DNA of 64,000 bases from Primulina eburnea. Taxonomy: Eukaryota > Streptophyta > Magnoliopsida > Lamiales > Gesneriaceae. Under the pieces are notes generated by a model that was not told the origin of the DNA, did no database searches, and saw only the letters and a program-made list of their open reading frames with translations. This document shows, one piece after another, positions 1 to 64,000 of the stretch (position 1 is its first letter; each line of letters starts with the position of its first letter). Made by a program: the position numbers and the translations under genes. The stretch covers positions 46,890,342-46,954,341 of the forward strand of contig NC_133101.1 in assembly GCF_022965805.1 (NCBI RefSeq), written 5' to 3'.

Positions 1-2
1 GA

Positions 3-1840
3 GTGATAGCGTATGCTTCTCGACAGCTGAAAATCCACGAGAAGAACTACCCCACCCATGATCTAGAGTTAGCGGCCGTAGTTTTTGCCTTGAAGATTTG
101 GAGGCATTATCTGTATGGAGAGAAGTGCCAGATCTTTACCGACCACAAGAGCCTCAAGTATTTCTTTACGCAGAAGGAGCTGAACATGCGTCAGAGGCGT
201 TGGTTGGAGCTTGTGAAAGACTACGATTGTGACATTAGCTACCACCCGGGTAAAGCTAATGTAGTTGCGGATGCTTTGAGCAGGAAAGTCGCAGTGATGG
301 CTCATTTGACGATGCAGAAACCTCTTCAGATTGAGATGCAGAGGTTCGATCTTGAGACTTATCCTCGAGGTAGAGTTCCTCGTCTATCTACCTTGACCAT
401 TCAGTCTTCTCTTTGGACCGTATTCGCAGTGGTCATGCCGCAGATGAGCAGTTGGTACAGTGGAAGAAGAGAGATGAATCCAAGGGCAGTGTTTTGTATT
501 CAGTCAGCGACGGTATTGTGAGATACCGAGATAGGATATGGGTTCCTAGCAGTGATTCTATCCGAGCAGACATCTTATCGGAGGCCATATGTCCCCGTAC
601 TCCATTCACCCTGGGAGTAGGAAGATGTACAAGGATCTGCAGCTATTGTATTGGTGGCCGGGTATGAAGAAGGACATTCGACGGTTTGTGTCTGAGTGTC
701 TGACCTGTCAGTTAGTGAAGGCCGAGCATCAGAGACCAGCAGGTTTGCTCAAGCCTCTTCCTATTCCTGAGTGGAAGTGGGAGAACGTCACCATGGATTT
801 TGTGACCGGTTTGCCGAGGTCAGCCAGAGGATCGAATGCCATATGGGTGATTGTAGATCTTCTTACCAAATCAGCGCACTTCTTGCCTATTAAGACGACA
901 TTCACCATGATTCAGTATGCAGAGCTGTATATCCGAGAGATAGTCCGACTACATGGCATTCCAGTTTCTATCGTATCTGACAGAGATCCCATATTCACTT
1001 CCTCATTTTGGAAGAGTTTGCATTCGACTTTGGGTACGAAGTTGCTGTTTAGCACAGCCTTTCATCCGCAGACAGAAGGGCAGTCGGAGCGAGTTATTCA
1101 GATTTTGGAGGATCTTCTCCGCGCTTGCGTCATTGATTTCTCAGGGATTTGGGAGTCGAACTTGCCACTGGTTGAGTTCACTTATAACAACAGCTTCCAG
1201 TCTTCTATTGGTATGGCTCCGTATGAAGCGCTGTATGGCCGCAAGTGTAGATCTCATGTTCATTGGGATGAAGTAGGAGAGACAGCAGAGTTAGGTCCAG
1301 AGATTGTTCAGCAGGCAGCAGAGGTAGTAGTCAAGATCCGTGATAGGATGAGGACTGCTCAGAGCTGACAGAAGAGTTATGCCGATCAGCGGAGGAGAGA
1401 TTTAGAGTTTGCAGTGGGCGATCATGTCTTTGTGAAAGTGGCACCTATGAAGGGTGTCATGAGGTTTGGCAAGAAAGGGAAGCTCAGTCCGAGATTCATT
1501 GGACCGTTTGAGATCCTCGACAGAGTTGGGACGCTAGCTTATCGTGTGGCTCTTCCGCCGAATCTGGCCGGAGTACACAATGTCTTTAACGTCTCCATGC
1601 TGAGGAAGTATATGGCGAATCCTTCGCATGTGCTGAATTTCGAGCCGTTGCAAGCTTACTCCGAACCTATCTTATGAGGAGAGACCAGTGCAGATCCTAG
1701 ACAGACAGGAGAAGAAGCTTCGGAACAAGCTTGTTAAGCGAGTCAAAGTCAAATGGCTCAACCATTCTGAGGAGGAAGCTACGTGGGAGTCTGAGCCGGA
1801 GATGAGAGAGCGTTACCCCGAGTTATTCGGTGAGTTCTAA
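3..1840 (+). pseudogene. Family A copy 1 pol, 3' part (RNase H-integrase-chromodomain), broken
   Basis: This is the 3' half of pol cut by the window edge. It opens inside RNase H (conserved DHKSLKY and ADALSRK motifs). It then has the integrase HHCC zinc region, the catalytic core (Asp in MDF, Asp in SDRDP, Glu in GQSER) and an SH3-like/chromodomain tail ending at TAA 1838-1840. Against copy 2 it has one-base deletions near 411 and 585 and a one-base insertion near 1651, each shifting the frame and each a change in a run of identical bases. It shares with copy 2 an in-frame TGA (1366-1368) where the related copy A' has a sense codon. It cannot make a full protein. The shared stop shows both copies descend from the same already broken element. 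Confidence 0.93.
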
Positions 1841-1876
1841 TTTCGAGGACGAAATTTCTTATATGGGGGGAAGGAT

Positions 1877-4800
1877 TGTAGAACCCGTAAATCAGTCTAC
1901 GTATAAGCCATGCATAATTATAGATTTTTAAATTTAATTGACTTCATTGCATGATTATTTTAAATGCATTTCTTTGAAGTTAATTATTTTATTATTTCAG
2001 TTCAGTAGTTTTATTTTTTAGCATTTCAGTTATTTCAGTGAGGCCGGACCGGAGTTGGAGTTTTGAGATATAATTTAAGATTTGAGAAATATTTCAGGAT
2101 TTAATTTAGCTAGCAAGTAAGTTAATTTAAGTTAAAAAGGAGGTTTGAGGATTTATTTTAATTATTTGAGGTGAGTAGAAAAATTAGTTCATTTAAGTTT
2201 CTTAATTAAGGAATTAGTTCACTAAATTAATTAAAGGATTAGTGAGGTTTTTAAGAGTTATTAATTTACTAGATAAACAACATTTCCCCTTTATTTTATT
2301 ATGCATTTTCGGCCACCCTTAGTTGCTAGAAGATTCAATTGCCAACTCATCACCTTGGACCCCTTCTTGGTATGTAATTAGGAGGATAATTCTTTTCATT
2401 TGGGAGCACCATTAAATTATTAATTAACCTCATTCTAACCTAGACAACCATGCATAAATTCGGCCACCTCATCCCCAAGTAGATTTGATATCAAACAATT
2501 CAATTGCCAACTCACCTTTGACCCTTTCTTGTATTTAATTAGGAAATAATTCTTTGATCTTTCTAGCACCTTTTAATTATCTAATTAGCATTATCCAACC
2601 CTAGTATAGTATGTAGATTTTGGCCACCTCAACCACACTAGCACCAACAAATATTTTTGTAGAAACAAGAATTCAAATTTCAAAAGTTGGAGACCAAGTC
2701 TTGCATTGTTTCCATAAAGTTTGCAACCATTCCCTCCCTCCCATAACCATCACTTCTTCTCCCTCCCCATGACCGAAAAATCAGAGAGCATTTCAGAGGT
2801 AAAAATCGTGAGTCTTAGGTAGAGGAAAGGAAAGAAAAATCGAGTGCAAGGAATAACAAGAGAAGCAACTCCGTCTCCTCCGCGCCGTCTCGTCTCTTCT
2901 TATCGTTTCTATTTCAAACGAATCCCAGGCATGTATATACTTTTTATAAACCTCAATCAAGTCATATTAACATTATTTTCATGATTAATGATCACTATTT
3001 CATGCCAAAATGAAATACATCACAGATTTTTTTAAGGGAACACATGCAGATTTTTTTCGGTTTCCTTGTGCACCTCACGCTTTTCTGAGTTTTGATGGTT
3101 TCAGGTGGATGGCTCGACTCCAGGCTCCCAAGGCGACTCCTAGACACGTAATAGGATGCATTAGGATCGTGTTTGTCCATTCATACAGCCCCCATATTGC
3201 TGAGAATTCAGAATTTGACAGCAACTCCCTTGCTGCCATGTATGCTCTTCGAAATTTCAGATTGTATGTCAAGGGGTTGGATCTGATCTTGGCTGCCCTA
3301 AGGGCTCTTATCCATGGTTGGATCACTCCCCTAGCATGTCTAAGACGTGACTAAGTCGCCCTTTTGGTGGCTTGGTCCATGGCTCATCGGTTTTTAAATA
3401 AAACACCAGAATCGCCCCCTCCCCTCTCGGCCCTCAGTTTTTGACAGCAAGTTTGTTTCGAGTTTGGTGGCTTGGTGTGGATCTTGGTTGGCCTATGGCC
3501 CTTAACCACGGTTCATACCATACCCCAAGATGTCTAGATCGTGCCATGGTCAATTAAATGGCCACTGGAACGACAAGGGATGTCAAACGAAATAGTGCAT
3601 TCCATGCGCGCAGAATTGTGTCTCGGTTGGAATTTCGTGTTTGTTTCTGGTATGGTTCGAATTGTGGCTGGCCAAAATCCCTTAGCCATGATTCAAATCA
3701 CTCCTTGAGATGTTGGTAAGAGTCTCTGGTCGGTGGTTCACGCCCCTAATGGCCGATAGGCTCGAAACCAACGCAAGTCTTGTAGTTGCGCAGCTGATGG
3801 AAAATTACAGCAGGTTGCTGTGTCGTTTAGAAGGCTCGTTTGAGTTCTTGGTTGGCTTTTTGCCTATGGCCTTGGACTGGACAGTGTCCCATTGAGTTAG
3901 AAAGGTCATGTTTTCGACCGTTTGTGATTCGGATCATTTTTGAGGTCGTACGAGAATTTACGGTGTGATGTGCCAAATTGACTCTGGAAAGAGCGTTTCA
4001 TGTTTTGGCCTCCATTTCACCTAGATTTCGACCATCATCATTACAGGTGCATTATTTCGGTATTTAAGCGTATTTTAATCATGACTTTATGTCGGTTCAA
4101 TGTCGGTTCAGGTTGGTTCGGAGTCATGATTAAATGCGAAGTCATTAGGCATCATAGTCGCATCTTTTGAACGTAAATTGCGTAGTTGGTCATGTTTAAG
4201 CTATTGCATATTTTTCATAGCACAGTTAGGTTGCAGCGAGCCTGGGGACGATCCAATCCAATCCAGTTAGTAAAATTACATGATTTTTCATTATGCCAGT
4301 TATTAATATTACGTGCATGAAAACAGAAAATGATTATTTTTGAGATTTATGCGATATGGCTTGTGGTTCATTCACTATGTGGGAGTGTTATTTTATACGG
4401 TCGCCAGTGACCGATCAGTTCAGTATGGTACCACCCGGTCGCCAGTGACCGGCCAGATCAGTTTCAGTTTCAGCCTCCCCGGTAGCCAGTTACCGATCAG
4501 TTTCAGCTTAGTGCAGTGACCACAGGCGTAAAACATAATCTCAACAGCAAATTTTATCAGTTATTTCAGTACAGGGCTTCAAGGAGCAAATATTTTTACT
4601 ATGATTATCAGTTCAGTTATGCACGTATTATAATTGCTCAGTACAGATTATTTTCAGCATGCCTCATGACATGATATTTTATCCCATGCATATTTTACTT
4701 CAGTTTTTACTCGTTACCTGCGATATATGCATGCTGAGTCTTTAGACTCACTAGACTTGATTGTTGTAGGTACTGATGAGGTCAGTGCCGAGGGCGGGGA

Positions 4801-5069
4801 CCAGTGAGCCAGCTTGGGTCGGCAGTAGTGGCACCCGAGGACCTCAGTGCAGCAGTGTTTATTTTATTCCGCAGACAAATTTTTATCAGTCATCGAACAT
4901 TTTTAAATTGTTGTTGTTGGAAAACAATTATTTTATTCCGCTGCTTTTAATTTAAAAATTGAACTTGATTCACCGGTTGATTTTATGAGTAAGGCCATTT
5001 AAGTTCTTTTAAAAAAGAAAATTTTAATTTTCCGTTAATTTTCAAGCGAGGAGTTTTAGGGCCGTTACA
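1877..5069 (+). repeat. Family A middle LTR (3193 bp)
   Basis: It begins TGTAGAACCCG after a polypurine tract (1865-1875) and ends in TTACA two bases before the primer-binding site. It serves as 3' LTR for the partial copy to its left and 5' LTR for the complete copy to its right. The first 1.1 kb matches the right LTR (9998-13195) except for two run-length differences. The remaining 2.1 kb carries about thirty substitutions by eye, so it looks like a hybrid of two LTRs. No long ORF is convincing; an open frame at 3010-3354 is treated under findings. A conserved TGAGTC...GACTCA palindrome lies at 4735-4754. Confidence 0.93.
4398..4495. repeat. Three spaced hairpins in the family A LTR
   Basis: CGGTCGCCAGTGACCG occurs at 4398-4413 and 4437-4452, followed by the variant CGGTAGCCAGTTACCG at 4480-4495. 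Each is an imperfect palindrome able to form a short stem. The cluster recurs in the right LTR near 12523-12620. Degenerate forms (CCGGTAACTGGTGACCGG) are seen in the divergent A' LTRs near 26780-26890 and 29290-29395. Its role is unknown; it lies about 600 bp from the LTR 3' end. Confidence 0.7.
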
Positions 5070-5071
5070 AT

Positions 5072-5083
5072 TGGTATCAGAGC
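5072..5083 (+). other. Primer-binding site, family A
   Basis: TGGTATCAGAGC, two bases after the LTR end, is the usual plant match to the 3' end of initiator tRNA-Met. It primes minus-strand DNA synthesis. Confidence 0.92.
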
Positions 5084-5308
5084 GGTGGTTCTGTATAGGG
5101 TTACACTACTACTGACCGCGAGAAGCTGACGAAGCCACGCCTTCGGTCTGTAAGTTTTACATTTCAGTATTTTATTTAAAGCATGAATTATTTTGACAGC
5201 ATGCTTCCATGAAATAATTTCGACCAGATTTTCAGTATTTCAGTGTTCATTTCAAATAAATTATGGAATTATGCATGTTAGTTACGTACGGGTTATGTAT
5301 GGAACAGT

Positions 5309-6400
5309 ATGCCCCCTAGACGCATTTTAGAGCGCAACAGAGAAGAGGAGCCTCGCCGAGAGGACAGGGAGGAGCGTAGACCGGAGGGAGACCTACCACC
5401 TCCACCACCGCCCCCACCGGACATGAGTGCCCAGATGTTAGCTGGGATGGCACAGTTCTTCGCACAGTTTGCGGGGGGCAATGCCGCAGCCGTAGCCGCA
5501 GCCAGGCCGACAGGGCCCGAGGCTGTTTATGAGAGATTTATGAAAATGCGCCCGAAGGAATTCTCTGGGACGTCCGACCCCACGGTTGCCGAGGGATGGA
5601 TCAAATCTCTCGAGCTCATTTTCGAGTTTATGGAGCTAGGAGACGCAGACCGAGTCCGGTGTGCCACCTATCTGTTCACTGGAGACGCCCGCTTATGGTG
5701 GGAAGGAGCGTCGGTAGCCCTGACTTTGGCTACACTCTCTTGGACCCGCTTTACGGAGGTTTTCTACTCCAAGTATTTTGCTGAGGAGGTTCGCACCAGA
5801 CTGACCACAGAGTTCATGAGCCTGAGGCAGGGGGATATGACGGTTACGGAGTTTATCCGTAAGTTCGAGAGGGGCTGTCACTTTGTGCCCCTGATCGCGA
5901 ATGATGCCAAAGCCAAGCTGATGCACTTCCTGGTGGGTTTACGGCCGATCTTGCGCCGGGATGTTAGGGTATCTGACCCTGCCACTTATGAGATTGCCGT
6001 CTCTGAGGCCTTAGCCGCAGAGCAGGATCTGCGGGATATCGAGAGGGATCGCCAGGGCAAGCGCCCAGTCCAGGCACCGCACCGCCCTCCTCCTCATCAG
6101 CATCAGCAGCAGAACAAGAGGCCTTTTCATGGACCGCCCAAGAACCGAGGCCAGCAGCAGCAGCAGCGGGGACGCACAGCCCCGAGGACTCAGGAGCACC
6201 CAGTCTGTCCCAGGTGCTCCCGTCGCCATCCTGGAGCATGTATGGCTGGCTCAGGAAAGTGTTTTAAGTGTGGCAGTACAGACCACATGTTGCTGCAGTG
6301 CCCTCAGAGAAATCTGCCTACTCAGGGCAGAGTTTTTGCTCTCCATGCCGCAGAAACCAACCCTGAGACCATGTTATTGACAGGTACCTTTAAACTTTAA
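5309..6400 (+). CDS. gag: Family A Gag (363 aa if unspliced)
   Basis: Gag is the nucleocapsid polyprotein that packages the element RNA. The ATG at 5309 is the first long in-frame start after the primer site and follows a 225 bp leader. The N-terminus is charged (Arg/Glu-rich), then has a polyproline run (about residues 30-38). The retrotransposon-gag helical domain spans about residues 70-215, with the conserved W-I-x-x-L-E, LWWEG and RKFERGCHFVP motifs. After a Gln/Pro/Arg-rich linker comes one CCHC zinc knuckle, C-x2-C-x4-H-x4-C, near residue 320. The frame is intact. It stops at 6398-6400, only five codons past a candidate splice donor at 6384. Splicing there would fuse Gag to protease instead. 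This is the best-preserved gag in the window. Confidence 0.9.
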   Translation: MPPRRILERNREEEPRREDREERRPEGDLPPPPPPPPDMSAQMLAGMAQFFAQFAGGNAAAVAAARPTGPEAVYERFMKMRPKEFSGTSDPTVAEGWIKSLELIFEFMELGDADRVRCATYLFTGDARLWWEGASVALTLATLSWTRFTEVFYSKYFAEEVRTRLTTEFMSLRQGDMTVTEFIRKFERGCHFVPLIANDAKAKLMHFLVGLRPILRRDVRVSDPATYEIAVSEALAAEQDLRDIERDRQGKRPVQAPHRPPPHQHQQQNKRPFHGPPKNRGQQQQQRGRTAPRTQEHPVCPRCSRRHPGACMAGSGKCFKCGSTDHMLLQCPQRNLPTQGRVFALHAAETNPETMLLTGTFKL

Positions 6401-6582
6401 GTTATCATTGAATTTCCGTATTTTGGGAATCGGGATTTAGATTTGAACTTAGAATTTCAATAGGGTTGCATGCTCTACTTAGTATTATTTTCGGGACAAT
6501 GTTAGAAAAACTTTGACCTTTGCATGTCTATAAGCTTAGCTCTCGTGATCTTTGGGTTCTGCTTAGTATTTCGAACTTTTAG
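6384..6582 (+). other. Candidate spliceosomal intron at the gag-pol junction
   Basis: A 199 bp segment starts GTACCT after ACAG and ends in a pyrimidine-rich stretch and TTTTAG before GGAGA. It is about 34 percent GC by hand count, clearly more AT-rich than gag before it. It holds stops in the gag frame (from 6398). Removing it joins gag to the protease frame with a split Gly codon (phase 1) and no gap. The related element C has no insertion at the same codon boundary (after 43043). The A' copy keeps the 3' two thirds of the segment, including a CAG acceptor. The boundaries are read directly from sequence; that it is spliced is inference. Confidence 0.72.
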
Positions 6583-9500
6583 GGAGAACTTTCATAGCCG
6601 GCAAAGCTACCAAGGCCTTGATAGATTCAGGGGCCACACACTCGTTCATTTCGGAGATCTTCGCAAACTTTCTGAAGATCAAGACCATTGGGCTAGACAT
6701 AGCCTTTTCAGTAGTGTTTCCGTTAGGCGAGGAGATGGCAGCCACCAATGTTATCCGAGATATAGACCTTGAGCTGCACGGTAAGCTTGTATATGCGGAT
6801 CTGATAGTGCTACCGATGCCAGAATTCGACATCATCCTAGGGTTGGATTGGCTATTGAGGAACAGAGTGTTGATAGACTTCCAGCGGAGATCTGTTCTTG
6901 TCCGACCGCCTGGAATGGAGCAGTTCTTATTTGAGCCGGATAGGTACTTTTCGTTACCGCGCATTATTCCATATGTTCAGGCCAGGAAACTCATGCATAG
7001 AGGGTGTCGGGCATTTCTAGCGACCTTTTATCTGTCCCCGAGGAACCCAGCCAGTCAGTCTCAGATGTTCCGATTGTCAGAGATTTCCCAGACGTTTTTC
7101 CCGAGGACGTCTCTGGTATGCCACCTGAGAGAGAGGTGGAGTTTTCCATTGAGCTTATGCCAGGTACGGCTCCGATATCCAAAGAGCCGTACCGACTAGC
7201 ACCGACAGAGATGGCAGAGCTTAAAAAGCAGATTCAGGAACTTCTCGACAAGGAGTTCATTCGCCCGAGCTTTTCACCATGGGGCGCGCCAGTCTTGTTT
7301 GTTAAGAAGAAGGATGGCTCTATGAGGCTTTGCATTGACTACCGGGAGTTGAACAGGGTTACAGTTAAGAACAAATACCCACTGCCGAGGACTGAGGATC
7401 TGTTTGACCAGTTGCAGGGAGCTTCGATTTTCTCTAAGATAGATCTGCGTTCTGGTTATCATCAGTTGAGGGTGAGAGATGCAGATGTCTCGAAGACAGC
7501 TTTCAGGACTCGTTATGGTCACTACGAGTTCCTTGTGATGCCGTTCGGTCTGACGAATGCGCCAGCGATCTTCATGGATCTCATGAATCACGTATTTCAG
7601 CCGTACCTCGACCAGTTTGTGATAGTGTTCATAGATGACATTCTCGTCTACTCCAAGAGTCGGGAGGAGCACAGCAGGCATCTGACTACAGTGTTGCAGA
7701 CATTGCAGAAGCACAAATTATTTGCAAAGTTCAGTAAGTGCGAATTCTGGTTAGAGAAGGTGGCGTTCTTGGGCCACATCGTCTCCAGCAGTGGTATTGA
7801 GGTAGACCCCGCAAATGTTGCAGCAGTCAGAGATTGGGTTGTGCCTCAGAATGCATCCGAGATCCGCAGTTTTCTTGGGCTGGCAGGATATTACAGGAAG
7901 TTCATTCAGGGATTCTCATACATTGCCGTTCCACTCACAGCACTGACCAAGAAGAATGTGAAATTTGTTTGGAGTGAGGAGTGTCAGAAGAGCTTCGATA
8001 CTTTGAAGCAAGCTCTTATCTCAGCACCCGTTTTGGTCGTACCGTGAGGATCTGGTAAGTTTGTCCTTTATACCGATGCTTCGAAGCTTGGTTTAGGTGC
8101 AGTTTTGATGCAGCATGGGAGAGTGATAGCGTATGCTTCTCGACAGCTGAAAATCCACGAGAAGAACTACCCCACCCATGATCTAGAGTTAGCGGCCGTA
8201 GTTTTTGCCTTGAAGATTTGGAGGCATTATCTGTATGGAGAGAAGTGCCAGATCTTTACCGACCACAAGAGCCTCAAGTATTTCTTTACGCAGAAGGAGC
8301 TGAACATGCGTCAGAGGCGTTGGTTGGAGCTTGTGAAAGACTACGATTGTGACATTAGCTACCACCCGGGTAAAGCTAATGTAGTTGCGGATGCTTTGAG
8401 CAGGAAAGTCGCAGTGATGGCTCATTTGACGATGCAGAAACCTCTTCAGATTGAGATGCAGAGGTTCGATCTTGAGACTTATCCTCGAGGTAGAGTTCCT
8501 CGTCTATCTACCTTGACCATTCAGTCTTCTCTTTTGGACCGTATTCGCAGTGGTCATGCCGCAGATGAGCAGTTGGTACAGTGGAAGAAGAGAGATGAAT
8601 CCAAGGGCAGTGTTTTGTATTCAGTCAGCGACGGTATTGTGAGATACCGAGATAGGATATGGGTTCCTAGCAGTGATTCTATCCGAGCAGACATCTTATC
8701 GGAGGCCCATATGTCCCCGTACTCCATTCACCCTGGGAGTAGGAAGATGTACAAGGATCTGCAGCTATTGTATTGGTGGCCGGGTATGAAGAAGGACATT
8801 CGACGGTTTGTGTCCGAGTGTCTGACCTGTCAGTTAGTGAAGGCCGAGCATCAGAGACCAGCAGGTTTGCTCAAGCCTCTTCCTATTCCTGAGTGGAAGT
8901 GGGAGAACGTCACCATGGATTTTGTGACCGGTTTGCCGAGGTCAGCCAGAGGATCGAATGCCATATGGGTGATTGTAGATCTTCTTACCAAATCAGCGCA
9001 CTTCTTGCCTATTAAGACGACATTCACCATGATTCAGTATGCAGAGCTGTATATCCGAGAGATAGTCCGACTACATGGCATTCCAGTTTCTATCGTATCT
9101 GACAGAGATCCCATATTCACTTCCTCATTTTGGAAGAGTTTGCATTCGACTTTGGGTACGAAGTTGCTGTTTAGCACAGCCTTTCATCCGCAGACAGAAG
9201 GGCAGTCGGAGCGAGTTATTCAGATTTTGGAGGATCTTCTCCGCGCTTGCGTCATTGATTTCTCAGGGATTTGGGAGTCGAACTTGCCACTGGTTGAGTT
9301 CACTTATAACAACAGCTTCCAGTCTTCTATTGGTATGGCTCCGTATGAAGCGCTGTATGGCCGCAAGTGTAGATCTCATGTTCATTGGGATGAAGTAGGA
9401 GAGACAGCAGAGTTAGGTCCAGAGATTGTTCAGCAGGCAGCAGAGGTAGTAGTCAAGATCCGTGATAGGATGAGGACTGCTCAGAGCTGACAGAAGAGTT

Positions 9501-9961
9501 ATGCCGATCAGCGGAGGAGAGATTTAGAGTTTGCAGTGGGCGATCATGTCTTTGTGAAAGTGGCACCTATGAAGGGTGTCATGAGGTTTGGCAAGAAAGG
9601 GAAGCTCAGTCCGAGATTCATTGGACCGTTTGAGATCCTCGACAGAGTTGGGACGCTAGCTTATCGTGTGGCTCTTCCGCCGAATCTGGCCGGAGTACAC
9701 AATGTCTTTAACGTCTCCATGCTGAGGAAGTATATGGCGAATCCTTCGCATGTGCTGAATTTCGAGCCGTTGCAGCTTACTCCGAACCTATCTTATGAGG
9801 AGAGACCAGTGCAGATCCTAGACAGACAGGAGAAGAAGCTTCGGAACAAGCTTGTTAAGCGAGTCAAAGTCAAATGGCTCAACCATTCTGAGGAGGAAGC
9901 TACGTGGGAGTCTGAGCCGGAGATGAGAGAGCGTTACCCCGAGTTATTCGGTGAGTTCTAA
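6583..9961 (+). pseudogene. pol: Family A copy 2 pol (PR-RT-RNaseH-IN-chromodomain), one frameshift and two stops
   Basis: Pol cuts the polyprotein, copies RNA to DNA and inserts it. Domains in order: aspartic protease (LIDSGATHSF, near 6618), reverse transcriptase with the FIDD catalytic box (near 7632), RNase H, integrase with HHCC and complete D-D-E residues, then the SH3/chromodomain tail ending at TAA 9959-9961. Three lesions break it: a one-base deletion near 7030 between protease and RT (compare A'), TGA at 8045-8047, where A' has a serine codon, and TGA at 9488-9490, shared with copy 1. Otherwise one frame stays open from about 7004 to 9961. Joined to gag through the candidate intron, it would have been a single Gag-Pol frame. 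Recently inactivated. Confidence 0.93.
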
Positions 9962-9985
9962 TTTCGAGGACGAAATTTCTTATAT

Positions 9986-9996
9986 GGGGGGAAGGA
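9986..9996 (+). other. Polypurine tract, family A
   Basis: GGGGGGAAGGA immediately before the 3' LTR is the expected plus-strand primer. The same tract precedes the middle LTR at 1865-1875. Confidence 0.88.
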
Positions 9997-9997
9997 T

Positions 9998-12900
9998 TGT
10001 AGAACCCGTAAATCAGTCTACGTATAAGCCATGCATAATTATAGATTTTTAAAATTTAATTGACTTCATTGCATGATTATTTTAAATGCATTTCTTTGAA
10101 GTTAATTATTTTATTATTTCAGTTCAGTAGTTTTATTTTTTTAGCATTTCAGTTATTTCAGTGAGGCCGGACCGGAGTTGGAGTTTTGAGATATAATTTA
10201 AGATTTGAGAAATATTTCAGGATTTAATTTAGCTAGCAAGTAAGTTAATTTAAGTTAAAAAGGAGGTTTGAGGATTTATTTTAATTATTTGAGGTGAGTA
10301 GAAAAATTAGTTCATTTAAGTTTCTTAATTAAGGAATTAGTTCACTAAATTAATTAAAGGATTAGTGAGGTTTTTAAGAGTTATTAATTTACTAGATAAA
10401 CAACATTTCCCCTTTATTTTATTATGCATTTTCGGCCACCCTTAGTTGCTAGAAGATTCAATTGCCAACTCATCACCTTGGACCCCTTCTTGGTATGTAA
10501 TTAGGAGGATAATTCTTTTCATTTGGGAGCACCATTAAATTATTAATTAACCTCATTCTAACCTAGACAACCATGCATAAATTCGGCCACCTCATCCCCA
10601 AGTAGATTTGATATCAAACAATTCAATTGCCAACTCACCTTTGACCCTTTCTTGTATTTAATTAGGAAATAATTCTTTGATCTTTCTAGCACCTTTTAAT
10701 TATCTAATTAGCATTATCCAACCCTAGTATAGTATGTAGATTTTGGCCACCTCAACCACACTAGCACCAACAAATATTTTTGTAGAAACAAGAATTCAAA
10801 TTTCAAAAGTTGGAGACCAAGTCTTGCATTGTTTCCATAAAGTTTGCAACCATTCCCTCCCTCCCATAACCATCACTTCTTCTCCCTCCCCATGACCGAA
10901 AAATCAGAGAGCATTTCAGAGGTAAAAATCGTGAGTCTTAGGTAGAGGAAAGGAAAGAAAAATCGAGTGCAAGGAATAACAAGAGAAGCAACTCCGTCTC
11001 CTCCGCGCCGTCTCGTCTCTTCTTATCGTTTCTATTTCAAACGAATCCCAGGCATGTATATACTTTTTATAAACCTCAATCAAGTCATATTAACATTATT
11101 TTCATGATTAATGATCACTATTTCATGCCAAAAACGAAATACATCACAGATTTTTTTTAAGGGAACACATGCAGATTTTTTTCGGTTTCCTTGTGCACCT
11201 CACGCTTTTCTGAGTTTTGATGGTTTCAGGTGGATGGCTCGACTCCAGGCTTCCAAGGCGACTCCTAGACACGTAATAGGATGCATTAGGATCGTGTTTG
11301 TCCATTCATACAGCCCCCATATTGCTGAGAATTCAGAATTTGACAGCAACTCCCTTGCTGCCATGTATGCTCTTCGAAATTTCAGATTGTATGTCAAGGG
11401 GTTGGATCTGATCTTGGCTGCCCTAAGGGCTCTTATCCATGGTTGGATCACTCCCCTAGCATGTCTAAGACGTGACTAAGTCGCCCTTTTGGTGGCTTGG
11501 TCCATGGCTCATCGGTTTTTAAATAAAACACCAGAATTGCCCCCTCCCCTCTCGGCCCTCAGTTTTTGACAGCAAGTTTGTTTCGAGTTTGGTGGCTTGG
11601 TGTGGATCTTGGTTGGCCTATGGCCCTTAACCACGGTTCATACCATACCCCAAGATGTCTAGATCGTGCCATGGTCAATTAAATGGCCACTGGAACGACA
11701 AGGGATGTCAAACGAAATAGTGCATTCCATGCGCGCAGAATTGTGTCTCGGTTGGAATTTCGTGTTTGTTTCTGGTATGGTTCGAATTGTGGCTGGCCAA
11801 AATCCCTTAGCCATGATTCAAATCACTCCTTGAGATGTTGGTAAGAGTCTCTGGTCGGTGGTTCACGCCCCTAATGGCCGATAGGCTCGAAACCAACGCA
11901 AGTCTTGTAGTTGCGCAGCTGATGGAAAATTACAGCAGGTTGCTGTGTCGTTTAGAAGGCTCGTTTGAGTTCTTGGTTGGCTTTTAGCCTATGGCCTTGG
12001 ACTGGAAAGTGCCCCATTGAGTTAGGAAGGTCATGTTTTCGACCGTTCGTGATTCGAATCATTTTTGAGGTCGTACGAGAATTTACGGTGCGATGTGCCA
12101 AATTGACTCTCGAAAGAGCGTTTCATGTTTTGGCCTCCATTTCACCTAGATTTCGACCATCATCATTATATGTGCATTATTTCGGTATTTTAAGCGTATT
12201 TTAATCATGACTTTATGTTGGTTCAGTGACGGTTCTGGTTGGTTCGGAGTCATGATTAAATGCGAAGTCATTAGGCATCATAGTCGCATCTTTTGAACGT
12301 AAATTGCGTAGTTGGTCATGTTTAAGCTATTGCATATTTTTCATAGCACAGTTAGGTTGCAGCGAGCCTGGGGACGATCCAATCCAATCCAGTTGGTAAA
12401 ATTACAGGATTTTTCATTATGCCAGTTAATTATATTACGTGCATGAAAACAGAAAATGATTATTTTTGAGATTTATGCGATATGGCTTGTGGTTCATTCA
12501 CTATGTGGGAGTGTTATTTTATACGGTCGCCAGTCACCGATCAGTTCAGTATGGTACCACCCGGTCGCCAGTGACCGGCTAGATCAGTTTCAGTTTCAGC
12601 CTCCCCGGTAGCCAGTTACCGATCAGTTTCAGCTTAGTGCAGTGACCACAGGCGTAAAACATAATCTCAACAGCAAATTTTATCAGTTATTTCAGTACAG
12701 GGCTCCAAGGAGCAAATATTTTTACTATGATTATCAGTTCAGTTATGCACGTATTATAATTGCTCAGTACAGATTATTTTCAGCATGCCTCATGACATGA
12801 TATTTTATCCCATGCATATTTTACTTCAGTTTTTACTCGTTACCTGCGATATATGCATGCTGAGTCTTTAGACTCACTAGACTTGATTGTTGTAGGTACT

Positions 12901-13195
12901 GATGAGGTCAGGGCCGAGGGCGGGGACCAGTGAGCCAGCTTGGGTCGGCAGTAGTGGCACCCGAGGACCTCAGTGCAGCAGTGTTTATTTTATTCCGCAA
13001 ACAAATTTTTATCAGTCATCGAACATTTTTAAATTGTTGTTGTTGGAAAACAATTATTTTATTCCGCTGCTTTTATTTTAAACATTGAACTTGATTCACC
13101 GGTTGATTTTATGAGTAAGGCCATTTAAGTTCTTTTAAAAAAGAAAATTTTTAATTTTCCGTTAATTTTCAAGCGAGGATTTTCGGGTCATTACA
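9998..13195 (+). repeat. Family A right LTR (3198 bp)
   Basis: It runs from TGTAGAACCCG to TCATTACA. It is near-identical to 1877-about 3005 in its first 1.1 kb, then about 1.5 percent different by eye. The conserved TGAGTC...GACTCA palindrome is at 12861-12880. The element sits in a reversed family C LTR that resumes at 13196. Confidence 0.92.
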
Positions 13196-14743
13196 GTACT
13201 GACCAAGCCTGACATAAGGAACCACCCCTAACTCACCCACGAACCCTACACAAGGACCCGAGCTGCGCGAGAGCTTCCCACCTTCACTAGGACTCCTAAT
13301 CAATCTATGAGACCATTAGCTACCTATCCAACGGTCACCTATGACCCTAACCAACTCTTGACAAGTCTCAGACCCAACCAAGCTAGCCATGAGTCCCCTG
13401 GTCCCCGCTGCAGCCGCTATATCTAAACAAGAGCAGCCACACAAGTTACTTCTTCATGTTTTTCTCGAGACATCATTGAGCCACCCTTCACCCGTCCTTG
13501 ACCCAAACCTTACCATCCTCCCTAGGCCCTACTGGACCAACCCTGAACCGTCCAACCTTAGCCGCGAGCCCCCTTGGCTGTTGTTAACTTACCCGAGCAT
13601 GGGGAAGAGTCCCTCTTTGCGTGGACTCTTCCCAAGCTTTTGAAATTGAGTCCTATCATGGCTAGGACTCTTCCTGGCCCCAGTACACGACCCTGGAGAA
13701 GCCTCCAACCAGCCTTGACTGAGCTTTAAGCCTCCATGCTCATAGCCGCACCCCTGTGAAGCTATGCATGCGTGTGGCTTCTTAGAAACCCTAGGCGATT
13801 TCAATCCCTTCCCTCCTTCGATTCCAGCATGTATTTGATCCTTAACTACTCTTTTCACATCCCTAAAAACATCTCCTAATGGCAGTGTGTCCTTAGGAAT
13901 CATAGCGTTTTTTAAACAAGCGTAAAATCGTCATATTTTGAAAAAAAATTTCTACCGTAAAAATAATCGAACACATGTTTTTCATGCATAAATGATTAAT
14001 ACATGGATATTATGATTTGAATGATGTTTCAAAAGAGTTTAGTAACATGCCTTTACGTTTAAAACGCTCTAATACGTGATCGTCGGCGAGAAAGAACGAA
14101 CGGGTGACGAAGAACCCTAGATTTTACTCCTTGAAGATTTTCTAATTTTGTGTGTGCAAGTGTGTGAAATTTTGGCTGATACAAGCTCTCAAAAGACCTA
14201 TGATTTCATTTTTATAGATTTAATTGTGCATGATAATGGGCTTAGGTTTTGAGCTTCAAAGTATAGGAGCAATTGGCCTACTCAATTTAGTTAAATTGAG
14301 TTCAATAGCTATTATTTAATTGTAAAGTAAAAGTTTACAAACATTAATTTCCGAAAATAATATTTTTGATCTTTTATAAACTTCTCGTTTGCCTAAAACC
14401 GGCTTCTTGGTAAAATCGAACTCGTCTCGAAAAATAATTCGAATTCTAAAATTTTTAGAAAAATTTAATCATTTTAATCGTATTAAGAAGCCTCGAAAAT
14501 ATTTAGTGAACAATATTTAGTTTTGTCTTGGTCGTCCTCGGTCTCCTTTCTCCAGCCTATTATCGAATATTCAGATAAAATACTTCATTTTCATAAAATG
14601 ATGTCATATAATCATGTAATCATGCAATCATATATTTAATCCCAAAATATGCATCAAGTAAGCATTAATTTAATAAAACAATTAAGCAATTCAAATAATT
14701 TGTTTGCATGTGGTTTACGTAGGTTGGTTTTTCGGACGTTACG
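13196..14743 (-). repeat. Family C-type LTR fragment, reversed
   Basis: Read on the minus strand from 14743, it starts like the family C LTR at 39070 (TAACGTCC, then ACCTACGTAAACCAC) and later matches the CCCTAG...GTCGCC segment near 39675-39700 and the 39720-39770 region. It is cut at 13195 by the family A array. The terminal base is changed, so the LTR end is decayed. ORFs such as 13389-13643 are chance frames in this repeat. Confidence 0.78.
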
Positions 14744-15816
14744 GAATATCTCTTGGAAAAACAGCTACTATGAAGGATCGTGTGATGGTGCCTTTATAGG
14801 CATTTCAAACACAATATTCTCCATTGAACTGCAATAACCTACTGCCTAACTGAACTCGTAGTCTAGACTGAAGGCAGCACCTTCCAACCAACAATTCTTT
14901 AACGTCTATGTGAGAGAGACTACATACGCAAGTTTAACGTCTTTGTGAAAGACTGTATTTGGGTGGTGGTGAGTGTGATCGTGTGTGAGAACTGAACAAG
15001 GATGTTCTCACACACTGAGGGAAATAAGCTTCTAAACTAAGCTGATATCACTGAGAATAGTTCGCTCTGGGCTGATTTCTTCCGAAAGCTAATATGCAAT
15101 AAGCGTGCCCTTTCTTTTTACCACATTCTCACCGGTGTTTGCATTGTTGCTCTTGTGTCTCTTTCTGTTCTATGTCTTTCGTCTTTAATGATCTCCTCTT
15201 TATATAAACGGGAAACTGATCGTACCGTGAGACTCAATTATTGTATCTGTTGCATCTTGAATTTGTTCCTTGGACTCTTTGTCTCGACTTTTCGACTGTC
15301 CTTCTGAAATGTTTGCCTTTAATGCTCTGATGCAACGTTCATTATTGTTCGTTGACTGGACAATAGCTTTGTACACTTGTGTATATCCGGAATCCACTGA
15401 ATGAGTTTGTCTTCATCTACAACTGAAAGATTCTTAACTGATCCTCCGAACTAGTCCGCTGAACTAATCTTCAGTTGGGCTGGTGAAATCAGTTGACTCG
15501 TCAGTTGAACTGATTTCACTCTCATTCAGTTGAACTGATCAGCTGGGTATCTTAATCAGTTGAACACTCCTTCGGCTGGCCGGGTTTCTGAGGTTCTCCT
15601 GCTGAACCACCTATCAACTGGAAAATCAGATGAACTACTCATTTGACGTATCAGTTCGCCTGATTCAGTTTGTGCGATCAGTTGGTCTGCATTTTGCGAT
15701 GTAAACAGCTCGTAACTGATCCTAACTTCTGCACACTAAGGTAAAACATTAGTAACACAAAATAACAAGTTTTTTTAACATTAAAATTAAGATTGCGAAC
15801 TTGAAAAGTTCCAACA
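14744..15816 (-). repeat. Probable copia-type LTR, reversed (left edge not found)
   Basis: On the minus strand it begins TGTTGGAACTTTTCAAG at 15816, a typical Ty1/copia LTR opening. A TATA box (TTTATATAAA) lies at 15199-15208. Between them (about 15430-15720) the motif ATCAGTTGAACTGAT and its halves recur, the place where a promoter enhancer would sit. The left boundary and a target duplication were not found, so the extent is approximate. Confidence 0.5.
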
Positions 15817-16317
15817 TACTCTTTTATCAAAATTCATCAAACATTCAAATCGCATTACACCCCTCAAAAGATTCATCTTTAAGTTGTTTTTGTACGCCTT
15901 CAATTTCACATCAATCGATTAAAGATCAATATTGGGCACTTTGTATTTTCTCTTATCTTTTACACATGAGTGTTGTTGTATTGTGAGAATCAATTATAAC
16001 TATCAGAAACATGTTTTTAAAAAGTTCAAGTTGAAGAAAAGAATGCTAGGAGTTTCAGCTCATTATGGTTGTGGAACAGAGTTGAAGTGAGTTTGTACAA
16101 GTTGTAATACTGATCAAATCTTCTAGTGGAATATCTCTGGAAACATAATAAGGAGAAACGTAGATGCTTAGCCTTCAAACTTTCATAAACAACTTCTTTC
16201 CTCTTTATTTTCTACTGTTTACTTTTGCTGCTGAGACATCCATCTCTGTATCAAATGACCTCATATAACAAAATCCCCATGTTTTCAAAATAAGAATATG
16301 ATTTTCGGAAAATATGA
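15817..16317. other. No gene; AT-rich sequence, possible copia leader
   Basis: I see no convincing reading frame. It lies between the putative copia LTR start and a plus-strand copia gag fragment, so it may be leader or degraded LTR of that element, but orientation argues against one simple unit. Confidence 0.4.
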
Positions 16318-16573
16318 ATGCAGGATCATCTAGCAGCTCAAGACAATGACATGTGGTATGTCATCACATATGGACCAATTAAGATTATGAAATCAAATAT
16401 ACCCGTTGTTGTAACAAATGGCGCTCTTCAAATGGTAGAAAAACCTAAGATGGAATGGACTGTCGAGGAAAAAAAATCAAATATGGAAAACGTAGCAAAA
16501 GATATCATTTATAAGACATTATATAAAATTATGTTCAGTAAAATTAAAATCTGTTCAGCTGCTAAAGAAATTT
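16318..16573 (+). pseudogene. Copia Gag N-terminal fragment
   Basis: About 85 residues beginning MQDHLAAQDNDMWYVI resemble the N-terminal region of plant Ty1/copia Gag (UBN2/DUF4219 type), with the conserved aromatic and acidic pattern around W-x-V-I-x-x-G-P and a K-x-x-x-N-V-A-K-D-I segment. The frame then stops exactly where the next repeat (Cassandra-like LTR) begins near 16574, so the gene was cut by that insertion. No other copia coding sequence is adjacent. Family assignment is from remembered motif patterns and is moderately secure. Confidence 0.65.
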
Positions 16574-16673
16574 GGTAAAAACTAACTTCGACGACTGTCC
16601 CCACGGTACCTAGATGAGTTTTTCCAACATTCTTATGTCCTCACTCATACGCACCCTTGGAAACTTTTAAGGG

Positions 16674-16715
16674 GGTCACCCATCCCAAAACTGCTTCAAG
16701 TCAAGCACGCTTAAC
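16674..16715 (-). promoter_or_regulatory. 5S rRNA-like RNA polymerase III core
   Basis: On the minus strand GTTAAGCGTGCTTG (box A-like) is followed 16 bases later by GGATGGGTGACC (box C-like). The total of 42 bp is the same spacing as I recall for plant 5S rRNA. It is not a full 5S gene: flanking 5S sequence is absent or diverged. Confidence 0.75.
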
Positions 16716-17024
16716 TTTAGAGTTTTTATGTTATGAGCTACCGAAAAGAATATGCTTTCTTGATATGAGTAGTACCTATCAATTATTTTAAACCCTTTTC
16801 AAACTACACAGACCCATACCTGAACAGTTTTGGATTCTCTTTCCTTCTGATGTAAGATCGGTTCATTCATGTTCCTTTCGTCTAGAAGCCTGCCAGGAGC
16901 CGCTCATTGTCTGTACAACCTCATGGAACCGGCAACCACCCCCCGCCATTTTCAGCCCCGGGTCTCACATGCCACCAGCTTCGGCTTGGTTTGTCCTCGA
17001 ACCACACTGTAATAGGAGAATTTG

Positions 17025-17036
17025 GCTCTGATACCA
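17025..17036 (-). other. Primer-binding site, minus strand
   Basis: The complement reads TGGTATCAGAGC. It lies two bases from the end of a family D-like LTR (17039) and at the start of the Cassandra-like internal region, so either could own it. Confidence 0.8.
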
Positions 17037-17038
17037 AC

Positions 17039-19538
17039 TGAAACATCCACTACTTGTTTTTATTTAAAATGTACTAGAATATTTTTTTTCTTTCATCTAA
17101 GCTCTTCGGCCGAATATATAAACCTATATATTATTAATATACATTGCACCATTTAAAAATAAACCAACCAACCTATTTTTTGAAAATCCAAAAGAACATA
17201 GCGCAAAACGTAAAATCGTAAACCAATCCTAAAACTATCATTTTTCAAAATAAAGAATAAGCATCTTAAATCCTTTCAAAATCACTCACAAGCATCTTAA
17301 GTCATATAATCTTTAAAGTAATTTTAATGCAGAAAACTAGCGAAGATCCTCAGGTTATGTGCACCATTAGCCCAGCTAGTTTAACCATCAAGTCCTCCAT
17401 CATCAACCAGATCATGCTCACCTGCATTAATCACACGTAGTGAGTCTATTGACTCAGCAAACATTAACCATTATAACAAGTAATACATATATATTCATAA
17501 GAAACAATGAAAGATACTTTTAATAAAATAGCTTTTCATGGACATGCATAACTTTAAATCCATTTTCCTTTTATTATATAAGTATACGTTTCTTTTGTAT
17601 TTAATTCGGATAATTAATTATGACTTTCGTATCAGCTGTAGGTCGATGGATCCATCTATGTATAACCATGGTACTAGGCGGCGGGGACATCAGCAACACT
17701 CTCACCCGTCAACTGAGCCTTGGCCTTAAATATCATCATATCATCCTATTTGTCACAATCAAGTTACCTCCTTAAACCTTTCAATATTTTCATCACTTAT
17801 AAAAATTCATGCATATATATATCATTTTTCTTTTAAACCAATCATGTAACTCATTTTTTAGCATTATCGTTTTTCATCATAAAATTCAATAAACTTTCAA
17901 AAAAAACATTTTATCATTCATTACAGCATTCAGGTCACTATCGGGACTTCTAAAATTTTTAGGTAATAAAATGACCATTTTGCCCCTGGACCTTAACTTT
18001 CCCAACTTACCTTGGACCTTAAAATGACGATCCGTATCCATCCAAACATAAGATAACATCTTTAAATACACCCATAAACATTTCTTAGACGTAAACTTAA
18101 GCTCCTCGACTAATTTATCAATTTGTTTTAAAACTTAAACGTGTGTCCCTGTTTTAACCCGAATCAACTCAAAACTTAACCAAAATTTACCAAATTTGAA
18201 CCATAGCTTATTAACACCTAGCCATACACTATACAACCCAAATAAAACAATTTACAACCCTTGAACAAGCATAGAACGTTGCTGGAAATTCTTCAAGATT
18301 TTGAAGAAACCCTGGCTTGACAAACCTTCAATTCCTTCGACCCTGGCCCATGGCCGAACCAACCAGGGCCTAGCTGACCTTGATAGGACCCTAACCAAAT
18401 CCTTAGACCCTACTGGACCAGCCCTACAACAGCTAGCACTTGCAACCATCAAGTCGTGCACTTCAAGCTTGCGCGACCCAACCTAGAGCCCCATGCCCTA
18501 GCCATTGCACCAGACATACCTTAGCCTATCTAGGACCATGAATCGACCCCTAGGGATCTCTGGATGTGACTTAACAGTAGCCCACACCCTGACCCTTCAA
18601 GCCATCAAAAACCGAAACCTAGTCGTGTTAAAGCCCAAATTTTCGTTCAGCATGTTGCCCTACCTTGTACAGCCCTTAGCCATGCCCCTATAGACCCTTA
18701 AACATACTGAAAAACGCCCCTTCCCATAAACCTATCATAGCAGCCCCTTTGTGTATCATAAACATGAATTTAAAAACATAAAACACAAGTTTTGTCCATG
18801 TTTTGCCCTATAAACAAAAATAAAAGAAAGTGAATCATGTTTTCACGCACACATGTATTAACACATATAATACGGAACGAACGATGAGTGAAGGAAGATT
18901 AAGGAGTGCCTTTGCGTATTTCACGCACGAAAAAAAAATCATTGACGCGAGGGACGTTGGCGGAGAAACGGGGGAGGAAGCTTGGTGCGTTTCCTTCAAA
19001 TTGATGTGAATTTGCTTCAAAAACGTGGGTGTGTGTTTGTGTGTTGTGAAGGAGGTGTGGGAAGAGAAAAACCTAGGTTTATTGTGTTATATGAAGTGTT
19101 TTATGGTTTAAAAACTCCCTAATTTGATACAAATAATTGGGTAGGAGTTTAGGCCCAAGAACCTTTTTATAATAGGTCCATTAGGTAAAATATTTCGTTT
19201 AGAAAGTTTTCGAAAATATTATCCGAGCTCCCAAAAAGTCTTATTTTCGTCAAAAATCTATTACCGGTTTAAAATACGACTTGACGCATAAAAACGTCTC
19301 AAAAAACACCATTTTCGAAAATATCATATAAAATATACCATATATTAAATAATTAAAAATAATCATATAAAAATATTTTCTCTTTATGGTCTCCGCTCTT
19401 CTTTCCTCGATCGCGTCTCGAATAACCCTTAAAAGCATAGTTTTATCATCCTAGTAGAATTAAAATAATTTAATTAGGCATTTTTCATTTTTCCTAGATT
19501 TGCATTCAGTTGGATTACGTTATCACTTTATGGTCCCT
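17039..19538 (-). repeat. Family D-like LTR, reversed (about 2.5 kb)
   Basis: It ends (minus strand) in GTTTCA before a primer site. Its length matches the family D LTR at 47619-50131. It shares with that LTR the TGAGTC...GACTCA palindrome (17441-17456) and the segment about keeping or losing TCATTTT-rich runs near 17965-17990. Its first few bases are cut by element B at 19539. No gene is supported inside; the short ORFs are chance. Confidence 0.68.
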
Positions 19539-20625
19539 TGTAATGCCCGAGATTTTGATTATTCTAGATGTGATTATAGACGATAAGGATCAGACCAGAA
19601 AAGACGAGAGAAGACGTGAATTATGTGCGAGGACTGAACCCCTCGCGCATATGCGCGACCGAGCAGGGCTTCGAATTATGGCCTTGAAAAAGAATTAGAT
19701 TGAGTTCTGATTATATCCAGTATTGATTTGAGTGGTATATTGTCTCCTTGATATTGTCATTGCCAGATTGAGTATTGACAGGCTTCGAATTCGTCAGACC
19801 GAGAAAAGAAAGGTATAAATCAATGTTAACCGGGAGACTGACTCGAGTTAGATTTGACTTGAGTTTCCCTAAGCCACATACTTGTTTGTTATTGTTTTAA
19901 TACTGTGGTATTATTTGAATGTATATGTCTATTCTATTGACTTATAGAATAGCAGAGAATAGAAGATAGATTACGAGAACGAGTCATTGACAGAGGTGCC
20001 AAGTCTTGGGCAGAGGTGCCTAGACATTGGATGTTCGGTTTATATCGATGTTTCTTAGAAGTAGATTGACTTCTATTGCTGAGATTCGATATAGAATGCC
20101 AACGTCCGGAAACCGGGATCCCTAGACTAGACTAGATCAGAGTCGAGTCAGAAATATGAATTTGACTTACAGTTTTATATCATTTCATGTTTCAGATTGA
20201 TACATGTTATTGATGATTGTTATGCTTTCTTATATGCTTTTATATGATTGCATGTATACATTGTTTATACTGGGAATGTTATTCTCACCGGAGTTATCCG
20301 GTTGTTGTTGTGTTTGTATGTGAGCATGACAATAGGTGGGACAGGATCAGGGTCAAGACGAGGATGAGAGATTACATTTTAGCGTGGAGATCCGGGCCCA
20401 GAAGTAGAATATGATTCAGCACTTGATATATAGTAGTTGAACCCTAGTTTGATTTTAATGTAATTGTACAAGACTTGTACTTTTATGTTGATGTTGTATC
20501 AGATTGATTTTACTATGTTCCGCACTTGTATTTTTTAAAAAAAAATATTTAGACCCAAGTTTATTTAATTGTTCCAATTATTCCCAAGAATGATTAAGAA
20601 ATGAATTAGCGTCCGGGTCATCACA
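19539..20625 (+). repeat. Element B 5' LTR (1087 bp, internally deleted)
   Basis: TGTAATGCCCG to ATCACA. Relative to the 3' LTR it lacks about 520 bp after GAGCAGGG near 19665, removing most of the CGCGCATATGCGCG palindrome cluster and the presumed TATA region. The related solo LTR B3 is 1821 bp. A conserved hairpin segment (CACCGGAGTTATCCGG) lies at 20286-20301. Confidence 0.88.
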
Positions 20626-20630
20626 GCAGG

Positions 20631-20642
20631 TGGTATCAGAGC
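20631..20642 (+). other. Primer-binding site, element B
   Basis: TGGTATCAGAGC, five bases after the LTR end; tRNA-iMet type. Confidence 0.9.
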
Positions 20643-20898
20643 AGTAGGTTCCAAAACTGTATGTTCCTTAGACTGAGATAGAAGCTAGTGAGCGGGGTAG
20701 ATTGAGTTTTCTTCCTTTCTTTTGATTGCTAGCATGTTTTACTGCTTTGAAATACATGTTTATCTGATTATTTGATTTGATTGATAACGTGTATTTCTGA
20801 GAATGAATCAGAACCGATTCTTGATCAGCAGTAAGATTATCAGAGGAGGATTGAAACAGATTTGTTGTATTGGGTTGTTACCCTTTTGATAATCAGAT

Positions 20899-21814
20899 AT
20901 GCCTCCTCCAAAAATCCCAGAACAGGGCAGTACCTCTGCGAATCCGATGGATGTTACAGCAACCCCTATGGAAACATTACTGAAGAGATTTCAGTCGTTC
21001 AAACCGCCGACTCTGAAGGGTACTGAGACATCAGTTGACTGTTAGAGTTGGGTAGATGATATAGAGATGTTTGATTCATTGGATTACACTGATGAGTGCC
21101 GTGTTAGACTGATTGGGCACCAGTTGCATGACGTTGCGAAAAATTGGTGGCTCACGACGAAGAGAGCGTTGGAGCATCGAGGTACGACTATTACCTGGAA
21201 CATCTTTAAGACTGAGTTTTATCAAAGATTTTTCCTAGAGTGCAAAGTTTGCAAATTTGAGACAGGGTCAGTTGAACATAGAAGAGTATGTGGTCAAGTT
21301 CTCTACCTTGCTACGATTTTCTCCACATGTTGCCGAGAATGACGAAGCTGTTGGTGATCAGTTCATCAATGGGTTGAATCCCGATATTTTTACATTGATG
21401 AACACCGGGAGACCGAATAACTTTGCTGATGTCCTGAACAGAGCCAAGGGAGCCGAAGCTGGTCTGATGAGACAGAAAAGAGCTTCATATGTCGCACCAG
21501 CACCGAGACCACAGCAGCCATCTACTACTCAATTTCCCCAAAAGCCTTCTAGATTTGAGAGTAGCACTAGTAGCAGTGGAAAGAGAGATCAGTTGAAAGC
21601 CAGAGGAAGACAGTTTAAGAAGTCTGGCAGCAGTTCTTCTAGCTCCAGTGGTTGGAGACAGAGTTATACCGGGGCTTATTGCAGAACTTGTGGCGGAAGA
21701 CATCCGACGGAGCAATGCCAAGGAGTGTTTGATAGTTGCAATATCTGCAGACAGCAGGGACATTTCGCCATAGTCTATCCACAGAGATGTTCCCAAATAT
21801 TCCAGGGAGCTTAA
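20899..21814 (+). pseudogene. Element B Gag, broken
   Basis: The frame opens at ATG 20899 (MPPPKIPEQ) and hits TAG at 21043-21045. The helical gag domain follows (VRLIGHQLHDVAKNWW), then shifts frame near 21240 into the segment at 21257-21814. The C-terminal Ser-rich linker leads to two Cys clusters. The zinc knuckle has Tyr in place of its last Cys (C-x2-C-x4-H-x4-Y), so it should not hold zinc normally. At least one stop and one frameshift make it non-functional. There is no intron-like insert before the protease region. Confidence 0.85.
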
Positions 21815-22035
21815 TCATATGGATCAGTGGCACAGCCTGATAGACGATCATCTGCTGTTCACACGTTCCAGCCAGCACCAGCCCATTCACAGCGAAAGTC
21901 AGGAGGAAGCCAGACAGTTAGCCAGCCTCCTAGACAGCAGTCCAGAGTATTTGTCTTGACTGAAGAGCATGCCCAGGAAGCACCAGATGATGTTGTTGCA
22001 GGTAACTGTTCTTTATGTAGTTACCCTGCTTATTG

Positions 22036-25000
22036 ATTGATAGATACAGGTGCTTCTCATACATTTATTTCTGAGAAATTTGCATTGATTCATGCATTGC
22101 TTGTTGAGTCATTATCTGCTATAGTATATGTCTCTTATCTTTTGGGGAAAGGTTTGATATCCATGAATTCGGTTAAACATTGTATGCTATAGTATGACGG
22201 GCATGAGATTGAGTTAGATTGTATTGTACTTGGGTTATCTGATTTTGACTGTATTATTGGTATCGATATGCTGACCAAGTACAGAGCTATCGTTGATTGT
22301 TTCCATAAGATTGTACGATTCAGACCTGATATGGCTGATGGATGGAAATTCTATGGTAAGGGTTCTAGAGCTAGAATTCCTTTGATATCTGTTATGTCTA
22401 TGACTCGATTATTACAGAAAGGAGCAGAGGGATTCCTTGTCTATTCAGTAGATATACTGAAGTCGAGTCCATCATTGGCAGACCTGCCAGTGGTATGCGA
22501 GTTTGCTGACGTCTTCCCAGATGAGATTCCGGGTATGCCTACAGTCAGAGAGATAGACTTCAGCATTGAATTGGTACCAGGTACAGTTCCTATTTCTAGA
22601 TCTCCGTACAGAATGGCGCCGATTGAAATTAAAGAACTAAAAGAGCAGTTATAAGATTTATTGGCCAAGGGGTACATCAGACCGAGGGTTTCTCCTTATA
22701 GTGCTCCATTACTGTTTGTGAGAAAGAAAGACGATTAAATGAGACTCTACATTGATTACCGTCAACTGAACAAGGCTACGGTAAAGAACAAATATCCTTT
22801 GCCTCGTATCGATGATTTATTTGATCACTTGCAGGTTCTTCTTTTTATTCCAAGATCGATCTGAGATCTGGATATAATCAGCTGAGAGTCAGAGATTCTG
22901 AATCTCGAAGACAGCGTTCAGAACCAAGTATGGACATTATAAGTTTATTGTCATGCCGTTTGGTTTGACGAATGCTCCAGCTGTGTTTCTGGGTTTGATG
23001 AACCGTGTGTTTTAGAAGCATCTTGATGATTTTGTGATTATTTTACATGGATGATACTTTGATATATTGGAAGAATATGATTGATCGTACTGAACATTTG
23101 AGGATTGTTTTGAGAACTCTGACGGCTGAAAAACTGTATGCTTAACTATCGAAATGTGAGTTTTGGTTGAGACAGGTTGTATTTCTGGGTCACATCATAT
23201 CTGGAGATGGTATATCTGTTGATCCCAGTAAGGTTGAGGCTGTGATCTGTTGGCCAAGACCGATATCTGTACCAGAAATACACAGTTTTATGGGTTTAGC
23301 ATGATATTACCTGATGATTCATCAAATATTTTTCCATTATTGCTAAACCTATTACGCAGCTGACTCAGAAGAATGCTCCATTTGTTTGGTCAGAGGAGTG
23401 TGAGTCCAGTTTCTTAGAGTTGAAGAAGAGGTTAACCAGTGCTCCGGTATTGACTATCCCATCAGGTATTAGTGATTTTATTGTTTATTGTGACGCTTCT
23501 CACAGAGGATTGGGTTGTGTTCTGATGCAGCGAGGTCATGTTATCGCTTATGCCTTGAGACTGTTGAAGCCGCATGAGACTCGCTACCCAATTCATGATC
23601 TTGAATTGGCTACCATCGTCTTTGCACTGAAGATATGGCGACACCACTTATACGATGAGAAATTTGAGATTTGTTCTAATCATAAAAGCTTGAAGTATCT
23701 GTTTTCACAGTCAGAGCTGAATATGAGGCAGCGAAGATGGCTTGATTTGCTTAAAGATTTTGATTGTGAAATCAAGTACTATCCGGGAAAATCGAATGCA
23801 GCAGCTGATGCACTGAGTCGAAAGGTAATTTCTTTATCCTTATCGACGATTGGTGTTATGAATTTGATTGAAGATTGTTGTTTGTCTAGATTAGTAATTG
23901 AGGCAGATTGTAAACCGCTGAGATTATATGTTGTTCAAGTCGAACCAGAGCTGATTTTGAGAATTAAAGTGGCTCGGAAAGTTGATCAGAACGTGCAGAA
24001 CTCGATTGCAATGATCAGAGCAGGGCATCGATCAGAATATCAGGTTCGTGACAGTGTTTGTATGTGAATAATCGTCATATTGTGCCAGATGTTTCATATT
24101 TGAAACTAGATATTGTCAGAAGTGCGTAGCTATCGATTCGGTATTCATCCTGGTAGCAGAAAAATGTATAATGATTTGAAAAGACAGTTTTGGTGGAAAC
24201 AAATGAAAGCTGATATTGCCAAGTTTGTATCCAAATATCTGAATTGCCAACAGGTGAAAGCCGAAAGAAAGAAACCAGGAGGGCTGTTACAGAGTTTGTC
24301 TATTCCTGAATGGAAATGTGATCACATTTCTACGGATTTTGTGACGAAACTACCACGTTCCTCCCGAGGTTGTGATGCGATTTGGGTTGTGATTGAGAGA
24401 TTGACCAAATCTGCATGTTTTATTCCATACAAGATGATGTATAGACACGACCAGATGGCAGAGATTTATGTCACAGAAGTGGTCAGATTGCACGGAGTGC
24501 TGAAGTCGATTGTATCATACCGTGATCCTCGGTTTACTTCGCACTTTTGGCACAGTTTGCAGCAAGCTCTATGTACGAAGTTACATCTGAGTACCGCATA
24601 TCATCCTCAGACCGACGGACAGTTAGAGCGGACTATCCAGACACTGGAAGATATGCTTAGAGCTGTAGTGCTATATTTTGGCACTACTTGGAAAGATTCT
24701 TTGCCCCTTTGTGAATTTTCATACAACAACAACTATCAGACGAGTATAGATATGGCTCCATTTGAAGCGTTGTACGGCAAGAAGTGCAGATCCCCTCTTT
24801 GTTAGGATGATATCTCCGAGGTACCTAAAGTGGGACCTGATATGATCCAAGAAATGACAGAAAAAATGAAGCTGATTCAGAAGAGAATGAAGACAGCTCA
24901 AGACAGACAGGCCAAATAAGCCAATGTTCGACGTAGACCGTTGGTATTTTGGGCAGGAGACAGAGTATTTTTGAAGATTTCTCCTTTCTGAGGCGTTGTC

Positions 25001-25372
25001 AGATTTGGCAACAAAGGTAAGTTGTCTCCACGATATATTGGGCCGTACGAGATTCTTGAGAAGATAGGAGATCGTGCCTATCGACTCGTATTACCGCCTT
25101 CTTTATCTGGAATACATGATGTCTTTCATGTATTGTTATTGCGGAAGTATATTCCCGATGCTTCACATATTATTCAGCCAGATAAGGCCGAACTTGATGA
25201 GACACTGAGTTACTTCGAGAAGCCGATCCAGAATCTCGATCGTAAAGAAAAGCAGCTCAGAACGAAGACTATTCCAATTGTTAAGATTCAGTGGAGTCAT
25301 AATGGCATCGAATAAGCTACCTAGGAGGCTGAGTCAGATATGAGACAGAGATTCCCAGAGTTATTTTATTGA
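22036..25372 (+). pseudogene. Element B pol, heavily decayed
   Basis: Protease starts at LIDTGASHTF (22036). RT motifs run from about 22540 to 23400 with several stops and frameshifts; the catalytic box is still FMDD-like near 23048. RNase H is open at 23420-24067. Integrase is open at 24113-24805, but the second catalytic Asp (SDRD in relatives) is Tyr (24518-24520). The SH3/chromodomain tail (25022-25315) ends near TGA 25370-25372. The protein is closer in sequence to element E than to family A. It cannot be active. Confidence 0.88.
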
Positions 25373-25468
25373 TGTGAGTTTTTTATTCAGCTTCTGTTAT
25401 ACATTTCTTTCCGATATGATTTGATTGCATGTGATTTCGGGGATGAAATCGTATCTTGGGGGAAGAAA

Positions 25469-26204
25469 TGTAATGCCCGAGATTTTGATTATTGTAATCT
25501 AAAATTATTTATTGATAATTTATGTGATTATAGACGGAAAAGATCAGACCAGGAAAGACGAGAGAAGACGTGAATTATGTGTGAGGTCTGAACCCCTCGC
25601 GCATATGCGCGAGCGAGCAGGGCGCATATGCGCGAGGTAGGCAGAGAACCTCGCGCAGATGCACGAAGGGTCTGCATGCATATGCGCGAGCATGTGTAGC
25701 CGAGACCAGTAGGTCTGGCGCATATGCCCCGAGGAGGGTCGTTCATATGCGCGAGACAGTGCAGCAAGAATATGAAGCCGTCTCCATCATGCGAAAGATC
25801 CGCCTGTCCAATCTTCGATCCGAAAATAGTACATTGTTCCTCACGACAAAGACTTCAACTAGCGTAAGTTTTACTACGTTTTGTTATGATTTGAAAATAT
25901 AATATTAAAAGAATCAGATATGATTAATATATGGTGTTCTTGAGATAGTAGACATCATATAATCGAAACCAGATTGAAGAGCGGATACCGTATTAAATTA
26001 TCATGATTTTTTAGAGTTGATTTGATTGATATAATACAGATTTGGTATCAGATTATGTTTATTGATTGATTCAGAGTTATTGGAATTGGTATATACTGAT
26101 TTTGTGTTACCGATATTTCAAGATTGTGCAGTTATGCTATTGAAACAGAATTAGATTGAGTTCTGAATTATCCAGTATTGATTTGAGTGGTATATTGATA
26201 TTGT
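25469..26204 (+). repeat. Element B 3' LTR, left part
   Basis: Starts TGTAATGCCCG after a G-rich polypurine tract. It is interrupted at about 26204 in the segment GATATTGT that continues without break in the 5' LTR (near 19757). Contains the palindrome cluster at 25594-25757. Confidence 0.85.
25594..25757. repeat. CGCGCATATGCGCG palindrome cluster (LTR B)
   Basis: CTCGCGCATATGCGCGAG and partial copies occur at least six times in 165 bp, about 125-290 bp into the LTR. Only one copy remains in the shortened 5' LTR (19637-19655). Confidence 0.85.
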
Positions 26205-26207
26205 ACT

Positions 26208-29200
26208 TATAAAGGCCTAAAAATCCTTACTTAGAAAATTTGCGGTAAATTTAAAATTTTTCTTTTAAAATAAATGGAGTGCCTCATTCATACAAAAAAC
26301 TGATAAAATGTTTAACGTTCAAAATAGCAGCGGAAAAAATTATTACTTGCCAAAATAACAAGTTAAAGTATTCAACAACTGATAAAATATTTGAGCATAA
26401 AAAAAATAGCAAGTGCTGAAACTGAGGTCCTCGGGTACCAGTACTGCCGACCCAAGCTAGCTCACTGGTTCCCGCCCTCGATCCCGACATCATCAGTACC
26501 TACAACAATCAAGTCTAGTGAGTCTAAAGACTCAACATGCATATATCGTAAATAACGAGTAAATAATATAGTAAAATTTGCATGGGATAAAAATATTATG
26601 TCATGAGGCAAACGTGAAAATAACTTGTCATGAGCAATTATAATACGTGCATAACTAAACTGAAAAATCATAGTCAAAATGTTTGCTCCTTGGAGCCCTG
26701 TACTAAAATAGCTTGTAATAATTTTCTGGTGAGATTATGGTCTACGCAAGTGGTCCCTGAACTGAACTAAACTGAGCTGACCGATACTGGGGACCGGACC
26801 GATAACTGGTGACCGGATTTACGTCTGATCAGACTACTTTCACATTATATTGGGTGAAACAACTGAATTGACCGGTAACTGGTGACCGGATTTAATATTG
26901 ATAGTAAAGTGACCACAAGCAATATCGCATAAATCTCAAAATTTGTATTTTTCTTTGCACGTAATATAATTAATAACCGAATTAAATATCCTGTACTAAT
27001 TTTACTGAATGGATTGGATCGCTCCCAGGCTCGCTGCAACCTAAATATGCCATGAAAAATATGCAACAGCTTTTACTTGACCAAACTATGCAATTAAATC
27101 CAAAACTGAGACAAGTGCGCCTCCAACTTCGTATTTAATCATGACTCCGTGCCAACCCGAAACAACACCGAACCATCAAGTAGTCATGATTAAAATACGC
27201 CTAAAATGATGAAACAATGCTCCTAAAATAGTTAGGGTCGAAATCTAGGTGAATGGAGGCCAAAACATGAAACGCTCTTTCGAGAGTCAATTTGGCACAT
27301 CACACCGTAAATTCTCATAGGACCTCAAAAATGATCTGAATCACGAACTGGTAAAAAACATGGCCTTCCTAAATCAATGAGGCACCGTCCAGTCCAAGGC
27401 TATAGGCTAAAAGCCAACCAAGAACTCGAACGAGCCCCTGAACCATCACAGCAAGTTGTTATCCACAAAATATAGCAACTGTGCTTAGGTTTCTTGCGTC
27501 GTTTTCGAGACTACCGGCCATTGGGGCTTGAGCCACCGACTAGAGACTCTTACCAACATCCCAAGGAATGATTTGAACCATGGATATGGGCCCTAGACCA
27601 GCCACAATTTGCACCACACCAGCACCAATCCGAAACGTTCACTCGAGAGCACCGTTGCATGCGCGTGAGGTGTTTTGCTTTGATTGCTGTCTCGAGTCGT
27701 CCAGTGGCCATTTGATTGACCATGGCACGATCTAGACATCTTGGGTATGGTATGAACCGTGGCTAAGGACCATAGGCCAACCAAGATCCACACCATTCCA
27801 CCAAAATTTCGAATACACATGCTGTACAAGTGAGAAGCCGAAATGGGGAAGGGGTTGTTCTTGCGTTTTTAATTAAAAACCGATTAACCATGGACCTAGC
27901 CACCAAAAGGGCGACTTAGTCACATCATAGACATGCTAGGGAAGTGATCTAAACATGGCTATAGGCCTTGTGGCAGCCATGATTAGATTCATTCCCTATA
28001 TGACAGCAACACAGAATTTCGAAAAGCTCAATTGGACAAGAGGTGGAGTTGCTGTCATTTTCGTGTTTTCCAGCGTGCATGGGATTAAATGAATGGACCA
28101 ACATGCTCCTAATGCATCCTATTACATGTCTAGATGTCGCCTTAGGAGCCTGGAATCGAGCCAATACCTAAAATCCACAAAACAAAGCAAACCGTGAAAC
28201 TGCATAATGAAAGTCGAAATCTGCATGTCTGTTTTCTGAAAATTTCTGATGTATTTCGGTTTTTGCCACAGAAATAATGATCATGCAATGAAAATAAATG
28301 ATATTATGACTTGATTGAAGAGTCATGGAAGAATATATGCATGCCTGGTTTCGTTTGAAAGAAAAACGAAAGAATGATACGATTCGGCGCGGATGAGGTG
28401 GAGCGCTTTCTTTTCTACCTTTATTCTTACTCGATTTGTCTCTCTTGTTTCCTACTGAATTCTCACGGTTTTTAGCTCTGAATTTCTCTCAGATTTCGAG
28501 CAAGGGAGGGGAATGATGGTTAGGAGAGTGAGGGAAATGGTTGCAAGATATAGGGAACAAATCAAGACCAAGTCCCCACCTTTTAAATTTTGAATTTTTG
28601 GTTTGATATCAAATGATTTGTTGGTGTTTGTTGGGGGGTGAAGTGGCTGATTATACCTGATAATCAAGGCTAGGGTAGTGATCTAGCATTGATTAATTAA
28701 GGTGGATAAACTATAAAGGCCTAAAAATCCTTACTTGAAAATTTACGGGAAATTTAAAATTTTATTTTAAAATAAATGGAGTGCCTCATTCATACCAAAA
28801 ACTGATAAAATGTTTAACGTTCAAAATAGCAGCGGAAGAAATTAATACTTGCCAAAATAACAAGTTAAATTATTCAACAACTGATAAAATATTTGAGCAT
28901 CAAAAATAAAATGGCAAGTGCTGAAACTGAGGTCTTCAGGTGCCACTACTACCGACCCAAGCTAGCTCACTGGTCCCCGCCCTCGATCCCGACATCATCA
29001 GTACCTACAACAATCAAGTCTAGTGAGTCTAAGCACTCAACATGCATATATCGTAAATAACGAGTAAATAAATAATAAAGTTTTGCATGTGAGTAAAAAT
29101 ATCATGTCATGAGGCATAATGTAAAGTATCGTGTCAAGATTAATTATAATACGTGCATAGCTGAACTGAAAATCATAGTGAAACTGATTGCTCCTTAGAG

Positions 29201-32200
29201 CCCTGTACTGAAATAGCTTGTAATAATTTTCTGGTGAGATTATGGTCTACGCAAGTGGTCCCTGAACTGAACTAAACTGAGCTGACCGATACTGGGGACC
29301 GGACCAGTAACTGGTGACCGGATTTATGTCTGATCACACTACTGCCACAGTATACTGGGTGAAACAACTGAACTGACCGGTAACTGGTGACCGGATTTAA
29401 TCATGATAGTAAAGTGACCACAAGCAATATCGCATAAATCTCAAAATTTGTATTTTTACACGTAATATAATTAAATAACTGAATTAAATATCATGTACCC
29501 ATTTTACTGAATGGATTGGATCGCTCCCAGGCTCGATGCAAACTAAATATGCCATGAAAAATATGCAATATATTTATGGGACCAAACTATGCAATAACCT
29601 TCAAAAATGTGACAATTACGCCTATCGACTTCGTATTTAATCATGCCTCCGAACCAACCCGAACCAACGCTGAACCATCATGTAGTCATGATTAAAATAC
29701 ACCTAAAATGATAAAATAATGCTCTAAAATGGTGGGGGCCGAAATCTAGGTGAATGGAGGCCAAAAAATGAAACGCATTTTCGAGAGTCAATTTGGCACA
29801 TCGCACCGTAAATTCTCGTACGACCACAAAAATGATCCGAATGACGAACGAAAACATGACCTTCCCAACTTAATGAGGCACTGTCCAGTTCAAGTCCATA
29901 GGCTAAAAGCCAACCGAGAACTCGAACGAGCCATTGAACCGACGCAGCAAGTTGCTGTCCACAAAATACAACAGCTGTGTTATGGTTTTCTTGCGTCGTT
30001 TGCGAGGCTAATGGCCATTGGGGCTTGAACCACCGACCAAAACCTCTTACCAACATCCCAAAGAATGATTTGAACCATGGCTAAGGGACCTAGGCCAGCC
30101 ACAATTCGAAATATTCCAACAACATCAGAAAAGTTCAACCGAGAACACTCATACATGCGTGTGCGGTGTCTTGCTTAGATTGTTGTCTCGTGTCGTTCCA
30201 GTGGCCATTTGATTGACCATGGCACAATCTAGACATCTAGGGGCATGGTATGAACCATGGCTAAGGGCCCTAGGCCAACCAAGATCCACACCATTCCACC
30301 ATTTTCGAAACAAACATGCTGTACAAAGGAAGAAGCCGAAGGGGGTGCTGGGCGACTTAGTCACCATGGACCAAGCCACCAAAAGGGCGACTTCGTCACA
30401 TCTTAGACATGCTAGAGAAGTGATCTAACCATGGCTATAGGCCTTGTGGCAGCCATGATCAGAATCATTTCCTTCATGACTAGCAAAACTGCATTTTTTG
30501 AAAAACAAAAATGGACCAAATGAGGAATTGCTGTCATTTTCTTGCTTTCCAGCGAGCATGGGGTTAAACCAATGGACAAATGAGGTCCTAATGCATCCTA
30601 TTAAATGTATAGACGTCGCCTTGGGAGCCTGGAATCGAACCAATACCTGAAACCGACACAGCAAAGCAACCTGTGAAGAACATCAAGAAAATCGAAAGTC
30701 TGCATGTGTTGTTTTCAGAAAAAATTCTTGAAACATTTCGGTTTTTGGCTATCCAAAACATGATCATGTAATGAAAATAAATGATAATAGGAATTGATTG
30801 AAGAGTCAAGGAAGAATATATGCATGTGTGGTTTCGTTTGAATGAAAAATGAAAGAACGAGACGATCCGGCGCGGAGGAGGTGGAGCACTTTGCTACCAA
30901 GCTTGCTACTAATTTTTTTTCTTCTTAATTCTAGCTATGAAACTCACGATTTTAAGGCTCTGAAAGGACTCTTAATTCGGTGGAGAGGGGACGAGAATGT
31001 TGGTTAAGGGAGTGAGGGAGATGGGTGCAAAATATATGGAACAAATCAAGACCAAGTCTCCCCCTTTTTGAAATTTAAATTCTTGTTTGATATCAAATGA
31101 GTTGTTGGATGACTCTAGAAGGTGGTGACCGAAATCCTCATGCTTTCTAGACTAGGATAATGCTCAATAACTAATTAATTAAGGTGGATCAAGAATTAAA
31201 AAGATTAGTATGCTAACTCAACAAAGAATGGGTCAAAGGTGAGTTGGCAAGTCCTTGTTTAATCTACTAAGGGGGGTGGCCGCATTCTTCAATAAAAATG
31301 AAGGGAATTTATTTTCTAACTAGTAAATTTATAACCCTTAAAAGCCTCACTAATCCTTTAATTAATTTAGTGAACTAACCCCTTAATTAAGGAACTTAAA
31401 TAAATTTATTTTCTACTCACCTCAAGTAACTTAAATAATTCCTTAAACTTCCTTTTTTTAACTTAAATGAACTTACTTGCTAACTAAAATAAATTATGGA
31501 TATATTTTCTGAATCTTAAATTTTATCTCTAAACTCCAACTCCAGTCCGGCCTCACTGAATTAACTGAAATGATAAAAATCAAACTGCTGCATGAAATAA
31601 TTAACTTAAGGAAAATCATTTAAATACTAATGAAATAAAATCATTACAAGAATTATACATGGCTTATACGTAGTCTAAGTTACGGGTTCTACATATATAA
31701 TTAAAAAGGTTAGCAAGCTAGACTAACATAGAATGGGTCAAAGGTGAGTTGGCATATAATTGCTTATTCCACTAAGGAGTGGCCGAAAAATTCACTAACA
31801 AATGGATGGGAATTATTTTCTAACTAGTAAATTTATAACCCTTAAAAGACTCACTAATCCTTTAATTAATTTAGTGAATTAATCCCTTAATTATTGGAAC
31901 TTAAATGAACTTATTTCCTACTCACCTCAAAATAAATCCTCAAACCTCCTTTTTAACTTAAATCAACTACTTGCTATCTAAAATAAATTCTGGAAATATT
32001 TTCTGATTCTTAAATTCTATCTCAAAACTCCAACTCCAGTCCGGCCTCACTGAAATAACTGGAAGAATAAAATTTAAACTTCTGAAATAAAATAATTAAC
32101 TTTACAGAAAGGCACTTTAAATACTCATGCAATAAAATCAATTTACTTTAAAATATTAGAATTATGCATGGCTTATACGTAGTCTAAGTTACGGGTTCTA

Positions 32201-32202
32201 CA
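26208..32202 (-). repeat. A' 3' LTR, split by a nested LTR
   Basis: The two parts (26208-28711, and 31694-32202) add to about 3.0 kb, the same as the intact solo LTR between them. The left part ends at GGTGGAT and the right part resumes at AATTAAAAAGG, which are adjacent in the solo LTR near 31187-31205. The 5' end (TGTAGAACCCG on the minus strand) is at 32202. Confidence 0.83.
28712..31693 (-). repeat. Solo LTR of family A' nested in the A' LTR
   Basis: 2982 bp from TGTAGAACCCG (31693, minus strand) to ...CTTTATA (28712). No internal domain is attached. The 3' terminus reads TA, not CA, in both A' LTRs. Flanking pentamers (TAAAC and TATAT) do not match, so no clear target duplication. Confidence 0.78.
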
Positions 32203-32237
32203 ATCCTTCCCCCTTAAAAGAAATTTCGTCCTCGAAA

Positions 32238-35200
32238 TTAAGACTCACCAAATAACTCGGGGTAGCGACTTCTCATCTCCGGCTCAGACTCCCACGTAGC
32301 TTCCTCCTCTGAATGGTTGAGCCATTTGACTTTGACTCGCCTAACCAGCTTGTTCCGAAGCTTCTTCTCCTGCTTGTCTAGAATCTGCACTGGCCTCTCC
32401 TCATAAGATAGGTTCGGAGTAAGCTGCAACGGCTCAAAGTTCAAGACATGCGAAAGATTCGCCATCTACTTCCTCAGCATCGAGACGTGGAACACATTGT
32501 GTACTCCGGCCAGATTCGGCGGAAGAGCCACACGATAAGCTAGCGTCCCAACTCTGTCAAGGATCTCAAACGGTCCAATAAATCTCGGACTGAGCTTCCC
32601 TTTCTTCCCAAATCTCATGACACCCTTCATAGGTTTCACCTTCACAAAAACATGATCGCCCACTGCAAACTCTAAATCTCTCCTCCGCTGATCGGCATAA
32701 CTCTTCTGTCGACTCTGAGCAGTCCTCATCCTATCACGGATCTTGGATACTACATCTGCAGCCTGCTGAATAATCTCTGTACCCAATTCTGCTCTCTCTC
32801 CTACTTCATCCCAATGAACAGGAGATCTGCACTTGCGGCCATACAGTGCTTCATACGGAGCCATACCAATAGAAGACTGGAAGCTGTTGTTATAGGTGAA
32901 CTCAACCATTGGCAAGTTCGACTCCCAACTCGCAGAGAAATCAACGACGCAAGCACGGAGAAGATCCTCCAAAATCTGAATGACTCACTCCGACTGCCCA
33001 TCTGTCTGCGGATGGAAAGCTGTGCTAAACAGCAACTTCGTACCCATAGTCGAATGCAAACTCTTCCAAAACGAGGAAGTGAATCTGGAATCTCTGTCAG
33101 ACACGATAGAAACTGGAATACCATGGAGCCGGACTATCTCCCGAATATACAACTTTTCATATTGAACCATGGTGAAAGTCGTCTTAGTAGGCAAGAAGTG
33201 CGCTTTTGGTAAGACGATCTACAATCACCCAGATAGCATTTGATCCTCTAACTGACTTCGGCAAACCGGTCACAAAGTCCATGGTGACATTCTCCCACTT
33301 CCACTCGGGAATAGGAAGTGGCTTGAGCAAACCTGCTGGTCTCTGATGCTCGGCCTTCACTAACTGGAAAGTCAGACACTCAGATACAAATCGTCTGATG
33401 TCTTTCTTCATCCCAGGCCACCAATACAAAAGCTGCAGATCTTTGTACATCTTCGTACTCCCTGGATGAATGGAGTACGAGGACATGTGGGCTTCTGATA
33501 GAATATCTGCTCGGATAGAATCACTGCTAGGAACCCATATCTTTTCTCGGTATCTCACAATACCATCGCTGACTGAATACAAGACACTGCCCTTGGCCTC
33601 ATCTCTCTGCTTCCACTTGGCCAACTGCTCATCTGATGACTGACCACTGGGAATACGGTCCAGAAGGGAAGACTGAATGGTCAAGGTAGATAGACGGGGA
33701 ACTCTACCTCGAGGATAAGTCTCTAGATCAATCCTCTGCATCTCAGTTTGAAGAGGTCTCTGAATCGCCAAATGAGCCATCACTGCTACTTTTCTACTCA
33801 ATGCATCCGCAACTACATTAGCTTTACCCGGGTGGTAGCTAATGTCACAATCATAGTCCTTCACAAGCTCCAACCAACGCCTCTGACGCATATTCAGCTC
33901 CTTCTGCGTAAAGAAATATTTGAGGCTCTTGTGGTCGGTAAAGATCTGACACTTCTCTCCATACAGATAGTGCCTCCAAATCTTCAGTGCAAAAACTACG
34001 GCAGCCAACTCTAGATCATGGGTAGGGTAGTTCTTCTCATGGATTTTCAGCTGTCGAGAAGCATATGCTATCACCTTCCCATGTTGCATCAATACTGCAC
34101 CAAGACCGAGCTTCGAAGCATCGGTATACAGAACAAACTCACCGAGCCCTGACGGCATGGCCAAAACTGGTGCTGAGGTAAGAGCTTGCTTCAAAGTACG
34201 AAGCTCTTCTGACACTCCTCGCTCCAAAAAAATTTCACATTCTTCTTGGTCAGTGCTGTGAGTGGAACTGCAATCGAGGAGAATCCCTTAATGAACTTCC
34301 GATAATATCCTGCTAAGCCAAGAAAACTGCGGATCTCCGATGCATTCTGCGGCACAACCCAATCTCTGACTGCTGCAACTTTCGCTGGGTCTACCTCAAT
34401 GCCACAGCTGGAAACAATGTGGCCTAAGAACGCCACCTTCTCTAACCAGAATTCGCATTTACTGAACTTTGCAAATAATTTGTGCTTCTACAATGTCTGC
34501 AACACTATGGTCAGATGCCTGCTGTGATCCTCCTGATTCTTGGAGTAGACGACAATGTTGTCTATGAACACTATCACAAAATGATCGAGGTACGGCTAAA
34601 ATACAAGATTCATGAGATCCATGAAGATCACTGGCGCATTCGTCAAACCGAACGGTATCACAAGGAACTCGTAGTGACCATAACGAGTCCTGAAAGCAGT
34701 CTTGGAAACATCAGCATCTCTCACCCTCAACTGGTGATAACCGGAACGCAGATCAATCTTGGAGAAAATCGAAGCTCCCTGCAACTGGTCAAACATATCC
34801 TCAATCCTCGGAAGTGGGTATTTATTCTTCACTGTAACCCGGTTCAACTCCCAATAGTTAATACAAAGTCTCATAGAGCCATCTTCTTCTTAACAAACAA
34901 GACTGGCGCGCCCCAAGGTGAGAAACTAGGGCGAATGAACTCCTTGTCGAGAAGTTCCTGTATATGCTTCTTAAGCTCTGCCATCTCTGTCGGTGCAAGT
35001 CGGTACGGCGCTTTCGAAATCGGGACTATACCTGGCATAAGCTCGATAGAAAACTCCACTTCTCTCTCAGGTGGCATACCAGAGACGTCCTCAGGAAAAA
35101 CGTCTAAGAAGTCTCTAACAATCGGAACATCTGAAGCTGACTGACTGGGTGCCTCAGGGAAAGATATAAAAGTGGCTAAAAATGCCCGACACCCTCTATG

Positions 35201-35613
35201 CATGAGCTTCCTAGCCTGGACATAAGGAATAATGCGCGGTAAAGGAAAGTACATGTCCGGCTTGAATAAGAACTGAGTCATTCCAGGCGGTCGGACTAGA
35301 ACTGATCTCCGCTGGAAGTCAATCAAAACTCTATTCCGCAATAGCCAATCCATCCCTAGAATGATGTCAAACTCTGGCATCGGCAACACTATAAGATCCG
35401 CATAGACAAGATTTCCATGGAGCTCAAGATCTATGTCTCGTATCACATTGGTGGCTGCCATCTCTTCGCCTGAAGGAAACACTACTGAATAGGCTATATC
35501 TAGCCCGATGGTCTTGACTTTGAGGAAATTGGCAGAGACCTCCGAAATAAATGAGTGGGTAGCCCCTTTATCTATCAGGGCTTTGGTAGCTGAGCCAGCT
35601 ATCAAAATTCTCC
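32238..35613 (-). pseudogene. A' pol, broken, with lost catalytic residues
   Basis: Same domain order as family A pol: protease near 35570, RT 35000-34480, RNase H 34150-33780, integrase 33480-32700, SH3/chromodomain tail to 32238. Lesions: a stop between RT blocks near 34490, frameshifts near 34210 and 33200, TGA near 32983, and a stop before 32466. Two active-site changes are visible: the protease triad reads DKG, not DSG (Lys codon 35567-35569), and the RT box reads FIDN, not FIDD (Asn codon 34557-34559). The serine codons retained where family A has TGA show that those stops are specific to the array. Confidence 0.9.
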
Positions 35614-35781
35614 CTGAAAGTTCGGAACACTAAGCTGACCCCAAATAATCACAAGAGTTAAACTTATAGGCATGCAAAGGTCACAATTCTTCTATCTTAA
35701 TCCCACAAATAATACTGAGTAGAGCATGCAATCCTATCGCAATTCTAAGTTTAAAATCTAAATCCCGATTCCCAAAACATT
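35614..35781 (-). other. Remnant of the gag-pol intron-like segment in A'
   Basis: On the minus strand it matches the 3' two thirds of 6384-6582 (shared GGGAATCGGGATTTAG) and ends in TTTCAG before the protease exon. Its 5' part, with the end of gag, was removed by a deletion. Confidence 0.7.
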
Positions 35782-36083
35782 GTGATACGGCCTCTTGTGC
35801 TGATGTTGATGCTGCTGAGGAGGAGGGCAGTGTGGTACCTGGATTGGGCGCTTGCCCAGGCGGTCTCTCTCTATATCACGCTGATCCTGCTCTGCGGCTA
35901 GAGCTTTGGAGACAGCGACCATGTAAGAAGTAGGGTCAGACACCCTAACATCACAGCACAAGATCGGCCGTAAACCCACCAAGAAATGCATCAACTTGGC
36001 TTTAGCATCATTCGCGATAAGGGGGCACGAAATGACAACCCCTCTCAAACTTACGAATGAACTCCATAACTGACAGATCTCCC
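35782..36083 (-). pseudogene. A' Gag fragment
   Basis: It covers the middle of Gag: the RKFERG motif (in another frame near 36050), then IANDAKAKLMHFLVGLRPIL and the start of the Gln/His-rich linker. A deletion running into the intron-like segment removed the zinc knuckle. The upstream end at 36083 abuts a family C LTR. Non-functional. Confidence 0.83.
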
Positions 36084-36509
36084 AGTTAAATTAGGTCCAT
36101 TAAGACCCATTTAATTATAAAATAAATGTTTATATAATTCAATTTCAAAAATAATAACTTTGGGCCTTTAGAAGTCCTACGTTTGACTGAAACCAGTTCA
36201 CGCATAAATTCGGGCTCGTCTCGTAAAATAATTCAAACTCCAGCGTTTTTAGAAATTTTAATCCTATTTAATCATCTTATCGAGCCTTAAAACATTTATC
36301 GAAGAATATTTTAATTTTGGTCATCCCCGATATTCTTTCCCTAGCATATTATCGAATATCCGAATAAAATCTTTAATTTTCATGAAATCATGCAATTAAA
36401 CCTTCAATCATATAATATGCATCATTTAAGCATTTAAAATTAATTAAATTAAGCAATTTAAATAATTTGCATGCATGCGGTTTACGTGGACTGATTTTTG
36501 GACATTACA
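36084..36509 (-). repeat. Start of a family C-type LTR (C'), reversed
   Basis: On the minus strand it begins TGTAATGTCC at 36509, right after a family C-like pol end, and matches the start of the LTR at 39070. It is cut at 36084 by A'. Confidence 0.8.
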
Positions 36510-36772
36510 AATCCTCTCACCTTAAATAAAATTTCGTCCTCGAAATTAAGACTTAATTAATAACTCTGGGTAGTGACTCTTCATCTCTGTCTCGGTCTCC
36601 CAAGTTGCTTCTTCCTCCGAGTGATTCATCCACTTGACCTTGACCATTTTTATCACCTTGTTTCGCAGTCTTCTCTCTTGTCTGCCCAAGATTTAAGTAG
36701 GCATCTCCTCATAAGATAGGTTTGTTGTAAGCTGCAATGGCTCAAAATTTAGTACATGTGAAGGATTGACAT
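36510..36772 (-). pseudogene. C' pol C-terminus (chromodomain tail)
   Basis: The minus strand encodes a broken copy of the LSYEE...VKVKW-x-NHSEEEATWE tail found in families A and C. It contains at least one stop and is cut at 36773 by the B-type LTR. It belongs to the same element as 38684-39069, but about 1 kb of integrase between the two parts is missing. Confidence 0.75.
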
Positions 36773-37379
36773 TGTGGGGACCCGGACGCTAATTCATTTC
36801 TTAATCATCTTTGGAAATAATTGGATCAATTCAAATAATTGGGTCTAAATTTTTTTTAAAAAAAAATACAAGTGCGAAACATAATATAATCAATCTGATA
36901 TAAACATCAATATAAAAGTACAAGTCTTGTACAAATACATTAAAGTCAAACTAGGGTTCAATCACTACACAAAAAGTGCTAAAACCTATTCTACTTCTGG
37001 GTCCGAATCTCCACGCTAATATTGATCTATCATCCTCTTCTCGACCCTGATCCTGTCCCACCTGTTGTTATGCACACATACAAACACAACAATAGCCGGA
37101 TAACTTCGGTGAGAATAATATTCCCAGTATAAACAATGTATACATGCAATCATATTAACATATACAAAAGCATATAACAGTTATCAATAACATGTATAAA
37201 AATCTGAAATACATGAATTGATATAAACCATAAGTCAAACTCTTGCCTCTTAATCTCTGACTCGACTCTTTTCTAATCTAGGGATCCCGGTTTCCAAATG
37301 TTGGTATACTATATCGAATCTCAGCAATAGAAGTCGATCTACTCCTAAGAAACCTCGATATAAACCGAACATCCAGTGT

Positions 37380-37440
37380 CTTGACACCTCCGCCAAAGAC
37401 TTGGCACCTCCGCAAAAGACTAGGCACATCCGCCCAAGAC
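37380..37440. repeat. 20 bp tandem repeat in LTR B2 (3 units)
   Basis: Three units of the form CTTGGCACCTCCGCAAAAGA follow each other. A related unit occurs in the element B 5' LTR (19995-20025), and five diverged 20 bp units in LTR B3 (52428-52527). Confidence 0.85.
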
Positions 37441-38247
37441 TCTTTCTCGATATCTATATTCTATTCTTTGCTTTTCTATACATCAATAGAATAAGCATAC
37501 ACAGCCAATGAATTCAAAGGTATTAAACAATTACAAATAAGTATGTGGTTTTGGAAAACTCAAGTCGTATCTAACTCGAGTCGTATCTCCCGTTTCAACA
37601 TTGATTTATACCTTTCTTTTTATCGGGTTTCGGCTCTGTTCTATCTTTGAAATCTTCCATATCAATCTGGAATGATATATTTGAGGAATACAATATCAAC
37701 ATATACCCCAATCAATATCAGATATAATCAGAACTCAATCTAGGTCGATCTGTTTCGACGACATAACATAAAAATCTTGGAATAACGATAATACAAATAA
37801 ACGACGGCCACTCTCAACAACTCATAATCAATCAATAAACACAATCTGATACCAAATCTGTATAATCTCAATCAAATCAATTCTGAAAAATCATAACAAT
37901 TTCATACGGTATATGTTCTTCAATCCGTTTTCGATTATACGATGTCTAATATCTCAAGAACACCATATATTAATCATATCTGATTCCTTCAATACATAAA
38001 TTACGAACCATAAAGAAAATCAATAAAACTTACGTTAGTGTGAAGCTCTTGGCACAAGGATTAAAGAAATGTGTTCGGATCGAAAATCGGATGGCCGGAT
38101 TTCACAAAATCACAATTCTAGACTTCAAGAAATTTAAGGCTTCTCTGAGGTTTCTCGTTCCTTTTCTTTTCATCTGAAGTAGGATTGAAGGAAATAATAT
38201 ATATATATCATGCATGATAAGGGACGTCTGGCTTCTTCTTTGTGCAG

Positions 38248-38563
38248 CACGTCTCGCGCATATGTGTGACCTCCCTCAGTGCATATGCGCGAAACATTCT
38301 GTCTCGGCGCACAAGAATTATTCTGCCCGCGCATATGCGCGCCTTGATCCCGCGCATATGCGCCAGACCTACATTCTCGGCACTTGTCTTCCCACACAGC
38401 TCGCGCATAAGCTCATCCTATCTCGCGCATATGCGCGAGGTTCTCTGCCTGCCTCGCGCATATGCGCACCTAAGGAAACATTATACATGTGCGAGGACAG
38501 AACACCTTGAGCCTATGCGCGACACTCGCGCATAGGCGCGAGGTGTTCTGTCCTCGCACATGT
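38248..38563. repeat. Palindrome cluster and 79 bp hairpin in LTR B2
   Basis: CGCGCATATGCGCG and variants recur about ten times. The last 79 bp (38485-38563) are an inverted repeat with 38 bp arms, three mismatches and a three-base loop. The cluster lies upstream of the TATA-like run when read on the minus strand. Confidence 0.85.
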
Positions 38564-38683
38564 CTAATATTTACTTATGTCTTTCTCGATCCATTCCTTT
38601 CATAAACATGTCAATTCATAATTCAAGCATTTTTTGTACTTTCGGGGTGTATAGAATAAGGGTACTATGGGCTTTGGTCATAA

Positions 38684-39069
38684 TTTTAACTCTAAGTGAG
38701 TCCCCACTAGGAACCCATAGTCGCCCTCGATACTTGACAATGCCGTCTTCGATTGAATATAACACTATGCCTTTTGATTTATTTTCATGTCTCTATTTCT
38801 GCAGTTTATCGTTGTTAGACTGTCTAGCTCGAATTCTGTCTCATAGAGTAGGCTGTACTTTTAAAGTAGCGAGATTATGGGCCTTTCCCCTAGCATAAAC
38901 GTCAAGATCAAACCTCCGAATTTCCGTTTGTAGAGGTTTTTGCACTGATAATTGAGCCAAGACTCTCATTAGCTTTACTGGGATGATAACTAATATCACA
39001 GTCTTATTCTTTTACAAGTTCTAGCCATATTCTTTGTCTCATGTTCAGCTCTTTTTGGGTGAAGAAATA
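38684..39069 (-). pseudogene. C' pol fragment (RNase H to integrase linker)
   Basis: On the minus strand it matches the region of element C between RNase H (about 45850) and the start of integrase (about 46230), with frame breaks. It is interrupted at 39070 by the 5' LTR of element C. This shows C inserted into an older relative in the opposite orientation. Confidence 0.78.
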
Positions 39070-41819
39070 TGTAACGTCCAAAACCAACCTACGTAAACCA
39101 CATCCATGAAAAGGAATTAAATTACATAATTGTTTTAGTTAATTGATTTTAAATGCTTAGATGATGCATATTATATGATTAAAGATATGATTGCATGATT
39201 AAATGATTATATGGTATGATCTCATGAAATTGAAGGATATCACCCGAATATTCGATAATAAGATGGGGAAAAGAAACCAGGGACGACCAAGACAACATAA
39301 ATATTTTTCATAAATATTTTCATGGCTCATTAATATGATTAAAAATGATAGAGTTCAAGTTATTTTACGAAGGGAGCTCAATTTTATCCGGGAAGCCGGT
39401 TTTGGGCAAACAAGTGACTTTTAAAATATCAAATGCATTATTTTTTGAAACTAATGTTTATACACTTTTATTTTTCAATTAAATAGGTGTTACTAAGCCC
39501 AATTTAACTAATTTGAGTAGGCCCAATTGCTCTTATACTTGAAGGAGCAAAACCTAAGCCCATTATCATACAAATTAATCTATAAAACTAAAAACCAAGG
39601 GCTTTTGCACCCCATACAGCTGACACCAGCACACACAACACACACTAAATTTCTAAAATAAAGAGGAGGAAAGGCTAGGGTTCTTCGTCGCCCATTCGTT
39701 CTTTTTCGTGTCCCTCGCCAACGATCGTATATTCGAGCGTTTTAAAACACAAATGCACGTTTTCTAAACCCTTTGACGCATCATCCAAACTATTACATGC
39801 ATGTTATATGTATTTTTGCATGAAAAATATTTATGCTTGATTTATTTTACGATGGAACGAATATTTCAAAGATTTTGGCGATTTTTCACATGTTATATAA
39901 ACGTTATGATTTCCAAGGGATAATCTGCCAACTTGGGACATTTTACGGATAGAACAAGGACAATTTAAGGTGGAAACAAGGCTGGAAATAGAGCTTCTCT
40001 AGGAGGAGGAGTCCTAGGGTTTTTTCTAAAACTACATGATGCAAGGGTTCGGTTAGAAGGGTGGCGCACCGAGGGCTCGGCTAGGGCCGGTCTGGGGCTT
40101 GGCATGGGTCATGGTTCAGGGTTAGGAAAGGTCCTAGCCATGGTTAGCTGGTAGGGAAGAGTCCATGATTGCACTGAATCTTCTGTGTGCGCACGATCCA
40201 GGGCTGGGGAGGCGGTGTTCGGCTAGGCTAGGGTGGTCTATGCTGGTCCAGTAGGGTTTAGGAAAGGAGGCTAAGGGTTGGGACTAGGTCCTGTGAAATG
40301 GTGGTCTGAGTTGGCTTGGGGAAGCTTGGGCAGCGATCGTGGGTGATAGAAGGGAACTTGCGCGGCTGGCTACAGGCGTTAGGGGCTAGGTGTGCGGGTC
40401 AAGGGTGATCCATGAGGTCTAGGGTCAGGTCTGGATCGAGGTGGCTTGGTGATGGCTCGATCGAATCGGGAAGTGGCTCGAAGCAACCAAGATATGGTTC
40501 GAATTCACAAGTTTAATGGTGAAGGGCGCGAACCATGGTCCATGGGGGTCGGTTAATGTTTCACGAGGGTTTTAAGGTATAAAAAGCCTATGTTTAAAAT
40601 TTGGGAATATAATATTAAAGTTTGAATTAATTCGGGAATAACACTTCACGAAAAAGTAATTAAAAAATTAAATCGAAATCCTCAAATTTACATCAAATAA
40701 AAATGTCTAAAATTTAATTTAAGCTTAATAATTATTTAGGATGGTCTAGAATCAATAAAAGAAAGAAAAAAAGTCAAAATCGAGAAATTACCTCTAGGGG
40801 CAAAACGGTCATTTTACACCTGGGTAGTACGATAAATGTTGGCAGCGCTCGAAGGGTCATAACGCATGATAAATGAGACAAAATGATGATTTTGATGAAA
40901 ATATGAAATTTTATGATTTATGGTAAAAATGTGAAATTTTTACTGTGAAAATGGTATTTGTGGAAAGCCATGATATTTTATGATTTAAAAACGAAAAAAA
41001 AAATATTTTGAAAGATATGAATTGACTGTGACAAAGAGGATAGAGGATATGTGGGGGATCGATTTTAAGAAGGAACAGTGAACTTATAATTTTATTAGAA
41101 TATCGTGAGGGAAAAAGCCCCAGAGCGAGCTCGTTTACGGGACAAGGCTCCAAAGAGAACCCGACGATCGTATTTCCATATTTTGTGGAGGTGTATAGTG
41201 CTCTTCCTCATGCGCAATTGTGATCTAAGACTGATCAGTCAACCAGAGGATAACAGGCTAGTCACTTTCAAGCATCAAACTTCACCCAAAAGGATAAATG
41301 ATAGACAGCTTTTCAATTTTGCGATTTTACGATTTATGATGTATTTATGATTACAAGCTTATTTTAAATAAAAGTATGGTTTAAATCATGTGCTTGTATA
41401 TGTATTATTTGCTACTCATGATTAGGACGTGCTGAGTCATTAGACTCACTAGGTTCGAATGCTGCAGGTGATGATGATATTGAGGGAAGCACTGACGCTT
41501 GAATGGATCGAGTACGACAGTACATTCCCAAGAGACTTTATTTTCCGCACTAGATCGATAGACAAAGTTTAAAGGATTTTTGTTAAGGATTTTATTAGAG
41601 ATTTTATGCTTTATTTTGAAGTTAACTTTGATCACGTTAAAGGTAGAAGTCGAATTTTGGTAATTGATAATTTTAGGGATTTTATACACGTGATATTTAA
41701 ATTGTTAAATTATTTTGAATTATGGAAATATTAAGTTATTTTTAATTGCGGGTTTTCGAATTAATGGATAAAAAAATTTAGTAGAATTTTTAAGATAAAA
41801 TTTAGAAGGCGACGTTTCA
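39070..41819 (+). repeat. Element C 5' LTR (2750 bp)
   Basis: TGTAACGTCCAAAACC to GACGTTTCA. Contains the TGAGTC...GACTCA palindrome at 41433-41452 followed by TTATTTTCCGCAC. No ORF is convincing. Confidence 0.87.
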
Positions 41820-41821
41820 GT

Positions 41822-41833
41822 TGGTATTAGAGT
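41822..41833 (+). other. Primer-binding site, element C (degenerate)
   Basis: TGGTATTAGAGT, two mismatches from the tRNA-Met type seen in the other elements. Confidence 0.75.
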
Positions 41834-42035
41834 AAATGATCCTAAAAGGTTTGTGTATTGTAACTCTGAGAAGCTCAAGAAGTCACGCATCAAGTATGTG
41901 AGTTTTTACTGCTTTATATTTTATATGCTAAAATTCTTTTAATGCTTTCATGATACATGATATAGAGGATAAATACATTTTCTTGTAGAATGTTAAGTGC
42001 ATGTTGGACACGTGGTTGGGACGAATTGTACAAAG

Positions 42036-42987
42036 ATGACTCCTAGACGTGTTCTTCGTAATGGTAGTGAGGGTATACATGAGGAGGAGATTCCACAGCT
42101 TCCTTCTAATAAGGATGCTAGCGCTCATGTACTAGCGGGTATGGCTCGTTTACTAGAGCAGCACATGGGAAATGGTTAGAGGGGACGACCAGAAGCTATC
42201 TACGAGCAATTTACGAGGATGAACCCTGAAGATTTTCGTGGCACTACTGATCCATTAATTGCTGAGGGATGGATTCGATCTTTGGAGGTTATTTTTTGTT
42301 ATATGGATATGGAGGATGCTGACCAAGTTCATTGCACCATCAATCTGCTGAAGGGAGATGCTTCCTTATGGTGGGAGGGAGTGGAGTGAGGAGTGAACTT
42401 AGCAACATTGACTTGGGAGGACATCGAGGGGGTGTTCTACGACAAATATTTCACATCTGATGTCCGTTCTAGGCTTAAGAGAGAGTTTATGATTCTCCGT
42501 TAGGGGATCTGTTTGTGGCTGAGTTTGTGCAGAAGTTTGATATGGGCTGTCATTTTGTGCCCTTGATTGTGAATGATGCGGCGGAGAAATTACGACACTT
42601 CCTTGATGGATTGAGGCCCACGATCCGTCGCGATGTGATGATCATTGTTCCTGCTGAATATAATACTAATGTTGCCAAAGCTTTTAGAGCTGAGCAGTCA
42701 CTAAAGGATATTGATTGGGAGATGCAGCGTAAAAGGAATCGTGCCCAGCAAACTAGTCAGCAAAGTAAGAAACCATTCACGGGACCAACTAAGCGGTCGG
42801 GATAGCCGAAACCACAAAGACAACCATCTAAAAAAAATGTCCCGAAGATAGCAGAGAAACCACAGTGCAAAGAGTGCAATCGTTACCATTATGGAAAGTG
42901 CATGTGGAGCACCTACAAGTGCTTCAAGTGTGGAGAGATAGGACACAAGGCTAGGGATTCCCCGAAGCTGAAGCAACCCACTATTTG
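42036..42987 (+). pseudogene. Element C Gag, broken
   Basis: It starts at ATG 42036 (MTPRRVLRNG) and shows the family A gag landmarks: YEQFTRMNPEDFRGT, LWWEGVE, and the FVQKFDMGCHFVP block. Stops occur near 42177 and 42387 and near 42501, with a frame change before 42515. The zinc knuckle near 42926 has Ser for its last Cys. Downstream the coding match runs straight into the protease with no intron-like insert, unlike family A. Confidence 0.87.
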
Positions 42988-43043
42988 AAGGGCATATGTG
43001 ATGCATGCTGAGCAAGCGAAGCCAGACACTACGCCTATTACAG

Positions 43044-46000
43044 GACAAATATTGCTAGCGGGAATAGCTGCTTATGCTCTATTAGACTCCTGAGCTACAC
43101 ATTTTTTAATATCTGAATCCTTCGTGAAGAAATTGGGAATATTACCAGTAGATGTGGAGTCAGGATTCACAGTTGCAGTACCTTCTAGCGAACATATGGT
43201 TTTTAGTAGCATAATTAAGGACGTGGAACTTAAATTGCAAAAGAATATTATACGACCGGACCTTATAGTACTGCCTATGCCCGAGTCCGATATTATTTTT
43301 GGCATGAATTGGCTTACACTGAATGGGGCCACTATTGATTTTCGACGGAGGACAATATCTATCAGACCACCAAATGGGAACACATTTGTCTTCGAGGCTC
43401 CGCAAAACAATCAAATGCCGCATATTATTTCATGCATGCGTGTGAAGAAATTTATTTAAAAGGGTTCCAAAGTTTCCTAGTTAGTATTATCTCTGCACGC
43501 GACACTGACAGTTGATCTATTTAAGATGTGGAGGTTGTCAAGGATTTTCCGGACGTGTTCCCTAATGATATTTCTGGTATTCCACTTAAAGAGAAGTTGA
43601 GTTTGCTATCAAATTGATGTCCGGTACAAAGCCAATCTCTAAGGCACCATATCGATTAGAACCCGTTGACATGAAGGAACTAAAAGATCAAATTCAAGAG
43701 CGCCAGTGTTATTTGTGAAAAAGAAGGATGGGACCATGAGACTAAGCATCGACTATAGAGAGTTGAATAGAGTGACAGTGAAGAATAGGTACCCATTACC
43801 TCAAATCGAAGATTTATTTGATCAATTGCAATGAGCTCCGGTATTTTAAAAGATAGATCTTAGGTCTGGATATCACCAATTGAGGATAAAGGAATCAGAT
43901 GTACAAAAGACGGCCTTCAAAACGCGCTATGGGCATTATGAGTTTCTAGTGATGCCTTTTGGATGGACAAATGTTCCAGCACTACTACAAAAACACAAAA
44001 CAACAACGGATTTTATCTGTTGTCGTAGGTCATTTAAAACTGTTGTAGTTGAGGGTGTTGTTGAAAGTGTGGTCAATGAAAACAGTTAAAAATCGTTGTC
44101 TTTTCTATCATTTGCGACAAATTAGTACATTCGCGACGGATTTTACCGTCGCTTTGATGAAAATCCGTCGCTAAAAGTAGCGGCAGACATAAAAAAAATG
44201 TAGCTAATTAGCAACGGCTTATGACGGTTTCATAAACCGTCGCTAAAATTAGCGATGGATTTCCATATAGTCCGTTGCTAATTTTAGCGACGATTTATCA
44301 TGATGTTCGTCGCTAATTTTTTCAGTAAAATAAAAAAAATTAATTATAATAATTTAATAAATATAAAAAAACTTACAATCTGATTATGCTAAAAATATTC
44401 ATAATCTTAACTAACACTTAAAAATTTACAAAAAAATATACCCCAAATCGAGACTAAAATATTCTAAGAGAGAAAATTTTAAGTGTTGTGAAATGTTGTA
44501 GAGGAAAATGGACCGAAAATGCGGATATTTATAGAAAATTTACGACGGTTTTTGGTGAAACAGTCGCAATTAGCGACGGTAATTTGATAAATCGTCGCTA
44601 TTAGCGACAGTTAAGCGAAAACTCTCGCAATTAGAGACGATTAAGCAAAACCTGTCGCTATTAGCAACGATTGTTTATTAGACCGTCGCTAATTGAAAAC
44701 CGTCGTTAATAGCAACAGTTTCAGCAAAACCATTGCTAATTTAAAAATTGCGACGGTTTTGCTGAAAACCGTCGCTAAATATGGCAACAGTTCAATAAAA
44801 CCGTTGTTGTTTATCCAAAACACACTAATCGACAACGGTTTTCTAAAACCGTTTCGATTATCTAAAAAAAACATGCTAATAGACAAAACTGTCTTTGACC
44901 CAAAAAAAACGCTCAAAGAGATTGGTTTTTAGAAAACCGTTGTCTTTGACCCCCAAAAGACAACAGTTTTTACGTTTTTCTAAAAACTGTTGTCGCTTGC
45001 TTAAAAAAACGCTATACGACAACGATTTCACTAAAACCGTTGTTAAAAGTAAACCTCAATGGTTTTAGTGAAAAACCGTTGTCTTATGTGCATTGTTGAA
45101 TGTGTTTTTTCTTGTAGTGCAGAGATTTTCATGGACCTCATGAATCATGTATTTCAGCCGTATTTCGATCAATTCATTATTGTTTTCTTCGAAGATATCT
45201 TGATCTATTCCAGAGCCGTGAGGAGCATGATCAGCACTTGAGGACGACGTTGCAAGTTTTACGAGAGCAGAAATTATATGCGAAATTCCGAAAGTGTGAG
45301 TTTTGATTAGAGAGGGTGGCATTCTTAGGCCACATCGTGTCGAAAGAAGGAGTAGAGGTCGACCCATCTAAGTTCGAGTCAGTCAAGTAGTGGACAGTGC
45401 CTAAAAGTTTTACACCAATACATATTTTCTTGGGTTTAGCTATCTAGTATCGCAAGTTCATCAATGGTTTTTCATCCATTGCAGTACCCTTGACCACATT
45501 GACGAATAAAAATCTGAAATTTGTTTGGGAGCCGGAATGTCAAAAGAGTTTTGATCAATTAAAGCAAGCACTAACTACAACGCCAGTTTTAGCTATGCCG
45601 ACAGAGCAAGGGAAATAGGTGGTATTTACTGATTCTTTGAAGCTAGGATTGGGCGCAGTTCTCATGCAAAATGATCGAGTTATATCATATGCATCAATAC
45701 AATTGAAAATACATGAAAACAATTATCCGACGCATGATCTAGAGCTCGCAGCAGTCGTATTTGCGTTGAAAATTTGGAGACATTACTTGTATGGTGAGAA
45801 ATGCAAGATATTTACGAACCATAAAAGCCTTAAATATTTCTTCACCCAAAAGGATTTGAATATGAGACAAAGACAATTGCTATAGCTTGTTAAAGACTAC
45901 GACTGTGACATTAGCTACCATCCTGGCAAGGCTACTGTAGTTGCGGATGCTTTGAGTAGAAAGGGGACAGTCTTGGCACATTTATCAGTACAGAGACCAT

Positions 46001-47486
46001 TACAAGTGGAAATTCAGAACTTCAATCTTGAAGTATACACTAGGGGAGAAGCCCCTAATCTCTCTACATTGATAGTGCATTCTACTCTATGAGATAGAAT
46101 TCGAGCCGAACAGTGTAATGATGAGCAACTGTAGAAATGGAGACAGCGAGATGAATCAAAGGGCAGCATGTTATATTCAGTCGAGGATGGTATTATTAAG
46201 TATCGAGGTCGACTATGGGTTCCTAGTGGTGATTCACTTAGAGTTGAATTTATGACCGAAGCTCACAGTACTCCTTATTTTGTTCATCCCGGAAGTACCA
46301 AGATGTACAAGGATTTGCAACTTAAATATTCGTGGTCGGGAATGAAACGAGACATTATGCGCTTTATACTGAATGCTTGACATGTCAACAAGTGAAGGTA
46401 GAGCATCAAAGACCAGCGGGAATGCCTCGACCACTTCTGATTCCCGAGTGGAAGTGGAAGAATATTATTATGGATTTTGTGGTAGTATTGTGAAAGAAAG
46501 TGAAAGGTCAATGCCATTTGGGTGATAGTAGATTGTCTTACTAAATCATCACATTTCCTACCAATGAAGACGACTTATTCCATGACTCAATATGCGAAGC
46601 TAGATATTCGAGAGATCATTAGACTACATGTTCTTCCAGTGTCTATGTGCCGGACAGGAGACGCGTTTCACTTCGTCATTTTGGCAGAGTTTACATGCAG
46701 CATTGGGTACTAAACTACTATTCAGTACCACATTTCATCCTCAGATCGAGGATCAGTCCTAGAGAGTCATACAGATGTTAGAAGAACAACTCCGATCATG
46801 CGTGATCGATTTCCAAGGGAGTTTGGAATCGGAACTAGCTCTAGTGGAGTTCACCTACAATCACAATTATCAAACATCCATAAGAATGGCTTCATACGAG
46901 GGACTCTACGGAAGGAAATGTAGATCACCCATCCATTGGGATGAGGTAGGAGAAAGAGCTACATTAGGACCCAAGATAGTTCAGCACACCACAGAAATGG
47001 TAGCCAAGATCCGAGAAAGAATGAAAATTGTTCAAAGTTAACAGAAGAGCTACGCGGACCGGAGGAGAAGAGATCTCAAGTTTGTAGTTGGTGATCATGT
47101 ATTCGTGAAGATAACACCTATGAAGGATGTTATGAGATTTGGCAAGAAAGGCAAACTTAGTCTTAGATTCATTGGACCACTTGAGATACTCGAAAGAGTG
47201 GGAACATTGGCATATCGAGTGGCGTTGCCACCTAATCATACAGGAGTCCACATTGTCTTCCACGTATCAATGCTTCAAAAGTGCATGTCAAACCCTTTAC
47301 ATGTACTGAACTTTGAGCCACTACAACTTACACCAAATCTGCCATACCCTTCAAGAGAGGAAGTTGTGGAACAAGGTGATAAAGAAATTCAAAGTCAAGT
47401 GGCTGAATCAATCGGAAGAAGAAGTCACTTGGGAGACGGAGTCCGATAAGAGGAGTCAATAATCCGAATTATTCGGTACGTCTTAA
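43044..47486 (+). pseudogene. Element C pol, broken and interrupted by a DNA transposon
   Basis: Protease begins just after the splice-equivalent site (43043), but the triad is followed by TGA (near 43090). RT motifs resume at about 43700, run to 43979, are split by the CACTA-like element, and continue from 45120. The RT box is FFED, not FIDD (Glu codon 45191-45193). RNase H 45619-45960, integrase 46168-47041 with several stops and shifts, and the SH3/chromodomain tail 47105-47486 follow. The number of lesions suggests greater age than family A. Confidence 0.9.
43980..45119. mobile_element. Small CACTA-like DNA transposon in element C RT
   Basis: Ends are CACTACTACAAAAACAC at the left and, inverted, CACTACAAGAAAAAACAC at the right. 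The 3 bp CAG is duplicated on both sides (43977-43979, 45120-45122). Removing the element and one CAG restores the RT reading frame. CACTA (EnSpm) elements have CACTA termini and 3 bp target duplications. The inside (about 44130-45080) is filled with inverted and direct copies of a GCGACGGTTTT / AAACCGTCGC motif, like the subterminal repeats of that class. No transposase is present, so it is non-autonomous. Confidence 0.87.
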
Positions 47487-47521
47487 TTTCAAGGACAAAA
47501 TATATTTAAGGTGGGAGGATT

Positions 47522-47618
47522 TGTAACGTCCAAAACCAACCTACGTAAACCACATGCATGCGAAGGAATTAAATTACATAATTGTTTTAGTTAATTGATT
47601 TTAAATTCTTGCATGATG
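47522..47618 (+). repeat. Element C 3' LTR, first 97 bp
   Basis: Starts TGTAACGTCC like 39070 and ends at GATGATG where LTR D begins. Confidence 0.85.
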
Positions 47619-50131
47619 TGTAAGGACCAGAAAATTTAAATTTTTGTAACCTAAATGCATGCAATCTAGGGTTTTATTAAAATTATGTGTTTATTTATTT
47701 TGTGAATTTAATGCATAAATATTGCATGAATAGGACTTATTTCATGATATTTTAAAAGTTCATGCATTAGGGTTTTTAAGCTGCATTTCGCGTTCGAATG
47801 AGGAACGAAGACCGGGGAAAATTACGAAAAATATTTTTCTTGAATGATTAATTTTAATTAATTATTATAAGGTGTTTTAAGTGTTTTTTTCCAAGAAATG
47901 GGCCTTGTTGGTTTATTTACTCGTCAGAGCATATTTTAAAATCTGTACGTAAATTTTAACGATTCAGAGGATTTTTTGAGGGCTCGGGCAATTTTTAAAA
48001 AAACGTACCTAAATGAAATATTTTTAGGTAATGTTTTTGGGCTTGATGGGTTTGTTTTAGAGATTAATGGGCTCAAAAAGCCTTTTAAACCATTTTTTTA
48101 TATTTAGGGCCCATTAGTGCATGTCTTATTTACTTAAAACCTAACCTAATCAAACCCTAAACCTAAATATATCCCTTGGCTGCCCACCCCATCTCCATCA
48201 GCAGACTCCACCCTCGGTTTTCAGCAGCAAGGTCGGCTCCTCTATTTTCTTTAAAGAAAAACATTTCATCGCTCCTCCAATGCTTCCCCTACGCGCTTTT
48301 CTTCAAGTTTCCGTTCATAAATAATCAAGGCACACATGTTTCTTCCTTTGCACATCATCCAAGCCAATATTATACGAAACTCTATGTAAATTCATGTAAA
48401 ACTTTTGATCCAAATCATGTGTGCATTTCGTTGAAGGTTTATATGAAAATATTGCACCCTAATGTTTGTTACTCACGTTCTTTGTTTACCGTGGTGCAAC
48501 GGGCTGCCGAGAAAGGGTCTTTAAGGGCTAAATATGTCAAGGAGTATGTTGTCACTAGGCTGGAGTCGAGATTTGGTGATGTACGCTAGAAGCCGTGAGT
48601 CGTAAGTTCAAGCTTGGTTCAATTTTGGGGAGATCGTGTGAAAGGGGTTTGAGCTGGCAGTGCATGGGTCGATCCAAGGCTTGGATCAGACCCTGGTGGG
48701 TCTGAGACATGGCTTAGGACGCTCAAACGCTGCTAGAGCCACCCGTGAAGACGATCGATCATGGAGAAGTGAGGTTGGTTGCGGGTGTGCTTTCCTTGGT
48801 GACTAGTGAGTGTAGGCGAGTTACGGTTTGCATGGGGCTATGGCCGTGGGTTCAGCAGGTCCAAAGGGGTCCTTGGGTGGTCAAGGTGAGACTTGTTCGG
48901 GCTGGTCCTCCTTGTCGTGAGCTAAATGCGATATTATGGAGCATGGTTGCACTAGGGTTAGAACTTGACAGTGGGATGGAATGTGAGGTTTATGGGTTGG
49001 TAGGATGTATTTTAGGCACGGTTTAAGTTTGGAATATTTGGTTAAGTTTCGGGTCGATTCGAGATAAAACCGGGACGTCGGTCCAAGTTTTAAAACGAAT
49101 CGAATAAGTTTTGAAAGGATTCTAGTTTACGTCTAAGAAAGAAATTTAAATATTTTTTTGGATATTTTAAGGAGTTTGGTAAGCTTCGGGTCGAAATTTT
49201 GAGGTCCATGGGTAAAACGGTCATTTTGGGTTTCCAGGGACAAAATTGGCATTTTGCACTTGGGGTGAGATTTTAATCCTGGAAGCGCCATGAGCAACTA
49301 TTTATCATGCTTTTAAATGTTAATACATCATGATCATGATTTTTGTGAAATTATGAAAAATACGTTGCATGCTTGATTTTAAGAAAAATTTACGCACATG
49401 CATGATTTTGATAAGTGATGAAAATGATGATATTCTGAAGGATGGGAATTAGTTGTGATTAACGATGTATATGTAAATTCTTAAGATTTATATGTAAATC
49501 CTGATGATGAAGCCTAGGCACAGTGAATGAGTAATACTGTCACTGATGTTCGACAGCCGTCGGGTACCACGGTTTTATGTAGATGGATCCATCGTATAAT
49601 GATGAACGATGTTACGAAAGTCACAAATAATGAACTGTTTCAATTAAAGGAAAGGTATATGTATATGATGTTACAATGAACTGTTTTGACAAGTTATGAT
49701 TTCATATGGCACGTTTACATTTACGCTTTTAAAGTTCATGAAATGTATGTTGATTACAATATATTTTTCACTAATGTGTGCTATATATATGTACTTGTTA
49801 TCTCAGTGCAGGTGTGTTGAGTCTTTAGACTCACTAGGTGTGAATGATGAAGGTGAGCATGTCGATGAGGGGACTAGAGGTGCCGAATTCTGAGTAGGTA
49901 GAACTGGAGGTACGTGCACGACCCGATGACCACATTTATTCCGCACATTATGATCTTATGAGATTTGAGAGGATTTGAAAATTTTTATACATTGGTTTTG
50001 ATACGATGATGATTATTAGGATTTTTACTCGTTTATGTTTACGCATATTCTGTTGAACGAGTTTGACCATTTTAAACTGCACTATTTTAAATTGTCAAAT
50101 ATTTATGATTATTTTTAAATGTACATTTTCA
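47619..50131 (+). repeat. Family D LTR (about 2.5 kb)
   Basis: TGTAAGGACC to about ACATTTTCA. It holds the TGAGTC...GACTCA palindrome (49818-49837) and TTATTCCGCAC. No primer site follows: pol of another element begins at once, so it is a solo or truncated LTR. Flanks TGATG and GCAGG do not match. The right edge could lie up to 25 bp earlier. ORFs at 48176-48589 and 48745-49026 have no recognisable product. Confidence 0.72.
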
Positions 50132-50755
50132 GCAGGCGCTAGACGATATGGTGCCATCAAGATCGGCACAGTACTCAACATTACCTCAATATAAAACCCC
50201 ACCTCTCTCTCGGGTGGAATGCCAGAAACATCGTCAGGTAAAACATTCGGAAAGTCCTTGACGACTTCCACATCTTCTATCGATCGAGTGCCAATGTCGG
50301 GTATGGATATAATACTAGCAAGAAAACCTTGGCAGCCTCTCTGGATAAGCTTCTTCGTAGGAATACATGAAATAATGTGCGGCACCTGTTTGTTCTGCAC
50401 AGCCTCAAAGATGAATGATTTCCCATTGGGCGGTCTAATAGATAATGACCTATGCTGGAAATTTATAGTTGCTCAGTTCAGTGTGAGCCAATCCATGCCC
50501 AAAATAATGTCGAACTCGGGTATTGGCAACACAATAATGTCCACTCGAACGACATTCATCTTCAACTTGAGCTCCACATAATTAACCATGCTTGTAGAGA
50601 TCATATGCTTGCCCGAAGGCACTGTGAATCTGAATCCCGACTCCACATCCTCCAGCAAGATTTCCATTCGTTTCACGAAGGATTCAAATACGAATCAATG
50701 CGTAGTTCCAGAATCTAGCAAAACGTAGGTACCTATACCCACTAACAATATTCTG
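50132..50755 (-). pseudogene. C-like protease/RT N-terminal fragment, reversed
   Basis: The minus strand reads from a broken protease (FESFVKR..., then DIIVLPIPEFDIILGMDWLTLN) to the RT N-terminus (VMLSTVPILMAPYRLAPA). It is closest to element C. It plausibly continues C' (38684-39069), split by element C and missing most of RT. The open frames are 50095-50400 and 50473-50676. Confidence 0.8.
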
Positions 50756-51059
50756 TCTATGATAATATTTGCATTATACTCAAGAAAGGCCATAAAAATT
50801 CAGAAATTTCCTATCATCTAGCCCTTCTAGTTTCTCATATTAGCAAATTAGTCCCTTGATTTTCGAAAAATTGCCAAATAGTTCTAGGATTCTTCAAATT
50901 CAGCGCACGTTTTTGCCATTTAACCCCTCAAGGTTTCGAATTTAAGCAATTAAGTCCCCAACATTTCCTCAATAATCTCGAAAATTGCTAATTAGCCCCT
51001 TAACTCTCTAGGTTGACATAGTTCAGTCCTTAATTTTTCAGTCCTGAAGGGTTAGGAAG
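50756..51059. other. No gene recognised
   Basis: Simple AT-rich sequence with repeated AATTAGTCCCTT-like phrases. I could not match it to another part of the window. Confidence 0.5.
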
Positions 51060-51754
51060 GCTCAAGGCTGTCTAGACGGAGGCTAGGTTAAGGAGGGCAA
51101 CAACCGCGAGCCTTAGAACCCATGTGGTGTGTGCACTTCTTGATGATTGAAGGATGGGGTGCGTAGGCTGTAAGCTTGAACCAGGGGGCTCGGTAGGCTC
51201 CTAGGCAGGGTCAGCTCAATGATGGCTAGGCGCTGGTGGTCCAGTGGTTTGAGAGAAGGGAAACTGCAAGCCCTAGGAGAAAAACAAAGGTTGGTCACGG
51301 TGCCGAGCTGAGGGTGCCAGGGGCTAGTGCGATTGTCCAGGATGGTTCAAAGTGTTCCAATAGGGAAGCCTGGTTGTCTGGGCATGGGCTGGTCCAAGGT
51401 AGCTCGAGAGTTTTGGGAATAAAGTGGCTTCATTGGGGTTAGGGTTCGAGAATGGCTAGGAAGGGAGATGGGGTTCGAACCGTGGTTCACGGGGGTTGGT
51501 TAGTGGTTCACATGGGTATTTTAGGAATGAAATGCTTATGTTTAAAATTTGAAAGAAAATATTAAGTTTTGAATTAATTTGGGTTTAAAACGCTTCACAG
51601 TTTAGTTATTAAGACAATAAATCAAAAGGCACGGGTTTACGTCTAAGAAATATATTATAAGTCAAATTTAAGCTTATATGATGCTATGGATAGGCTCGCG
51701 TCAAGAAAAGTAAGAAAAGAGTCAGAATTGAGGAGTTCGAGGTTCGGGGATAAA
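51060..51754 (+). repeat. Family C-like LTR fragment
   Basis: It matches the middle of the element C LTR (about 40080-40810), for example GGTTCACGGGGGTTGGTTA and TTGAATTAATT phrases, but is diverged. Both ends are truncated. Confidence 0.65.
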
Positions 51755-52427
51755 ATGGTCAAATTAGTAGGTCGAGGAACCAAGTGTGTGGGGATCCGAA
51801 CTTAATTCAATTCTTAATCACTTTCTGGGAACAATTAATCAATTAACATAAACAGGGTCTAATTTTTTTTTTTAAATACAAAAGTACGTAGCATATGAAA
51901 TAAGTCTTATCTCATTTACAAGATTAATATCCAGATCTAAGTACAAGTCCTGTACAAACGTAAATCATAATATCTACTGTTTCTTCACTATATCTCAGGT
52001 GATGTAATAGATATACTCCTAAGTCCGGATCTCCACGCTAAATGTCTTCTCTCATCCTCTTCTTGACCCTGATTCAGCCCCACCTGTTGTCATGCACACA
52101 TACAAAACAAGACAACAACCGGATAACTCCGGTGAGAAATACATCCCAGTATAAACAATGTAAACATGCAATCATATAAAGACATATACAAAAGCATATA
52201 ACCGATATCATTAATATGCAGCCATTCAACAAACATGAATGATAGGAAACTGTAAATCAACTTGTCATATTAGACTTGACTCAAACAACGCGTCATCTCA
52301 GACTCGACTTATTCCTAATCTAGGGATCCCGGTGTCTGGATATTGACAATTATATCGAATCTCAGTCGATAGGAATGAATCAATTCCTAAACGTCATCAA
52401 TATAATTCATATACCCAGTGTCTGGAC

Positions 52428-52527
52428 GAATCAGCCACAGAATTGACGAATCAGCCAAGGACTAGGCGAATCAGCCGGTGATTAGGCGAATCAGCCGATA
52501 GCTAGACGAATCAACCGATAGCTAGAC
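52428..52527. repeat. 20 bp tandem repeat in LTR B3 (5 units)
   Basis: Five consecutive units of GAATCAGCCGATAGCTAGAC type. Confidence 0.88.
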
Positions 52528-53230
52528 TAATACATACATTGTCTATGAATCAATAAACAACACACATCAATGTCATTAATTGAAAATATCACTGCAATAA
52601 ACTAAGGTATGTGATTTAGGGAAACTTGAGTCAAACCTCACTCGAGTTGTGCAATCCCAACTCAACATTAATTTTTACCTTTCTTTCTGATACTCTGACT
52701 CTGTTGAAGTCTCAAACTCAAAGCCTGACAATACTCAATCTGAAATAACAATATCGAGGGTACGGTATCAACACACCACTCAATCAATACTGGATATAAT
52801 CATAATTCAATCAAATTCTGTTTCAACAACATAATGTCATAATTTCAATATATATCCAGCACTAACGTATCAGTCAGATATCAATCCCAACACCTCATAC
52901 TCGATAATACTTCAATCCTGATATCAATTCCATTCCAAATTTCATAACAATTCCATATGGTATTTGTTTCTCAATCTAGTTTCGATTATACGATGTCTAG
53001 CATGTCAAGAACATCATATATGAATCATATCAGATTCTGACAATACCATAATTTCAAATCATATCAAAACGTAGTAAACTTACATCCAGTTGTAGCCTAC
53101 GTCGATAGGAACTCAGTACTGAAGTCAGATTCAAAATCAGACGGACGGATTGAAATATAAAGGCGTAAGGATTTTCGGAGCTTCTTCGGCCTCTTCTGAT
53201 TTTTCTTCCTTTTTGAAGAATTAAATGTAC

Positions 53231-53232
53231 GT

Positions 53233-53309
<77 letters not shown>
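53231..53309. repeat. TA microsatellite at the LTR B3 TATA position
   Basis: About 80 bp of nearly pure TA dinucleotides, where the related LTRs have a TATA-like run. Confidence 0.9.
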
Positions 53310-53314
<5 letters not shown>

Positions 53315-53356
53315 GCACGCATGTAAGGCAAGTGGCTCGCCCCTTTGTGCTGCACG

Positions 53357-53482
53357 TCTCGCGCTCGGGCGGTCATGAATTTCCGCCCGGGCGCCACATC
53401 TTCTGTCCGCAGCATACCTTATCGAACATTGGCGCTCGGGCGGTATCGGGCGGTCACTTTCTACCGCTCGGACGCCAATAGT
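53357..53482. repeat. GC-rich palindrome cluster in LTR B3
   Basis: GCGCTCGGGCGGT, CCGCCCGGGCGCC and related phrases recur four or five times, in the same LTR position as the clusters of B, B2 and E but with a different core. Confidence 0.8.
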
Positions 53483-53800
53483 TCTGTCCAAAAATGGCAT
53501 CCTTCATATGCTTTGGCCAACCTAGTCTCGAACTAACCCGTCTATAATCATATCATTTCCAAAATCAATCATCTCATATTAACAAGATCAAAATCTCGGG
53601 CATTACAAAGTGCCATATTATGTTTCTTTCAAACTGATTCAATTCTTCCTACATAGCATCTATCCAGTTAGTATCATTTAGTGCATCATAAATTTTGTTA
53701 GGTTCTAACTGAGAAAAAAATGTTTCATGCATAAATTCATCAATCATTTGCTTTCTAGTTCTAAGAGGACCGGTTGGGTTACCGATATGGGTTGGACTAA

Positions 53801-56172
53801 GTGAGAACCTGGAATTTCCGAAAAAGATCATGAAAGAAATAAAACTCGAAATTAAACTCAAAACTTTAAGCTTAATTATAAGAATCAATTATAAACTTAA
53901 ATTTTTCAGCTAACACAACTAGAGGAAGTAACTCTAAAAGCTCGAAGATGAACTAAAAAGGGATCTACGCCATATGGAACTGCATCAATCAAAGAGTCGT
54001 CACTAGAGGAGAAAACCCCCAACTCAAAGACTCAATCTTTTAGCTCAATGAAGCTCACACCCTTGTCCTAAAAGAACCAAGAATGGAGCTAAGAGAAAAG
54101 CTAGGAGGCTTGGACAAATTTATTGTGCAAGAATTTGTCCCTTTGGTAAACCAATGTGACTCTTGAGATTGGATAAAAATTTTGACCACAATGAATGCCT
54201 TTCTTGGGCATCAAGGGGACGGCCAAGGATATGTGAAAGGCAAAAAAAATTTCCTATAAATAGTACCTCAAACCTCACATAAAATGCACTCCAAAAACCC
54301 TCACAAGCCACAAGAAAAAATCGGCCATCTCCTTCTTCAAGCAACTCTCGGCCGACATCATTGGAGAAGAAGAAGGATGTTTGTTCCATTTGTTTAGTGT
54401 AGTAAAGTTCTATGTATACTGTCGTGGAGTTCATTTCCACAATTGGCTGCCATTTGTCCAAGTTTGAACAATGTCTCTTACAGCACGATTAAACTATCGG
54501 TAAGTGGGTTTTTGTTACGTATTTTTCTTGTAATTTAAACTTTGCATAAATATATCATGAGATGCTCGTATGTATGGCCTTATGTTTGAAAAACAATGCT
54601 TATACAATTTAAAACCTCTATAGATGTATGAAATACATTTTCTGATTTTGATATTCTTTGATTCTGCTGAATTCGTACAAAATTCTGATAACTTATGTTC
54701 GGTAAATTTGATTCTGTGATACACTGTTACAATTCAAATTTGATGTGGGATGATATTTGTAATTCTGTCTGGCCCCCATAAGTGGGTATAAAATGCTAGA
54801 GTAGGTGCCCGGCAAGCCAACTTGTGGCTCGAGCTTTATTGACTCTAATGTAAAACATTCTTTATTTTAATAATATTTTATGATTATGGCATTATACTTT
54901 ATCTGTATACCCATGCAAGCTGCATAGATAAAGTTCTTGAATATACAATAGGTACCATGAGGTCTGTGTCGCAACGTAAGATCATAAAACTCATTAAGAA
55001 GTGTACCGTATATTCTAAACAGGTTCCTAGTCGAATCAGCCGCCTAAAACAAGGATAAAGGTCGCTCGAGCTTGGGACTAGCATCTGTGGTGTAAATGCC
55101 ATGTTTCACTGGCAAGGGCATGGAGATGTCCATTCACATAGATGGGTGATCATATGATGATGCACTAAAAAACCCTCCCTCGGACTATCCAAGTGGTTCC
55201 TACTTATCGAGTGGAATAGTTCGCAGTTATGGTTGTACACCATTAGTCCTTTGACTCGGGACAATTTAGGGGCTATACATACCAGCATGCACTTTGATCC
55301 CTTTACCGACTCCATCGAGGGTCATCAGGTGGCGAGGTTGGGTGTAGTTTCGAAATACGTAGGAGCAAATGCATTGTAGTCGGGATTCAACGTTCGCCTA
55401 CGGGTGAAGATATACTATGTGATCTGATGAGTTGATAGTGCAAGGAGTCTCTGGCCAAAGCAAGAAATGTGCTTTTAGGGAAGGTGTTTTCCTAGTTGCA
55501 TATATCATGCCACTATTAGTACTCAAGATAAATCGCATCGTTATCGAATTCATATGCAACTCTCGATATACCAATGGTTGCAGATTCAATTGGGATATAT
55601 ATGTTGAAAGGACCGTATTGTACTCTAACCATGACTAAACGTTCTTGCAGGTACTATCAGTGATACCTAGTGGATCATGGGGCGATGATACTAGATGCTC
55701 TTACCATGATCCAAAGGGTGCAATCAGAAATGAGCTCTGACATTCTTGATCAAAGAGTTGATGAAAAGAATGGAGCTAACTAGGATAAGCCCGAATAAGA
55801 GTAAATGTTATTCTGAATCACATGGAGATATAAACCCACGGCTAGCTGTATCCCTGAACCATTGTGGGTCACACAAGTATCGGATTCTGTGTTCCCGTTG
55901 AGATAGTCAAATTTCAAGGAGTTGTAATTTGGCGACTATAGTTTGATGGAGATCAAACAAGAAGCTTATAAAGGAGTTTATGAGCTGATTCCAAAGGATG
56001 GAAGAAATGGAAGTTGTCATGATTGCTAAATAAGGAAGGAGAGTGGAAATGCCTGTTTTGTGAAGGAGTTCACTAAAACTGGCAGCTGCCAAATATGGTA
56101 ACTGCCATATTTGGTAAATGAAAATTTTGATCTTCGATATTTTCAATTCATTATATGAACAAGATTTGTATC
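53801..56172 (+). repeat. Unclassified LTR-like DNA, left part
   Basis: No gene recognised. A plant-type TATA box (CTATAAATAG) is at 54260-54269, followed by CA-rich leader-like sequence and GGCCATCTCC phrases that resemble the region after the second TATA box at 58669. It may be the LTR and leader of an unplaced element. A hAT-like transposon splits it at 56173. Confidence 0.45.
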
Positions 56173-56430
56173 CATGGTTCGCCGGAACGGTTGCGGTGCT
56201 TGGAACGGCAACGACCGTTCCAGTTCCAATGTTATGTTGCGGAACGGTTGCGGAACAGTTGTATAAAAAAATTAATAAATTCAAAAAATTGATAAAAAAT
56301 TTAAATATAAATTACATCATACTAAAAAATAAAATATATGAAGTTATTACAAATTAATATATCAATACAAAACTATTTTACAATAATAGCACAATAAGAA
56401 ATACACACAAAAAATTATAACATAACAAAG

Positions 56431-56992
56431 CTAATACCATGAAGTGTGACGTGGAGGAGCGAGATCATTGTTATATTCTTCATCACTATCTCGTAGATTA
56501 AATTGATTTCGAACATTTGGATATTGACGTGATTGTTCATAGGGATATTGATTAGATTGAGATGACGAAAGATCATTAGAATGTGATGACTAATTTTGTA
56601 ATAGTGTTTCGTCACGACGATTATAGTATCCGAATCCACGATACACAGTAGAACTATCAGCTGTACTTGAAGATCTATACTCGAGACCATGACGTCCAAC
56701 ACCACGCCATATAGATGATGAAGATTCATTATATCTATCACCAATATACTGAGACGACCCATAATCAAATCCACGATGTCTAATTCCAGTGTGTACCAGA
56801 TGTTGAAAAATCAAATTATCTATCAAAAGAATCGTGTGTAGAATTATAATTACTCTGATATCCATATCCACCTGATTGATATCCAGCCGGATCATACCCA
56901 ACATGCTGAGAGTCCCAATTGTAACTCATCGATCCATAATTATCTGTCATTTGAATTGGTCGATGTCCCCCCAATCCATAACCATAACCATA
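56431..56992 (-). pseudogene. Coding remnant in outer hAT-like copy
   Basis: The minus strand reads as a Gly/Tyr/Ser/Asn-rich low-complexity protein (DPAGYQSGGYGYQSNYNS), changes frame near 56815, then has DYGSSQYIGDRYNESSSS and an Asp/Glu-rich tail ending with TAG at 56431-56433. It might be the C-terminal tail of a transposase or a captured host fragment; I do not recognise it. The frame is broken once or twice. Confidence 0.4.
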
Positions 56993-57009
56993 AATGAACC
57001 ATAAACAAT

Positions 57010-58047
57010 CATGGTTCGCCAGAACGGTTGCGGTGCTTGGAACGACAACGACCGTTCCAGTTCCAATGTTATGTTGCGGAACGGTTGTATAAAAAAATTA
57101 ATAAATTCAAAAAATTGGTAAAAAATTTAAATATAAATTACATCATACTAAAAAATAAAATATATGAAGTTATTACAAATTACTATATCAATACAAAACT
57201 ATTTTACAATAATAGCACAATAAGAAATACACACTAAAAATTATAACATACCAAAGCTAATACCATGAAGTGTGACGCGGAGGAGCGAGATCATTGTTAT
57301 ATTCTTCATCACTATCTCGTAGATTAAATTGATTTCGAACATTTGGATATTGACGTGATTGTTCATAGGGATATTGATTAGATTGAGATGACGAAAGATC
57401 ATTAGAATGGGATGATTAATTTTGTAATAGTGTTTCGTCACGATGATTATAGTATCCGAATCCACGATACACAGTAGAACTATCAGCTGTACTTGAAGAT
57501 CTATACTCGAGACCATGACGTCCAACACCACGCCATATAGATGATGAAGATTCATTATATCTATCACCAATATACTGAGACGACCCATAATCAAATCCAC
57601 GATGTCTAATTCAATGTGTACCAGATGTTGAAATCAAATTATCTATCAAAAGAATCGTGTGTAGAATTATAATTACTCTGATATCCATATCCACCTGATT
57701 GATATCCAGCCGGATCATACCCAACATGCTGAGAGTCCCAATTGTAACTCATCGATCCATAATTATCTGTCATTTGAATTGGTCGATGTCCCCCCAATCC
57801 ATAACCATAACCATAAATTAACCATAAACAATAACCATTACCATACACCGTAATGAACCATATATATCTCATAATCATATTTTTTAAACACCAAACCGTT
57901 CCGCTTTCCCGTTCCGTTCTGCTTTCCCGTTAAATCGCCGATAAAACAGTCGAAGAACAGCGCTACAAAACAATCACCGCTTTGCCCTGGAACTTTGGAA
58001 CGGTGGTCACCGTTCCCGTTCCGTTCCGGCCGTTCCGGCGAACCATG
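57010..58047. mobile_element. hAT-like transposon (inner copy) nested in the outer one
   Basis: 1038 bp with the same terminal repeats (one mismatch at the left) and its own 8 bp target duplication TAAACAAT (57002-57009, 58048-58055). Its sequence is nearly identical to the outer copy, so the family was active after the outer copy landed. Confidence 0.9.
57257..57838 (-). pseudogene. Coding remnant in inner hAT-like copy
   Basis: The same low-complexity sequence as in the outer copy, with a few substitutions and a stop at 57257-57259. Two nearly identical copies show it is a standard part of this element family, not a chance frame of one insertion. Confidence 0.4.
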
Positions 58048-58288
58048 TAAACAATAACCATTACCATACACCGTAATGAACCATATATATCTCATAATCA
58101 TATTTTTTAAACACCAAACCGTTCCGCTTTCCCGTTCCGTTCTGCTTTCCCGTTAAATCGCCGATAAAACGTCGAAGAACAGCGCTACAAAACAATCACC
58201 GCTTTGCCCTGGAACTTTGGAACGGTGGTCACCGTTCCCGTTCCGTTCCGGCCACATAACGGTCGTTCCGGCGAACCATGTTTGTATC

Positions 58289-59194
58289 CTTGACACATCG
58301 GCGCTCTCAGATCGTCGATCGTGGTTATAATGAGTTCGAAATCATTTATTTAATGAGAGAATTTACTAATTAAATGATTGTGCTAGTAGTGGTGACTATT
58401 AATATGCACAAATTCTCATATATGTTCTAGAGGAGTCTAGAATTAAATTAATCAAGGAGTTAATTTATTAATTATATAATGGTTATTTAATTCAATTAAA
58501 ATACATGTATATATTTTATATGGTGATATAAATATGTGTATATAATATTATTATATCATATATTATTAAAGGTTAATAAATAAATTATATATTAATTATA
58601 TGATAGTTTAAATATAATGAAATTATTATAGTCATTGTGGGGGAGAGACTCCTAGATTAGGAGTCTCACTCTATAAGTACATCATTATGGCTCATTGTTG
58701 AAAGATGAAAAATTGCACACAAAAACCACTCCAAAACCTCTCCCATCTTGGTTGCAAAGTCACGGCCACTTCATAGATTTGGGGAAGAAATTTTGGCCAA
58801 AAAAAGCAAATTGGATTTGCTTAATTAATGATTAAGAATCATTAATTATTGGTTAATTATTGATTAAGAATCAATAAGAAAAAATTAACAAAATCTTCCC
58901 ACGTTTTGAAAGCTAACTCTCGGCCATCTCTTGGAGATTTAAGGAAAAAAATTTGGCCTCAAGTTTCTTCCAGCGCCGCGCCGCTTCGTCTTCGAATTTT
59001 GGAAATTCGGAGGCTACAATATTGACGCACAAATCGTTTGTGATTTCTAGTGCAATCCAAGGAGGAACAAAGTTTCTGATCGTGAACCTAATTAGGCGAT
59101 AAAAGGAGAAGAGCCGTTCGTAGCGAATTACAAGAAGCGCTATATCCGCCTAAAGACTGGAATAGTTTGGAGTCCAGCGTCTAAAATGAAAAGG
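58289..59194 (+). repeat. Unclassified LTR-like DNA, right part
   Basis: It continues 53801-56172 beyond the transposon. A very AT-rich stretch (58480-58620) is followed by a TATA box (TCTATAAGTA, 58669-58678) and leader-like sequence. No gene. It ends where LTR E begins at 59195. Confidence 0.5.
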
Positions 59195-60600
59195 TGTGGG
59201 GACCCGGGCTCTAACTCAATTCTTTTGGGATTTATTGGATCTTTGCTCGAAAATGTGGGTCAAAATTTTTCTTTTAACATTAATTCAAATGTATGATTGA
59301 AACATAATCTGTCTCTATAATAATTAACAACATAGTGTACATACAAATCTGTTTAGTACAAACATACACTAATATTCAAATACCAACTACAAACGTAAGT
59401 AGTACAAGTCTAGTAGGAAAACACTAGAAATCTTCAACGCCCGAGATCTCCACGCTATCATCAATCTCTCATCTAGCTCGAGACCCAGATCCTGCCCCAC
59501 CTGTTGCCATGCACACATACAGACACGACAACAGCCGGATAACTCCGGTGAGAACAAATCCCAGTATAAAACATGGATGTATACAATGTAATTAAATCAA
59601 GTACAAAAGCATAGCATATTTCAATTAACATGAAGTATGATATAAGACATGTAAAAGAATACAAATCTGTATTCAACATTTAGTTCTTGACTCGATTCAT
59701 TTCTAATCTAGGGATCCCGGTGTGAATAAGACGTCACTAATCTGTTACCTACCCTCCCAATCGGGGTAACGTACGTCTTATTCCTAGACTTCGGTCAAAT
59801 CTGTATCGAGTGGCTACACGTAGAGATGATCTGCTCCTACGCGTCGATACACCGAACGTCTAGTTTGACAAATCTGTCAATGATTCCGATCTCAAAGGCT
59901 TGAATATAAATCTATAAACAAAGCGTAATCATAATCAAATATAAATAACAATCTAGTATGTGATTTAGGGAAACTCGTATCAAATCTGAATCGAGTTGTG
60001 CAATCCCGTGACCACATGAATTATACCTTTCTTGTCGAATAATCGGTCGTAGACAAATTCTCGAATTCAATGTAGCCAATACCAATCTGAAATGGCAATG
60101 TGTAGACACATTCTATCAATATACATCTCAATCAACTCAATGTATAAATCTGTAATTGATCTCAATACAATTCAACAGCGTAACGGCGTGATTTCTCGAT
60201 ACCGATAACTCAAACAATAATAATCTCTCATCAAAACCCAATGTAACATGCTCAATTCTTCTCATCCAATTCGATATACATGCTGGAATTTCGAAATAAT
60301 AGCACACGACATCCGTAATTCGATCCGGTAGCGAATATATCAAGTTCAACATATCAAGAACATAATATAAAACTCAAATCTGAATTTCTTTCAACATGCA
60401 TATTTCGAAACATGCTGCAAGGTAATAAAAAGTATATCCTTTTGAAGCTTATGATGCAAGGAACAAGAATCTATGCTTGAATCAAACTTTGGATGGTTAA
60501 ATCTTGCACAATCTTGCCTTTAAACCTTGAAGAATCTTGAAGATAGTGAAGGGATTCTCGATTCAGTCTGCTGGAGTGGAAGAATGAAGACTCAGCACAC

Positions 60601-60612
60601 AATATATATATA
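60601..60612 (-). promoter_or_regulatory. TATA-like run in LTR E
   Basis: TATATATATATT on the minus strand, about 380 bp into the LTR and just downstream of the palindrome cluster; probable Pol II promoter. Confidence 0.6.
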
Positions 60613-60659
60613 CCCTGCCATGTGTCAACTTAAGAAACAAAGGTAGCATTTTCGCATGC

Positions 60660-60896
60660 AGCACCGCGGGTGCGGTCCTCTTGCACCGCGGGTGCACTTA
60701 GCTCTCGGCCTCATCTTCATTTCCAGCAATTCGACGACCGCGGGTGCGCTAGGTTTTTCACCGCAGGTGCGGTGTCTCTTCGGCCTGCATCACTAAATTC
60801 TGAATACTGCACCGCGGGTGCGGTATGGCTTCGGCCAAACTTCATAATTCTGATATTCTTGACCGCGGGTGCACTCCTACTCTAGGCGCGGGTGCG
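60660..60896. repeat. GCACCGCGGGTGC palindrome cluster in LTR E
   Basis: The palindrome GCACCGCGGGTGC and close variants (ACCGCGGGTGCGGT) occur about eight times in 237 bp, each separated by 15-50 bp of ordinary sequence often holding CTTCGGCC. Confidence 0.88.
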
Positions 60897-61093
60897 GTCT
60901 ATTCAATTTCAAAATTCTGATTTTTATGTCATGCATTCTCATCTCTTCAAATCTAACATCAATGACAACTGATAATTCTCGAGCCTTACATTTCTCCCCC
61001 TCTTAGACAGGAGTTCGTCCTCGAACTCGTAAACCAGTAATCATGCAAGTATATACAAAAGTGGTATAAACAAAACTAAAAGAAATACTTACG

Positions 61094-64000
61094 TCATATG
61101 AATAGCTCGGGATGCCTCTGTCTCATATTAGACTCTGTCTCCGAAGTTGCTTCTTCGATGCCATGACGACTCCGCTGAATCTTCACAAGCGGAATGGTCT
61201 TTGTTCTGAGCTGTTTCTCTTTCCGATCAAGAATCCGAATCGGCTGTTCAACATAGCTTAAAGTCTGATCTAACTCCGCTTCATCAGGTTGAATGACATG
61301 AGAACTGTCTGGCATATATTTACGCAACATCGATACATGAAATACGTCATGTATTCTAGACAAAGAAGGAGGAAGAGCAAGTTTGTAAGCTCGATCGCCA
61401 ATTTTCTCAAGGATTTCATACGGACCGACGTATCTAGGAGACAATTTCCCACGTTTGCCAAATCTGACAACGCCTCTGAAAGGAGAGATCTTCAAGAATA
61501 CTCTATCTCCTTGCTCAAATACTAACGGTCTGCGTCTGACATTGGCGTATTTGGCTTGCCTATCCTGTGCTGTCTTCATTCTCTTCTGAATGATCTTAAC
61601 TTTCTCAGTCATCTCACGAATCATATCTGGCCCCAATTCTGGTATCTCAGAAATATCATCCCAGTACAACGGAGATCTGCACTTCTTGCCATACAAGGCT
61701 TCAAACGGTGCCATTTCTATGCTCGTCTGATAGCTGTTGTTGTACAAGAATTCACATAAAGGCAATGAATCCTGCCAACTAGTACCAAAGTCTAGTACTA
61801 CAGCTCTCAGCATATCCTCTAAAATCTGGATAGTCTGCACTGACTGTCCGTCTGTCTGAGGATGATAAGCAGTACTCAGGTGTAAAGTCGTACCCAAAGC
61901 CTGCTGCAAACTGTGCCAAAAGTGAGAAGTGAATCGTGGATCACGATCTGATACTATAGACTTCGGCACACCATGCAATCTGACGACCTCTCTGACATAC
62001 AACTCTGCCATCTGATCGTGTCGGTATGTCATCTTGTATGGAATAAAACAGGCATATTTGGTCAGTCTGTCAATAATGACCCAAATTGAATCACAACCCC
62101 GGGAAGATCGAGGTAACTTCGTCACGAAATCCATGGAAATGTGGTCCCATTTCCATTCAGGAATAGACAAACTCTGAAGTAAACCTCCGGGATTCTTTCT
62201 TTCTGCCTTTACCTGTTGGCAATTCAAGCATTTAGACACAAATTCTGCGATATCGGTCTTCATCTGTTTCCACCAGAACTGTGTCTTCAAGTCGTTATAC
62301 ATCTTTCTGCCACCAGGATGGATACTAAACCGGCTACAATGCGCTTCTGACATGATCTGTCGTCTCAAATCTGAAACGTCTGGCACTACTAGACGGTTAT
62401 TCACATACAAAACAAAATCTCTAACCTGATACTCAGAGATATGTCCAGCTCTGACCATATCAATCGATCTCTGAATACTCGGATCAGTTCTCTGCACTTC
62501 TTTGATCTTCATAATCAGATCTGGCTCAACCTGAATTGTCGCAAGTCGAAGCGGTCTACTCTCTGTATCAAATGCCAATCCAGACAAGCAACAATCTTTA
62601 ACTAATTTCGATACACCTATTGTCGACAAGGATAGAGCACATACCTTCCGACTCAAGGCTTCTGCTGCTGCATTCGACTTCCCTGGATTGTACTTGATCT
62701 CGCAATCAAAATCTTTCAACAGATCAAACCATCTACATTGCCTCATGTTTAACTCTGACTGAGAAAATAGGTATTTCAGACTCTTGTGATCAGAGTAGAT
62801 CTCGAATTTCTCGCCATACAAATAATGACGCCAAATCTTCAACGCAAATACGATAGCAGCCAATTCAAGATCATGAATCGGGTATCATGTCTCGTGTGGC
62901 TTCAGCTGTCTAGAGGCATACGCAATCACGTGCCCTCGCTGCATAAGAATACACCCTAGCCCTCTGGGAGATGCATCACAGTACACAACGAAATCACCTG
63001 TACCGGAAGGAATCATCAAAACAGGCGCACTAGTCAGCCTCTTCTTTAGCTCAACAAAACTAGACTCACAATCTTCTGACCACACGAACGGTGAATTCTT
63101 CTGTGTTAACTGGGTAATCGGTTTCGCTATACTGGAGAAATCTCTGATAAAACGGCGGTAGTACCCTGCTAGACCCATGAAACTGCGTATCTCAGGCACG
63201 GAAGTCGGTCTCGGCCAACTGATCACAGCTTCAACTTTACTCGGATCTACTGCAATACCGTCCCCAGATATGATATGCCCCAAAAACACAACTTGTCTCA
63301 ACCAAAATTCGCACTTGGACAGTTTTGCATACAACTGCTCCTTTCTCAAAGTCCGCAATACAATTCTAAAATGCTCTTCATGCTCAATCAAATTCTTCGA
63401 ATATACCAAACTATCATCAATAAAAACTATCACAAACTCATCTAAATATTTCTGAAAGATACGGTTCATCAAACTCATAAAAACCGCTGGCGCATTCGTC
63501 AAACCAAAAGGCATAACAACAAACTCATAATGTCCATACCTGGTTCGGAATGCTGTCTTCGGTATGTCCACATCTCTAACTCTGAGCTGATGATACCCTG
63601 ATCTCAAATCAATCTTCGAGTAAACCGAAGATCCTTGAAGCTGATCAAATAAGTCATCGATGCGAGGCAAAGGATACTTGTTCTTTACTGTTGCCTTATT
63701 CAACTGTCTGTAATCAATACATAACCGCATCGAACCATCTTTCTTTCGAACAAATAGCACCGGAGCACCCCAAGGTGATACACTCGGCCTGATGTATCCC
63801 TCGGACAGAAGGTCTTCTAACTGTGCTTTTAACTCTTTCAGCTCTATCGGTGCCATCCTATACGGAGCTCTCGAAATAGGAACAGAACCGGGCATAAGAT
63901 CTATGCTGAAATCAACTTCTCGAGCTGGAGGTAACCCCGGTATCTCATCTGGAAATATATTTGCAAACTCACAAACTACAGGCAAATCTTCCAAAGTAGG
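61094..64000 (-). pseudogene. pol: Element E pol (RT-RNaseH-IN-chromodomain), near-intact
   Basis: A single frame runs from the window edge to the stop at 61094, broken only by TGA at 62885-62887 (Arg in relatives). From the edge: end of the protease-RT linker, RT with all motifs and an FIDD box (near 63415), RNase H, integrase with the HHCC region, catalytic core, and the SH3/chromodomain tail ending RQRHPELFI. The integrase Glu of D-D-E is Val (codon 61838-61840; GQSER in relatives, GQSVQ here), so strand transfer should be lost even if the stop were read through. The intact frame elsewhere implies recent insertion. Confidence 0.93.

What the first reader, a model, noticed from the sequence alone, without database searches (positions are those of the whole stretch)
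6384..6582. A spliceosomal intron appears to separate gag from protease in family A
Seen: gag runs to a stop at 6398-6400, and protease starts in another frame at about 6590. A 199 bp AT-rich segment between them has ACAG/GTACCT at one end and TTTTAG/GG at the other. Removing it joins the two frames exactly, inside one Gly codon. Related element C is collinear across the site with no insert (43043/43044), and A' keeps the acceptor half (35614-35781). Known: Ogre-type Ty3/gypsy elements carry an intron inside their polyprotein region; I recall none at the gag-protease boundary of a Tekay-like chromovirus. Inference: unspliced RNA would be the packaged genome and make Gag alone, and spliced RNA would make Gag-Pol, so splicing efficiency would set the Gag:Pol ratio.
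Basis: partly seen in the sequence, partly recalled or inferred. Interest (0 to 1): 0.88.

Follow-up and report, generated by a model that had tools for sequence, protein, structure and literature searches.

The report
Spliced gag intron in plant chromoviruses
A common family of jumping genes in this plant carries a real, removable intron between its shell-protein gene and its enzyme genes, and genomic copies that have lost exactly this piece show that it gets spliced out, which offers a switch between making shell protein and making enzymes.

Summary
In 30 copies GT is kept 30/30 and AG 28/30; the insert lacks the codon periodicity of both flanks and is T-rich. Decisive: 26 of 26 sequenced insert-free copies join the exons at the predicted place with no base gained or lost, and intron state changes 9 times on a tree that leaves the junction out (at least 5 forced by well-supported branches). 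So spliced RNA has been reverse-transcribed. The intron is not peculiar to family A: families with about 47% gag identity carry one at the same Gly codon (11 of 14 junctions measured, 329-679 bp; one further copy precisely intronless). Best model: one 5' splice site; the proximal 3' site makes Gag-Pol; no splicing, or distal splicing, makes Gag. Proximal splicing is close to certain; distal splicing and ratio control are inferred. No RNA was seen.

The parts
5309..6383 (+). gag exon 1 (Retrotrans_gag, Ty3_capsid; CCHC zinc finger), ending in the first base of a Gly codon
   Evidence: open frame 5282-6400; Pfam PF03732 and PF19259
6384..6582 (+). the intron: GTACCT...TTTTAG, 199 bp; if retained, gag stops a few codons into it (TG-TFKL-stop)
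6463..6491 (+). box inside the intron (GGGTTGCATGCTCTACTTAGTATTATTTT); best match lies 80-104 nt from the donor in the 19 introns compared
   Evidence: the box was taken from A; above the shuffle maximum in 7 of 7 near relatives and in 4 of 11 distant introns, at or below it but at the same distance from the donor in the other 7
6583..6998 (+). exon 2: start of protease (RVP_2, DSGATHSFIS)
7001..9961 (+). rest of pol (RT, RNase H, integrase zinc-binding domain, SH3 and chromodomain); in this copy broken by a frame change and two in-frame stops
2504..5062 (+). upstream LTR (about 2.56 kb, ends approximate)
4735..4769 (+). LTR acceptor block TGAGTC-N4-GACTCA-CTAG...TTGTTGTAG; inside the most conserved 60-column stretch of the LTR (4719-4778)
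4770..4807 (+). short LTR exon in phase with the gag donor: G-TDEVSAEGGDQ-stop
10627..13197 (+). downstream LTR
12896..12933 (+). the same LTR exon downstream of this element's donor (acceptor AG 12894-12895): G-TDEVRAEGGDQ-stop
5071..5083 (+). primer binding site TTGGTATCAGAGC (initiator-Met tRNA type, recalled)
35614..35781 (-). A': acceptor half of the intron; gag end and donor deleted
43030..43060 (+). C element: gag/protease boundary without intron (43043/43044)
41433..41502 (+). C element LTR: same acceptor block and tail G-DDDIEGSTDA-stop, 353 bp before a PBS-like site with 2 mismatches
17381..17456 (-). LTR of another element: same block, tail G-EHDLVDDGGLDG-stop, about 0.4 kb before its PBS
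49818..49893 (+). LTR of another element: same block (acceptor AAG), tail G-EHVDEGTRGAEF-stop
28967..29039 (-). A'-type LTR: same block, tail G-TDDVGIEGGDQ-stop
26462..26534 (-). second A'-type LTR: same block, tail G-TDDVGIEGGNQ-stop

Best explanation
Tekay-like chromoviruses of this plant carry an old spliceosomal intron at the gag/protease boundary. A single 5' splice site at the end of gag (..T-G|GTA) is the switch. (1) Not used: the RNA stays full length, makes Gag ending a few residues into the intron, and is the usual packaged genome (inferred; the intron is kept in most of the copies seen). (2) Joined to the nearby acceptor (6582): the RNA reads through as Gag-Pol (splicing shown by genomic footprints; translation inferred). 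(3) Probably also joined to an acceptor in the 3' LTR: a short RNA coding for Gag plus a 10-17-residue acidic tail (inferred from LTR conservation and annotated models). Splicing, rather than ribosomal frameshifting, would set the Gag:Pol ratio. Spliced RNA is sometimes copied back, which yields precise intronless copies. Confidence: proximal intron spliced in vivo about 0.96; the whole three-RNA scheme about 0.6.
For: Canonical sites, T-rich body, exact frame join; of 8 nearby GT-AG pairs that join the frames only this one restores the T-G|R order of intronless relatives. GT 30/30, AG 28/30, and no codon periodicity inside against strong periodicity on both sides. Precise losses: the six longest-frame copies of 121 all lack the insert with zero bases between the exons. 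A natural intronless query found 26 places matching end to end and 14 split at the intron (40 scored of 1743 candidates). 26 of 26 sequenced junctions have no base gained or lost. All 20 genome places listed within 2 mismatches of the joined junction read as joined; backwards-pattern control 0. On an IQ-TREE of downstream sequence only (47 rows, 14 intronless) intron state changes 9 times, at least 5 forced by starred branches. One intronless copy (C11) has both LTRs and a PBS. Depth: 11 of 14 junctions of P0122-like families (gag 62-100% identical to P0122; A is 47%) have introns of 329-679 bp at the same codon and phase; one more is precisely intronless. Intron parts align between families. 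Distal acceptor: the block is in 7 LTR copies of the window; it lies in the top-conserved 60 columns of the LTR, 0.93 against 0.63; AG is kept in 14 of 14 LTR sites found in 20 stretches; the annotated tails of P0003 and P0122 are encoded exactly there.
Against: No RNA or protein data. Two of 30 copies lack AG; one of nine measured P0003-type copies too. Of 14 P0122-family junctions, L113 and L119 gave no acceptor match, and the script looked for GGTAA[C/G] and AG|GGA.., so those 11 do not test GT/AG independently. C's donor position reads ACAG|GA, not GT. The tree's bootstrap had not settled and 23 of 44 inner branches are open. For the distal splice: no genomic copy of the product with up to 3 mismatches; a 60-column window centred on the acceptor scores 0.88, matched or beaten by 5% of LTR windows; the block sits next to a TATA-like stretch, so promoter function could also explain it; gene models may be predictions. 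In print: the one Ty3/gypsy GAG RNA found in triticale had no intron (PMC7765848, passage), and a 2025 review says plant LTR elements generally lack introns (PMC12786077, passage).
Confidence: 0.8

Rival explanations
1. Real intron, but the LTR acceptor is not used. The conserved LTR block is the core promoter and RNA start, and the acidic tails are annotation by-products. Only unspliced (Gag) and proximally spliced (Gag-Pol) RNAs exist.
For: A TATA-like stretch lies just upstream of the block and the palindrome TGAGTC-N4-GACTCA looks like a factor site (reading recalled). No genomic copy of the distal product.
Against: A scan of 1131 NAGG sites for short acidic stop-ended tails, blind to the motif, gave 11 hits, of which 9 lie at this block in 6 LTR copies (several are nested readings of one exon; the script's strict motif flagged 7); the reversed-sequence control gave 3 of 1266 (the acidity limits were set after the first tails had been seen). 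Annotated models in Primulina, Henckelia and Zingiber join gag at the same residue to acidic tails, and the two that were checked are encoded exactly at the block.
Confidence: 0.27
2. Intron presence was gained once or a few times; intronless copies are an old intron-free lineage, and recombination between co-packaged RNAs moved the two states about, so splicing need not have removed anything repeatedly.
For: Template switching is expected for such elements (general knowledge). One intronless group (ISGSATKAL type) has many copies. C lacks the intron. The tree uses only sequence downstream of the junction.
Against: Intronless copies resemble their own subfamily on both sides of the junction over the short flanks seen. 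They occur beside introned ones in distant families (L121 in the NLVI family; L070 and L071 in the P0003 and A' groups). Introns of distant families share sequence and stand in one place, so the intron is old. Even one intronless origin by exact removal needs splicing.
Confidence: 0.08
3. Not an intron: a chance insertion or frameshift in a degenerate copy, or a frameshift/readthrough signal between gag and pro.
For: This copy has a broken pol, and GT and AG are common dinucleotides: 7 other GT-AG pairs nearby also join the frames.
Against: None of the 7 gives the collinear T-G|R join seen in intronless relatives. Conservation in 30 copies, exact removal in many copies, and the same position in distant families.
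Confidence: 0.02

Closest known systems
Ogre (Ty3/gypsy, Tat lineage) intron
   Same: A partially spliced intron between two polyprotein ORFs; splicing of a subset of transcripts allows the full polyprotein (PMC6317226, section 13 read; primary papers Neumann 2003 and Steinbauerova 2008 not read, the latter not held).
   Different: [quoted passage not shown] here it lies between gag and protease in a chromodomain element, and a second acceptor lies in the LTR.
BARE1 (Ty1/copia) spliced Gag RNA
   Same: A T-rich facultative intron next to the end of gag, used to separate Gag-only from polyprotein RNA (PMC3735527, abstract and section 11 read).
   Different: In BARE1 the 104-nt splice breaks the frame and gives Gag only; here the proximal splice opens Gag-Pol and retention gives Gag. 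A different superfamily.
EVADE/ATCOPIA93 shGAG (Ty1/copia)
   Same: Alternative splicing after gag gives a short RNA that makes Gag (passages of PMC12786077 and PMC7730604 read; Oberlin 2017 not held).
   Different: Copia element; the splice removes the protease domain and ends in an early stop, not in the LTR (PMC12786077 passage); premature termination there is recalled.
Described plant chromoviruses, e.g. those of Beta vulgaris
   Same: Ty3/gypsy elements with a chromodomain at the end of integrase.
   Different: Described as one continuous gag-pol ORF (PMC3605345, passages read); the 2019 survey says most groups have a single ORF and names only Bianca and Ogre as having ORFs separated by a spacer (PMC6317226, sections 9 and 13 read; its additional files not seen).

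Membership tests
spliceosomal (U2-type) intron | GT...AG ends conserved across copies | tested here: met
   30/30 GT, 28/30 AG; P0003 type 9/9 GT, 8/9 AG. In distant families 11 of 14 junctions fit, but there GT and AG were part of the search rule
spliceosomal (U2-type) intron | removal joins an open coding frame | tested here: met
   T-G|R join; natural intronless copies read through the junction
spliceosomal (U2-type) intron | removed from RNA in vivo | tested here: met
   indirect: exact loss in retro-copies of several subfamilies; no RNA seen
chromovirus (Ty3/gypsy with chromodomain) | gag-pro-RT-RH-INT order with C-terminal chromodomain | tested here: met
   Pfam PF03732, PF08284, PF00078, PF17917, PF17921, PF00385 above cut-off; the integrase core family was not among the hits shown
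Tekay/Del clade of chromoviruses | RT/INT phylogeny groups with Tekay references | not tested
   no reference set aligned; the clade name comes from the finding and from recall (PBS type, LTR length)
Ogre | intron between protease and RT | tested here: not met
   the intron lies before protease
Ogre | no chromodomain; second RNase H | tested here: not met
   chromodomain present; a second RNase H was not looked for beyond Pfam
Gag-only spliced RNA (shGAG-like) | splice from the end of gag to a downstream acceptor giving Gag plus early stop | tested here: inconclusive
   LTR acceptor, phase, stop and two annotated models fit; no RNA; no genomic copy

The most novel reading that the evidence does not exclude
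An old splicing programme in abundant plant chromoviruses: one 5' splice site at the end of gag and two competing 3' splice sites, one just before protease (Gag-Pol) and one in the 3' LTR (Gag with an acidic tail). Full-length unspliced RNA is kept as genome, as in retroviruses. Annotated proteins from Henckelia and Zingiber with the same join and similar tails suggest that it predates the monocot-eudicot split.
Probability: 0.5. Interest if true: 0.87.

Novelty: new variant of a known kind. Interest (0 to 1): 0.74.

Why it matters
How plant Ty3/gypsy elements make far more Gag than Pol from what is usually described as one ORF is an open question. A conserved intron at the gag/protease border, with genomic footprints of its removal, makes splicing a directly testable answer for an abundant lineage. 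It may also explain why gene sets of such genomes hold many short gag-only models, and it means that surveys which demand one continuous gag-pol ORF could miscall intact elements as broken (both inferences).

Tried and rejected
Chance: 7 other GT-AG pairs join the two frames, none at the collinear place (the first version of this script was off by one base at the acceptor, missed the pair in question, and is not used). Family-A-only intron: rejected. Reading C as proof of recent gain in A: rejected, since the intron is shared by families as distant as 47% gag identity; C may be an intron loss or an old intron-free line, not resolved. Genomic copies of the distal splice product: none. IMG/VR relatives: 25 stretches matched a pattern, none encoded a relative. 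LTR exon as chance: judged unlikely. The element at 50.1-50.8 kb (-) has protease without gag next to it; its upstream part looks like LTR sequence to me and was not used. Rows dropped: L009 is the window copy itself; L013, L020, L023, L027, L028, L031, L062, L068 and L074 had too little sequence for the tree; L001-L008 repeat places of L009-L016 and were not counted. Selections: LTR stretches were fetched for 20 of the 30 copies, long-frame copies for 6 of 121, junctions for 14 of 110, intronless junctions for 20 of 26.

Full report
What is there. The window lies in an 812-Mb plant genome. Element A (LTRs about 2504-5062 and 10627-13197; PBS 5071-5083) is a chromodomain Ty3/gypsy element. Its gag frame ends at 6400 and its protease frame opens at 6567. 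The 199 bp 6384-6582 start GTACCT after ACAG and end TTTTAG before GG. The clade name Tekay was not tested by a tree.

The insert behaves as an intron. It is 41% T and 34% GC against 23-25% T and 48-54% GC in the flanking 200 bases; a plant intron is expected to be about 15% richer in U (PMC3735527, section 11 read). In 30 genomic copies (29 fetched plus the window copy) GT is kept in 30, AG in 28, and the base before AG is C in 27. Mean divergence by codon position is 0.022/0.010/0.055 before, 0.027/0.032/0.037 inside and 0.018/0.013/0.047 after: the flanks were selected as coding, the insert was not. If retained, gag stops after T-F-K-L in 28 of 30. Eight nearby GT-AG pairs join the two frames; only 6384/6582 restores the T-G|R order of intronless relatives (which replaces the faulty).

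Genomic footprints of splicing. A protein search with an annotated gag (P0003) scored 121 of 33,861 candidate places. I fetched the six with the longest open frame (488-956 aa). All six lack the insert, with no base between the exons. Of ten other places returned by the same search, nine could be measured: 201-205 bp in eight and 1362 bp in one, GT in nine and AG in eight. A natural 262-bp intronless stretch as query gave 40 scored places of 1743 candidates: 26 match end to end and 14 are split at the intron. I fetched 20 of the 26 and already held three; with three more, 26 of 26 sequenced junctions have no base gained or lost there (a few carry a substitution next to the join, e.g. L071, L073, L089, L093, L094). 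The 24-base junction pattern gave 140 places with 3 mismatches allowed, control 0; all 20 with at most 2 mismatches read as joined junctions, while many of the 3-mismatch places listed are the intron acceptor of introned copies (the listing is cut). A tree of sequence downstream of the junction only (47 rows, 14 intronless) needs 9 changes of intron state, at least 5 forced by starred branches; its bootstrap had not settled. A FastTree of 918 bp with five intronless copies also scatters them. The intronless copy on C11 has a 5' LTR with PBS and a 3' LTR, 94% alike over 794 bp; for a second intronless copy (C1) the 5' LTR and PBS were found, but no 3' LTR in the stretch fetched. So spliced RNA entered the normal LTR replication cycle. 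Template switching between co-packaged RNAs may have multiplied the apparent number of events, but exact removal needs splicing at least once.

The intron is old. A search with P0122, a gag only 47% identical to that of A, scored 110 places of 34,376 candidates, at 62-100% identity to P0122. In 109 the open frame is 284-421 aa, as expected if gag ends near the boundary, though several of these copies are cut or hold stops; one has 657 aa. Of 14 junctions fetched, 11 have a measurable intron (329-679 bp; two of them identical) at the same Gly codon and phase, donors CTG, CCG, CGG or CAG|GTAAC and acceptors such as TCGCAG or ACCGCAG|GGAGGAT; the script searched for these letters. Two gave no acceptor match; the long-frame one is precisely intronless. 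Parts of A's intron align with those of distant families, and a box around TGCATG[CT]TCTAC, taken from A, has its best match 80-104 nt from the donor in all 19 introns compared. Its score is above the shuffle maximum in 7 of 7 near relatives and in 4 of 11 distant ones, and at or below it but at the same place in 7. One ancestral intron is the simplest reading. Why C lacks it (intron loss or old absence) is open.

A second acceptor. Of 183 database proteins from two searches (best 120 of each listed), 66 show the gag boundary: 31 run into protease, 28 end in short tails, 7 do something else. Some tails are intron read-through (TFKL, ILNL, NLVI); others are acidic (TDDVGTEGEDQ, EYVEEETGGGDQGAGLD, EHVEQETGGAEL, EYVEEQVTPTGGEDV, ENGIDDIGDFDA and similar; Primulina, Henckelia, Zingiber). 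The acidic tails of P0003 and P0122, the two checked, are encoded in an LTR about 6.5 and 5.9 kb downstream, right after an AG, in phase with the gag donor. The same block, TGAGTC-N4-GACTCA-CTA...[CT]AG|GT (TGAGTG in one copy, AAG|GT in another), stands in seven LTR copies of the window from at least four kinds of element, 0.3-0.4 kb before the PBS in the three where I found one. It lies in the best-conserved 60 columns of the LTR between A and A' (0.93 against 0.63 overall); the window centred on the acceptor scores 0.88, matched or beaten by 5% of windows. In 20 downstream stretches of A copies, 14 held the site: AG in 14, stop codon in 13. A scan blind to the motif, with limits set after the first tails had been seen, found 11 acidic stop-ended tails after 1131 NAGG sites, 9 of them at this block in six LTR copies; reversed sequence gave 3 of 1266. 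I infer a Gag-only spliced RNA. No RNA was seen, the models may be predictions, promoter function could explain part of the conservation, and no genomic copy of the product was found, which I would expect if such RNA lacks signals for copying.

How it most likely works. One donor, three fates: retained (genome and Gag), proximal acceptor (Gag-Pol), distal LTR acceptor (Gag with acidic tail). Shown: intron structure, conservation, splicing footprints, presence in distant families, LTR acceptor with in-phase tail. Inferred: translation products, ratio control, use of the distal site.

What is known. Ogre has an intron between protease and RT; Copia elements BARE1 and EVADE make a spliced Gag RNA (PMC6317226 sections 9 and 13; PMC3735527 abstract and section 11; passages of PMC12786077, PMC7730604, PMC7765848, PMC1142308, PMC9289625). 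Against generality, the one Ty3/gypsy GAG RNA seen in triticale had no intron (PMC7765848, passage), and Tekay elements were absent from the expressed set of sunflower (PMC7730604, passage). The 2019 survey says most groups have one ORF and names only Bianca and Ogre as having separated ORFs; Beta chromoviruses are described as one ORF (PMC3605345, passages). Seven searches of the open-access library showed me no report of a gag/protease intron in a chromovirus; I read listings and the passages named, not all hits, and subscription papers and the survey's additional files were not seen.

Verdict. The feature is broader and older than proposed and has a likely second acceptor. It is a new variant of a known kind (spliced LTR retrotransposons), in a lineage that the papers seen describe, or imply, as having one ORF.

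Noticed in passing
1-13197, and C1:46880271-46897101 of the genome: Element A is a tandem: at least three internal regions 8.13-8.14 kb apart sharing LTRs, about 99% alike; two of the gag/protease junctions lie upstream of the window start. Another pair lies on C17 about 8 kb apart.
   Followed up: partly
26208-31192 (-): Two A'-type LTRs, 84% alike, stand directly next to each other.
   Followed up: no
6463-6491 and equivalents in other families: A short box (TGCATG[CT]TCTAC) at a similar distance from the donor in introns of distant families; function unknown (splicing or packaging signal?).
   Followed up: partly
L073, L082, L085-L089, L091-L095: An intronless subgroup (ISGSATKAL-type protease start) with many copies: a lineage without the intron seems to have spread.
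   Followed up: partly
LTR acceptor blocks, e.g. 4735-4750: A 16-bp palindrome TGAGTC-N4-GACTCA sits just before the LTR acceptor in the seven LTR copies seen (one with a change); it may be a promoter factor site near the RNA start.
   Followed up: no
50101-50800 (-): Protease/RT stretch of a C-like element whose upstream neighbour looks like LTR-type sequence instead of gag.
   Followed up: no
56173-57832: Direct duplication of about 0.83 kb, 97% alike.
   Followed up: no
P0025, P0026, P0045 (Zingiber officinale), P0034, P0039, P0046 (unnamed short contigs): Gag proteins from ginger and from unnamed contigs end at the same residue with intron-like or acidic tails, which hints at the same arrangement in a monocot; DNA not available.
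   Followed up: partly
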